From assembly GCA_037833965.1 (NCBI GenBank), contig AP031356.1, positions 20,792,501 to 20,856,500 of the forward strand: a stretch of 64,000 nucleotides of DNA. Direction: 5' to 3'. The notes beneath the pieces are model-generated. The model saw only the letters and a list, made by a program, of their open reading frames with translations, did not search any database and was not told the DNA's origin. A program made the translations under genes and the position numbers. Below are positions 1 through 64,000 of the stretch, in pieces. The stretch is from Marchantia polymorpha subsp. ruderalis. Lineage: Eukaryota > Streptophyta > Marchantiopsida > Marchantiales > Marchantiaceae. Each line of letters begins with the position of its first letter. Positions within the stretch are counted from its first letter, which is position 1.

Positions 1-678
1 TGGTCCTGTTTTCGGTATTCTGTCGAGGAGGTCCAGAAATCTCTCAGTGTAGTCACGCAGACTCTCCTTCTTCTCTCGCTGCAAATTACGTAACTTTGTC
101 AAAACCCGGCTGTCGTAGCCGAGCTCGCGAAAGCGGCGAAGGAACTTCTCCTTCAGCTGGGCCCATGTTGTCAACCCAGTCGGATCGATGCTCTCGTGAT
201 TGTACCAACTCCTTGCTTTCTTCCACAGAAGGCTTGGAAAGATCCTTAGTCGGTCGTCGTCTGCGATCTCGCGATTGGCAATAGACACCGATTCGAACAA
301 CTTGATGTATGAATCTGCATCGTCGTCATCCCCACTCCCTTTGTACTTCGGGTAGGAATGTTTAGTAATCGGCTGAGGTAGCCGCACATTGGCTTGTCCG
401 TCCGCCATCGGTGTGTCTGTCGACGGTTCTCGGGCGGTCGGTTCTACTTCACTAGGCGGGTCCGTGCAAGGAATATCTAGTAGAACTGTAAGCATCAAGT
501 TTGGTTCCGAGTCGCCGGGGGTAGGTTCCCCAAGGATGTCGGCCGAACTAGGCTTAGGCACTCTTTTTGGTGTTTTCTTGTTTTGACGCCGTGTCTCTTC
601 CACGGCCTTCTCTGAATCTCGTCGGAACTTGCGGACAGCTCTAGCACTTAGGTTGCTCCCGCTAGCCCCAGTCGACAT
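1..678 (-). CDS. gag, N-terminal part, element A
   Basis: This minus-strand frame starts at the ATG at 676-678, about 50 bp inside the PBS, and stays open to the window edge as far as I can read. It matches the N-terminal half of the longer gag at 10529-11994: a basic, low-complexity N-terminus, then the start of the Retrotrans_gag region (aromatic/WYNHE-type motif). Gag is the structural capsid precursor of LTR retrotransposons. The remainder lies outside the window. Confidence 0.85.
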   Translation of the reverse strand, partial: MSTGASGSNLSARAVRKFRRDSEKAVEETRRQNKKTPKRVPKPSSADILGEPTPGDSEPNLMLTVLLDIPCTDPPSEVEPTAREPSTDTPMADGQANVRLPQPITKHSYPKYKGSGDDDDADSYIKLFESVSIANREIADDDRLRIFPSLLWKKARSWYNHESIDPTGLTTWAQLKEKFLRRFRELGYDSRVLTKLRNLQREKKESLRDYTERFLDLLDRIPKTGP

Positions 679-724
679 TCACCGAGCATGGCTGCTCGTA
701 AAAACCCCGGTGTTGACGCAACTG

Positions 725-742
725 TCCCCGGCAGCGGCGCCA
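725..742 (-). other. Primer binding site, element A
   Basis: The minus strand reads TGGCGCCGCTGCCGGGGA, 22 bp inside the LTR end. It closely resembles the PBS complementary to the 3' end of tRNA-Asp used by Athila/Tat-type plant Gypsy elements; the tRNA assignment comes from memory of that motif. Confidence 0.85.
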
Positions 743-1708
743 AAAAGAAGTTGTCGGCTTCTTATGTAATAACCCACTAAAGGCTAAAACTGCAATATAG
801 TGGTAGAAAGGTCGAACCCACAGGGACAGAGGAACACACAGGGTATAAAGTGTCACGTTTTAACAGACTATTGAGGAGTTTGAATTCTCAGGCAACTGTC
901 ACTCCCAGAAATACTGCAAGTGTCCACTCGGAGCGCACTCGGAGGTCGCACAGTGCAGCGTAACACACACACACACACACACCTGAAACTACAGAAACAC
1001 AACCCAGAGATCCGTTAGGACCTCTACTTCAAGATTTCAGGGGGAAAGTCTCTCTCAAGCACACTCGGCAAAGCTGCGGGCAGTGACTTCCAACTCCGGC
1101 TTTTACAACACTTCCACTAGCTTGCTGCTAGTGTAGGAAACCCGGTTTGGACTACCTACTTCGGATCGAAGTCACTCAGACGCGGTGAACAACACTCTCA
1201 ACTCACAAAACGCGCAGAGAACACAGGTCCGCACTGAAGGACTCACTGAGAAACATTCCAGTAACACAACAACAGTCTATTGAAGAGTTTGAATTCTCAG
1301 GCACTTGTCATTCCCAGAAATACTACAGGGGTTACCCTCAAGGCACCTGCTGCAGCGTAACCTGAATTTACAACCAAGGCTTACACGAAGTAGCAAAACT
1401 TCACTTTGGCATTCAGGGGAAAAATCCCAAGGAGTACAATCAGAAAGAAACACTCGAAGGTGTAGGGGCGAAACTGTTCAAGTATCTAACTAGTCACTGG
1501 CTCTGAGCATCGGCAGTCACCCGCAGGTGCAGATCCGAACTACTCAAGTCTCTAACCAATGTACTAGCTCTGAACATTCGGCCGAAGGCCTTCAGCTGTT
1601 GTAACTCCTCGTGCGTGGTGACAGAACTCAAGGACACAAACACGCAAAGGAAATGGGTTCCTGATCTGCACTTCTGATGGGAAAGAACCCCAGGCAAAAC
1701 GCCTGGAA

Positions 1709-1718
1709 CTATTTTATA
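1709..1718 (-). promoter_or_regulatory. LTR A TATA box
   Basis: The minus strand reads TATAAAATAG and is followed by a GC hairpin (CCAGGCGTTTTGCCTGG). Equivalent TATA motifs occur at the same place in B (9569-9578), D (16739-16748), E (18227-18236), I (30911-30920) and H (37445-37454). It probably sets the U3/R boundary. Confidence 0.7.
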
Positions 1719-1754
1719 CCTTCTAAGTCCTACCTAACACTACACTGCACTACG

Positions 1755-4700
1755 CTACACGCCTGCACGGAACCACGCTACACTACACTCCGCGGAACCT
1801 GTACTACGTCTCCTGCGCGGCCGACTGCCGCGCACTAACTCCCTACCCTGCCAATCTTCCGCTCGACTACGCAGTCCCAACCGCTGCAACGCCGCGGACA
1901 CCTCCCCTTCGAGGGCGGACATGGTATCCTGTGCCTTCGACAGAAAGGCTTCGAGCTTCTTTGCTACCTTCCGTCGACTCCTACTGTCGCCTGACAACAA
2001 CCCGGCTGCGCGCAATTCAAACTCTCGCAGTGTGAGCTTCTCCTGCGCCTTCACTTCCCAGTGGGCGTAGCCCTTGAGACAGTGGGCGACTCGCCTCGCC
2101 GTCTCCACCTTCGTGCGATCCGCCTCCTTCCTGCGATCCTCTTCAAGTATCACTAATTGCGATTCGGCTTCAGCACGTTGCGCTCTCAATTCGCCACACT
2201 CTGACTGCAACCTGCGGATTAACTCTTCATCCGCCTGCCGTGCGAGCTGACATTGTTCCAACAACCGCGTCTGTCGCACGAGCTCCTCTGACAAAATCCG
2301 ATTCTGGGCCTGCTCAGAGTTGAGTGCTTCCTTGACCTTCACCTGCTCCTTGGTGAGCTCGCCCAGTTTCTCATCCTTCATCTTCTCGGAGTGCTTGTAG
2401 AATTTCTGATTAAGCTTGTACTGACGCCACAAGCACGCATGCTTCTCCTTCAAGTCCCTCAACTCCTGGTCCACTCTAGCTAATAGCTTGCTGGTGTGGA
2501 CTTTAGTGCGAGTCCGCCTGCGCACTAACTCGATGTAAGATCCCGGCTGGAGTGGGTCGGCGTATTTATCGACCTTGCGATCCAAGTACCGCAGCAACGG
2601 AATCACCTGCTCAGAGAGCGCCGCCGCCGGCGCTCCAACAATTTCCTCCTCCTCCTCCTCGGTGTCTTCTGCTCCTGACATTTCTTCCGTGGAGCCTCCG
2701 TCGTCATCATCCGAGTGGAGAATTTCAGTCGCCATTGATTGCGTCGGCGACTGCCCCGAGTGGGGCTGCACGTCGTCGACGTGTACTGCCTGCGAAGGCA
2801 CGGCTGCAGCCTCGCTGCTCGTCGCCAAATGTCTAAGGCGGAAGGCGAATGTACCCGAGCGGCATCCCCGTCGCTCGCTGGTTGATTGCCTACCGCATCC
2901 TTTCTGTCTCCGTCGTCCGCCGCCGAAGGCGGTCGAGCGGAGGGTGGCTGCGCGGGGTTTGATTGCGCATCGCGCATCGAGATTTCATCCCGCGGACAGT
3001 CACTCCGCTCCTCCGTCTGCTGCTCCCTTGATCGGTCCGTGGGGGCTGTGCCCGGCCCGTGCGCAGGCGCATTTGCCGGCGCCTTGTCCGCCGCAGGCGT
3101 AGCGCCGCGGACATCTATCGCCGAAGGCGACATGACCGGGGGCCGCACGCCCGATGTCCCTTGGCCTATAGGCCCTACCGCCGAAGGCGCATCTATCGGC
3201 GGACTTCCCGCCGATGGTGCGGCCTCCGCACGCTCTCTGCTCGTATCTCCTCGGCTCCAAGGCCCTGGCGCCGAAGGCGCAAATTGCGGCGCGTGGTGCG
3301 CCGGAGGGTCTGGTCCCGAGGGCCGGTGTCTCGTAGGCGGTTCTTCCGCCGGCTCCTTCCCCTTCCTACGTTGGAACGGGGGTGATTCTTGCCTGTGCAC
3401 AGGCGGCACGTGTGGAGGTGTCCTGTGCACAGGCGACCTGTGCACAGGCGACCTGTGCACAGGTGAGCGCCTGTGCACAGGCGGACTGCTCCTTCCCACG
3501 CGTAAGCGTAGATCCACGTCCACTTGTGTTCGCCGGTCCGCGGAGGCTCGTCCGTCCGCGGAGGTTCGCCTGTGCGCAAACGGAACATCTGTCCGCATCG
3601 CACGTGGTAACTCCGGAGGCCCTTGGCCCGTAGGCGGCCTTTCTCCCGTCGAGGTTGCAGCGTGGCCCGTTGCTCCTGCGGTCGTCCGCGCTTCCTCTCG
3701 CCTCTCTGGCGACGCACTTCCTATCTCCGTCGCAATCGTCGCCGTGTCCGCACTGTCAGCTGGTAACACCAGTCTGCGTGCCTTCTGCTTCGGCCGGCTG
3801 TATGGCTCGCACAGCGGCCGCGGTCGAATGGGAGCAGAGGGTTCTTGATGCTGCTCCTCTTCAGACTCTTCCCTCCATCGCCGCTTCCGCGGCACTCGCG
3901 CTGCAGGGGTGTGTCTCCCTTCGTCCCTCCGTCTTGATGGGGTAGAAGTCGGTGACTCCTCTGCATCAGTGTCGACCTCGTTCTCCCGCACATACTTCCC
4001 GGGATGGTCGATGGACAATGGCGGAAAATGTTCAAGCTCCGCCGCTGTCAAACAATTCCGCTGTCGATAAAAATTGATGAGGAAAGGAGAAAGATGGTTT
4101 AGAGTTCCCCCCTTCTCCTCAAACGCGTGCTGTCGCATCACCCTGTGCAAGATGCTCGCCCAGTGAATTGGAGTTCCCTCGATGACGCACTCCACAAAAG
4201 AGACCTGCCACAATGTGATGTAGCAGGCGCGGTGCGGCTGCAGTAATTGCATCAGCGCCGCGGACAAAGTCCGGCGAAATCGATCCTTGTAATCACGGGT
4301 CCTGTACCCATTCTTGGTAGACCTCCCGGTCTTGAACAGCTCCACAAATTGCGCCTCTTCTTGCTTGGTCACCTTGATGCTCTCACTGTCGAAAAGGAGA
4401 TGCCCTGGCATGCCAGCACATCTTCCCAACGCCTGCGCCCAATCTTGGACTGTCCACCGGTCAACATGCGGACGCAATCCGCGCGAGGGTGGTCCCTGTG
4501 GCTCTAGCCACTCGCGCACCATGTTCGCACAGATGTAATTCCATCCCCATAGCAAGAAATCGAGCTTTCTTGCTATTAAGCGCTCCTCGAAAGCGCGCAG
4601 CCCGTTCTGCGGCAGGCGAAGTGGCACCATCCGCAATCTGCTCGGTCTCGTCATTGCGTTTCTGGGGTTCGCTCGCCCGCTCATTCTACTTCCGCACCGC

Positions 4701-4906
4701 CCGGGTTTCTTTCTCTCTCGGCAAACTCTAATCGCTCTCAATTCCAAATCACGCGCACTCACTTCTCCCTCAATCAACAAGAAATCTCCTATGCGACGAC
4801 GTCGAGAATGTTCCGCAGCCAGCAGATGGATGCGCGCAGCGCGCACAAGAGATTGGAATCGCGAATTCAAGAATGGGACGTTCTCCGCCGCCCGGTCGAA
4901 GGTCAT
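1755..4906 (-). CDS. LTR-encoded coiled-coil protein, copy in LTR A
   Basis: This is a near-complete copy of the U3-encoded protein described in full for 30957-34097. It has the same conserved N-terminal region (DFLLWGWN, DWAQALGRCAG, RTRDYKDR), Pro/Arg/Ser-rich middle, acidic stretch and coiled coil, with the same C-terminus ending about 40 bp before the LTR TATA box. It looks broken, with about one break. The encoded function is unknown. Confidence 0.75.
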
Positions 4907-6153
4907 GGTCGGCTCTTGGTCGTGAAGAACGTCTCACTTGATGGCCGCGCCGGCTGTACGCTGGAACGGTCTTCGCTCTCACGCGCGGCTTCACGCTCCG
5001 CCGTCGTCGATTAAACTCTCACGCTCGAATTGGCGGATTTGAACTCCGCGAGCGTATTACCCTGCGGACATGGGGGCGTAGCGCCGAAGGCGAGTTTTCC
5101 GCCTTGCGCGGTACACTTGTTCGTACCGCCCCTCGGCCAATCTCCCTCTCTCTTGACGCGTGTGTCCGCATGTCGGACAAAAATTCAACTCCTGCCTGTG
5201 CGCAGGCAGGAGCCTCGGCGGATTCTCCGCCGGCGCGGAACTTGAACATCCTCCTGTGCACAGGCGTTCGCCTGTGCGCAGGCGATTTCCGTCCGCGGCG
5301 CTGCGCTGGCGCGGAAGGCGTTGACCGTGGTCAGCCGTCTCCGTCCAGTCTGTCCGTTCCTTGTCTCTCCGTCGGCGCTTCCGCCGCCGCAACTCCGTCC
5401 GTCCAAGAGCGCATCCACCCGTGCCGTCCGCATGGTCCGTACCGATTGGATTACTCTGGCGGCTCTTCCGACGTACGCGGCGCTGCGCTGGCGCGGAAGG
5501 CGCCGTACACTTTCTACCTCACAAGGCGCATTTCTAGGGCCCAAGGCGGATTTTCCGCCGACGCCGAAGCGCCTGTGCACAGGCGAGCGCCTGTGCGTAG
5601 GCGGTCTTCGCGCCTTCCCTAACCCTACTTCGCCTGTGCACAGGCGAATTCCTTCGTCCGCGCATAGGACAAAACTTGATTCCCCCTTCCGCGTAGGCGG
5701 AATTCGCGCCGGTGGCGAACTCCTTCCGCCGTAGGCGACCGCCTCCGTTTCTTCCAGTCGCGATAACTCCCTAAGTCCTCGTCCGTTCCAAGCGTTCTTG
5801 GGCTCGTTGGAATCGGTGCGTCGAGCTCTTTCCAACGGGATCCTAACTTGGTCAAGGCGCCCGAGGGTTGACCTAATTATGGAGGGTTTCCCTACAGCCG
5901 CGGACGCAACCTCCGAAGGCGGGTTTTGCGCCTTGCGCCGTAGAGATCCTAACTGCAGAGCTCGCAGGGAGGGTGGTGCCTGTCCTTACTGCTGCACCCC
6001 AAATCCCAGATTCTACAAGATCCCTCGAGAATCCCGGCGATCTTCCGGATTCACTCTGTTTTGATGTACCGAAGGCTATTTACAATGCTGCCAGGGTACA
6101 GTTTTCCAAAAATGTTTTAATTTCCTCAAAATTGCCAAAAGTGGGGTACCACA

Positions 6154-9100
6154 AGGGGGATTGGCCGAGGGGCGGTACGAACAAGTGTACCGCGCAAGGC
6201 GGAAAACTCGCCTTCGGCGCTACGCCCCCATGTCCGCAGGGTAATACGCTCGCGGAGTTCAAATCCGCCAATTCGAGCGTGAGAGTTTAATCGACGACGG
6301 CGGAGCGTGAAGCCGCGCGTGAGAGCGAAGACCGTTCCAGCGTACAGCCGGCGCGGCCATCAAGTGAGACGTTCTTCACGAGCAAGAGCCGACCATGACC
6401 TTCGACCGGGCGGCGGAGAACGTCCCATTCTTGAATTCGCGATTCCAATCTCTTGTGCGCGCTGCGCGCATCCATCTGCTGGCTGCGGAACATTCTCGAC
6501 GTCGTCGCACAGGAGATTTCTTGTTGATTGAGGGAGAAGTGAGTGCGCGTGATTTGGAATTGAGGGCGATTAGAGTTTGCCGAGAGAGAAAGAAACCCGG
6601 GCGGTGCGGAAGTAGAATGAGCGGGCGAGCGAACCCCAGGAACGCAATGACGAGACCGAGCAGATTGCGGATGGTGCCACTTCGCCTACCGCAGAACGGG
6701 CTGCGCGCTTTCGAGGAGCGCTTAATAGCAAGAAAGCTCGATTTCTTGCTATGGGGATGGAACTACATCTGTGCGAATATGGTGCGCGAGTGGCTAGAGC
6801 CACAGGGACCACCCTCGCGCGGATTGCGTCCGCATGTTGATCGGTGGACAGTCCAAGATTGGGCGCAGGCGTTGGGAAGATGTGCTGGCATGCCAGGGCA
6901 TCTCCTTTTCGACAGTGAGAGCATCAAGGTGACCAAGCAAGAAGAGGCGCAATTTGTGGAGCTGTTCAAGACCGGGAGGTCTACCAAGAATGGGTACAGG
7001 ACCCGGGATTACAAGGATCGATTTCGCCGGACTTTGTCCGCGGCGCTGATGCAACTACTGCAGCCGCACCGCGCCTGCTACATCACATTGTGGCAGGTCT
7101 CTTTTGTGGAGTGCGTCATCGAGGGAACTCCAATTCACTGGGCGAGCATCCTGCACAGGGTGATGCGACAGCACGCGTTTGAGGAGAAGGGGGGAACTCT
7201 AAACCATCTTTCTCCTTTCCTCATCAATTTTTATCGACAGCGGAATTGTTTGACACCGGCGGAGCTTGAACATTTTCCGCCATTGTCCATCGACCATCCC
7301 GGGAAGTATGTGCGGGAGAACGAGGTCGACACTGATGCAGAGGAGTCACCGACTTCTACCCCATCAAGACGGAGGGACGAAGGGAGACACACTCCTGCAG
7401 CACGAGTGCCGCGGAAGCGGCGATGGAGGGAAGAGTCTAAAGAGGAGCAGCATCAAGAACCCTCTGCTCCCATTCGACCGCGGCCGCTATGCGAGCCATA
7501 CAGCCGGCCGAAGCAGAAGGCACGCAGACTAGTGTTACCAGCCGACAGTGCGGACACGGCGACAATTGCGACGGAGATAGGAAGTGCGTCGCCAGAGAGG
7601 TAGGAGGAAGCGCGGACGACCGCAGGAGCAACGGGCCACGCTGCAACCTCGACGGGAGAAAGGCCGCCTACGGGCCAAGGGCCTCCGGAGTTACCACGTG
7701 CGATGTGGACAGATGTTCCGTTTGCGCACAGACGAGCCTCCGCGGACGGACGAGCCTCCGCGGACCGGCGAACACAAGTGGACGTGGATCTACGCTTACG
7801 CGTGGGAAGGAGCAGTCCGCCTGTGCACAGGCGCTCACCTGTGCACAGGTCGCCTGTGCACAGGACACCTCCACACGTGCCGCCTGTGCACAGGCAAGAA
7901 TCACCCCCGTTCCAACGTAGGAAGGGGAAGGAGCCGGCGGAAGAACCGCCTACGAGACACCGGCCCTCGGGGCCAGACCCTCCGGCGCACCACGCGCCGC
8001 AATTTGCGCCTTCGGCGCCAGGGCCTTCGAGCCGAGGAGATACGAGCAGAGAGCGTGCGGAGGCCGCACCATCGGCGGGAAGTCCGCCGATAGATGCGCC
8101 TTCGGCGGTAGGGCCTATAGGCCAAGGAACATCGGGCGTGCGGCCCCCGGCCATATCGCCTTCGGCGATAGATGTCCGCGGCGCTACGCCTGCGGCGGAC
8201 AAGGCGCCGGCAAATGCGCCTGCGCACGGGCCGGGCACAGCCCCCACGGACCGATCAAGGGAGCAGCAGACGATGGAGCGGAGTGATTGTCCGCGGGATG
8301 AAATCTCGATGCGCGATGCGCAATCCAACCCCGCGCAGCCACCCTCCGCTCAATCGCCTTCGGCGGCGGGCGACGGCGGCAGAGAGGACGCGGTAGACAA
8401 CCATCAAGCGAGCGACGGGGATGCCGCACGGGTACATTCGCCTTCCGCTTTAGACATTTTGGCGACGAGCAGCGAGGCTGCAGCCGTGCCTTCGCAGGCA
8501 GCACACGTCGATGACGTGCAGCCCCACTCGGGGCAGTCGCCGACGCAATCAATGGCGACTGAAATTCTCCACTCGGATGATGACGACGGAGGCTCCACGG
8601 AAGAAATGTCAGGAGCAGAAGACACCGAGGAGGAGGAGGAGGAAATTGTTGGAGCGCCGGCGGCGGCGCTCTCTGAGCAGGTGATTCCGTTGCTGCGGTA
8701 CTTGGATCGCAAGGTCGATAAATACGCCGACCCACTCCAGCCGGGATCTTACATCGAGTTAGTGCGCAGGCGGACTCGCACTAAAGTCCACACCAGCAAG
8801 CTATTAGCTAGAGTGGACCAGGAGTTGAAGGAATTGAAGGAGAAGCATGCGTGCTTGTGGGGTCAGTACAAGCTTAATCAGAAATTCTACAAGCACTCCG
8901 AGAAGATGAAGGATGAGAAACTGGACGAGCTCACCATGGAGCAGGTGAAGGTCAAGGAAGCACTCATTTCTGAGCAGGCCCAGAATCGGATTTTGTCAGA
9001 GGAGCTCGTGCGACAGACGCGGTTGTTGGAACAATGTCAGCTCGCACGGCAGGCGGATGAAGAGTTAATCCGCAGGTTACAGTCAGAGTGTGGCGAATTG

Positions 9101-10528
9101 AGAGCGCAACGTGCTAAAGCCGAATCGCAATTAGTAATAATTGAAGAGGATCGCAGGAAGGAGGCGGATCGCACGAAGGTGGAGACGGCGAGGCGAGTCG
9201 CCCACTGTCTCAAGGGCTACGCCCACTGGGAAGTGAAGGCGCAGGAGAAACTCACACTGCGTGAGTTTGAATTGCGCGCAGCCGGGTTGTTGTCAGGCGA
9301 CAGTAGGAGTCGGCGGAAGGTAGCAAAGAAGCTCGATGCCTTTCTGTCGAAAGCACAGGATACCATGTCCGCCCTCGAAGGGGAGGTGTCCGCGGCGTTG
9401 CAGCGGTTGGGACTGCGCAGTCGAGCGGAAGATTGGCAGGGTAGGGAGTTAGTGCGCGGCAGTCGGCCGCGCAGGAGACGTAGTACAGGTTCCGCGGAGT
9501 GTAGTGTAGCGTGGTTCCGTGCAGGCGTGTAGCGTAGTGCAGAGTAGTGCTAGGTAGGACTTAGAAGGTATAAAATGGTTCCAGGCGTTTTGCCTGGGGT
9601 TCTTTCCCATCAGAAGTGTAGATCAGGAACCCATTTCCTTTGCCTGTTTGTGTCCTTGAGTTCTGTCACCACGCACGAGGAGTTACAACTTAGCGTTCCG
9701 CATTTTGTAGCTGAAGGCCTTCGGCCGAATGTTCAGAGCTAGTACATTGGTTAGAGACTTGAGTAGTTCGGATCTGCACCTGCGGGTGACTGCCGATGCT
9801 CAGAGCCAGTGACTAGTTAGATACTTGAACAGTTTCGCCCCTACACCTTCGAGTGTTTCTTTCTGATTGTACTCCTTGGGATTTTTCCCCTGAATGCCAA
9901 AGTGAAGTTTTGCTACTTCGTGTAAGCCTTGGTTGTAAATTCAGGTTACGCTGCAGCAGGTGCCTTGAGGGTAACCCCTGTAGTATTTCTGGGAATGACA
10001 AGTGCCTGAGAATTCAAACTCTTCAATAGACTGTTGTTGTGTTACTGGAATGTTTCACAGTGAGTCCTTCAGTGTGGACCTGTGTTCTCTGCGCGTTTTG
10101 TGAGTTGAGAGTGCTGTTCACCGCGTCTGAGTGACTTCGATCCGAAGTAGGTAGTCCAAACCGGGTTTCCTACACTAGCAGCAAGCTAGTGGAAGCGTTG
10201 TAAAAGCCGGAGTTGGAAGTCACTATCTGAGTGTACTCTTGAGAGACTTTCCCCCTGAAATCTTGAAGTAGAGGTCCTAACGGATCTCTGAGTTGTGTTT
10301 CTGTAGTTTCAGGTGTGTGTGTGTGTGTGTTACGCTGCACTGTGCGACCTCCGAGTGCGCTCCGAGTGGACACTTGCAGTATTTCTGGGAGTGACAGTTG
10401 CCTGAGAATTCAAACTCCTCAATAGTCTGTTAAAACGTGACACTTTGTACCCTGTGTGTTCCTCTGTCCCTGTGGGTTCGACCTTTCTACCACTATATTG
10501 CAGTTTTAGCCTTTAGTGGGTTATTACA
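6154..10528 (+). repeat. LTR B, right part, cut by element A
   Basis: Family-1 LTR in plus orientation. Its first ~1 kb lies left of the window beyond A. The right end (…GGGTTATTACA, 10528) abuts the gag of element C, so B inserted there; TCCCC (10529-10533) is the expected TSD. Contains the U3 frame, a TATA box (9569-9578) and the ~950-bp R-U5. Whether B is a solo LTR or the 3' LTR of a full element cannot be told here. Confidence 0.88.
6395..9532 (+). CDS. LTR-encoded coiled-coil protein, copy in LTR B
   Basis: Near full-length copy of the U3 protein, with the conserved N-terminal region at its start and the coiled-coil segment, ending in the shared basic tail and WFRAGV terminus. Very close in sequence to the copy at 30957-34097. 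Broken, with about one break. It ends about 37 bp before the TATA box of the same LTR. Confidence 0.75.
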
Positions 10529-11994
10529 TCCCCGCAATTATAACAAGCTCGCGGTGGCGGTGGGTCAAACGTCCCTGGAGGTGCTCTCCGCCTCACGGGT
10601 ACTGTAGTGGCCCGATCCACCGGAATATATCGTGGGACTTGCATTGCTGAAACTGCAGTAGGGGCAGGAACCGACTGGACGGCGTAGGCTGTCTCTTCGC
10701 TAGCCTCTCCATAGTACTGGGGGTGCTCTTCATAGTACGGTTGTGCCCACTCTAATGCGTTGACTGGATATGACGGACGGGTGGTAAGGCACTCGGTGTT
10801 TGCATGTCCCACCGCCCCGCACGTAGTACACCATAAGTTCGCTCGCACTCTCCCGGGTGATTTTCGGCGATCATGCCCGCCTACCACTTGAACCTTGAGA
10901 TCGGCGAAGTCCTTCACAAGGGTCTCCATCTTCGAGGCTATGTCTCCCGGCGCTCTGTCCGTAGTCACTCGTCGGGTGCCCTTTTTCTTCGCTGCCCCAT
11001 GCTTCTTCCTCTTCTTCTCCTCCTCCGACGATGAGGTTTCCTCTTCTTCGGATGAGGAACGGTTCTCGTCCGAAGACGATTCCTCTGATGACGGAGTTGT
11101 ACCTCTACGTCGTCTTCGCCCTCCCTTCGGTTTTCGCTCCTTCGACTCCCGTCTCTCTCTCCCTCTTCGGTTGAGAGTGGAAGTTTCGAAGGCTTCTGCC
11201 GATGCAATCACATCCTCAATAGTGTCGCACTTGTTGCGTCGGCAAAAAGTCTCCATCTCCCGAGTTAAACCGGTCACGTACCAATCCACAGCTTGTTGTA
11301 CCGAGAAAGGGGACCCTGGTCCTGTTTTCGGTATTCTGTCAAGGAGGTCCAGAAATCTCTCAGTGTAGTCACGCAGACTCTCCTTCTTCTCTCGCTGCAA
11401 ATTACGTAACTTTGTCAAAACCCGGCTGTCGTAGCCGAGCTCGCGGAAGCGGCGAAGGAACTTCTCCTTTAGCTGGGCCCATGTTGTCAACCCAGTCGGA
11501 TCGATGCTCTCGTGATTGTACCAACTCCTCGCTTTCTTCCGCAGAAGGCTTGGAAAGATCCTTAGTCGGTCGTCGTGTGCGATCTCGCGATTGGCAATAG
11601 ACACCGATTCGAACAACTTGATGTATGAATCTGCATCGTCGTCATCCCCACTCCCTTTATACTTTGGGTAGGAATGTTTAGTAATCGGCTGAGGTAGCCG
11701 CACATTGGCTTGTCCGTCCGCCATCGGTGTGTCTGTCGACGGTTCTCGGGCGGTCGGTTCTACTTCACGAGGCGGGTCCGTGCAAGGAATATCTAGTAGA
11801 ACTGTAAGCACCAAGTTTGGTTCCGAGTCGCCAGGGGTAGGTTCCCCAAGGATGTCGGCCGAACTAGGCTTAGGTACTCTTTTTGGTGTTTTCTTGTTTT
11901 GACGCCGTGTCTCTTCCACGGCCTTCTCTGAATCTCGTCGGAACTTGCGGACAGCTCTAGCACTTAGGTTGCTCCCGCTAGCCCCAGTCGACAT
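10529..11994 (-). CDS. gag, element C, 3' end cut by LTR B
   Basis: A frame of about 488 gag codons starting at ATG 11992-11994, 47 bp beyond the PBS. Residues ~110-290 form a typical Retrotrans_gag domain (KARSWYNHES, FLRRFRELGYDS, LRDYTERFLDLLD). A Lys/Arg/Ser/Glu-rich low-complexity stretch follows, then a first possible CxxC pair (CTTCGAVGH), and near the end the start of a CCHC knuckle (CYNCGD), where LTR B begins. The last four codons of the open frame (VITH) belong to LTR B. Gag coats and packages the element RNA; the knuckle binds RNA. The frame is otherwise open. Confidence 0.9.
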
Positions 11995-12040
11995 TCACCG
12001 AGCATGGCTGCTCGTAAAAACCCCGGTGTTGACGCAACTG

Positions 12041-12058
12041 TCCCCGGCAGCGGCGCCA
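12041..12058 (-). other. Primer binding site, element C
   Basis: Same 18-bp sequence and same 22-bp spacing from the LTR end as in element A. Confidence 0.85.
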
Positions 12059-12080
12059 AAAAGAAGTTGTCGGCTTCTTA

Positions 12081-15000
12081 TGTAATAACCCACTAAAGGC
12101 TAAAACTGCAATATAGTGGTAGAAAGGTCGAACCCACAGGGACAGAGGAACACACAGGGTACAAAGTGTCACGTTTTAACAGACTATTGAGGAGTTTGAA
12201 TTCTCAGGCGACTGTCACTCCCAGAAATACTGCAAGTGTCCACTCGGAGCGCACTCGGAGGTCGCACAGTGCAGCGTAACACACACACACACACCTGAAA
12301 CTACAGAAACACAACCCAGAGATCCGTTAGGACCTCTACTTCAAGATTTCAGGGGGAAAGTCTCTCAAGAGTACACTCTGCGAAGCTGCGGGTAGTGACT
12401 TCCAACTCCGGCTTTTACAACACTTCCACCAGCTTGCTGCTAGTGTAGGAAACTCGGTTTGGACTGCCTACTTCGGATCGAAGTCACTTAGACGCGGTGA
12501 ACAACACTCTCAACTCACAAAACGCGCAGAGAACACAGGTCCGCACTGAAGGACTCACTGAGAAACATTCCAGTAACACAACAACAGTCTATTGAAGAGT
12601 TTGAATTCTCAGGCACTTGTCATTCCCAGAAATACTACAGGGGTTACCCTCAAGGCACCTGCTGCAGCGTAACCTGAATTTACAACCAAGGCTTACACGA
12701 AGTAGCAAAACTTCACTTTGGCATTCAGGGGAAAAATCCCAAGGGAGTACAATCAGAAAGGAACACTCGAAGGTGTAGGGGCGAAACTGTTCAAGTATCT
12801 AACTAGTCACTGGCTCTGAGCATCGGCAGTCACCCGCAGGTGCAGATCCGAACTACTCAAGTCTCTAACCAATGGACTAGCTCTGAACATTCGGCCGAAG
12901 GCCTTCAGCTACAAAATGCGGAACGCTAAGTTGTAACTCCTCGTGCGTGGTGACAGAACTCAAGGACACAAACACGCAAAGGAAATGGGTTCCTGATCTA
13001 TACTTCTGATGGGAAAGAACCCCAGGCAAAACGCCTGGAACTATTTTATACCTTCTAAGTCCTACCTAGCACTACACTGCACTACGCTACACGCCTGCAC
13101 GGAACCACGCTACACTACACTCCGCGGAACCTGTACTGCGTCTCCTGCGCGGCCGACTGCCGCGCACTAACTCCCTACCTTGCCAATCTTCCGCTCGACT
13201 GCGCAGTCCCAAACGCTGCAACGCCGCGGACACCTCCACTTCGAGGGCGGACATGGTATCCTGTGCCTTCGACAGAAAGGCATCGAGCTTCTTTGCTACC
13301 TTCCGCCGACTCCTACTGTCGCCTGACAACAACCCGGCTGCGCGTAATTCAAATTCACACAGTGTGAGTTTCTCCTGCGCCTTCACTTCCCAGTGGGCGT
13401 AGCCCTTGAGACAGTGGGCGACACGCCTCGCCGTTTCCACCTTCGTGCGAAACCCTCCTTCCTGCGATCCTCTTCAATTATCACTAATTGTGATTCGGCT
13501 TCAGCACGTTGCGCTCTCAATTCGCCACACTCTGACTGTAACCTGCGGATTAACTCTTCATCCGCCTGCCGTGCGAGCTGACATTGTTCCAACAACCGCG
13601 TCTGTCGCACGAGCTCCTCTGACAAAATCTGATTCTGGGCCTGCTCAGAAATGAGTGCTTCCTTGACCTTCACCTGCTCCTTGGTGAGCTCGTCCAGTTT
13701 CTCATCCTTCATCTTCTCGGAGTGCTTGTAGAATTTCTGATTAAGTTTGTACTGACCCCACAAGCATGCATGCTTCTCCTTCAATTCCCTCAACTCCTGG
13801 TCCACTCTAGCTAATAGCTTGCTGGTGTGGACTTTAGTGCGAGTCCGCCTGCGCACTAACTCGATGTAAGATCCCGGCTGGAGTGGGTCGGCGTATTTAT
13901 CGACCTTGCGATCCAAGTACCTCAGCAACGGAATCACCTGCTCAGAGAGCGCCGCCGCCGGCGCTCCAACAATTTCCTCCTCCTCCTCCTCGGTGTCTTC
14001 TGCTCCTGACATTTCTTCCGTGGAGCCCCCGTCGTCATCATCCGAGTGGAGAATTTCAGTCGCCATTGATTGTGTCGGCGACTGCCCCGAGTGGGGCTGC
14101 ACGTCGTCGACGTTTGCTGCCTGCGAAGGCACGGCTGCAGCCTCGCTGCTCGTCGCCAAAATGTCCAAGGCGGAAGGCGAATGTACCCGTGCGGCATCCC
14201 CGTCGCTTGCTTGTTGGTTGCCTACCGCGTCCTCTCTGCCGCCGTCGCTCGCCGCCGAAGGCGATCGAGCGGAAGGTGGCTGCGCGGGGTTTGATTGCGC
14301 ATCGCGCATCGAAATTTCATCCCGCGGACAGTCACTCCGCTCCTCCGTCTGTTGCTGCTCCCTTGATCGGTCCGTGGGGGCTGTGCCCGGCCCGTGCGCA
14401 AGCGCAATTGCCGGCGCCTTGTCCGCCGCAGGCGTAGCGGAACTTGAACATCCTCCTGTGCACAGGCGTTCGCCTGTGCGCAGGCGAATTCCGTGCGCGG
14501 CGTCGCGCTGGCGCGGAAGGCGTTGACCGTGGTCAGCCGTCTCCGTCCAGTCTGTCCGTTCCTTGTCTCTCCGTCGGCGCTTCCGCCGCCGCAACTCCTT
14601 CCGTCCAAGAGCGCATCCGCCCGTCCCGTCCGCATGGTCCGTACCGATTTGATTACTCTGGCGGCTCTTCCGCCGTACGCGGCGCTGCGCTGGCGCGGAA
14701 GGCGCCGTACACGTTCTACCTCACAAGGCGCAATTCTAGGGCCCAAGGCGGATTTTCCGCCGACGCCGAAGCGCCTGTGCACAGGCGTGCGCCTGTGCGT
14801 AGGCGGACTTCGCGCCTCCCCTAACCCTACTTCGCCTGTGCACAGGCGAACGCCTTCGTCCGCGTATAGGACAAAACTTGATTCCCCCTTCCGCGTAGGC
14901 GGAATTCGCGCCGGTGGCGAACTCTTTCCTCCGTAGGCGACCGTCTCTGTTTCTTCCAATCGTGATAACTTCCTAAGTCCTCATCCGTTCCAAGCGTTCT

Positions 15001-15354
15001 TGGACTCGTTGGAATCAGTGCGTCGAGCTCTTTCCAACGGGACCCAACTTGGTCAAGGCGCCCGAGGGTTGACCTAATTATGGAGGGTTTCCCTACAGCC
15101 GCGGACGCGATCTCCGAAGGCGGGTTTTGCGCCTTGCGTCGTAGGGGTCCTAACTGCAGAGCTCGCAGGGAGGGTGGTGCCTGTCCTCACTGCTGCACCC
15201 CCAATCCCAGATTCTACAAGATCCCTCGAGAATCCCCGCGATCTTCCGGATTCACTCCGTTTTGATGTACCGAAGGCTATTTACAATGCTGCCAGGGTAC
15301 AGTTTTCCAAAAATGTTTTAATTTCCTCAAAATTGCCAAAAGTGGGGTACCACA
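12081..15354 (-). repeat. LTR C, shortened family-1 LTR (3,274 bp)
   Basis: Both termini match the family (TGTGGTACCCC… / …GGGTTATTACA in element orientation), but the LTR is about 2.1 kb shorter than A, H and I. It keeps the palindrome-rich 5' part, the coding part for the acidic and coiled-coil C-terminal region (ending at 13087), the TATA box and R-U5. The U3 frame is a remnant with several breaks. Because the PBS follows at the normal place, this short LTR was probably part of an element that transposed. Confidence 0.85.
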
Positions 15355-17711
15355 GCCTGCGGCGGACAAGGCGCCGGCAATTGCGCCTGCGCACGGGCCG
15401 GGCACAACCCCCACGGACCGATCAAGGGAGCAGCAACAGACGAAGGAGCGGAGTGACTGTCCGCGGGATGAAATTTCGATGCGCGATGCGCAATCAAACC
15501 CCGCGCAGCCACCCTCCGCTCGATCGCCTTCGGCGGCGAGCGACGGCGGCAGAGAGGACGCGGTAGACAACCAACAAGCGAGCGACGGGGATGCCGCACG
15601 GGTACATTCGCCTTCCGCCTTAGACATTTTGGCGACGAGCAGCGAGGCTGCAGCCGTGCCTTCGCAGGCAGCACACGTCGATGACGTGCAGCCCCACTCG
15701 GGGCAGTCGCCGACGCAATCAATGGCGACTGAAATTCTCCACTCGGATGATGACGACGGAGGCTCCACGGAAGAAATGTCAGGAGCAGAAGACACCGAGG
15801 AGGAGGAGGAGGAAATTGTTGGAGCGCCGGCGGCAGCGCTCTCTGAGCAGGTGATTCCGTTGCTGAGGTACTTGGATCGCAAGGTCGATAAATACGCCGA
15901 CCCACTCCAGCCGGGATCTTACATCGAGTTAGTGCGCAGGCGGACTCGCACTAAAGTCCACACCAGCAAGCTGTTAGCTAGAGTGGACCAGGAGTTGAGG
16001 GAATTGAAGGAGAAGCATGCATGCTTGTGGGGTCAGTACAAACTTAATCAGAAATTCTACAAGCACTCCGAGAAGATGAAGGATGAGAAACTGGACGAGC
16101 TCACCAAGGAGCAGGTGAAGGTCAAGGAAGCACTCATTTCTGAGCAGGCCCAGAATCGGATTTTGTCAGAGGAGCTCGTGCGACAGACGCGGTTGTTGGA
16201 ACAATGTCAGCTCGCACGGCAGGCGGATGAAGAGTTAATCCGCAGGTTACAGTCAGAGTGTGGCGAATTGAGAGCGCAACGTGCTGAAGCCGAATCGCAA
16301 TTAGTGATAATTGAAGAGGATCGCAGGAAGGAGGCGGATCGCACGAAGGTGGAGACGGCGAGGCGAGTCGCCCACTGTCTCAAGGGCTACGCCCACTGGG
16401 AAGTGAAGGCGCAGGAGAAACTCACACTGCGTGAGTTTGAATTGCGCGCAGCCGGGTTGTTGTCAGGCGACAGTAGGAGTCGGCGGAAGGTAGCAAAGAA
16501 GCTCGATGCCTTTCTGTCAAAGGCACAGGATACCATGTCCGCCCTCGAAGTGGAGGTGTCCGCGGCGTTGCAGCGTTTGGGACTGCGCAATCGAGCGGAA
16601 GATTGGCAGGGTAGGGAGTTAGTGCGCAGCAGTCGGCCGCGCAGGAGACGTAGTACAGGTTCCGCGGAGTGTAGTGTAGCGTGGTTCCGTGCAGGCGTGT
16701 AGCGTAGTGCAGTGTAGTGCTAGGTAGGACTTAGAAGGTATAAAATAGTTCCAGGCGTTTTGCCTGGGGTTCTTTCCCATCAGAAGTATAGATCAGGAAC
16801 CCATTTCCTTTGCGTGTTTGTGTCCTTGAGTTCTGTCACCACGCACGAGGAGTTACAACTTAGCGTTCCGCATTTTGTAGCTGAAGGCCTTCGGCCGAAT
16901 GTTCAGAGCTAGTACATTGGTTAGAGACTTGAGTAGTTCGGATCTGCACCTGCGGGTGACTACCGATGCTCAGAGCCAGTGACTAGTTAGATACTTGAAC
17001 AGTTTCGCCCCTACACCTTCGAGTGTTTCTTTCTGATTGTACTCCTTGGGATTTTTCCCCTGAATGCCAAAGTGAAGTTTTGCTACTTCGTGTAAGCCTT
17101 GGTTGTAAATTCAGGTTACGCTGCAGCAGGTGCCTTGAGGGTAACCCCTGTAGTATTTCTGGGAATGACAAGTGCCTGAGAATTCAAACTCTTCAATAGA
17201 CTGTTGTTGTGTTACTGGAATGTTTCACAGTGAGTCCTTCAGTGCGGACCTGTGTTCTCTGCGCGTTTTGTGAGTTGAGAGTGTTGTTCACCGCGTAGGA
17301 GTGACTTCGATCCGAAGTAGGCAGTCCAAACCGGGTTTCCTACACTAGCAGCAAGCTAGTGGAAGTGTTGTAAAAGCCGGAGTTGGAAGTCACTGCCCCC
17401 AGCTTTGCCGAGTGTGCTCGCGAGAGACTTTCCCCCTGAAATCTTGAAGTAGAGGTCCTAACGGATCTCTGGGTTGTATTTCTGTAGCTTCAGGTGTGTG
17501 TGTGTGTGTGTGTTACGCTGCACTGTGCGACCTCCGAGTGCGCTCCGAGTGGACACTTGCAGTATTTCTGGGAGTGACAGTTGCCTGAGAATTCAAACTC
17601 CTCAATAGTTTGTTAAAACGTGACACTTTGTACCCTGTGTGTTCCTCTGTCCCTGTGGGTTCGACCTTTCTACCACTATATTGCAGTTTTAGCCTTTAGT
17701 GGGTTATTACA
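15355..17711 (+). repeat. LTR D, right part, cut by element C
   Basis: Family-1 LTR in plus orientation. It begins within the U3 frame at the C boundary and runs through the coiled-coil region (frame ending 16702), the TATA box (16739-16748) and R-U5 to …TTATTACA at 17711. It interrupts the coding region of LTR E, with CGGAT (17712-17716) as expected TSD. The retained coding part, 15479-16702, is open. Confidence 0.87.
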
Positions 17712-19205
17712 CGGATGAGGATTTAATCCGCAGGCAACAGTCAGAGTGTGGTGAATTGAGAGCGCAGCGTGCGGAGGCCGAATCGTAGTTAGTGGTAATT
17801 AAAGAGGATCGCAGGCGAGAGGCAGATCGCACGAAGGAGGAGATGGCGAGGCGTGTCGCCCACTGTCTCAAGGGCTACGCCCACTAGGAAGTGGTGGCGC
17901 AGGAGAAACTCACACTGCGTGAGTTTGAACTTCGCGCAGCAGGGTTGTTGGCAGGCGACAGCAGGAGTCGGCGGAAGGTAGCGAAGAAGCTAGACGTTTT
18001 TCTGTCAAAGGCGCGGGATACCATGTCCACCCTCGAGGTGGAGGTGTCCGCGGCGTTGCAGCGGTTGGGACTGCGCAGTCGAGCGGAAGACTGGCAGGGT
18101 AGGGAGTTAGTGCGCGGCAGTCCGCCGCGCAAGAGACGTAGCACAGGTTCCGCGGAGTGTAGTGTAGCGTGGTTCCGTGCGGGCGTGTAGCGTAGTGCAG
18201 TGTAGTGCTAGTTAGGATTTAGAAGGTATAAAATAGTTCAAGGCGTTTTGCCTTGGGTTCTTTCCTAATTTCAGAAGTACAGATCAGGAACTCATTTTCT
18301 CTGCGTGTTCGTGCCCTTAGTTCTGTCACCACGCACGAGGGGCTACACCTTAGCGTTCCGCATTGTGTAGCTGAAGGCCTTCGGCCGAATGTTCAGAGCT
18401 AGTACATTGGTTAGAGACTTCAGTAGTTCGGATCTACACCTGCGGGTGACTGCCGATGCTCAGAGCCAGTGACTAGTTGGATACTTGAATAGTTTTGCCC
18501 CTACACCTTCGAGTGTCTGTTTCTGATTGTACTCCTTCGGGATTTTTCCCCTGAATGCCAAAGTGAAGTTTTGCTACTTCGTGTAAGCCTTGGTTGTAAA
18601 TTCAGGTTACGTTGAAGCAGGTGCCTTGAGGGTAGCCCATGTAGTATTTCTGGGAATGACAAGTGCCTGAGAATTCAAACTCTTCAATAGACTGTTGTTG
18701 TGTTACTGGAATGTTTCTCAGTGAGACCTTCTGTGCGGACCTGTGTTCTCTGCGCGTTTTGTGAGTTGAGAGTGTTGTTCATCGCGTATGAGTGACTTCG
18801 ATCCGAAGTAGGCAGTCCAAACCGGGTTTCCTACACTAGCAGCAAGCTAGTGGAAGTGTTGTAAAAGCCGGAGTTGGGAGTCACTACCCACAGCTTCGCT
18901 GAGTGTACTCTTGAGAGACCTTCCCCCCTGAAATCTTGAGTAGAGGTCCTAACGGATCTCTGGGTTGTGTTTCTGTAGTTTCAGGTGTGTGTGTGAATGT
19001 GTGTGTGTTACGCTGCATTGTGCGACCTCCGAGTGCGCTCCGAGTGGACACTTGCAGTATTTCTGGGAGTGACAGTCGCCTGAGAATTCAAACTCCTCAA
19101 TAGTCTGTTAAACGTGACACTTTGTACCCTGTGTGTTCCTCTGTCCTTGTGGGTTCGACCTCTCTACCACTATATTGCAGTTTTAGCCTTTAGTGGGTTA
19201 TTACA
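17712..19205 (+). repeat. LTR E, right part, cut by LTR D
   Basis: Continues the U3 frame exactly where LTR D entered (…DEDLIRRQQSECGELRAQ…), to the shared C-terminus at 18190, then the TATA box (18227-18236) and R-U5 to the CA end at 19205. It is more diverged from A, B, D and I than those are from each other, as expected for an older copy. Its frame is broken, with a few breaks. AAACT (19206-19210) is its expected TSD. Confidence 0.85.
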
Positions 19206-19593
19206 AAACTCTAATCTCTCTCAATTCCAAATGTCGCGCACTCAATTTTCTCTCTGCCACCGGGTAAATCTCTGCGCGGTGGTGTCTAGAACGTCTCTCG
19301 GCTAGAAGGTGGACGCGCGCAGCTTGCACAAGGAATTGAAATCGCAAATTCAAGAATGGAGTGTCCTCTGTCCGCTCGTAGGGTGTCATGGTCGGCTCTC
19401 GGTCGTGAACGTCGAATCACTTGATGGTTGCACCGGCTCGGAGGTACAACGGCCCTCTCTCTCACGCGCGGCTTCACGCTCCGCCGATGCCCCTTCACTC
19501 ACACGCTCGAAATGGCAATTTGAACTCCGCCAGTGTACTACGCCGCGGCCATGATCGCGCAGCGCCGAAGGCGGATTTCTCGCCGACGCGCTA
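19206..19593 (-). repeat. LTR fragment N (related LTR, minus orientation)
   Basis: The minus strand encodes a diverged version of the N-terminal segment of the LTR protein (LNLRFQFLVQAARVHLLAE, compare LNSRFQSLVRATRIHLLAAE) plus the GC-rich sequence upstream. LTR E inserted at its left edge; its right edge is an abrupt junction with pol coding sequence and no LTR terminus, so it is a truncated remnant. Confidence 0.7.
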
Positions 19594-21294
19594 CGGTTTC
19601 GAGAAGTTCGGATTGGAACAGACCCTTCCATGTCTATGTAGACACGTCGGCATTTGCAATCGGAGTGGTTCTCAGTCAGAAGGACGACAACAAGAAGGAC
19701 TACCCGATTTACTTCGCGAGCCGTCAGTTGTCAGTAGCAGAGAAGAAGTACACAACAACTGAGAGGGAGGCGTTGGGAATGGTGTACTCCTGTAAGAAGT
19801 TCAGACATTATTTGATCTGCTATGAGTTCGTGTTTCATGTGGATCATTACGCATTACAGCACCTGGTGAAGAAGGCGGATCTGTCCGGACGAATTGCCAG
19901 GTGGGTACTACTGCTGCAGGAATTCACCTACACTGTGCAGACTAGGAAGGGCGTTCACCATGAGAACGCGGACTACCTCTCCAGACTATGGACCGAACCC
20001 ATAGAAGAGAGAGTAGTGGATGATTTTCCCGACGAACAACTTTTTCAGTTGTCCGCCAGCCATGAGTCTAGGTATGCGGACTTGTACAGGTTTCTGCTCA
20101 CACTCCAATGTCCGGAAGGATTGGATGCGGAGCAGCGCACAGTCTTCGTTCATAAAGCGGGACCTTACCAGCTCCAACAGGGGGTCTTATTCAAGAAAAT
20201 GGCAGATGAGAGGCTGTGCAGATGCTTAGAGGAGTCCGAAGTTCCGCGAGTCGTTAAAGCCATGCACACAGAAGACGCTGGTGGTCATTACTCCACCAGG
20301 AATACGGTGACCAAAATTGTGAATGCAGGATACTGGTGGCCGACGATGTTCAAAGATGTACACGACTACGTTCGCAAATGCGATAGCTGCCAGAGGACGG
20401 GAAGGCCGACTCCGACCACGAGATGGCCTCTGACACCGATCATGCCCTTGGCACCATTTGAAAAATGGGGGATAGACTTCGTGGGACCAATACAACCTGC
20501 CACTAAAGGCACGCGCAGGCGCTACATATTGGTAGCAACGGACTATGCGACCAAGATGGTGGAGGTAGAGGCCACAAGGCACGACGACGCAGCAACAGTA
20601 GCAAGGTTCCTATTCGAATCAATCATCACACGCTACGGGTGTCCACTAGAAATAGTCAGTGACAGGGGAACGCACTTTTTGAATCAGGTGATAGAAAGTT
20701 TGACACGGCACTTCCAGATTAAGCATCGGAAGACTACTCCATACAACCCCAAGGCGAATGGTCTGACAGAGAAATCCAATGGATTGCTCTGCAAGATACT
20801 CCTCAAGGTGACTGTGAACCATGCTCACGACTGGGACACCAAGCTACCGGCCGCCTTATGGGCATACAGAACTGCAGAGAAAGTCACCACCAGGCAAACA
20901 CCTTACTTTCTGGTTTATGGGCAGCATCCGATCTTTCCTATCGAATTCGAGATACCCGCTGGATGCGGAAGAAAGTCAGGCCTATCGACTGCAAGAAGTC
21001 ATGGCACTGGAGGAAAGACGTCAAGAGGCCGAAGATCAAACAAAGCAACTACAGCTCAGGCGGAAGGAGAAGTACGATCGGAGACTCAAACCAGTACTAC
21101 TCGAGAAGGGCGACTTGGCTCTGCTCTACGATAGCAGACATGCTAGATTTCCAGGCAAGCTACACTTGAGATGGATGGGACCATACAAGGTGATCAAAGT
21201 TTTCCCCAATGGCTCAATCCAGCTCCCAGAATTGACAGGAGAATGGCTAGGCACCCGCGTGAACGGGTGGCGTCTAAAGAAATACCACGTGTAA
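19594..21294 (+). CDS. pol remnant: RNase H, integrase, element F
   Basis: Only the 3' part of a Ty3/Gypsy pol is present. It starts at RNase H (VYVDTSAFAIG, FASRQLS, TTTEREALGMVYSCKKFRHYL, HVDHYALQHL), followed by the integrase HHCC finger (H…GGHYSTRNT…CDSCQRTG), the catalytic core with DFVGP, SDRGTHF and a downstream Glu in GLTEKSNG, and a GPY/F-type module (GPYKVIKVFPNGSIQLPEL). It ends at KKYHV without a visible chromodomain, which argues against a chromovirus. The order RNase H before integrase is Gypsy, not Copia. It looks broken, with about one break, and the RT part is missing. A PPT and 3' LTR follow directly. Confidence 0.9.
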
Positions 21295-21316
21295 ATGTTC
21301 GCGTGGGCGCTCACAA

Positions 21317-21331
21317 TTGAGGAGGGGGGCA
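21317..21331 (+). other. Polypurine tract of element F
   Basis: TTGAGGAGGGGGGCA directly precedes the TGTGGTAACACAC start of the 3' LTR. The same tract, reversed, sits next to LTR K at 58219-58233, linking the two elements. Confidence 0.85.
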
Positions 21332-21839
21332 TGTGGTAACACACTTTTTGTTTTTTTTGCAGAATTTAAACAATTTTAGAAAACTAGTACCGATGCAGTG
21401 TCTGTAGTTAGAAAAGGGTACGTTAAATAGAGTGGTACGCTCAGGGAAGGGCCTCCGGGCCAAGGGACATTAGGCGAGCCGCCTTCGGCTCAACCGCCTT
21501 CGGCGCTGCGCTTTTGGCGGAAGCGCCACCGACAAATGCGCATTCGGCGGAGGCACCTCCAGCGCAGGACCTATCGCAGGAGCAGGACCTAACGGAGGAG
21601 CGAGATGACAGTTGGAAGGAGGAAACACGTGTGTGCGATGCACAATTGCAATCCGCGCAGACACCTTTCGCACGAACGCCTTTAGCGGTGGACGCCTTCG
21701 GCGATGCAGAGTTAGCAGAAGCCGGACGGGCGGGCGTGTGGTAAGACACTTTTTGTTTTTGTGCAGAATTTAAACAATTTTAGAAAACAAGTACCGAAGC
21801 AGTGTCTGTAGTTAGAAAAGGGTACGTTAAATAGAGTGG
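21332..21839 (+). repeat. Duplicated LTR start in LTR F
   Basis: The first ~100 bp of the LTR (21332-21433) recur almost unchanged at 21738-21839 (TGTGGTAA.ACAC … GTACGTTAAATAGAGTGG). Between them, 21434-21737 resembles part of the Pro/Ala-rich coding region of the LTR protein, with GCCTTCGGCG motifs. Confidence 0.8.
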
Positions 21840-22911
21840 ATTGAGGAGATCGTCACGAGGTCACGAAGAATCGCGAAGTCGGATGTACCAGCGCCAAATG
21901 TCTTCGGCGCCTTCGGCAAAAGCTCCTTTTCTGAGGTGTCTCTACTCACGCGCTTCCAGCGCTTAAGGAAGCTACGCTTCCGGCGCAGACACCTCCGGAG
22001 GAGATTTTGCTAAAGACGTCAGAAGAACGGCACGGACCTCTGAAGGCTTCCGACCATGAGTGCGCCTTCGGCGATGCGCCGCTAGCGCGGAAAGGGAAAC
22101 CTTCATAACGATCGTAATACACATTAGTTCCAATTGGTTGAAGTTGCATTGGAAAAAGCTCGGGACGCTCGTCCTAACGAGCTCAAGAGCGTTGGAGATG
22201 GATCAGGGACGAAGAAGTTATGAGCATCGGAAAACTCGTAGCCGGACATGCGCCGTTCGCGCTAGGGTTCACAGTCGGAAAGGACTCCCGTACGCCTTCG
22301 GCGATGCGCCTTCGGCGGAATCACGCGCTCATGGGAGGAAATCAACTCAGAGTCGGAAGCGCCTTTGGCGGCTGCGCAACGGAAGAAAAGCTCCGGCCGG
22401 ATGTACGCCTCCGACGTGGCGCTGATAGGCGGATGCGCTGGCATGATTTGCGCCGGCGGGATATGCGCCGTCAGCAATAGACGAGGCAGAACGGACAAAA
22501 CAAGTGGTACGAATACGCGCCGGCGTAATTCGCGCCGACTGGATGTGCGCCTCCAGCAAGGCGCCGACGGATAAGGTACACGCCAGCGGCGACACGCCTC
22601 CGGTGATGGTCGGGTTAGGAAAAGACAACATAGCCGACGTATACACTGCGGCGAACTCGAGTCCGGAAGACGGTGGCGGCGGGAGAATTCAACATTCACG
22701 CATGCGAATGCGCGTAGTGCGGAGACGTGAATTCGAGCATGCAAGGGCGAACCGTTAGGCCGTATAGCCGGCTGCGTAAATTGTAACCAGTAAGAACGTT
22801 GGACGATTTTGAATTCGGAGAAGAAAAGACTGCTCTCCAGTCTCATTCTCTCATTCTTGATTTTGCGATTTCCAGCTTCCAAGATTACGCGCAAGGGCGG
22901 AGAGACCTACA

Positions 22912-25752
22912 GTGAGAGGAGAGAGTGCGGAGACGAGTTGCGCAAGGATCTTGACAGACCTTGGAGAGAATTTGCGAGTAGCGAACTTGAGCGCAAGAAG
23001 AGAGAGTGATTGCAGTCAGTGCTGGAGCGGCCGACGCGCAGCGGCGATTGTGAGAGAGCGAGCGGAAGGGAGAACTTCTGTGTGTGCAGGAAACGCAATG
23101 TCAAAGGTCCCCCAGCTACGAGTGTCTCCACTCAGGGTGCCGCAGATCGGTCTACGCGCATTCCAAGATGTGCTGACAGGGCTGAAGCTCGATTTCCTCC
23201 TGTGGGGATGGAACTGGACATGTCCGGAGATGGTGCGCGAGTATCTGCAGGAGAGACACAAGCCCTCACGAGGATTCCGTCCACATCTAGAGATGTGGGA
23301 CATTTGTGACTGGGCGCAGGTGTTGGGCAGGTGTGCCGGCGAGGAAGGGTATCTCCTCTTCGAGCCCGATAGCGTGAAGGTGTCCAAGGACGAAGAAATC
23401 TCCTACAATGAGCTTTTCAAAGTTGCCAGGCATCCCAAGAACGGTTTCCGGACGCGGGATTACAAAGATCGATTGCGGAGAAATGTCGCGACTGCATTGT
23501 TGTAGATATTGCAGCCGACCAAGACCGCTTACATGCATGGTTGGCAAGTAGGATTCGTGGAGCTAGTGTTGTCAGGAGCTCCAGTGCATTGGGCACGGCT
23601 CCTGTGGAAGGTGACGCGCCAACATGCGCAAGAAGAGAGAGGAGGAACCCTCAATCATCTTTCGCCTTACCTGATTGTGTTTTATCGGGCGATGGGATGT
23701 TTGACAAATTCAGAGCGGACACGGTTTCCGCTGCTGACCCGGAGCTATCCAGGTAGATACTCGCGGGAGGCCGAAGTAGACACCGATCCAGACGAGGCAC
23801 CTGCCAGTCCGCCTCCGGCTCCGCCCCCAGCAAGAGCAGCAGAAGAACGTCGAAGTGAGCGCGCTCCGCGAAAGCGGAAGTGGGATGAGAGACCTGAGGA
23901 CAGGCAGCCGGAAGTGCCAGCTGCGCCGACTTGTAGTCGGCCAACCAACGAGCCTCACAGCCGACCGAAACAGAGGGCACGCAAAGTGCCAACTAGCACT
24001 GAGGAGACCGGGCATACTCCGGTCCGGCGGAGTATCCTGCCCACGCAGGAGGAGATAATCGCGCAGATTCTGGGGAAGTCGGCAAATACCTCTGCGCAGA
24101 AGGCACCAATGCCTTCGGAAGAAGACAGACGGACTGACAGTCGGCCGACTACGAGTCGGGCGACTGAAGGTCGACAAACGGAAGGAAGGCCGACGGAGCG
24201 GCGCGTTGAACCGGACAGCAGGCCGGAAGCAGAAGAGAGTTTGGCTGACGAGCCAACAACCCTCAGAGGGTCGTCTTCGGCGGAAGGCACTTCTGGGAAA
24301 ACGCCGCCAGCAAGCAGGCCAAGTGGAGTGAAGACGCGTAGGGTGTATCCGACTGCCAGTCGGACATCTGCTAGTCGGCCGACTGCGAGTCGGTCAACAG
24401 AGAGTCGGCCAGATTCGCCGACTGCGAGACGGACAGGGCCGGCGACCAGTGTGCGGACGCCTTCGGCGGACGCACCTCCAGCGAAGACACCTTCCGCGCA
24501 GATCGCGCCGGAAGGGCAGGCAGCAGAAGCGGGCGGTGCAAAGGTGACAAAAGTCACTGCGGCGTCGACCCCTTCGGAAACCGAAGATCGAGCCGGAACA
24601 GGGGCTCAAGCAGTGGGATCCCCCACTACCTTGGATATTTTAGCAGGGAGTGGAGCGGCAGTCGCGGCGAAAGCTGCTGCGCGCCACACTTCCAGGGAGT
24701 CGCCAAGGGATTCGGTGGCGACGGAAATCCTCGAAACGGAGGATGAGACGAGCTCGGAAGAGCGTGAAGCGGACTCTGTGCAGAAAACGCCAACAGGGGT
24801 GTTGTGCGAGCAGATAGTTCCACTCCTGCAATATCTGGATCGCAAGACATCCAAGTACTCGGGTACCGGAAAACCGCAGTCTTACGTGGAGACTGTCAAG
24901 CGCAGAACGAGGAGCAAGGTGGCCACTTGGGCCTCTAGGTGCCAAACATTGCAGGATAGGAACGCTACCCTCCGACAGCACCTGGCGGTCACGCAGAAGC
25001 TATACCAAACCTTGCAACAGCAGAGGGAGGATGCGGCGACGAAAAACCAGGCGGATGCCGAGCTAATGCGGGCAAAGATCGAGTCGGAATTGCAGGAAGA
25101 GCGGAGACAAAACCGCATCTTAGCAGAAAAGCTTGCGCGCCAGAAGCGCGCCTTAGAAGAAAGTCAAAGTACACGCACGGAGGATGAGGAATTGTTGCGC
25201 AACTTGCAATCCGAGTGCGCGGATTTGAGGGCGCAGCGCGCAGATGCGGAAATGCAGCTAGCAGAGGTGGAAGGCAGCTGCCGGGCGCGAGAAGAGTTGG
25301 CGACGCGGGTGACTCACTGTCTAAAAGGATACGCCCATTGGGAGGTGGCAGCTCATGAGAAGATCACACTCAGGGAGTTCGAGCTTCGGGCGGCGGCATT
25401 GACGGAGGGTGACAGTCGGAGTCGGCGGCGAGTAGCAAGGAAATTAGAATCCTTCTTGTCGGGTGCGCGCGACACTATGGCGCACTTGGAGTCGGAAGTG
25501 ACTGCAGCCCTCCGGCGTCTGGGGTTGCGCAGCCGGTCGGAAGATTGGCAAGGTAGAGATAGAGAGCGAGGCAGTCCGGCGCGCAGGAGGCGCAGCACCG
25601 GATCTGCAGAGTGCAGTAGCGTAGTTTGGTTTCGTGCAAGTGTTGCGAGTAGTAGATATGATAGCGTAGTGTTAGTTAGGACCTTTCGGAAGTGCAGATC
25701 AGGAACTCACTTTCTTGGCGTGTTTGTGCATTTTGGTCCTGGCACCACGTAG
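22912..25752 (+). CDS. LTR-encoded coiled-coil protein, family-2 homologue
   Basis: A diverged homologue of the family-1 LTR protein. The N-terminal region keeps RAFQDVL, LDFLLWGWN, MVREYL, PSRGFRPH, DWAQVLGRCAG, KNGFRTRDYKDR, PVHWA, RQHAQEE and GGTLNHLSPYLI. The middle is Pro/Thr/Arg-rich and differs strongly in length and content. The C-terminal third keeps EQIVPLLQYLDRK, a long coiled coil, HCLKGYAHWEV, LREFELRAA, SRSRRRVARKL and RLGLRSRSEDWQGR with the basic tail. The end lies in U3 as in family 1. It looks broken, with about one break. I do not recognise the fold or function. Confidence 0.8.
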
Positions 25753-26552
25753 AGAAGCTGCAGCATAGCGAAGTTACCGTATGTTGTAGTTGAAGGCCTT
25801 CGGCTGAATGTTCAGAGCTAGCACCCGGTTAGAGACTTGAGTAGTGCGGATCTGCACCTGCGGGTGATTTCTGATGCTCAGAGCCGGCTGCGAGTTAGAG
25901 ACTTGAACAGTTCCTCCTTACTCCTTCGAGTGACATATCCTGATTGTACTCCTACGGAAAGTTTCCCCTGAATGCCAAAGTGAAGTTTTATTACTTCGTG
26001 TAAGCCTTGGTTTGCAATTCAGGTTGTGTGTGTGTTACTGGATTGTGTCTCAGTTAAGTTTTCAGTCGGGCCTGTACCCCCTACGGTTGGTGTGAGTCGA
26101 GGGTGACGTCCACGGCGTATGAAGGGGCTTCGTTCCGAAGTGGGAAGTCCAGTCCGGGTTCCCTACGCTAGTTCCTGGCGGAAGGGCAGTAAAAGCCGGA
26201 GTGGGAGTCACTACCTGCAGAACCTCTGAGTGAACTTTTGAGACACTTTCCCCCTGAAATCCGAAGCGGAGGTCCTGACCGACCTCCGAGTTGTGCTTTT
26301 GCCAGTTTCAGGTGTGTGTGTGTGTGTGTGTGTTGAGTGACTACGCTGTACTGTGCATCCTCCGAGCATCCTCCGAGTCGAGCCTCCGAGTCGAGCACTG
26401 CAGTATTTCTGGGAGTGACAGTCGCCTGAGAATTCAAACTCTACAAAAGTCTGTTAAACGTGACACTTTTAACTCTGTGTGTTGCCTCTGTCCCTGTGGG
26501 TTCGATCTTTTTACCACCATACTGCAGTTTTAGCCTTTGGTGGGTTATTACA

Positions 26553-26852
26553 GGGCGATACAAATTTGGCACAACCCAACTCTCCCACCGCCTTAGACAT
26601 TCTGGAAGGAAGCAGCGAGGCTGCATTGGCGACAGTGGTGGCAGACGACGCAGACATTTCGAAGCCACACTCACGACAATCGCCGGAGAATTCAGTGGCG
26701 ACCGAAATTTTCAGTTCGGAGGATGACGAAGAAGGATCGACGGAATCGGCATCGGGGTCGGGATCGAGTGAGGAGGAGAAACAATCAGTGGCAGGCACGC
26801 CGACGGCGGCGGTTCGCGAGCAGGTGGTACCTCTTTACAGATACCGGTCTAC
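26553..26852 (+). repeat. LTR fragment G, cut by element F
   Basis: Encodes a third version of the LTR-protein segment that precedes the coiled coil (SPTALDILEGSSEAAL…, SVATEIFSSEDDEEGSTE, VREQVVPL). It resembles 8440-8710 of LTR B. The right edge fades into unique DNA without an LTR end, so it is an old truncated piece and probably the outermost layer of the nest. Confidence 0.7.
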
Positions 26853-27620
26853 GGATCGGATTGATTTGTTCTAAACTTTAAACTTGCCATCTGGATCATA
26901 TATTATTACACTACAAGTTTAAAAGAATGTCTATGTTTGCAGAATGCATGATGTAAATTTGCCGTATTCACTTGGGGCCGCTGTATATCGATCAAACATC
27001 CAGTATTCAGCATGTTGCAACTTATAATTCTTCCTCCACATCGTGGGTGTGCTAAAGTCAGCTACGCTCCACTCAGCGATGCATTTGGGTTTCACAACTT
27101 TTCATCTTTGGACTGATTTACGAATCTATAGCATCTACTAGTGAGGAGATCTCGAACCATCAAAAAAGTGATAGTTTGTTTGCCAAAAAGACACATGCTT
27201 ACCAATCAAGACGTGCACAGCTTGCATGTGGGAGACTTTCTGTCCACTAGCACAAAAGACGACTGAGAAGCACACTGAGCTCTCCGTCATGAGACTCGTA
27301 TTCACTCACAGAATACTTCGCATCCGACGAGTAGGAAGAAAAAATCCGCCGAGTTTTTCTTCCTACTTCTTCTTTTCTTCTAATTCATAATTTGTGCCTA
27401 AAGTGTGTAAACTTCTTTGTTGTTGATTTATTTTCAAGTTGCAATAGGGTCCAGACTCAAACAGATTATTTGTAACCATAATCCATGTTTGGCAATATAC
27501 GTCGGCATAAATCGTGAAGAAATAACAAATAAACTACTCCTTCTTCCATCACCTTTCACTCCCCGTGGTTATACATCAATCAATACATCGTCTTCTCACG
27601 TAGTATTATACGATGCATTG
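26853..27620. other. Unique AT-rich DNA
   Basis: No convincing gene. It lies between the LTR nest and the H/I solo LTR pair and is AT-richer than both. I see no ORF with protein-like composition. Confidence 0.5.
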
Positions 27621-28129
27621 ATGTATGTGGTACCCCACTTTTGGCAATTTTGAGGAAATTAAAACATTTTTGGAAAACTGTACCCTGGCAGCATTGTAAA
27701 TAGCCTTCGGTACATCAAAACGGAGTGAATCCGGAAGATCGCGGGGATTCTCGAGGGATCTTGTAGAAAGTAGAATTTGGGGTGCAGCAGTAGGGACAGG
27801 CACCACCCTCCCTGCGAGCTCTGCAGTTAGGATCCCTGCGACGCAAGGCGCAAAACCCGCCTTCGGAGGTTGCGTCCGCGGCGGTAGGGAAATCCTTCAT
27901 AATTAGGTCGACCCTCGGGCGCCTTGACCGAGTTAGGGTCTCGTTGGAAAGAGCTCGACGCACTGATCCCAACGAGTCCAAGAACGCTTGGAACGGATGA
28001 GGACTTAGGGAGTTATCACTATTAGAAGATACGTAGACGTTCGCCTTCGGCGGAAGTAGTTCGCCACCGGCGGGAATTCCGCCTACGCGGAAGGGGGAAT
28101 CAAGTTTTGTCCTATGCGCGGACGAAGGA

Positions 28130-28585
28130 AGTTCGCCTGTGCACAGGCAAAGTAGGGTTTGGGGAGGCGCGAAGTCCGCCTACGCACAGGCGTTCGCCTG
28201 TGCACAGGCGCTTCGGCGTCGGCGGGAAATCCGCCTTGGGCCCTAGAAATGCGCCTTGTGAGGTAGAAAGTGTACGGCGCCTTCCGCGCCAGCGCGGCGC
28301 CGCGGACGAGCAAGGAGCCGCCAGAGGAATCAAATCCGTACGGACCATGCGGACGGGACGGGTGGATGCGCTCTTGGACGGACGGAGTTGCGGCGGCGGA
28401 AGCGCCGACGAAGAGACAAGGAACGGACAGACTGGACGGAGACGGCTGACCACGGTCAACGCCTTCGGCGCCAGCGCGACGCCGCGCACGGAATTCGCCT
28501 GCGCACAGGCGAGCGCCTGTGCACAGGAGAATGAAGTTCCGCGCCGGCGGAGAATCCGCCGAGGAGTCTGCCTGCGCACAGGCAG
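28130..28585 (+). repeat. Cluster of CCTGTGCACAGG palindromes, LTR H 5' part
   Basis: Repeated perfect or near-perfect palindromes of the form CGCCTGTGCACAGGCG, with CCTGCGCACAGG variants, in non-coding U3 upstream of the frame. They are mixed with CGCCTTCGGCG-type palindromes. Equivalent clusters lie at 5200-5660, 14450-14860 and 34380-34870. Confidence 0.85.
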
Positions 28586-28870
28586 GAGTTGAACTTTTGT
28601 CCGACATGCGGACACACGCGTCAAGGCAGAAGGGGATTGGCCGAGGGGCGGTACGAACAAGTGTACCGCGCAAGGCGGAAAACTCGCCTTCGGCGCTACG
28701 CTCCCATGTCCGCGGGGTAATACGCTCGCGGAGTTCAAATCCGCCAATTCGAGCGTGAGAGTTTAATCGGCGACGGCGGAGCGTGAAGCCGCGCGTGAGA
28801 GCGGAGACCGTTCCAGCGTAGAGCCGGCGCGGCCATCAAGTGAGACGTCCTCCACGAGCAAGAGCCGACC

Positions 28871-31800
28871 ATGACCTTCGACCGGGAGGCGGAGAGCGTC
28901 CCATTCTTGAATTCGCGATTCCAATCTCTTGTGCGCGCTGCGCGTATCCATCTGCTGGCTGCTAAACATTCTCGGCGTCGCTGCACAGGGGATTTCTTGG
29001 TGATTGAGGGAGAAGTGAGTGCGCGGGATTTGGAATTGAGGGCGATTAGAGTTTGCCGAGAGAGAAAGGAGCTCGGGCGGTGCGGAAGTAGAATGAGCGG
29101 GCGAGCGAACCCCAGGAACGCAATGACGAGACCGGGCAGATTGCGGATGGTGCCACTTCGCCTACCACAGAACGGGCTGCGCGCTTTCGAGGAGCGCTTA
29201 ATAGCAAGAAAGCTCGATTTCTTGCTATGGGGATGGAACTACATCTGTGCGAATATGGTGCGCGAGTGGCTAGAGCCACAGGGACCACCCTCGCGCGGAT
29301 TGCGTCCGCATGTTGATCGGTGGACAGTCCAAGATTGGGCGCAGGCATTGGGAAGATGTGCCGGCATGCCAGGGCATCTCCTTTTCGACAGTGAGAGCAT
29401 CAAGGTGACCAAGCAAGAAGAGGCGCAATTTGTGGAGCTGTTCAAGACCGGGAGGTCTACCAAGAATGGGTACAGGACCCGTGATTACAAGGATCGATTT
29501 CGCCGGACTTTGTCCGCGGCGCTGATGCAATTACAGCAGCCACACCGCGCCTGCTACATCACATTGTGGCAGGTCTCTTTTGTGGAGTGCGTCATCGAGG
29601 GAACTCCAATTCACTGGGCGAGCATCCTGCACAGGGTGATGCGACAGCACGCTTTTGAGGAGAAAGGGGGAACTCTAAACCATCTCTCTCCGTTCCTCAT
29701 CAATTTTTATCGACAGCGGAATTGTTTGACAGCGGCGGAGCTTGAGCATTTTCCGCCGTTGTCCGTCGACCATCCCGGGAAGTATGTGCGGGAGAATGAG
29801 GTCGACACTGATGCAGAGGAGTCACCGACTTCCACCCCATCAAGGCGGAGGGACGAAGGGAGAAACACTCCTGCAGCACGAGTGCCGCGGAAGCGGCGAT
29901 GGAGAGAAGAGTCCGAAGAGGAGGAGCATCAAGAACCCTCTGCTCCCATGTAATAACCCACTAAAGGCTAAAACTGCAATATAGTGGTAGAAAGGTCGAA
30001 CCCACAGGGACAGAGGAACACACAGGGTACAAAGTGTCATGTTTAACAGACTATTGAGGAGTTTGAATTCTCAGGCGACTGTCACTCCCAGAAATACTGC
30101 AAGTGTCCACTCGGAGCGCACTCGGAGGTCGCACAGTGCAGCGTAACACACACACACACACACCTGAAACTACAGAAACACAACCCAGAGATCCGTTAGG
30201 ACCTCTACTCAAGATTTCAGGGGGGAAAAGTCTCTCGAGAGTACACTCAGCGAAGCTGCGGGTAGTGACTCCCAACTCCGGCTTTTACAACACTTCCGCT
30301 AGCTTGCTGCTAGCGTAGGAAACCCGGTTTGGACTGCCTACTTCGGATCGAAGTCACTCATACGCGGTGAACAACACTCTCAACTCACAAAACGCGCAGA
30401 GAACACAGGTCCGCACTGAAGGACTCACTGTGAAACATTCCAGTAACACAACAACAGTCTATTGAAGAGTTTGAATTCTCAGGCACTTGTCATTCCCAGA
30501 AATACTACAGGGGTTACCCTGAAGGCACCTGCTGCAGCGTAACCTGAATTCACAACCAAGGCTTACACGAAGTAACAAAACTTCACTTTGGCATTCAGGG
30601 GAAAAATCCCAAGGGAGTACAATCAGAAAGGAACACTCGAAGGTGTAGGGGCGAAACTGTTCAAGTATCTAACTAGTCACTGGCTCTGAGCATCGGCAGT
30701 CACCCGCAGGTGCAGATCCGAACTACTCAAGTCTCTAACCAATGGACTAGCTCTGAACATTCGGCCGAAGGCCTTCAGCTACAAAATGCGGAACGCTAAG
30801 TTGTAACTCCTCGTGCGTGGTGACAGAACTCAAGGACACAAACACGCAAAGGAAATGGGTTCCTGATCTGCACTTCTGATGGGAAAGAACCCCAGGCAAA
30901 ACGCCTGGAACTATTTTATACCTTCTAAGTCCTACCTAACACTACACTGCACTACGCTACACGCCTGCACGGAACCACGCTACACTACACTCCGCGGAAC
31001 CTGTACTACGTCTCCTGCGCGGCCGACTGCCGCGCACTAACTCCCTACCCTGCCAATCTTCCGCTCGACTGCGCAGTCCCAAACGCTGCAACGCCGCGGA
31101 CACCTCCACTTCGAGGGCGGACATGGTATCCTGTGCCTTCGACAGAAAGGCATCGAGCTTCTTTGCTACCTTCCGCCGACTCCTACTGTCGCCTGACAAC
31201 AACCCGGCTGCGCGTAATTCAAACTCACGCAGTGTGAGTTTCTCCTGCGCCTTCACTTCCCAGTGGGCGTAGCCCTTGAGACAGTGGGCGACTCGCCTCG
31301 CCGTCTCCACCTTCGTGCGATCCGCCTCCTTCCTGCGATCCTCTTCAATTATCACTAATTGCGATTCGGCTTCAGCACGTTGCGCTCTCAATTCGCCACA
31401 CTCTGACTGTAACCTGCGGATTAACTCTTCATCCGCCTGCCGTGCGAGCTGACATTGTTCCAACAACCGCGTCTGTCGCACGAGCTCCTCTGACAAAATC
31501 CGATTCTGGGCCTGCTTAGAAATGAGTGCTTCCTTGACCTTCACCTGCTCCTTGGTGAGCTCGTCCAGTTTCTCATCCTTCATCTTCTCGGAGTGCTTGT
31601 AGAATTTCTGATTAAGTTTGTACTGACCCCACAAGCATGCATGCTTCTCCTTCAATTCCCTCAACTCCTGGTCCACTCTAGCTAATAGCTTGCTGGTGTG
31701 GACTTTAGTGCGAGTCCGCCTGCGCACTAATTCGATGTAAGATCCCGGCTGGAGTGGGTCGGCGTATTTATCGACCTTGCGATCCAAGTACCTCAGCAAC

Positions 31801-34800
31801 GGAATCACCTGCTCAGAGAGCGCCGCCGCCGGCGCTCCAACAATTTCCTCCTCCTCCTCCTCGGTGTCTTCTGCTCCTGACATTTCTTCCGTGGAGCCTC
31901 CGTCGTCATCATCCGAGTGGAGAATTTCAGTCGCCATTGATTGCGTCGGCGACTGCCCCGAGTGGGGCTGCACGTCATCGACGTGTGCTGCCTGCGAAGG
32001 CACGGCTGCGGCCTCGCTGCTCGTCGCCAAAATGTCCAAGGCGGAAGGCGAATGTACCCGTGCGGCATCCCCGTCTCTCGCTTGTTGGTTGTCTACCGCG
32101 TCCTCTCTGCCGCCGTCGCCCGCCGCCGAAGGCGATCGAGCGGAGGGTGGCTGCGCGGGGTTTGATTGCGCATCGCGCATCGAAATTTCATCCCGCGGAC
32201 AGTCACTCCGCTCCATCGTCTGTTGCTGCTCCCTTGATCGGTCCGTGGGGGCTGTGCCCGGCCCGTGCGCAGGCGCAATTGCCGGCGCCTTGTCCGCCGC
32301 AGGCGTAGCGCCGCGGACATCCATCGCCGAAGGCGACATGGCCGGGGGCCGCTCGCCCGATGTCCCTTGGCCTATAGGCCCTACCGCCGAAGGCGCAACT
32401 ATCGGCGGACTTCCCGCCGATGGTGCGGCCTCCGCACGCTCCCTGCTCGTATCTCCTCGGCTCGAAGGCCCTGGCGCCGAAGGCGCAAATTGCGGCGCGT
32501 GGTGCGCCGGAGGGTCTGGCCCCGAGGGCCGGTGTCTCGTAGGCGGTTCTTCCGCCGGCTCCTTCCCCTTCCTACGTTGGAACGGGGGTGATTCTTGCCT
32601 GTGCACCGGCGGCACGTGTGGAGGTGTCCTGTGTACAGGCGACCTGTGCACAGGTGAGCGCCTGTGCACAGGCGGACTGCTCCTTCCCACGCGTAAGCGT
32701 AGATCCACGTCCACTTGTGTTCGCCGGTCCGCGGAGGCTCGTCCGTCCGCGGAGGCTCGTCTGTGTGCAAACGGAACATCTGTCCGCATCGCACGTGGTA
32801 ACTCCGAAGGCCCTTGGCCCGTAGGCGGCCTCTCTCCCGACGAGGTTGCAGCGGGGCCCGTTGCTCCTGCGGTCGTCCGCGCTTCCTCATGCTTCTCTGG
32901 CGACGCACTTCCTTTCTCCGTCGCAATCGTCGCCGTGTCCGCACTGTCGGCTGGTAACACCAGTCTGCGTGCCTTCTGCTTCGGCCGGCTGTATGGCTCG
33001 CACAGCGGCCGCGGTCGAATGGGAGCAGAGGGTTCTTGGTGCTGCTCCTCTTCAGACTCTTCCCTCCATCGCCGCTTCCGCGGCACTCGTGCTGCAGGAG
33101 TGTGTCTCCCTTCGTCCCTCCGTCTTGATGGGGTAGAAGTCGGTGACTCCTCTGCATCAGTGTCGACCTCATTCTCCCGCACATACTTCCCGGGATGGTC
33201 GATGGACAATGGCGGAAAATGTTCAAGCTCCGCCGCTGTCAAACAATTCCGCTGTCGATAAAAATTGATGAGGAAAGGAGAAAGATGGTTTAGAGTTCCC
33301 CCCTTCTCCTCAAACGCGTGCTGTCGCATCACCCTGTGCAGGATGCTCGCCCAGTGAATTGGAGTTCCCTCGATGACGCACTCCACGAAAGAGACCTGCC
33401 ACAATGTGATGTAGCAGGCGCGGTGCGGCTGCAGTAATTGCATCAGCGCCGCGGACAAAGTCCGGCGAAATCGATCCTTGTAATCACGGGTCCTGTACCC
33501 ATTCTTGGTAGACCTCCCGGTCTTGAACAGCTCCACAAATTGCGCCTCTTCCTGCTTGGTCACCTTGATGCTCTCACTGTCGAAAAGAAGATGCCCTGGC
33601 ATGCCAGCACACCTTCCCAACGCCTGCGCCCAATCTTGGACTGTCCACCGGTCAACATGCGGACGCAATCCGCGCGAGGGTGGTCCCTGTGGCTCTAGCC
33701 ACTCGCGCACCATATTCGCACAGATGTAGTTCCATCCCCATAGCAAGAAATCGAGCTTTCTTGCTATTAAGCGCTCCTCGAAAGCGCGCAGCCCGTTCTG
33801 TGGTAGGCGAAGTGGCACCATCCGCAATCTGCTCGGTCTCGTCATTGCGTTCCTGGGGTTCGCTCGCCCGCTCATTCTACTTCCGCACCGCCCGAGCTTC
33901 TTTCTCTCTCGGCAAACTCTAATCGCCCTCAATTCCAACTCACGCGCATTCACTTCTCCCTCAATCAACAAGAAATTTCCTGTGCGGCGACGTCGAGAAT
34001 GTTCAGCAGCCAGCAGATGGATGCGCGTAGCGCGCACAAGAGATTGGAATCGCGAATTCAAGAATGGGACGTTCTCCGCCGCCCGGTCGAAGGTCATGGT
34101 CGGCTCCTGCTCGTGAAGAACGTCTCACTTGATGGCCGCGCCGGCTGTACGCTGGAACGGTCTTCGCTCTCACGCGCGGCTTCACGCTCCGCCGTCGTCG
34201 ATTAAACTCTCACGCTCGAATTGGCGGATTTGAACTCCGCGAGCGTATTACCCCGCGGACATGGGGGCGTAGCGCCGAAGGCGAGTTTTCCGCCTTGCGC
34301 GGTACACTTGTTCGTACCGCCCCTCGGCCAATCCCCCTCTGCCTTGACGCGTGTGTCCGCATGTCGGACAAAAGTTCAACTCCTGCCTGTGCGCAGGCAG
34401 GAGCCTCGGCGGATTCTCCGCCGGCGCGGAACTTGAACATCCTCCTGTGCACAAGCGTTCGCCTGTGCGCAGGCGAATTCCGTGCGCGGCGTCGCGCTGG
34501 CGCGGAAGGCGTTGACCGTGGTCAGCCGTCTCCGTCCAGTCTGTCCGTTCCTTGTCTCTTCGTCGGCGCTTCCGCCGCCGCAACTCCGTCCGTCCAAGAG
34601 CGCATCCACCCGTGCCGTCCGCATGGTCCGTACCGATTTGATTACTCTGGCGGCTCTTCCGACGTACGCGGCGCTGCGCTGGCGCGGAAGGCGCCGTACA
34701 CTTTCTACCTCACAAGGCGCATTTCTAGGGCCCAAGGCGGATTTTCCGCCGACGCCGAAGCGCCTGTGCACAGGCGAACGCCTGTGCGTAGGCGGACTTC

Positions 34801-37408
34801 GCGCCTTCCCTAACCCTACTTCGCCTGTGCACAGGCGAACGCCTTCGTCCGCGCATAGGACAGAACTTGATTCCCCCTTCCGCGTAGGCGGAATTCGCGC
34901 CGGTGGCGAACTCTTTCCGCCGTAGGCGACCGCCTCCGTTTCTTCCAATAATGATAACTCCCTAAGTCCTCATCCGTTCCAAGCGTTCTTGGACTCGTTG
35001 GAATCAGTGCGTCGAGCTCTTTCCAATGGGACCCTAACTTGGTCAAGGCGCCCGAGGGTTGACCTAATTATGGAGGGTTTCCCTACAGCCGCGGACGCAA
35101 CCTCCGAAGGCGGGTTTTGCGCCTTGCGTCGTAGGGGTCCTAACTGCAGAGCTCGCAGGGAGGGTGGTGTCTGTTTTTACTGCTGCACCCCAATCCCAGA
35201 TTCTACAAGATCCCTCGAGAATCCCCGCGATCTTCCGGATTCACTCCGTTTTGATGTACCGAAGGCTATTTACAATGCTGCCAGGGTACAGTTTTCCAAA
35301 AATGTTTTAATTTCCTCAAAATTGCCAAAAGTGGGGTACCACATCCCATTCGACCGCGGCCGTTGTACGAGTCATACAGCCGGCCGAAGCAGAAGGCACG
35401 CAGACTGGTGTTACCAGCCAACAGTGCGGACACGGCGACGATTGCGACGGAGAAAGGAAGTGCGTCGCCAGAGGAGCATGAGGAAGCGCGGACGACCGCA
35501 GGAGCAACGGACCACGCTGCAACCTCGACGGGCGAGAGGCCGACTACGGGCCAAGGGCCTCCGGAGTTACCACGTGCGTTGCGGACAGGTGTTCCGTTTG
35601 CGCACAGACGAGACTCCGCGGACGGACGAGCCTCCGCGGACAGGCGATCACAGGTGGACGTAGATCTACGCTTACGCGTGGGAAGGAGCAGTCCGCCTGT
35701 GCACAGGCGCTCGCCTGTGCACAGGTCGCCTGTGCACAGGTCACCTCCACACGTGCCGCCTGTGCACAGGCAGGAATCACCCCCGTTCCAACGTAGGAAG
35801 GGGAAGGAGCCGGCGGAAGAGCCGCCTACGAGACACCGGCCCTCGGGGCCAGACCCTCCGGCGCACCACGCGCCGCAATTTGCGCCTTCGGCGCCAGGGC
35901 CTTCGAGCCGCGGAGATACGAGCAGGGAGTGTACGGAGACCACACTATCGGCGGGTAATCCGCCGGTAGATGCGCCTTCGGCGGTAGGGCCTTAGGGCCA
36001 AAGGACATCGGGCGAGCGGCCCCCGGCCATGTCGCCTTTGGCGGTGGACGTCCGCGGCGCTACGCCTGCGGCGGACAAGGCGCCGGCATTTGCGCCTGCG
36101 CACAGGCCAAGCACAGTCCCCACGGACCGATCAAGGGAGCAGCAACAGACGGAGGAGCGGAGTGACTGTCCGCGGGATGAAATTTCGATGCGCGATGCGC
36201 AATCAAACCCCGCGCAGCCACCCTCCGCTCGATCGCCTTCGGCGGCGGGCGTCGGCGGCAGAGAGGACACGGTAGACGACCAACAAGCGAGCGGCGGGGA
36301 TGCCGCACGGGCACATTCGCCTACCGCCTTAGACATTTTGGCGAAGAGCAGCGAGGCTGCAGCCGTTCCTTCGCATGCAGCACACGTCGACGACGTGCAG
36401 CCCCACTCGGGTCAGTCGCCGACGCAATCAATGGCGACTGAAATTCTCCACTCGGATGATGACGACGGAGGCTCCACCGAAGAAATGTCAGGAGCAGAGG
36501 ACACCGAGGAGGAGGAGGAGGAAATTGGAGTGCCGGCGGCGGCGCTCTCTGAGCAGGTGATTCCGTTGCTGAGGTACTTGGATCGCAAGGTCGATAAATA
36601 CGCCGACCCACTTCAGCCGGGATCTTACATTGAGTTAGTGCGCAGGCGGACTCGCACTAAAGTCCACACCAGCAAGCTATTAGCTAGAGTGGATCAGGAG
36701 TTGAGGGAATTGAAGGAGAAGCATGCATGCTTGTGGGGTCAGTATAAACTTAATCAGAAATTCTACAAGTACTCCGAGAAGGTGAGGGATGAGAAACTGG
36801 ACGAGCTCACCAAGGAGCAGGTGAAGGTCAAGGAAGCACTAATTTCTGAGCAGGCCCAGAATCGGATTTTGTCAGAGGAGCTCGTGCGACAGACGCGGTT
36901 GTTGGAACAATGTCAGCTCGCACGGCAGGCGGATGAGGAGTTAATCCGCATGTTACAGTCAGAGTGTGGCGAATTGAGAGCGCAACGTGCTGAGGCCGAA
37001 TCGCAATTAGTGATAATTGAAGAGGATCGCAGGAAGGAGGCAGATCGCACGAAGGTGGAGACGGCGAGGCGTGTCGCCCACTGTCTCAAGGGCTACGCCC
37101 ACTGGGAAGTGAAGGCGCAGGAGAAACTCACACTGCGTGAGTTTGAACTTTGCGCAGCCGGGTTGTTGTCAGGCGACAGTAGGAGTCGGCGGAAGGTAGC
37201 AAAGAAGCTCGATGCTTTTCTGTCGAAGGCACAGGATACCATGTCCGCCCTCGAAGTGGAGGTGTCCGCGGCGTTGCAACGATTGGGACTGCGCAGTCGA
37301 GCGGAAGATTGGCAGGGTAGGGAGTTAGTGCGCGGCAGTCCGCCGCGCAGGAGACGTAGCACAGGTTCCGCGGAGTGTAGTGTAGCGTGGTTCCGCGCAG
37401 GCGTGTAG
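28871..37408 (+). CDS. LTR-encoded coiled-coil protein in H, split by LTR I
   Basis: The U3 frame of H, interrupted by the whole of LTR I (29949-35343). The part before the insertion carries the conserved N-terminal region; the part after carries the Pro/Arg-rich middle and coiled coil to WFRAGV at 37408. Apart from the insertion it has a few breaks. TATA box of H at 37445-37454. Confidence 0.75.
30911..30920 (-). promoter_or_regulatory. LTR I TATA box
   Basis: TATAAAATAG on the minus strand, 37 bp past the stop of the U3 frame, followed by the CCAGGC/GCCTGG hairpin. Confidence 0.7.
30957..34097 (-). CDS. LTR-encoded coiled-coil protein, whole frame (1,046 codons)
   Basis: A single uninterrupted frame lies inside the U3 of a solo LTR. 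Residues ~1-85 are basic. Residues ~90-315 look globular and conserved (LDFLLWGWN, PSRGLRPH, DWAQALGRCAG, KNGYRTRDYKDR, PIHWA, RQHAFEEKGGTLNHLSPFL). Residues ~316-700 are Pro/Arg/Ser/Ala-rich, with VHRRSPVHR repeats encoded by CCTGTGCACAGG palindromes. An acidic stretch (DDDDGGSTEE, EEEEEE) follows, then from ~750 EQVIPLLRYLDRK, a long coiled coil, HCLKGYAHWEV, SRSRRKVAKKLDAFL and a basic tail ending WFRAGV. The stop lies about 37 bp upstream of the LTR TATA box. No signal peptide or membrane segment. It is not gag or pol, and I do not recognise the family. The start is the first ATG; ATGs near residues 75 and 85 are alternatives, and conservation begins only near 90. The frame looks whole. 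Confidence 0.85.
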   Translation of the reverse strand: MTFDRAAENVPFLNSRFQSLVRATRIHLLAAEHSRRRRTGNFLLIEGEVNARELELRAIRVCRERKKLGRCGSRMSGRANPRNAMTRPSRLRMVPLRLPQNGLRAFEERLIARKLDFLLWGWNYICANMVREWLEPQGPPSRGLRPHVDRWTVQDWAQALGRCAGMPGHLLFDSESIKVTKQEEAQFVELFKTGRSTKNGYRTRDYKDRFRRTLSAALMQLLQPHRACYITLWQVSFVECVIEGTPIHWASILHRVMRQHAFEEKGGTLNHLSPFLINFYRQRNCLTAAELEHFPPLSIDHPGKYVRENEVDTDAEESPTSTPSRRRDEGRHTPAARVPRKRRWREESEEEQHQEPSAPIRPRPLCEPYSRPKQKARRLVLPADSADTATIATEKGSASPEKHEEARTTAGATGPAATSSGERPPTGQGPSELPRAMRTDVPFAHRRASADGRASADRRTQVDVDLRLRVGRSSPPVHRRSPVHRSPVHRTPPHVPPVHRQESPPFQRRKGKEPAEEPPTRHRPSGPDPPAHHAPQFAPSAPGPSSRGDTSRERAEAAPSAGSPPIVAPSAVGPIGQGTSGERPPAMSPSAMDVRGATPAADKAPAIAPAHGPGTAPTDRSREQQQTMERSDCPRDEISMRDAQSNPAQPPSARSPSAAGDGGREDAVDNQQARDGDAARVHSPSALDILATSSEAAAVPSQAAHVDDVQPHSGQSPTQSMATEILHSDDDDGGSTEEMSGAEDTEEEEEEIVGAPAAALSEQVIPLLRYLDRKVDKYADPLQPGSYIELVRRRTRTKVHTSKLLARVDQELRELKEKHACLWGQYKLNQKFYKHSEKMKDEKLDELTKEQVKVKEALISKQAQNRILSEELVRQTRLLEQCQLARQADEELIRRLQSECGELRAQRAEAESQLVIIEEDRRKEADRTKVETARRVAHCLKGYAHWEVKAQEKLTLREFELRAAGLLSGDSRSRRKVAKKLDAFLSKAQDTMSALEVEVSAALQRLGLRSRAEDWQGRELVRGSRPRRRRSTGSAECSVAWFRAGV

Positions 37409-38989
37409 CGTAGTGCAGTGTAGTGCTAGTTAGGACTTAGAAGGTATAAAATTGTTCCAGGCGTTTTGCCTGGGGTTCTTTCCCATCAGAAGTGCAGATC
37501 AGGAACCCATTTCCTTTGCGTGTTTGTGTACTTGAGTTCTGTCACCACGCACGAGGAGTTACAACTTAGCGTTCCGCATTTTGTAGCTGAAGGCCTTCGG
37601 CCGAATGTTCAGAGCTAGTACATTGGTTAGAGACTTGAGTAGTTCGGATCTGAACCTGCGGGTGACTGCCGATGCTCAGAGCCAGTGACTAGTTAGATAC
37701 TTGAACAGTTTCGCCCCTACACCTTCGAGTGTTTCTTTCTGATTGTACTCCTTGGGATTTTTCCCCTGAATGCCAAAGTGAAGTCTTTGCTACTTCGTGT
37801 AAGCCTTGGTTGTAAATTCAGGTTACGCTGCAGCAGGTGCCTTGAGGGTAACCCCTGTAGTATTTTTGGGAATGACAATTGCCTGAGAATTCAAACTCTT
37901 CAATAGACTGTTGTTGTGTTACTGGAATGTTTCTCAGTGAGTCCTTCAGTGCGGACCTGTGTTCTCTGCGCGTTTTGTGAGTTGAGAGTGTTGTTCACCG
38001 CGTAGGAGTGACTTCGATCCGAAGTAGGCAGTCCAAACCGGGTTTCCTACACTAGCAGCAAGCTAGTGGAAGTGTTGTAAAAGCCGGAGTTGGGAGTCAC
38101 TGCCCGCAGCTTTGCCGAGTGTGCTCGCGAGAGACTTTTCCCCCCTGAAATCTTGAGTAGAGGTCCTAACGGATCTCTGGGTTGTGTTTCTGTAGTTTCA
38201 GGTGTGTGTGTGTGTGTGTTACGCTGCACTGTGCGACCTCCGAGTGCGCTCCGAGTGGACACTTGCAGTATTTCTGGGAGTGACAGTTGCCTGAGAATTC
38301 AAACTCCTCAATAGTCTGTTAAAACGTGACACTTTGTACCCTGTGTGTTCCTCTGTCCCTGTGGGTTCGACCTTTCTACCACTATATTGCAGTTTTAGCC
38401 TTTAGTGGGTTATTACAATGTACGAAGTCATACCACGGGCGGGCGCCATTCATGGTTATGCTAGCCATGCATAGGCTATGCATGGTTGAACTCATTGAGT
38501 TCAACAAAGTTCTAGTTTAGTTGCACATTTAGTTGCACGTAAAGTCGATTCGAAAGGCTGAAATCTTGTCGAGGGAATCAAAATCTTGAAGACACTTATG
38601 GATTCTTGTATCCTTCCCAAGATATTCAAAAAGGACGGGGTACCGTCTGACACTCACGTTCTAGCATCCACCGAGATCTAGCATCCACCGAGAGGGACTG
38701 TCCAAAAAGGCTGAAGAATCATCACGCCAGGAATAACGCGGTCCAATGGCGATCTGCGTGGGATCCTCCCATCTTGAATGCAATATTGCTTCGTCCTCCT
38801 TATCCTTCTCGGCGCACTGGTTGGATAGAACTAGTATCTCCTTATGGCTACGTTCCAAACGAACAAAGAGCATAAAGCAAGTATGGGAAACTGTGAAGTC
38901 AATATGTGTGTGGCCGAGATGGAGGCCCCACAAGAACGACTTCTACGACATAGACGCCAGGTCAACGCTGGGTCCATTTTCCCACGTAC

Positions 38990-39043
38990 GCCAGTTATCT
39001 GAGATAACTGGCACCTTCTGAGATAACTTATCTCAGAAGGTGC
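38990..39043. repeat. Two adjacent perfect hairpins
   Basis: GCCAGTTATC/GATAACTGGC (38990-39012, 3-nt loop) is followed with a 2-nt overlap by a 15-bp perfect arm pair GCACCTTCTGAGATA/TATCTCAGAAGGTGC (39011-39043, 3-nt loop). Confidence 0.9.
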
Positions 39044-39396
39044 TCCTGACATACTTGTGCCAAGCTGCAAATGCTCCATGGTGCCCTCTTAACTGCAACT
39101 AGTGACCACGTCAAAGAGGCAACATGAGAACGAGCTTTGTCGAAAACCTGGGCCATACGCATGACTACGACGTGTCGAAATTCCATGCTGTAGTCGCAGA
39201 AGGTGCCGCTGACAGAAGTCTGCATATCTGCAAAGTCTCCACGGTGCATTCTCAACACCAACTACCGACCGCGACAAAAAGCAACCCTCACGATTTTCAT
39301 GGCCATTTTGCTGCATAAAATAGCTCAGAGAGTAACTTCACCCCTGATCACTTACCCAGAATGGTTTTCACAAGTTCCTCAGATACGTGACGTGGT

Positions 39397-39742
39397 ATTG
39401 TGGCCCGAAAACATTGGATAGTCAAAATACTTCATATCATCCTATTACATAACATTGTTAGAAGTTTAAAAGGTGTGTTGGAAATCCTTGTCATTCTACC
39501 GGATGTTCCACTGTCCAAGACAAGTAAATAAGCATGTGCTAATTTTCGTCAACGCTGTAAAATGCTAGTGGGATTGTGGCCCGAGAAAAATGGAGAGTCA
39601 AATTACTTCACATCATCGTGTTACATGACATTTTCGAAGTTGAAAAGGTGTTGGAAATCCTTGTCATTCTACCGGATGTTCCACTGTCCAAGACAAGTAA
39701 ATAAGCATGTGTTCACTTTCGTCAACGCTGTAAAATCCTGGT
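39397..39742. repeat. Tandem duplication, ~176-bp unit, two copies
   Basis: ATTGTGGCCCGA starts unit 1 (39397) and unit 2 (39573). The block from GTTGGAAATCCTTGTC to AATAAGCATGTG is identical in both; the flanks differ by scattered substitutions. Non-coding. Confidence 0.88.
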
Positions 39743-40197
39743 GCTCGTAGCGCATAGACATCTCGTTTCCCGAAGAAGAACAATTAAACTGGAAGGCGGG
39801 ATAGCAATTTTCACGTCGCTGATTGCTTCTGCGCTTCTCAGCTTCGACTCGCATTTCTACCAGTTTCGTCTCCCTCAAGAGTTGAAACTTCAAATTTCAT
39901 GTCGTATCATCTTTCGTTGCTCCTAACAAATATACTATTGCAAGAAAGATGGCTTTTGAAGGCTCCTATGAGTACTGAAATTTTGAGATGCAGCAAGGGT
40001 GTATAGAAAACTTTTGTTTGTGAGCAAATGAACCACCTTCGTATGGAGAATCCCCTGATCATCCTGCAATGCATTGAAGGTAAGGTTTAGGAATTAGAAT
40101 TTTCTGGAAGTATTTGGATAGTCTTAGCACATTTTGTACTCTGCGTGTGAGGTTCTGATTTCTGCATCCACAGCTGTCTAAGAGATGATTGGTTTCA

Positions 40198-41245
40198 GGT
40201 TTCATCGGCACATCAACATCAACTGTGGTGGTGAGGTTGACACGGACCCAGACACAACCCTGGAATTGAAGTAGTACAACTGGCTTAAGAAGATGTCACG
40301 ATCAACGCTACTGTAAACCTCAATCCAACAGTTGTTCCCGGAAACATTGCGAAAGGGCTGAATACTGCTCTTGCTTTCAACCTGGGTAATCCTGACTGCA
40401 AGGCTAGATCGAAAGTCTATTACAAATTGCCCGTGGGTTTCAATGAAACACATGAAACAAGACTGTGGCCGAAGGTAAACGTTTCGACGATCTTGGACTT
40501 CATCCGCTGTTGGCGGGCTTTCAAATGCACAGCATCTTCTCGACGAGCCTCGAAACTTAAGAGACTAAATTGGGAGCAACACCTCCACAAACTCACCATC
40601 TTCGTTCGGTTCAGTCTCCGAAGACAATCATCTTGTAAGCGAAAATCCTTTCTTACATTCTGACCTGGATCAGATCTTGCCTGCTCCGAACTCAAGTAGC
40701 TTGGATTGCTTAAACAGATGCTCACTTCAGAACTCTTTCCGTATATACCCGCATCTCAAAGATCAACATGAAGTACGTTGGATTCAAGGAGATGGAGAAA
40801 ATTGCTCTAAACATCAATCGTTGTGATCTCAAAGGCTTGGAGATGATCACTGGTTCCACAATGATAGTAAGGGGATGATTCTAGTCTTCATCAAATGAAA
40901 AATACCCCTTTCTGACAGGCGTGTATACCCCGTTCCATGGTCGTCACCATGTGGTGTCTGAAGCTGAACTCTCTTTTGATGCTCTAACCACGTTCACGAT
41001 TTGTTGGGTTATCTTGGACAGGATCTGCAGGTGATCCCAATATGACCATTTTCGAATTTTGTTTTCATGCATGATCATCCGGCTGAACTCCATTCCAGGG
41101 TTGCGAACATCAACTCTCATCAAAAGATATGTTGTACGCGTGAACGTAGTTAGCGAATGACGGTGTCCAAATAGAGTACTTCCATTGGCATGGGCTTAGT
41201 ACCCGGAGCATAGCATATAACTGATCAGTGTAATAACGCTGCAGA
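40198..41245 (+). pseudogene. Relic of a malectin-like/LRR receptor kinase
   Basis: A decayed paralogue of the gene just downstream. 40198-40470 reads FI…INCGGEVDTDPDTTLEL, then LNTALAFNLGNPDCKARSK and YYKLPVGFNETHET, parallel to [25 protein letters not shown] and [13 protein letters not shown] of the intact malectin-like exon 2. An in-frame TAG follows LELK. The sequence then jumps to equivalents of exon 10, intron 10 and exon 11: 40625-40700 matches 45597-45690 (ATCTTGTAAG, TTCTGACCTGG), 40830-40900 matches 45815-45890 (TCAAAGGCTTGGAGA), and about 41150-41210 matches 46135-46200 (GATGGTGTCCAAA) at the juxtamembrane exon. The second half of the malectin-like region and exons 4-9 are missing, and no kinase domain follows. 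A tandem duplicate that lost its middle and its 3' half is the simplest reading. Confidence 0.75.
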
Positions 41246-41342
41246 TTTCTGCCCAGGCTGGAGCCGTGATATCTGGCGACTAATGGCGGGGAATGTCTTG
41301 TCTCAATTATCTCTGCGACTGAAATTGGGGGGCAGAAGCACA

Positions 41343-44300
41343 ATGTGTTGGGCTGGAATTCTTTCTGGGGTCTTACTCTCGAACCTTCTTCTCTACCCGG
41401 TCCTCTCGCAGTCTACTGGGGCTTCTCCAGAAGGTGAGTCTGCAAAGTGGCTTTCAACTGTGAATTTAGCGGAGAATTTAATTTGGATTATACCTTGCAG
41501 CTCCATTGAAAGCCTGAATAGGCAAAGATTCTTGTGCTCGTTCCATCATTTCTTATGCATGAGAATTGCCAACGAGATTCCAGATTGTATGAAGCTGTGA
41601 AAACAAAAAATCCGGCTAGTTCGGAAATGCTGATGAACTTCAGGATGCGCCTTAGGATTCATAAGCATCGACTGTGGCGGCTCGAGTGGAGTAGACCCTA
41701 TCACCTCACTCCAGTGGATCACTGATCACACTCATCTGCAGTCATTCAAAAGTCTTTCTCAAGAGAAGGTGATCATGACCGCCGACGTTTATTACAACGA
41801 GAGCTCACCTAGCGTGCCGAATGACGAACAGTTGAAAACTGCTCTGGTGTTTCTTCCCATCCAAAAGACACGCTCGAAGTTTTGCTACGACTTGCCAAAT
41901 GCATTCAACGCAACTGAAGGATCACGAAATTATCTTCTTCGAGCAATGTTTCCCAGCCAAAATTTGACTCTGAATGGAAACACATTATCGGGATATGCCA
42001 CTCGGTTCTACCTTACTGTCGACTCCACCTACATCACCACAATCGAGCTACTGCCATCTATGCCGCAGACAATCGAGCTGGTCGTCTCTTCATTAGATGA
42101 CAAATTTTACGTTTGTCTCGTGTCCTTGGAAGACAAGTCCTCAATGCCAGCTATCTCAACTCTGGAGTTGCGTCCGCTCGATCCAGATACCTATGGCAGA
42201 AGTGGTCAGTCGACAGACAAGCAACAGTCGAGCTATCTCATGCTCATTGATCGTTTGGACTTCGGAGGAACACTTGACACTGAGTCGCCTCCTCTCAGGT
42301 GCACATGCGAATGAGAATTGAAGAAGAGTGGAGCGAGACTAGCTTTACCTCATCATGCTGTCCAGCGTGTGAAGTGCATGGTGATCATTGACGTTTTGCT
42401 TCAATCTGTACGCAGATATCCCGAAGACCCTTTCGATCGTATATGGTCATCCCCACGAATTCCCGAAGGAGCAGAGTTTGAGGCTTACAACCGTACCGAA
42501 AATGCAATGCTTGGGGTTGGCGGGGACAATGTTCGCATCCCTATTGCAGTTATGAGATCGATATGGAGGGGAAAAAATATACACTCCACCATCAGCTTTG
42601 ACGTTGATGTGAAGAGCGCTAGAGCCGTCCGTCCACTATCAACATTGTGGATACAGATGTTATTTTCAAACGTAGTTTCTGGAGACGCGAATCCTGATCA
42701 GGCCGTCTATCTAAACGACGGTGATCGAGCTTTGTTCTATTATTGGACGCCGTTTGAGGTTCCCGGTTCTCCCGGTTTTTATAACACAAGAAGCAGAGAC
42801 CAGGTCATCCGTAGCGATTCCTTTAAAATCAGAATTATGTCAAATGAAACCCCCACAGAAGCACCTGTTCTCATAAACGCAGCCGAGATTCATGGCGAAT
42901 TTGCAGCGGTGGCAGTGAGAACTTCAAAACTTGATGGTAAGTGAAGGCCACAGTTTGCATTTTATGTCGTTTGTTCACCGACAGCTATGCTTGCAAAATA
43001 TAGTCATTGAATGACTGGGAATTTAATACGGCTTTGTTTCTTCAAACTCTCTCAGTGAATAATTTCAGGAAGTTTTATCCCGATTTCGCATCAAGTTCTC
43101 TAGACACAGCTGGCGATCCGTGCTTGCCAGTTCCTTGGGACTGGCTAGTTTGTAGTATCGAGTTGCCCCCTACAATAACCCAAATGTAAGTTTGTAATCT
43201 ACGAATTCCTTACAATGGTACTGATCACACAATCAGAATCTACATGTATAGAAACACAAGAATTGATCTCCTTCTAACGATGATCATATACAGCTGAATT
43301 CTTGCAAGGTGCGTATATTGAGATTAAACCTTGCCACGGACCAACGACATGAATAAGAATTTCTTGACGTTGCAGAAACCTCAGTTCGAAGCCGTGAGAG
43401 GAGAGTTGGACGTTGATTTGTGAAGCCGTCTGACCGTTCTAGACTTCTCAAATAAAAAATTCAATGGACGCAAGCCAATATCCTAGTGACTGTTTCTAAG
43501 ATGAGATGTTTGACGGGTCCGTTTCTCTGACAGAAATCTTACTGGCAAAGGTGTGGCCGGTGTATTGCCTAGAGTATTTGGGAATTTGAGTCAGTTGACG
43601 ATTTTGGATCTGTCTGAAAACAATTTCGAAGGGGATTTCCCTGATTCTATCGGAGGAATCCGCACTCTCAGAGAACTGTAAGAACCCAACTCACTCGCTC
43701 TTTGGATGACATAGATGAAAGCAGGTGTCTCTATGATTACAATGATTCCATCAGTTGTGCCATACTGGGTGTGGTCATTGCAGTAATTGTCGCAATTTCA
43801 TATCAATCTTTGATTGAAGGTGTAAACTTACAAGTTTGACGACAACGTCGATCATCATTTGCATGGATCTAAAGTTTCCAATTTGCCAACTTTAGGAACT
43901 TGGGATACAACAAGCTGTCTGGAGAACTACCATTCTTCAGTCCAAAATCACTTGACAATCTGGAAATGCTGTAAGTTGTTGAACGCCTCATAACGCAAGT
44001 AAGATCTTTTGTAACTGCAGAAATATTGACAAAGTTCGTAGATAACTATCGGTTGAAATCGTTTGACTTATACATATTTTCTAGGTCAATTCAAATTACG
44101 AAACTAATTCACTGTCAGCATCGTTGGGGTCAGTTTTGTCAACTTAAAGTCATACGTCGTTATTCAGTTAGATGGCGTAGCTAGCTAGAGTTGAAAGACA
44201 ACTTGGAATGAAGTAAACTGTTTAAATATTTATTTTTCACGGAGGAAAGATGATTTTGTTCACTCTAACGACCCTCCCATTCATACTACTGCAGATCACT

Positions 44301-47300
44301 GGCTAGCAATATGTTCGATGGAAATCTGACTTCATTAATGGGAGCATTGGACGAATCGATTCAAAACTTGTGAGTTCAACGAACAGTTTAGGCTTCGAGC
44401 TTTATACTATTTTCACACGGTTCTCATTATTTCTGGTCCCATATCCAGTGACATTGCGTCAAAATTGTCACTCAATCAGGATTATTCATCCTGTACTGTT
44501 CGAAGATATTGTATTTAAACATCTCCAGAGCATTTTTCCAATGTTTTATAATCGATTGTAGAAGACAAATATGAAACTTGTGTTGCCTGCAGAGACCTCA
44601 GCAATAACAAATTCGTCGGACCCATACCTGGGAATATAGAAGTGCTAGAAAACTTGGAGAATTTGGATATGTCCAACAACCAGTTGTCGAGCGAGTTAGC
44701 AGTCAACTTCACTAAACTCAGGAATTTGAAAAATCTGTAAGTACACGTTTCAATCAGAGGTAAATTAGACTTGGAGCTTCTGATTAAACAAAGGTAAAGT
44801 TGACGTGAGGATCCCTTGCAGTCGAGAAATTTTTTTATTTTTATTGTTTAAAAGTATCTCGTTTCTAAATGAGACTGAGGAAAAGAATCGTGATTTCAGG
44901 AACTTGAGCCATAATAATCTGATCGGTACAGTGCCTGACAGCATCTGGAACAGTCGCAATCTTCAATTTGTGTGAGTACGCAGTTCCCAGTCCTCGTATC
45001 ATATCAGTAGTTAATGTAGCGAAGTCACTAGATTTTGATTCAACTGTATCAAGAGAAAACTGCTATAGTATGTTGGAACAAGCAAGATAACTGGTCAGTT
45101 CTGTATGATTTGAATTTCATTATTGCTTCTGTTTTACGGACAGCGACGATGCATTTGGCTGGATAATTTTCACATTTGTAGAGACAATATTTGATGTTAT
45201 AGTCCTTTTCTTATAACTGAGAACGAAATCTTGATTTTGAGCACTGAAATTACTCATGAATAGATTTTATGTTCGATGTGCAATTTATCAACAATTCAAA
45301 ACCATATAATCCAACTTCTGTATATACGTGTAGTTTCTCGACACTTCATTGAAGTATTTCTAATCTGTTCACTCAGGAATTTGAGAAACAACAGCTTTGT
45401 GGAATTGAATCTTACAACATGGTATAACAAAGTTGCCGAAGGCAAGAGTCTCGATGCTCGTCCAATTCAGCTGCGTTTGGCTGGAAATCAAATACACAGC
45501 ATTATCTCACCCAGCCTTCAAGCTTTAGAGAGAATAATAGTAGCGCCACCTTCACTATCTGAGCAGCTGCTCTCAATACAGTCTTCACAAACTTTTATCT
45601 TGTAAGTAATTAGCCTTCTTACTCTCTGACCTGGTTCAGATGTCCAGATCTTGTCTACCCGAAACGCAAATACTTTGGATTGCTTTCAAAGATGTTCGTT
45701 TTCCAACTGATTTATGTACCCGCATGTCAAAGTCTGAAAATTTAAGGATAATTAAATTGCTGCTGAGATGGATTCCTGTTTAGAGAAAATTGTTTTAAAA
45801 CGCACTCATTGTAATTTCAAAGGCTTGGAGAGAATCCATGGTGCCTCAATGATACTGAGGGAGTGAATTTAAAGTTCATCAAAAAATACATGTGCCGATC
45901 TGAGGAGCATGAGAACTTCTGGGCGTCCCCATGTGAGTTCCGAACTTGCACACTATTTCGTTACTGTAACCAAGATCAAAATTCGTTCGAACAGTTTATG
46001 AACTATCTTCAGATATTGAATAGGCACATTTTCAAAGTCTTGTGTCATGCAAGTATGCCGGCTGAAATCATCTTATGTGAAACTCTAGCTTCACAAATAT
46101 CAATTCTCATCATAATCCTGGTGTGGTATGTGAGCGTACGCAGCAAACGATGGTGTCCAAACAGGAATAGTAATTGCCGTGGGCGTGGTATCTGGAATAT
46201 TCGTGTTACTTATGAGTTGTTTAGTCATATTCTTCACGTGGAAAATGAAAAGAAGCAGTCGTGAACTTCAACAGATACAAGAAGGTCAGTTCTCAGCATA
46301 CGATTTTGAGGAATCTTTTGGCTCATCGTCTTGAGAATGATCTCTTGGTTTCAACCTTGTGAGTTAAAAAAAGCTGCTCCTTCGTATTCGTATTAACGCT
46401 AGTAACCTTGACATTTCTCAGTTTTAGCAAAAGACAACGTGAAGCCACCGATTTTCAGCTACCAAGTACTCAAAACCGCGACTCACAGTTTCTCTAGTTC
46501 CAACGAGTTAGGAAAAGGTGGATTTGGCACTGTTTTCAAGGTAATACGCCTGACATTGTGATATGCACATCTCTAAAGCGTCTATAAACGATGGGTTAAG
46601 ATTTCATTCCTTTTTTCTGTCAGAGTAAGTCTAGTATCCTGGATTTACAGTCATCTCTTTCACTAGGAAAGTGTAGGGAGCACATCGAAGTGTAACAAGT
46701 AACTGTCTTTGACAGGCTGAACTAGCAGATGGGAGTATTGTTGCTGTGAAGAGACTCACTCAGACAAAGCAGAGTACATCGGACTTCTTGAAAGAAATGG
46801 TAAACATCTCGGGTATCAAACATAGACATCTGATTCAACTCAAGGGATGTTGCGTAGGGGAGAATCAGCAACGGATGCTGATTTACGAATACGCGGAGAA
46901 CAAGAGCCTCGCAGAAGCCCTGTTTGGTGAGTCAGAAGCACAGAAGCACTGTTTGGTGAGAAAATATTGAGTTCTTCAAGGATAATGTATCTACTAGTAT
47001 CACAATAGATAGAAGTTTTTGCATGTATATTAAGCTAGCGAGCAAGAGTTATGGGCTCCATTGTTTGCTTGGAAGAATTTTGAGTTTTTATTGCGAACGG
47101 TTCAAGTGGATGTATTGGATATTAAGTAAATAACCTACTCGTATTTGGGACTAAGAAGGGGAGAGTTTTTGTCTTCGGACTCACATGTGTAATAGCATAG
47201 AGAGCATGCGGTTAAACACTACGAAAAATATGCTAATTATCTCAGAGTTTTATGTATGCCGCTGACCAACAGGTTCAGGTCCTCAATGTGCGACCTTCTT

Positions 47301-48658
47301 GAACTGGAAACAACGTTACAACATATGCTTGGGAATAGCCCGTGGACTTGCGTACTTACATGAAGAATTGCAGCCGGGTATGATTCACAGGTGAGAATGC
47401 TTAGACTCCAACCTCATCTGCAAACCATCCACGTTTCGATTCTGTTCTGTGTAGAACACATCTAAAGAGATGGGAAGGGCACGGAGTTTTAACACCGAAT
47501 GCCCATGCTCTGGGATATCTCATGCAGCTTGTTCTTGTGCATTACACCGTGACGACATGCGAAGGCACATATCATGGAGTTTTCTGCAGGCTTGTGCTTC
47601 GTAACCAGCTTATTTTGAGATGTGTGATTTCTCGGCTTTATACACTGACACCTGCCTCTGAACTCTCAGAGACATAAAGCCGGAAAATATTCTTCTGGAC
47701 AAGAATTACAACGCAAAGATTGCCGACTTTGGACTCGTCCGGCACGCTAATGATTCAAATGACACTCAAGTCACCATGAACATTGGAGGAACGAGGTACT
47801 TCTATAGTCCGAATCGATTCATGAGTATCAAATGCACGACAGTCGCACTCAATTGGTGAGACTCGCAGTTGAGACTTGAATGTGGTATGCCCTTAGAGCA
47901 AGGCACTAACAGTTTGGATTCCATTCCATGCAACTACAGGGGCTACTTTTCACCAGAGTATGCACTAGAAGGCGTCGTATCCGAGAAACTGGATGTGTAT
48001 AGCTTTGGTGTAGTCTTGCTGGAAATCGTTGCTGGAAGAAGGTGCATCGATCTGAAGTTGCCACAAGAACAAAGTGTTCTACGCTCCTGGGTGGGTGATT
48101 CTTATATTGCACTGCATCATTATAGCACGAACATTCCAAATCCAGCTCACAAAGCTTCAGGCTTTCAGGAGATACTCATCTGCCTCCTTTATCTGCTACT
48201 TCTGCCAATTTCATTCATCAGAATACCGTCGCGAATCTGATTACGGCTATTTTCCTCTTCGGCCTCTCACACCCTCATGACATGCGCAGGCTATAACTTT
48301 GTACAAGGAAGGCAAGGTTTTGAACCTGGTCGACAAAAGATTGGAGGGCGATTATGACGAAGAAGAAGTCCTGCTCGTGGTGAACATGGCTCTGTCTTGT
48401 CTGCAAGCAGATCCCAAGAAACGCGCAACGATGTCTCAACTGGTGAACGTCCTCATGAAGAACTCAAATGCAAGTGTAGCTGTGGACATCGTCAACGAGC
48501 TACAATCCCAGACACCATACTTGTGGAGCATATCAGAGGACGAACACTACGTGGATGCATATCCTAGTAGACAAGGCGTTCAAGGAGAATCAGCCGAACT
48601 TGCTTTAATGTCATCATTTGCCGCCGATTCACAAGCCTCGGTTATGGTGCCTCGATAG
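41343..48658 (+). CDS. Malectin-like/LRR receptor-like protein kinase, 18 exons
   Basis: A plasma-membrane receptor kinase. Exons inferred from GT-AG sites and phase: 41343-41433, 41656-42298, 42416-42936, 43056-43185, 43534-43677, 43896-43970, 44295-44369, 44593-44736, 44900-44971, 45377-45601, 45823-45932, 46144-46284, 46422-46540, 46716-46926, 47273-47390, 47670-47795, 47940-48090, 48290-48658. They total 3,465 nt (1,154 residues) in frame. Signal peptide ~1-24; malectin-like domain from FISIDCGG to ~418; GDPCLP.PWDW linker; about eight LRRs to ~705, several exons being multiples of 72 nt; ENPWC cap; membrane segment ~750-773; kinase ~810-1090 with [25 protein letters not shown] and GYFSPEYA. 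All key catalytic residues are present, so it should be an active RD kinase. The ectodomain order is that of LRR-I, while the kinase ([21 protein letters not shown]) resembles LRR-VIII. An upstream in-frame ATG at 41283 would add 20 residues; 41343 gives the better signal peptide. The ligand is unknown. Confidence 0.88.
43376..43495 (+). pseudogene. Decayed LRR exon inside intron 4 of the receptor kinase
   Basis: After a good acceptor (TTGCAG) the sequence reads NLSSKP, GELDVDL, then [13 protein letters not shown], parallel to NLTGKG, GVLPRVF and [13 protein letters not shown] of real exon 5 at 43534. It carries in-frame stops and lacks a usable donor, so it should be skipped: exon 4 to 43534 restores phase and the conserved motif. 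Confidence 0.7.
46920..46960 (+). promoter_or_regulatory. Duplicated splice-donor context at exon 14
   Basis: CTGTTTGGTGAG occurs twice 29 nt apart (exon ends 46926 and 46955). The first keeps the kinase frame into exon 15. Use of the second would add 29 nt and shift the frame. Confidence 0.5.
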
Positions 48659-50567
48659 TACGTACATGAGCTCATGCAGTATCTCAACTTCCTAGATTAG
48701 GTCGTCTGTTCCCTATGTTCTCTCCCAGATATCTCAGTTGACATTACCTTTGCGTGTGCCCTTGAGACACTGTCGTAGGGAGATCAGTGTTTACATTGAA
48801 CAAGAGTCCATTTACTTCATGCTCCGTCTAATTTCAAGCAACTGCATTCCGATCGTGAGTTATAGAAGGGTCACATATTTTAATACTCCATGTAATTTCA
48901 AGCATCTGCATTAGTTATTCCTTAAACTTGCTAGTTAGTTGCTAGTTGCTAGCTAGCTACTACTTGTTAATATAGATTCTGGATTGAATATTGCCTCGTA
49001 CAGAAACCAAACTGATTTATGAGAGAAAAATAGAAATCTTAAGATGAGAGTTTAAACATCTTAATGTGAATCGATTAGCTTTTTTAAGGTCTTCAAATAT
49101 GAAAGCATATGAGTCACTATTGTAGTCATTCTTGACCATGCAAAGACTCCACTCTGGATGGCAGTAAAATATTATTTTAACTGACTCGTGATATCGGTAC
49201 TCAAAACTTGGCTATCCAGATTTCTTGTTTGAAAACATGAGCCATGTTAAAACACCACATTTTTACTAATTAGACACAATAAAATCACTACAGAAATACT
49301 TGATATTATGACTCAATGTTATTCTAGTCTGTCAAGCCGAGTATGGTATCTAGAATTTTCGCTCGTTGACGATGTCCACTCACCTGCAGACAACAACTGC
49401 ATGACATTTACATCTCACGTTGTAAAATATCAAAACACTAATTTTTGTAAATACATTATGTGCCGTTGTGACATGGCTAGTATGATAAGAAGAGTGTTGA
49501 TGAATCATGTTTTGCTGCGTTGCAGATCATTTTTGCTTGCATCATCATCCACAAAGCCAAATTTTGCGCCGGTAAAATAACAACTTTCGAAATGCTGCAG
49601 AGTTTGGAGAGCAAGCAGGCGATTAAAGCTCACAGTGAACTTCGATAAAACAATCGAATGACCTTTTCAGAGCCATTTTGCAGATTCTGAGGTGAGTTCA
49701 CGGGGAGTTCACAGAAGTAGCAATTAGTTATGTCGCTTAAAGACAAGGCTTTAAGTGTAGAGATATATGAATTCAGAGAGTTGGACACTGCATCAATGAA
49801 AACGTATCCCTGTGATAGAGAAATGGACATTAACTATAGCCATGATTCACTGCCAGATTATAACTCGGAGGTTGAAAACAAAAAAGAGGGTATATTTCAG
49901 TTCGTCCAGTTGGTGGACAACCTGATGATCATCTTCACATTACACATCCGAGAAAGTTTGTAGCAAATTGAAAATATGTGAACTTTAAGGGATCTGAACG
50001 ACAAAAAACAGTGTGATGGTTGGATGAGATGAGGTGACTAGTGATAATTGAGGCAGGATGCATTCATTGAGCGAGTTCAGTCTGAAGAAAAGGAGAGAAC
50101 TGGATAGTAATTACGGCAGTAGACAAGTCCGTGATGGAAAAATGATGCTCGCGTGTTGGATGGACTAGACGAAAACACTAAAAGAACGAAGATAAAAAAC
50201 CTGGGAAATCAAAGTGTGTTTTGTTAGTTTTAACAGAACGATGATTTAATGGATGAACTTGGTGGATTTTTACTACGTTCGTTTAGACAACACAAGACAA
50301 GACTAATAGAGATTGGGGATTATAGTGAGAATTTGTAATACCATGAGTTCTGAACAAAGACTGATAATTAAATACAAGTATAAATGCAAGATTATGTGAA
50401 TTGTATGAAGTTTATACATATCAATGTATAAACTTCAAATACAAATCTTTATGGTAATGTTAAAATATGGTTGAAATTTTAACCAAAAATATATATTTTT
50501 TGATACTTGAAAGAGATGCGAAAATGATTTAAATGTTAGTAGTTTCCTCAAGATTTTGATTATTTTC
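48659..50567. other. 3' flank and intergenic DNA
   Basis: AT-rich DNA with no recognisable gene. It contains short CTAGTTG-type repeats near 48930-48965 and a 13-bp perfect hairpin at 50407-50436 (GAAGTTTATACAT/ATGTATAAACTTC). Small ORFs here lack protein-like composition. Confidence 0.5.
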
Positions 50568-51595
50568 AGTTCTGTAATAACCCACCAAAGGCTAAAACTG
50601 CAGTATGGTGGTAAAAAGATCGAACCCACATGGACAGAGGCAACACACAGAGTAAAAGTGTCACATTTAACAGACTTTTGGTAGAGTTTGAATTCTAGGC
50701 GACTGTCACTCCCAGAAATACTGCAGTGCTCGACTCGGAGGCTCGACTCGGAGGAGGATCTCAACTCGGAGGATGCTCGGAGGATGCACGGTACAGCTTG
50801 GTCACTCAACACACACACACACACCTGAAACTGGCAAAAAGCACAACTCGGAGGTCGGTCAGGACCTCCGCTTCGGATTTCAGGAGGAAAGTGTCTCGCA
50901 AGTTCACTCAGAGGTTCTGCAGGAAGTGCCTCCCACTCCGGCTTTTACTGCCCTTCCGCCAGGAACTAGCGGGGGTACCCGGACTGGACTTCTCACTTCG
51001 GAACGAAGCCTCTACGTACGCCGTGGACGTCACCCTCGACTATCACACAAAACGCAGGGAGTGCAGACCCGACTGAGAACTTACTGAAAACACGATCCAG
51101 TAACACACACACAACCTGAATTACAAACCAAGGTTTACACGAAGTAATGAAACTTCACATTGGCATTCAGGGGAAACTTCCCGTAGGAGTACAATCAGGA
51201 TATGTCACTCGAAGGAGTAAGGGGGAACTGTTCAAGTATCTAACTCGCAGCCGGCTCTGAGTATCAGAAATCACCCGCAGGTGCAGATCCGCACTACTCA
51301 AGTCTCTAACCGGGTACTAGCTCTGAACATTCAGCCGAAGGCCTTCAACTACAACATACGGTAACTTCGCTATGCTGCAGCTTCTCTACGTGGTGCCAGG
51401 ACCAAAATGCACAAACACGCCAAGAAAGTGAGTTCCTGATCTGCACTTCCGAAACTGGAAGAGTCAAAAGGCAAAACGCCTTGAACTACTTTATACCTTC
51501 TAAGGTCCTAACTAACACTACACTACCCGCTAGGGTGCGAGCCGCAACAGATCCTACACCTGAGAAGTCGGCGGCTACCTTCCCCTCTAACTTAC

Positions 51596-51634
51596 AACCT
51601 AAATCTAACCCTAACCCTAAATCTAAATCCTAAG
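51596..51634 (+). repeat. Telomere-like tract in LTR J
   Basis: Short run of CCTAAATCTAACCCTAACCC type with CTAAATC variants, close to the plant telomere unit CCCTAAA. It recurs at the same LTR position at 56800-56836 and 59880-59916. Confidence 0.7.
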
Positions 51635-52123
51635 CCTACTGTACTGAGCCGCCAGCGTCTTTACATCCGAGATCTGAGGCTGAATATTTGCAGGCATGCG
51701 TGGCCGACTGAGATCAACGGCCCCACCAAATTTCAGATCCATCCGACCGTCCATCGCAGAGATATGGACTCCGCAAGATCTCTGAACCGCATCCGGTTTT
51801 CCGACTCCGAGTTTGCCGACTTGAAGTTCGCCGACCTCAAGTTCGCCGACTCCGAGTTCTCCGAAGGCGTTGACCGCCGAAGACGCACTTCCGCACCTTT
51901 GCCTATTTGTAACAGTCGCTTCCGACACCCATAACTCACAGATCCTTGATCTGTTTCAAGAGTTCTTGGGCTCGTTGGAACGAGCGCGTCAAGCTCTTTC
52001 TAACGAGACCCTAACTGAGTCAAACCGTTACGAGTTGAAAGAGTTATGCCAGTTTTATCCTTCGCCGAAGGCACACTGTCGAAGGCTTGTTATCTGTTAT
52101 CGCCGAAGGCGCCCGCACGATGT

Positions 52124-52815
52124 TTCGCCGACTCCGAGTTCTCTGACCTCAAGTTTTCCGACTTGAAGTTCGCCGACCTCGAGTTCGCCGACCTCAAGTT
52201 CTCCGACCTCGAGTTCTCCGACTTGAAGTTCGCCGACCTCGAGTTCTCCGACTTGAAGTTCTTTGACCTCGAGTTCGCCGACCTCAAGTTTGCCGACCTC
52301 GAGTTTGCTGACTTGAAGTTCTTTGACCTCGAGTTCGCCGACCTCAAGTTTTCCGACCTCGAGTTTGCTGACTTGAAGTTCTTTGACCTCGAGTTCGCCG
52401 ACCTCAAGTTTGCCGACTCCGAGTTTGCTGACTTGAAGTTCTCCGACCTCGAGTTCGCCGACCTCAAGTTTTCCGACCTCGAGTTTGCTGACTTGAAGTT
52501 CTTTGACCTCGAGTTCGCCGATCTCAAGTTCTCCGACCTCGAGTTCGCCGACCTCAAGTTTTCCGACCTCGAGTTCGCCGACCTCAAGTTTTCCGACCTC
52601 GAGTTTGCTGACTTGAAGTTCTTTGACCTCGAGTTCGCCGATCTCAAGTTCTCCGACCTCGAGTTCGCCGACCTCAAGTTTTCCGACCTCGAGTTTGCTG
52701 ACTTGAAGTTTTCTGACCTCGAGTTCGCCGATCTCAAGTTCTCCGACCTCGAGTTCGCCGACCTCAAGTTTTCCGACCTCGAGTTCTCCGACCTCGAGTT
52801 TGCCGACTTGAAGTT
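52124..52815. repeat. 15-bp minisatellite, ~46 units, LTR J
   Basis: Units alternate between TTCGCCGACCTCGAG and TTCTCCGACTTGAAG with few changes (30-bp higher order). Because 15 is a multiple of 3, one plus frame (FADLEFSDLKF) and two minus frames stay open across the array. A shorter cluster lies at about 51797-51860. Confidence 0.95.
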
Positions 52816-53275
52816 GACCCGAAGACGTCCGTCGCCGAAGGCGAACATCTAGGGCCGAAGGTGGATATTCTGCTGACGACGAACTCCTTCCGCCTATCCG
52901 TAGGCGTTGTCCTTTGCATCTTCCGACAGTCACAACTCCCTGAGTCCTCATCCGTTCCAGGCTTTCTTGGGCTCGTTAGAACGAGCGCGTCGAGTTCTTT
53001 CCAACAAAACCCTAAGTAACTCAAGGCGTTAAGAATTGAGGAAGTTATGAGTGATCTACCGCCGAAGGTGCTCGAAGCGAGTCCTGCAGCGTGAACCGCC
53101 CGTTCCATTCCAAGTGTTCCACTGTGGCCTAAGCCCAAAACCCCTTGACTGTCCTCGATCCTCTTTTTACTCTGGCTTTGCGTACCGATTACTATTTACA
53201 GCTGCTACCACGGTACTTACTAATCAAAAATGTTCTAATTCCGACGAAAAACAAAAAGTGGGTTACCACAAGTTC

Positions 53276-54802
53276 ATTCAAATATGATAAGTTAAACTAG
53301 TTAGCTTTTGTTCATGAAAAGATTGGATTAATGTTTTATCACACAATTCAGAATTTCTTAAAATGTTTGATATTTCTTGAATATAGATTTGTTGGATGAT
53401 ATACATATTTCGTTTCTTGGAAATGCTTCTCATTTCAAATATCGATTTGGACCAGCCAATGAAATTTGAAAACGAAAGAAAATCAACATGTTGAAATTGG
53501 CAAAGAGCAACACTATAGTCAAAATCTGTTAATCATAAAGAACAAGAGCATGTAGGATTTCTGTTCTTTTAGAATCTTCACGCTCGAAATTCCATGCAAT
53601 CTGAGCTGTTTTTTTATGATCACACTGTGATTTCAACGGACCAATTTGCTAGGATGTACAAACTTGTATAATGCCAACTATGGACGATGAGACTTAACAA
53701 GGCTTTGAGTTGAATGGGGAAAAAAATCTCAAGGAAGTGTCTTGATTCAGATCTGGATGGATTCGCAGCTTTTAGCACCATTCAGAACAAACATTTGCGT
53801 CGTCCACAGCTTGGAAATGCTATCGTACATCATCCTCCATCAACAGATGATGTGATCGATAATTTTTCTTTTATCTTTTTCATTTGAATGAGATGGCTCT
53901 ATTGAAAGAAATCTTAATTTCATATTGATTATTGTTCACGTTATACATTTGAGGAGGGTACAAAAGTAGATCCATGCACATATTAGACTTTTTTATGTCT
54001 TGCGCCTCACCAGGTGTTTGATCTTTGACCTGCTAAAGCAGAGAGTTGTAATCCACTAATTCCAACAATTTGACAGTATTTTCACCAATCAAGTAAAATG
54101 CAACACTTTTGATATTGTATGTCCTTTGTAAAACCGAATGCTATGGAGGATTTTTGCATACTAGGAATTATGAAACTAGAACATGAAGTTAGTATTGAAT
54201 TGTGACCATGAGTATTTAAGACAGACCTGGTGTTTCTTACCATGAAGGGTTGATCGATTGGACCATGATTTTAGCATGCACTAACATACCGACTTCAACA
54301 TGTGTCTAAAGCTACCAACAATCTTGGATCAGATTTGTTGACTTCAGCTATCACTTTTGCAATCCTTGACGCAGTGTGAATTAACTTACCCATTGCTAGG
54401 ATGCCTTGAAGTCCATTTTCCAAGTTGATAAACTTTATGCAAATTTTTTTGTTTGGACGATGGCAAGATATAGCGGAACATGATTGGCATGATGCATACT
54501 GTAAATCTATATGTAAAAGATTTCTTCAAGCTCAGTGAAATAACCAACAGAGAATAAAAAAAATAGTCTTATCTTTAGCTTCACGCTTGTTCCGCATCTT
54601 TCTTATAGCTCCTTCACTAGCATTCTATTCATGCGCTAGAGTCACTTACTTGAAGAATTTGTCTTCCTCGTTAGGATTCATTGAAGAATTATTCTTTAGG
54701 TTTTTTGACATTGCAAATGAACCAGAAGATTGACAAATTATATTTCTAAAGGACTCACCTACCGGCTATGTATGCAAAATCCTTCTAAGTTCAAGATGCG
54801 TA
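53276..54802. other. Intergenic AT-rich DNA
   Basis: Nothing recognisable: no ORF with protein-like composition, no repeat and no RNA gene seen. Confidence 0.5.
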
Positions 54803-55775
54803 CTTAGGAGTAAGCCTCGGCAAGGAAAGGTAGCCCTAAAAGAATACCCGGTAAAAAGGTAAAAAGTAGGGGTAAAATTTAGAGGTTTGGATACAGGTAA
54901 GGGGTAATGTAAAGGTAGTGCTAATCGGATTATCCGGTAATTACCAGTAACGCTCGTACCCGCCAAAACCAAAAACGCGGACCCTCTCAAAATTACTGAG
55001 AATGTAATTCTGCAGATTCTCCTTGAATACGGTAACAACAATCGACTTGGTATTGGTTTTTTTCTTTTGTTGGTTCGAATTTTGAGTCAGGATGTTTTGC
55101 CTTTGCCGTGGCTTTACTCCAATAGGTTTTACCTATTACCTTGGGTTTATGTTAGTAAAACGAAATAAGTAATTTCATCTACGGAACATCACGTTCCCTA
55201 AACCACAAAGACCGGAATAAGAAACTGGCAAGTCTTTACTCGTTTGTGCGTGTCCTCTAACTCGGGAGAAAGAGATGCACGAAGGCTTTGCATACCGGTG
55301 ACGTTCTTTCTACAGATGGCTGAAAAAAATTCATCTTTCTACCCGCAGAAGTCTATCATTGCCGGTGCATCCATAATACCAATTTTGTCAAAAGTATATG
55401 ACTCTTTGCTTCTTCAGTACAAAGACGTACTCATCCAGAAAACAACAATGCAAGTTTAAGCAAAATGGTTAATTCCCACCTCAATCGATGTTCTGCATAA
55501 TCTACTAAAAATCTACTGAATGCACAAAGTGTAGATAAGGAGTTAAAGGTTAAGCTCTTGCACATGACGGCCTCCGACACAAATGATATGGAGAGTTTCC
55601 ATTCCATCACGGAATTGGAATCCTCCATACAATTCCGTGGACGGAGTACCAAAAAATATGAAATGTTTGATAAGCTTTTTAATGGCAAATTGAATTTTAC
55701 CTAAACCCTAAACCACAGTACCAGGTAACCAGGTAATTACCCGAGGTAAAGGTAGATAGTAGTGTTGCGAGTAAT

Positions 55776-58218
55776 TGTAATAACCCACCAAAGGCTAAAA
55801 CTGCAGTATGGTGGTAAAAAGATCGAACCCACAGGGACAGAGGCAACACACAGAGTAAAAGTGTCACATTTAACAGACTTTTGGTAGAGTTTGAATTCTA
55901 GGCGACTGTCACTCCCAGAAATACTGCAGTGCTCGACTCGGAGGCTCGACTCGGAGGAGGATCTCAACTCGGAGGATGCTCGGAGGATGCACGGTACAGC
56001 TTGGTCACTCAACACACACACACACACCTGAAACTGGCAAAAAGCACAACTCGGAGGTCGGTCAGGACCTCCGCTTCGGATTTCAGGAGGAAAGTGTCTC
56101 GCAAGTTCACTCAGAGGTTCTGCAGGAAGTGCCTCCCACTCCGGCTTTTACTGCCCTTCCGCCAGGAACTAGCGGGGGTACCCGGACTGGACTTCTCACT
56201 TCGGAACGAAGCCTCTACGTACGCCGTGGACGTCACCCTCGACTATCACACAAAACGCAGGGAGTGCAGACCCGACTGAGAACTTACTGAAAACACGATC
56301 CAGTAACACACACACAACCTGAATTACAAACCAAGGTTTACACGAAGTAATGAAACTTCACATTGGCATTCAGGGGAAACTTCCCGTAGGAGTACAATCA
56401 GGATATGTCACTCGAAGGAGTAAGGGGGAACTGTTCAAGTATCTAACTCGCAGCCGGCTCTGAGTATCAGAAATCACCCGCAGGTGCAGATCCGCACTAC
56501 TCAAGTCTCTAACCGGGTACTAGCTCTGAACATTCAGCCGAAGGCCTTCAACTACAACATACGGTAACTTCGCTATGCTGCAGCTTCTCTACGTGGTGCC
56601 AGGACCAAAACGCACAAACACGCCAAGAAAGTGAGTTCCTGATCTGCACTTCCGAAACTGGAAGAGTCAAAAGGCAAAACGCCTTGAACTACTTTATACC
56701 TTCTAAGGTCCTAACTAACACTACACTACCCGCTAGGGTGCGAGCCGCAACAGATCCTACACCTGAGAAGTCGGCGGCTACCTTCCCCTCTAACTTACAA
56801 CCTAAATCTAACCCTAACCCTAAATCTAAATCCTAAGCCTACTGTACAGAGCCGCCAGCGTCTTTACATCCGAGATCTGAGGCTGAATATGTGCAGGCAT
56901 GCGTGGCCGACCGAGATCAACGGTCCCACCAAATTTCAGATCCATCCGACCGTCCATCGCAAAGATATGGACTCCGCAAGATCTCTGAACCGCATCCGGT
57001 TTGCCGACCTTGAGTTCGCCGACTCCGAGTTTGCCGACTTGAAGTTCGCCGACCTCGAGTTCGCCGACTCCGAGTTCTCCGAAGGCGTTGACCGCCGAAG
57101 ACGCACTTCCGCATCTTTGCCTATTTGTAACAGTCACTCCCGACACCCATAACTCACAGATCCTTGATCCGTTTCAAGAGTTCTTGGGCTCGTTGGAACG
57201 AGCGCGTCGAGCTCTTTCTAACGAGACCCTAATTGAGTCAAACCGTTACGAGTTGAAAGAGTTATGCCGGTTTTATCCTTGGCCGAAGGCACACTGTCAA
57301 AGGCTTGTTATCTGTTATCGCCGAAGGCGCCCGCACGATGTTTCGCCGACTCCGAGTTCTCTGACCTCAAGTTTGCCGACCTCGAGTTCGCTGACTTGAA
57401 GTTCGCCGACCTCGAGTTCGCCGACCTCAAGTTTGCCGACTCCGAGTTTGCTGACTTGAAGTTCTTTGACCTCGAGTTTGCCAACCTCAAGTTTGCCGAC
57501 TCCGAGTTTGCTGACTTGAAGTTCGCCGACCTCGAGTTTGCCGACCTCAAGTTCTCCGACCTCGAGTTTTCCGACCTCGAGTTCTTCGACCTCGAGTTCG
57601 CCGACCTCAAGTTTGCCGACTCCGAGTTTGCTGACTTGAAGTTCTTTGACCTCGAGTTCGCCGACCTCAAGTTTTCCGACCTCGAGTTTTCCGACCTCGA
57701 GTTCTCCGACCTCGAGTTCGCCGACCTCAAGTTTGCCGACTCCGAGTTTGCCGACTTGAAGTTGACACGAAGACGTCCGTCGCCGAAGGCGAACATCTAG
57801 GGCCGAAGGTGGATATTCTGCTAACGACGAACTCCTTCCGCCTATCCGTAGGCGTTCTCCTTCGCATCTTCCGACAGTCACAACTCCCTGAGTCCTCATC
57901 CGTTCCAGGCGTTCTTGGTCTCGTTAGAACGAGCGCGTTGAGCTCTTTCCAACGAGACCCTAAGTAACTCAAGGCGTTAAGAATTTAGGAAGTTATGAGT
58001 GATCTACCGCCGAAGGTGCTCGAAGCGAGTCCTGCAGCGTGAACCGCCCGTTCCATTCCAAGCGTTCCACTGTGGCCTAAGCCCAAAACCCCTCGACTGT
58101 CCTCGATCCTCTTTTTACTCTGGCTTTGCGTACCGATTACTATTTACAGCTGCTACCACGGTACTTACTAATCAAAAATGTTCTAATTCCGACGAAAAAC
58201 AAAAAGTGGGTTACCACA
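55776..58218 (-). repeat. LTR K (3' LTR of K-L)
   Basis: Minisatellite-type LTR, TGTGGTAACCCAC to GGTGGGTTATTACA on the minus strand. TATA-like motif at 56692-56698; minisatellite at 57342-57762. Very similar to solo LTR J apart from the shorter array. Confidence 0.95.
57342..57762. repeat. 15-bp minisatellite, ~28 units, LTR K
   Basis: Same unit as in LTR J but about 18 units fewer, which accounts for most of the 255-bp LTR length difference. A small cluster of the same unit lies at about 56999-57080. Confidence 0.95.
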
Positions 58219-58233
58219 TGCCCCCCTCCTCAA
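58219..58233 (-). other. Polypurine tract of K-L
   Basis: The minus strand reads TTGAGGAGGGGGGCA, directly before the 3' LTR. Identical to the PPT of element F (21317-21331). Confidence 0.85.
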
Positions 58234-58239
58234 TTGTGA

Positions 58240-58572
58240 GCGCCCACGCGAACATTTGGCTTGAGGGTCTGCCATTGGTGATCCTGTCAACGGACTGCTC
58301 CTAGGTTGGCCTGACCCAGGAAGAGTTCCTGTCGGAGGGATTTCCAATAGAACCGTTAGCTCAATGCTCGCAGTAGGTGAACTAGAACGCCCTTGGCTCC
58401 CAGCAATCGGCGATGGCGATCTTTCTGCAGAGTTCTCACTTTGAGTCTTCTTTGTAGTTCGCTGTTTTTCTTCTACAGCTTCTTTTTTTTTTTTTTTTTT
58501 TTTTTCCGAATCTCGACGGAGCTTACGTGTGGCTCTCGCACTCAGGTCCCCCACACCATCGCTCGTCGACAT
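58240..58572 (-). CDS. gag start remnant in K-L
   Basis: ATG at 58570-58572. The first residues (MSTSDGVGDLSARATRKLRRDSEK) are homologous to the gag starts of elements A and C (MSTGASGSNLSARAVRKFRRDSEK). A poly-A tract (poly-T at 58482-58507 on the plus strand) encodes a Lys run. Only the basic N-terminal leader is kept, with no capsid domain, so it cannot be a working gag. Confidence 0.8.
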
Positions 58573-58587
58573 TCACCGAGCATTCAT

Positions 58588-58783
58588 CTCAAAAGTTCAC
58601 TCAGAGGCTCTGCAGGTAGTGACTCCCACTCCGGCTTTTACAGCCCTTCCGCCAGGAACTAGCGTAGGGAACCCGGACTGGACTTCCCACTTCGGAACGA
58701 AGCCTCTTCATACGCCGTGGACGTCACCCTCGACTCACACCAAACGTAGGGAGTACAGGCCCGACTGAGGACTTAACTGAGAT
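58588..58783 (-). repeat. LTR-derived segment in the K-L leader
   Basis: About 195 bp between gag and PBS match the R-U5 region of LTR F (about 26050-26245; CTCCGGCTTTTAC, GCCAGGAACTAGCGTAGGGAA) more closely than the adjacent K/L LTRs (…CTAGCGGGGGTAC). Confidence 0.75.
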
Positions 58784-58815
58784 TGCTGCTCAAGTACTCT
58801 GGTGTTGACGCACTG

Positions 58816-58833
58816 TCCCCGGCAGCGGCGCCA
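58816..58833 (-). other. Primer binding site of K-L
   Basis: TGGCGCCGCTGCCGGGGA on the minus strand, identical to the PBS of elements A and C, 22 bp from the LTR end. Confidence 0.85.
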
Positions 58834-58855
58834 AAAAGAAGTTGTCGGCTCCTTA

Positions 58856-61298
58856 TGTAATAACCCACCAAAGGCTAAAACTGCAGTATGGTGGTAAAAA
58901 GATCGAACCCACAGGGACAGAGGCAACACACAGAGTAAAAGTGTCACATTTAACAGACTTTTGGTAGAGTTTGAATTCTAGGCGACTGTCACTCCCAGAA
59001 ATACTGCAGTGCTCGACTCGGAGGCTCGACTCGGAGGAGGATCTCAACTCGGAGGATGCTCGGAGGATGCACGGTACAGCTTGGTCACTCAACACACACA
59101 CACACACCTGAAACTGGCAAAAAGCACAACTCGGAGGTCGGTCAGGACCTCCGCTTCGGATTTCAGGAGGAAAGTGTCTCGCAAGTTCACTCAGAGGTTC
59201 TGCAGGAAGTGCCTCCCACTCCGGCTTTTACTGCCCTTCCGCCAGGAACTAGCGGGGGTACCCGGACTGGACTTCTCACTTCGGAACGAAGCCTCTACGT
59301 ACGCCGTGGACGTCACCCTCGACTATCACACAAAACGCAGGGAGTGCAGACCCGACTGAGAACTTACTGAAAACACGATCCAGTAACACACACACAACCT
59401 GAATTACAAACCAAGGTTTACACGAAGTAATGAAACTTCACATTGGCATTCAGGGGAAACTTCCCGTAGGAGTACAATCAGGATATGTCACTCGAAGGAG
59501 TAAGGGGGAACTGTTCAAGTATCTAACTCGCAGCCGGCTCTGAGTATCAGAAATCACCCGCAGGTGCAGATCCGCACTACTCAAGTCTCTAACCGGGTAC
59601 TAGCTCTGAACATTCAGCCGAAGGCCTTCAACTACAACATACGGTAACTTCGCTATGCTGCAGCTTCTCTACGTGGTGCCAGGACCAAAACGCACAAACA
59701 CGCCAAGAAAGTGAGTTCCTGATCTGCACTTCCGAAACTGGAAGAGTCAAAAGGCAAAACGCCTTGAACTACTTTATACCTTCTAAGGTCCTAACTAACA
59801 CTACACTACCCGCTAGGGTGCGAGCCGCAACAGATCCTACACCTGAGAAGTCGGCGGCTACCTTCCCCTCTAACTTACAACCTAAATCTAACCCTAACCC
59901 TAAATCTAAATCCTAAGCCTACTGTACAGAGCCGCCAGCGTCTTTACATCCGAGATCTGAGGCTGAATATGTGCAGGCATGCGTGGCCGACCGAGATCAA
60001 CGGTCCCACCAAATTTCAGATCCATCCGACCGTCCATCGCAAAGATATGGACTCCGCAAGATCTCTGAACCGCATCCGGTTTGCCGACCTTGAGTTCGCC
60101 GACTCCGAGTTTGCCGACTTGAAGTTCGCCGACCTCGAGTTCGCCGACTCCGAGTTCTCCGAAGGCGTTGACCGCCGAAGACGCACTTCCGCATCTTTGC
60201 CTATTTGTAACAGTCACTCCCGACACCCATAACTCACAGATCCTTGATCCGTTTCAAGAGTTCTTGGGCTCGTTGGAACGAGCGCGTCGAGCTCTTTCTA
60301 ACGAGACCCTAATTGAGTCAAACCGTTACGAGTTGAAAGAGTTATGCCGGTTTTATCCTTGGCCGAAGGCACACTGTCAAAGGCTTGTTATCTGTTATCG
60401 CCGAAGGCGCCCGCACGATGTTTCGCCGACTCCGAGTTCTCTGACCTCAAGTTTGCCGACCTCGAGTTCGCTGACTTGAAGTTCGCCGACCTCGAGTTCG
60501 CCGACCTCAAGTTTGCCGACTCCGAGTTTGCTGACTTGAAGTTCTTTGACCTCGAGTTTGCCAACCTCAAGTTTGCCGACTCCGAGTTTGCTGACTTGAA
60601 GTTCGCCGACCTCGAGTTTGCCGACCTCAAGTTCTCCGACCTCGAGTTTTCCGACCTCGAGTTCTTCGACCTCGAGTTCGCCGACCTCAAGTTTGCCGAC
60701 TCCGAGTTTGCTGACTTGAAGTTCTTTGACCTCGAGTTCGCCGACCTCAAGTTTTCCGACCTCGAGTTTTCCGACCTCGAGTTCTCCGACCTCGAGTTCG
60801 CCGACCTCAAGTTTGCCGACTCCGAGTTTGCCGACTTGAAGTTGACACGAAGACGTCCGTCGCCGAAGGCGAACATCTAGGGCCGAAGGTGGATATTCTG
60901 CTAACGACGAACTCCTTCCGCCTATCCGTAGGCGTTCTCCTTCGCATCTTCCGACAGTCACAACTCCCTGAGTCCTCATCCGTTCCAGGCGTTCTTGGTC
61001 TCGTTAGAACGAGCGCGTTGAGCTCTTTCCAACGAGACCCTAAGTAACTCAAGGCGTTAAGAATTTAGGAAGTTATGAGTGATCTACCGCCGAAGGTGCT
61101 CGAAGCGAGTCCTGCAGCGTGAACCGCCCGTTCCATTCCAAGCGTTCCACTGTGGCCTAAGCCCAAAACCCCTCGACTGTCCTCGATCCTCTTTTTACTC
61201 TGGCTTTGCGTACCGATTACTATTTACAGCTGCTACCACGGTACTTACTAATCAAAAATGTTCTAATTCCGACGAAAAACAAAAAGTGGGTTACCACA
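58856..61298 (-). repeat. LTR L (5' LTR of K-L)
   Basis: Same length as LTR K with no difference found by reading. TATA-like motif at 59772-59778; minisatellite at 60422-60842; telomere-like tract at 59880-59916. Confidence 0.95.
60422..60842. repeat. 15-bp minisatellite, ~28 units, LTR L
   Basis: Same array as in LTR K, unit for unit. A small cluster lies at about 60079-60160. Confidence 0.95.
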
Positions 61299-61359
61299 GT
61301 AATGTAAAAACCCATGCCTTACCCTGTAATCTTTTACCTTGTCGAGGCTTACTTAGGAG

Positions 61360-62700
61360 ACTACTCTACAATTAGATATGAATTCATGATGAAGAGGTAT
61401 TTTTACCTAACGGTATTTGTAAGTCAACAATCTAGTTCCTCGGAGGTGAAAATGGACCGGTCCGATCGGTACTATGGTTCAGCTATCCGAACTCTCAAGA
61501 AGAACCCGCAGAGGTTTGTGACGTTCCCGCGAAGTGGTGGGCACCAGCTGAAAGGATCCTCCTCATAAGAGAAGTTCTCGTGTCCATATGCTAGTGCTGT
61601 GGAAAGAAGATGGCAGCTGCTGCAATCATGAAAGCAAGTAGCCTCATGTCTCTGAAACACTCCACTAGAACTTCACAACATGCGCTAGCTAGTTTGGCCG
61701 AGTCACACCTCCGGGACGAAAAAACAAATCCCCTGTTAGAGATGGTTACGAGTGTCATGGACCCTCACGATATTAATCGTATTTCTTTCACGGGGTTCCT
61801 ATGGAGTAGCCAGTGTCGCCTCGGTATTGCACTGCTTCCTTGGTCGGCGCAGCCCACCCTCCTCCTCGCGGGGACCAAGATTATATAAACAGGATTTATA
61901 ACACGTAACAAAATCATCAAATCCACCGATGTGGAGAAGTCTGGAATTGTTTGCCGGGATGACGGAGTTGCCAAGTTGCGTGGTCTAACGAACACACTGA
62001 ATTAGAAATCTGCGCTTTCCTGAGTGACTCTAGTTAAAGGTTATTTTACCTACATACTTTATTCATATGATTGAGATTCAAGAAATTGAATTTTTCAATA
62101 AGTATGAAAGAAAGAATGAAATCCCATGATTTATGTTCCATTCAAGTTATCCATAAAATTTACTTTACAAAGCTACTTTATCCTCAATTGACTATATCTC
62201 TTGTACACCGCCAGAAACCCTGGTTAAGGGACCGAAGAAAAAACACAATACTCCTGGATACTTAGAAAGCTTTTTTCTCTCTTATCTAAATTGAATAGCT
62301 ACATTCTTGTGCATGCTGACCAATTCCATCGAGAAAGCGTTGCAGATTGAACAACACAAGAACTGGATTTTAACAAAACTGCAAAGTCTACTTGACGTCA
62401 AGTATGGAAAGGGCAGTGATAAATAATATATTCTTTAATATCCAAAGCCTCTTAATCTCGGTGGAAAAACGATGTATCTTTCTATCCTACATATGGACTA
62501 TTTTTGAAATTCGAACTGAACTATGTTAGCAGGTTCTGGATCTTGAGAGAGCAAATCTGTATATGCAGGCATGGTGCAAGAGAAGTAACAGCCTGGAAAA
62601 AGTAACTCAGTAGAAAAGTATTTATGATCCTTATATTTAATTCGGGCTTAGCGCTGAAACTTTGTCGAGAGATAATTAATTTTCAACGAAGCTCGCTCGT
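61360..62700. other. Host DNA, no recognised gene
   Basis: A 92-codon ORF at 61610-61888 (+), starting MAAAAIMKASSLMSLKHS, has a mildly organelle-targeting-like N-terminus, but I recognise no domain. The rest is AT-rich without features. Confidence 0.35.
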
Positions 62701-63130
62701 TCCGGAAAAGTGGCAATTACAAGCTGGAACCGTCTGAATACAAGAAGAAGTTCATGGATCGAGTTGGAAAATACTGGGGACCTCGTACAGCAAGTTTCAT
62801 GCAACAGAGAATAACTGGATCCGAGCAAGTGGGTCATGCGTTGTGCACCTCATCATGTCTTCCTGGATCATTCGCAGTGCAGTTTCGCCTCCAAAGTCCT
62901 CGAACCGATTGTCGTACTCATGAGTGTAGAGAATCCACTGGAGCGACGACCTCTGCATCGCTCGCTCTGTATCGAGAAAGAAAACTCGCTCCCGTCTGAA
63001 GACATCGTAATTGACGAGGGAACCTTTACACCGAAGGAAATGTTCTCATGGTTGACTTGTACTCTTGCATGACTTATGACCCTCGAGAAGTTGGCTCGAA
63101 GCTGAACCAGTTTGCGCTCATCAATTGGGA
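62701..63130. other. Possible gene remnant, strand uncertain
   Basis: Higher-GC stretch with competing frames: plus 62836-63072 (79 codons, VLMSVENPLERRPLHRS, EDIVIDEGTFTPKEMF) and an overlapping minus frame (QWILYTHEYDNRFEDFGGE). Both look moderately protein-like; neither matches a family I know, and each is closed by stops within about 85 codons. Could be an exon or a decayed gene. Confidence 0.3.
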
Positions 63131-63384
63131 CGTCGCACACCGTATCGCCCATGCGTACACTCACTGTACAACTGAGATGTAATGCTCTGAGGAGCCCATC
63201 CGTATATATGTTCAAACTTACATGGTATGTCATACGAGACGAAACTGTGCACACTTTTTCGTTCCAGCAGTTTTTGCGGATTATTGAGTTCACACTTTAA
63301 GACAGAATCGTAAAAAGTTGGATGCCTTAAAACCGAAATGTGCTGAAAGGAGGTGCAGCGAGAAATTCGTTTCTGTGACAGTAT

Positions 63385-63462
63385 GAATATGGGTTCCATC
63401 ATGGTGCATGATGGACCCATATTCAGACGAAACCACCCATGATTCATGGGTGGTTTCGTCTG
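63385..63462. repeat. Two adjacent long hairpins
   Basis: GAATATGGGTTCCATCATG and CATGATGGACCCATATTC-type arms (63385-63424, one mismatch) abut a 19-bp perfect arm pair CAGACGAAACCACCCATGA/TCATGGGTGGTTTCGTCTG with a 1-nt centre (63424-63462). Confidence 0.92.
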
Positions 63463-63570
63463 TACAAATCTTATGACATCGGCTTGGAAATAGCAAATAA
63501 TCACGAAGATACGCATGAAATGTAGTCTAGTGACTGATTACAGCGTTATCGCTTTCCCGCTTTGTGAGCA

Positions 63571-63613
63571 GTGTCAAATGGCTCGGCTGCGGAGCTAACG
63601 AGCCATTTGACAC
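63571..63613. repeat. Perfect hairpin, 15-bp arms
   Basis: GTGTCAAATGGCTCG (63571-63585) and CGAGCCATTTGACAC (63599-63613) around a 13-nt loop. Confidence 0.92.
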
Positions 63614-63846
63614 GAGCACAAGCAGAATCAGTGAGAATGATTTGGACGCCAGATCCATTTACAGGCTTCGAGCAGATAATTTGTCCCTTAAGTTGTTTCT
63701 GGAACGATGAAAGTGCCATGTAGAGTTGCTTCGCTTCTGGCGAAATTGGGTGCACATTCATGACACAGATAATGTAATAAGTGCAGTCGTTGTGAATTTT
63801 GGATGGCCAAGAATCACCATCATCTCTCTCTCTCTCCCTCTCTCAG

Positions 63847-64000
63847 AGAGTATCAGTCGAAGAGCTCATGATGCCGCTGCCTGTATCTGATCTGACGAGA
63901 GAAGAGGCGAGGCTGTGCGCTGTGGATCTGTTCTCACGGTTCGTCCAGAATCCATCTCCTCGTACTTGGGATCCAGGACGGACGCAGATCAATACACCAT
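63847..64000 (+). CDS. Possible exon at the right edge (partial)
   Basis: After a (CT)n pyrimidine tract (63823-63846) ending CTCAG, a frame with no stop runs to the window edge (RVSVEELMMPLPVSDL, EEARLCAVDLFSRF). The tract plus AG looks like a splice acceptor and the composition is protein-like. An ATG pair at 63868 and 63871 could instead be a start. No family recognised. Confidence 0.4.

Follow-up and report, generated by a model that had tools for sequence, protein, structure and literature searches.

LTRs of plants normally contain control signals only and are treated as regulatory DNA. Genes inside an LTR are familiar from retroviruses. The sag gene of MMTV and the nef gene of HIV and SIV are situated in U3 (nef only partly), form the last cistron and are copied into both LTRs.

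Extra open reading frames (ORFs) of plant Gypsy elements are placed in the interior of the element in two reports (PMC7264820, PMC11963269), and plant LTRs of up to about 5 kb are recorded in a third (PMC6317226). In Athila an extra sense ORF follows pol, according to PMC7264820 and PMC11728184; the latter describes a sunflower Athila element in which a Transposase_32 protein carrying a nuclear signal is encoded in sense after pol. Diaspora, of the same lineage, has gag-pol in one frame of 1,892 codons (PMC1142308). In Retand and Grande, which have LTRs of 315-1,194 bp, the extra ORFs with TRP28 (PF04195) are antisense and situated between pol and the 3' LTR (PMC11963269).

The element described here, from the liverwort Marchantia polymorpha, has a large conserved gene fully enclosed in its LTR, and this full enclosure is what appears to be new for a plant. 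The initial annotation had drawn the novelty more widely; sense extra ORFs, 5-kb plant LTRs and retroviral U3 genes were already known. Among the literature matches listed (titles and abstract starts, with most subscription journals outside the coverage), no comparable ORF inside a plant LTR was recognised, and neither these matches nor Pfam supplied a known LTR ORF or a convincing family to which the protein could be assigned. There is little doubt that the gene is located in the LTR and is under selection. The best overall explanation, with a probability of roughly 0.78, is that it is a selected gene in U3 of a Ty3/Gypsy LTR, forming the last cistron and encoding a nuclear accessory protein.

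A large selected gene inside a plant LTR would parallel the retroviral U3 genes. The likeness to sag and nef would be one of position in U3, by analogy; the Marchantia ORF is much longer, and the viral genes belong to another superfamily and host, so that no homology is expected. Retand and Grande resemble the Marchantia element in having an extra, possibly nuclear, protein in a plant Gypsy element. Their ORF is antisense, however, whereas the Marchantia ORF is in sense, and the Pfam search found no match to PF04195 in the latter.

The window, i.e. the whole stretch of 64,000 nucleotides that was analysed, contains the LTR in question and, around it, the older copy into which this LTR was inserted:

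29949..35343, minus strand: focal solo LTR, 5395 bp, with TG...CA ends and the TSD TCCCA
27626..29949, plus strand: first part of copy N, which the focal LTR interrupts; TSD ATGTA
35344..38417, plus strand: copy N, second part, with one stop in its ORF part

Direct reading bears out the ends and the TSD that had been claimed; together they read tcccaTGTAATAACC...GGTACCACAtccca at 29949-35343. The sense of the element is the minus strand, with U3 beginning at 35343 and U5 ending at 29949. The unit is a 5.4-kb LTR of a high-copy Ty3/Gypsy element. It holds a frame of 1046 codons, from ATG to TAG, running from 34097 to 30957 on the minus strand. Because gag runs on the same strand as this ORF, the ORF is in sense relative to gag-pol.

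Full-length copies were compared in two sets of 21. The examined set consists of 20 copies fetched with their flanks plus the focal copy. The aligned set, used for polymorphism, consists of the focal copy, copy A of the window and 19 of the fetched copies; L026, which has a 5' end but in which no 3' end was found, was left out of it.

The position of the gene within the LTR was judged from promoter signals, the first of which lies just behind the ORF:

30911..30922, minus strand: TATA box GGTATAAAATAG, about 37 nt past the stop codon, likely the promoter of the genomic RNA

This box is exact in 18 of the 21 aligned copies and has one change in the other three, and the ORF-less R family (see below) has GGTATAAAGTAG at the equivalent position. 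The U3/R border is inferred to lie about 30 nt beyond the box. Because a TATA box that is conserved in the family follows the gene, the gene is probably situated in U3, the genomic RNA then carrying it once at its 3' end. The placement is weakened by the diverged LTR S2, which carries the ORF but in which the box was not found. AATAAA is absent from the ten LTR sequences scanned.

A second signal, TGTAAATAG, is found near the start of the LTR (sense about 70-78). It is intact in 20 of the 21 copies and present in the R family, but was not found in S2. Furthermore, CCAG stands just before the GAACGCAATG of Met85 in 20 of the 21 copies. As a guess, TGTAAATAG could be a second promoter, serving the ORF, and CCAG could be a splice acceptor.

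The conservation of TGTAAATAG, including its presence in the R family, would also suit a different arrangement, in which it drives transcription from the 5' LTR, the ORF belongs to R or the leader and forms the first cistron, and gag-pol lies behind it. The absence of the post-stop TATA box from S2 points in the same direction. However, S2 is equally without TGTAAATAG, a better TATA box is found right after the stop codon in all 21 copies and in the ORF-less family, and it would be highly unusual for gag to be preceded by a leader of more than 4 kb that contains a cistron of 962 codons. Such an arrangement is thus unlikely.

If the gene is in U3, the genomic RNA would start downstream of the gene in the 5' LTR, read gag-pol and continue through the gene in the 3' LTR. 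Because the PPT stands before the gene, and not behind it, each RNA would carry the gene once, as its last cistron. Reverse transcription would then copy it into both ends of the element. The protein would be translated from an RNA that is either spliced or subgenomic, or else a promoter at the head of U3 would drive its expression.

Two relatives in the window bear on the age of the gene and on whether the element needs it:

21737..26552, plus strand: S2, a solo LTR that belongs to a diverged subfamily; TSD GGGCG
55776..61298, minus strand: R element, a non-autonomous, ORF-less relative, TSD GTAAT

S2 contains a broken homologue of the ORF (23035-25644) with 38% identity over codons 57-1046. 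The R element has two identical 2443-bp LTRs and a 637-bp interior with a PBS, the start of gag and a PPT. The ORF is missing from its LTR, whose similarity to the focal LTR resumes 9 nt past the stop codon. Because the two LTRs are identical, the R element transposed very recently. It moved without the gene, which is therefore not needed in cis; this is what would be expected of a gene that acts in trans or is dispensable.

A search with the single protein sequence found four relatives with identities of 47-52%. An alignment search, in which scoring covered the 8,000 candidates sharing most words, found 27, of which two are nameless and the 25 named ones are all hypothetical proteins of Marchantia polymorpha. 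The location of the gene in an LTR suggests that these 25 may be retrotransposon genes as well. The Pfam search of the protein, its relatives and pieces gave no convincing domain; the weak matches to CENP-K, Extensin and similar families look like coiled-coil or low-complexity matches and were rejected. Searching the PDB sequences with the N-terminal alignment gave two matches with E of 0.7-0.8, neither of them meaningful.

The lack of a homologous retroelement protein of known family, together with the movement of the R element without the ORF, would be consistent with a host gene that was captured by the LTR once and is carried as a passenger with no role in the life cycle of the element. 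Against this, the ORF is common to subfamilies that are separated by 38% protein identity and a dS of about 1.65, which makes it an old resident, and purifying selection is evident from the way the copies differ. The 25 named relatives found among the 8,000 candidates scored all come from Marchantia. Nor was a host source gene seen in the genome, where a single diverged copy could hide behind thousands of element copies; as far as the search can tell, the single-copy host source considered in the initial annotation does not appear. We regard a captured passenger as very unlikely.

The extent of the coding region was determined from variable sites, counted as unique sites at codon positions 1, 2 and 3 over seven pieces of the window. 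The frame can be divided as follows:

33846..34097, minus strand: codons 1-84, open, unconstrained by variable-site counts, probably 5' untranslated
30957..33845, minus strand: probable true CDS, 962 aa, Met85 to TAG, with constraint from codon 85
33108..33845, minus strand: N-terminal conserved domain, codons 85-330, basic; variable sites 5, 1, 22; helical in a model of low confidence
31848..33107, minus strand: Pro/Ala/Ser-rich middle, codons 331-750, weakly constrained; variable sites 37, 30, 53
30960..31847, minus strand: C-terminal region under constraint, codons 751-1046, with a coiled-coil-like look on inspection and an Arg-rich tail; variable sites 20, 21, 50; aligned with the Marchantia relatives

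Codons 1-84 have 6, 5 and 10 unique variable sites at the three positions in the window pieces, and 5, 7 and 3 shared variable sites in the 21 aligned copies. The third-position excess is significant for codons 85-1046 (p 1e-9) and absent from codons 1-84 (p 0.12). The polymorphism of the aligned set agrees with the window counts. The copies of this set, except A, were ranked by protein score, which biases them toward conserved proteins; codons 1-84, being part of the same query, serve as an internal control for this bias. Because these codons are unconstrained, and because ATG85 is found in 21 of the 21 aligned copies and ATG1 in 19, a start at Met85 is preferred. Seven of the 27 relatives start exactly at the equivalent Met, the remaining ones elsewhere, and S2 has the same Met context at this point. 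The uninterrupted 1,046-codon frame that had been claimed is thus present, on the minus strand, but the protein is probably 962 residues long, starting at 33845, rather than 1046.

Further copies of the LTR were found by comparing the window with itself:

765..6153, minus strand: copy A, 5' LTR with a frameshifted ORF
6154..10528, plus strand: copy B, part of an LTR, situated inside gag of C and interrupted by A; its ORF has one stop
12081..15354, minus strand: copy C, internally deleted 5' LTR with part of the ORF, frameshifted
15355..17711, plus strand: copy D, part of an LTR with ORF codons 599-1046
17712..19205, plus strand: copy E, part of an LTR with ORF codons 889-1046 (two stops)

All ORF copies in the window other than the focal one are broken or partial. 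Relative to the focal frame, dN/dS is 0.25 for A, 0.23 for B, 0.27 for C, 0.30 for D and 0.19 for E. The two parts of N give 0.19 and 0.41, and S2, which is diverged (dS 1.65), gives 0.29. The bootstrap interval extends to 1.12 for D and stays below 0.7 for the other copies. These copies were taken regardless of protein score, but they share ancestry, so that the sites are not fully independent. Their differences are biased toward third positions inside the ORF, weakly so in the second part of N, and the LTR flanks outside the ORF show no consistent third-position excess.

It might be argued that the GC-rich LTR has a frame open by chance or base composition and that the Marchantia proteins, all hypothetical and from one annotation, are over-predicted repeats; codons 1-84 are indeed open without constraint. 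However, when the focal LTR was simulated 300 times with a first-order Markov model, the longest ORF reached 372 codons (median 156). The codon-position periodicity inside the ORF, which is not consistent outside it, the dN/dS values of about 0.2-0.4 and the existence of relatives at 47-52% identity all speak against a chance frame, which is refuted for codons 85-1046 by the codon-position test of variable sites and has next to no probability left.

The genome-wide search covered a 241-Mb assembly of nine contigs. With the protein as query, 44 full-length copies were scored, the best of 13,817 first-look candidates, and 29 of the 44 have no internal stop. All but L026 of the 21 examined copies have both LTR ends. 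Twelve are solo LTRs with a perfect TSD, six are 5' LTRs with a PBS (L015 and L016 share a flank and look like one duplicated region) and two are 3' LTRs preceded by a PPT, that of L024 judged by eye. In 15 of the 21, the adjoining sequence belongs to the same group. Pattern searches of the genome gave 2,297 matches to the ORF core (up to 3 mismatches), 2,921 LTR starts (up to 2), 822 LTR ends with PBS (up to 1), 784 PPTs with LTR start (up to 3) and 5,189 matches to a U5 stretch common to related families; the reversed-pattern control was zero each time. A similar LTR end and PBS pattern at up to 3 mismatches, which lets in the R family, gave 1,249.

Upon checking the first 100 exact ORF-core matches listed, an exact LTR start was found 1,774-1,852 nt upstream of 71; six shifted distances used as a control gave 0-2 per 100. 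At least one of the other 29 (L011) is an intact LTR. The copies of the frame are therefore not mostly outside units with these ends, an outcome that the initial annotation had set against its own proposal.

The interior of the element was followed inward from the 5' LTR copy L025 and, after being split at its stops into three pieces, searched for domains. In this one element the order is PBS, gag with a zinc knuckle (CCHC), protease, RT, RNase H and integrase, and the interior ends in the PPT GAGGAGGGGGGCA, followed by the next LTR start. The protease match, at 23 bits, is just below the curated cut-off of 24.3, and neither a chromodomain nor a second RNase H was matched by Pfam at E 0.001 in this interior. 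In L029, gag-pol occupies one frame of about 1,891 codons (183-5858), in three consecutive pieces with two stops between them. Among the first 100 LTR starts listed there are 16 same-strand pairs 10.9-11.5 kb apart, and 13 of these are 11,174-11,187 bp apart. Because of this spacing, the complete element should be about 16.6 kb long, consisting of two 5.4-kb LTRs and a 5.8-kb interior.

The focal copy itself adjoins neither a PBS nor a PPT, as would suit a stand-alone element or an interior piece, but this reading is refuted by the PBS and PPT flanks of the eight copies that share its ends and its ORF (six 5' LTRs, two of them the same-flank pair, and two 3' LTRs) and by the 13 of 16 start pairs spaced by one LTR plus one interior, leaving it hardly any probability and the initial annotation correct in calling the unit an LTR.

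The same ends had also been claimed to lie beside a PBS in elements A and C of the window, and in both the PBS is indeed found 22 nt from the LTR end, at 765 and 12081, respectively:

725..742, minus strand: PBS of element A, TGGCGCCGCTGCCGGGGA, 22 nt past the LTR end
12041..12058, minus strand: PBS of element C, the same TGGCGCCGCTGCCGGGGA, 22 nt past the LTR end
10529..11994, minus strand: part of gag of element C, which B interrupts at 10528; Retrotrans_gag E 4e-13

The gag frame starts 86 nt past the LTR end in both A and C. That of C continues by chance to 10516. At 17 of 18 positions the PBS agrees with a plant tRNA-Asp sequence used as reference.

With gag-pol in one frame, a tRNA-Asp-like PBS and long LTRs, the Marchantia element resembles the Athila lineage (Athila, Calypso, Diaspora), and from these features its membership of that lineage is inferred. 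The absence of matches to a chromodomain or a second RNase H is a further likeness. However, the PBS is 5 nt from the LTR end in the Athila lineage and 22 nt from it in the Marchantia element, and the extra ORF of Athila is situated between pol and the PPT, whereas the Marchantia ORF comes after the PPT and is wholly inside the LTR. By its position, the gene would correspond to the extra ORF that Athila-like elements carry in sense at their 3' side, here incorporated into the LTR.

The 962-residue protein has a mass of 107.5 kDa and a pI of 9.1. Basic, NLS-like clusters are found near the start of the middle region, which also has an acidic stretch. The highest 19-residue hydropathy is 1.14, indicating that there is no transmembrane segment such as would mark an env-like protein. 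The structure model of the N-terminal domain (pLDDT 42) shows a helical tendency at most and is otherwise unusable. Judged by its sequence, the chances that this is a nuclear accessory protein are about even. In such a factor of about 107 kDa, a linker that is probably disordered and contains the NLS-like clusters would join the basic N-terminal domain to a coiled-coil-like C-terminal region. Its exact function can be guessed to be transcriptional regulation of the element, countering of silencing, or nuclear import or targeting.

A link to Transposase_32 (PF20167) was suspected. The motif order of the N-terminal domain is similar by eye, and the profile alignment, for which 16 proteins of the family were retrieved, runs in the expected register. 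Nevertheless, hmmscan gave no match of the protein, its relatives or pieces to this family, and the profile comparison (probability 0.1, E 0.6) was not significant, with an effective number of 1.6 sequences in our own alignment. Searching the genome with the family model gave 0 matches, and its control likewise gave none. The link is not supported.

If the gene is as described, solo LTRs can be protein-coding units. A more far-reaching proposal, which we put forward as tentative and rather doubtful, is that the LTR is a complete gene, in which a promoter at the head of U3 and a terminator in the R region enclose the 962-aa coding sequence. A share of the solo LTRs would then be free-standing accessory genes, supplying a nuclear DNA-binding protein in trans, from which both the autonomous elements and parasites without the ORF, for example the R element, would benefit. 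Within this proposal, the protein could help to steer insertions into related elements. Marchantia, as a model plant, would allow a tractable test of what these puzzling extra proteins do.

The window also contains the 3' portion of another related element, in which a PPT adjoins the LTR:

19524..21131, plus strand: S1, a related element, of whose pol the RNase H and integrase part is present
21319..21329, plus strand: PPT of S1, GAGGAGGGGGG, directly ahead of the 3' LTR, which starts at 21332

Same-group element sequence is found no more than 250 nt away from an outer end in 16 of the 21 full-length copies (focal 29949-35343 with L001 and L009-L028), and directly adjoins the LTR end in 15 of the 21, a count that includes both members of one pair sharing a flank (L015 and L016). 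Survivorship in heterochromatin may explain this self-nesting. In the window, the copies of the focal LTR are nested in the order A inside B, B inside the gag of C, C inside D and D inside E. The focal LTR itself sits inside another copy, N, and the diverged solo LTR S2 inside the ORF of the related element S1. Elsewhere in the genome, five LTR starts are spaced by exactly 11,184 bp (G000:C2:31345293-31390058); either LTR-interior-LTR units are arrayed there in tandem, or the pattern is an artefact of the assembly.

The following features are discussed below.
725-764 and 12041-12080: PBS with spacer to LTR end
41637-42311: malectin-like domain
47860-48237: protein kinase piece
50573-53270: R1, solo LTR of the R-element kind, TSD AGTTC
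52046-52852, 57264-57800 and 60344-60880: 15-bp repeat arrays, R-family LTRs

The PBS is situated 22 nt from the LTR end, and the spacer contains an inverted repeat, AAGAAG...CTTCTT. In the related Calypso/Diaspora elements, by contrast, this distance is 5 nt (PMC1142308). The 22-nt spacer must either be removed before integration or else tolerated.

The R element (55776-61298) is non-autonomous and very young. Its LTRs, 2443 bp each, are identical to one another, and in its 637-bp interior only the PBS, the gag start and the PPT were recognised. Read on the plus strand, which is the antisense strand of the element, the 15-bp array gives pentapeptide repeats; the one array scanned of the three (frame 52046-52852) matches Pfam Pentapeptide with an E-value of 5e-25. 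Because both strands carry long open frames, this reading may be a by-product of the 15-bp repeat.

The region 41637-48655, which includes the malectin-like domain and the kinase piece, is likely a host gene.
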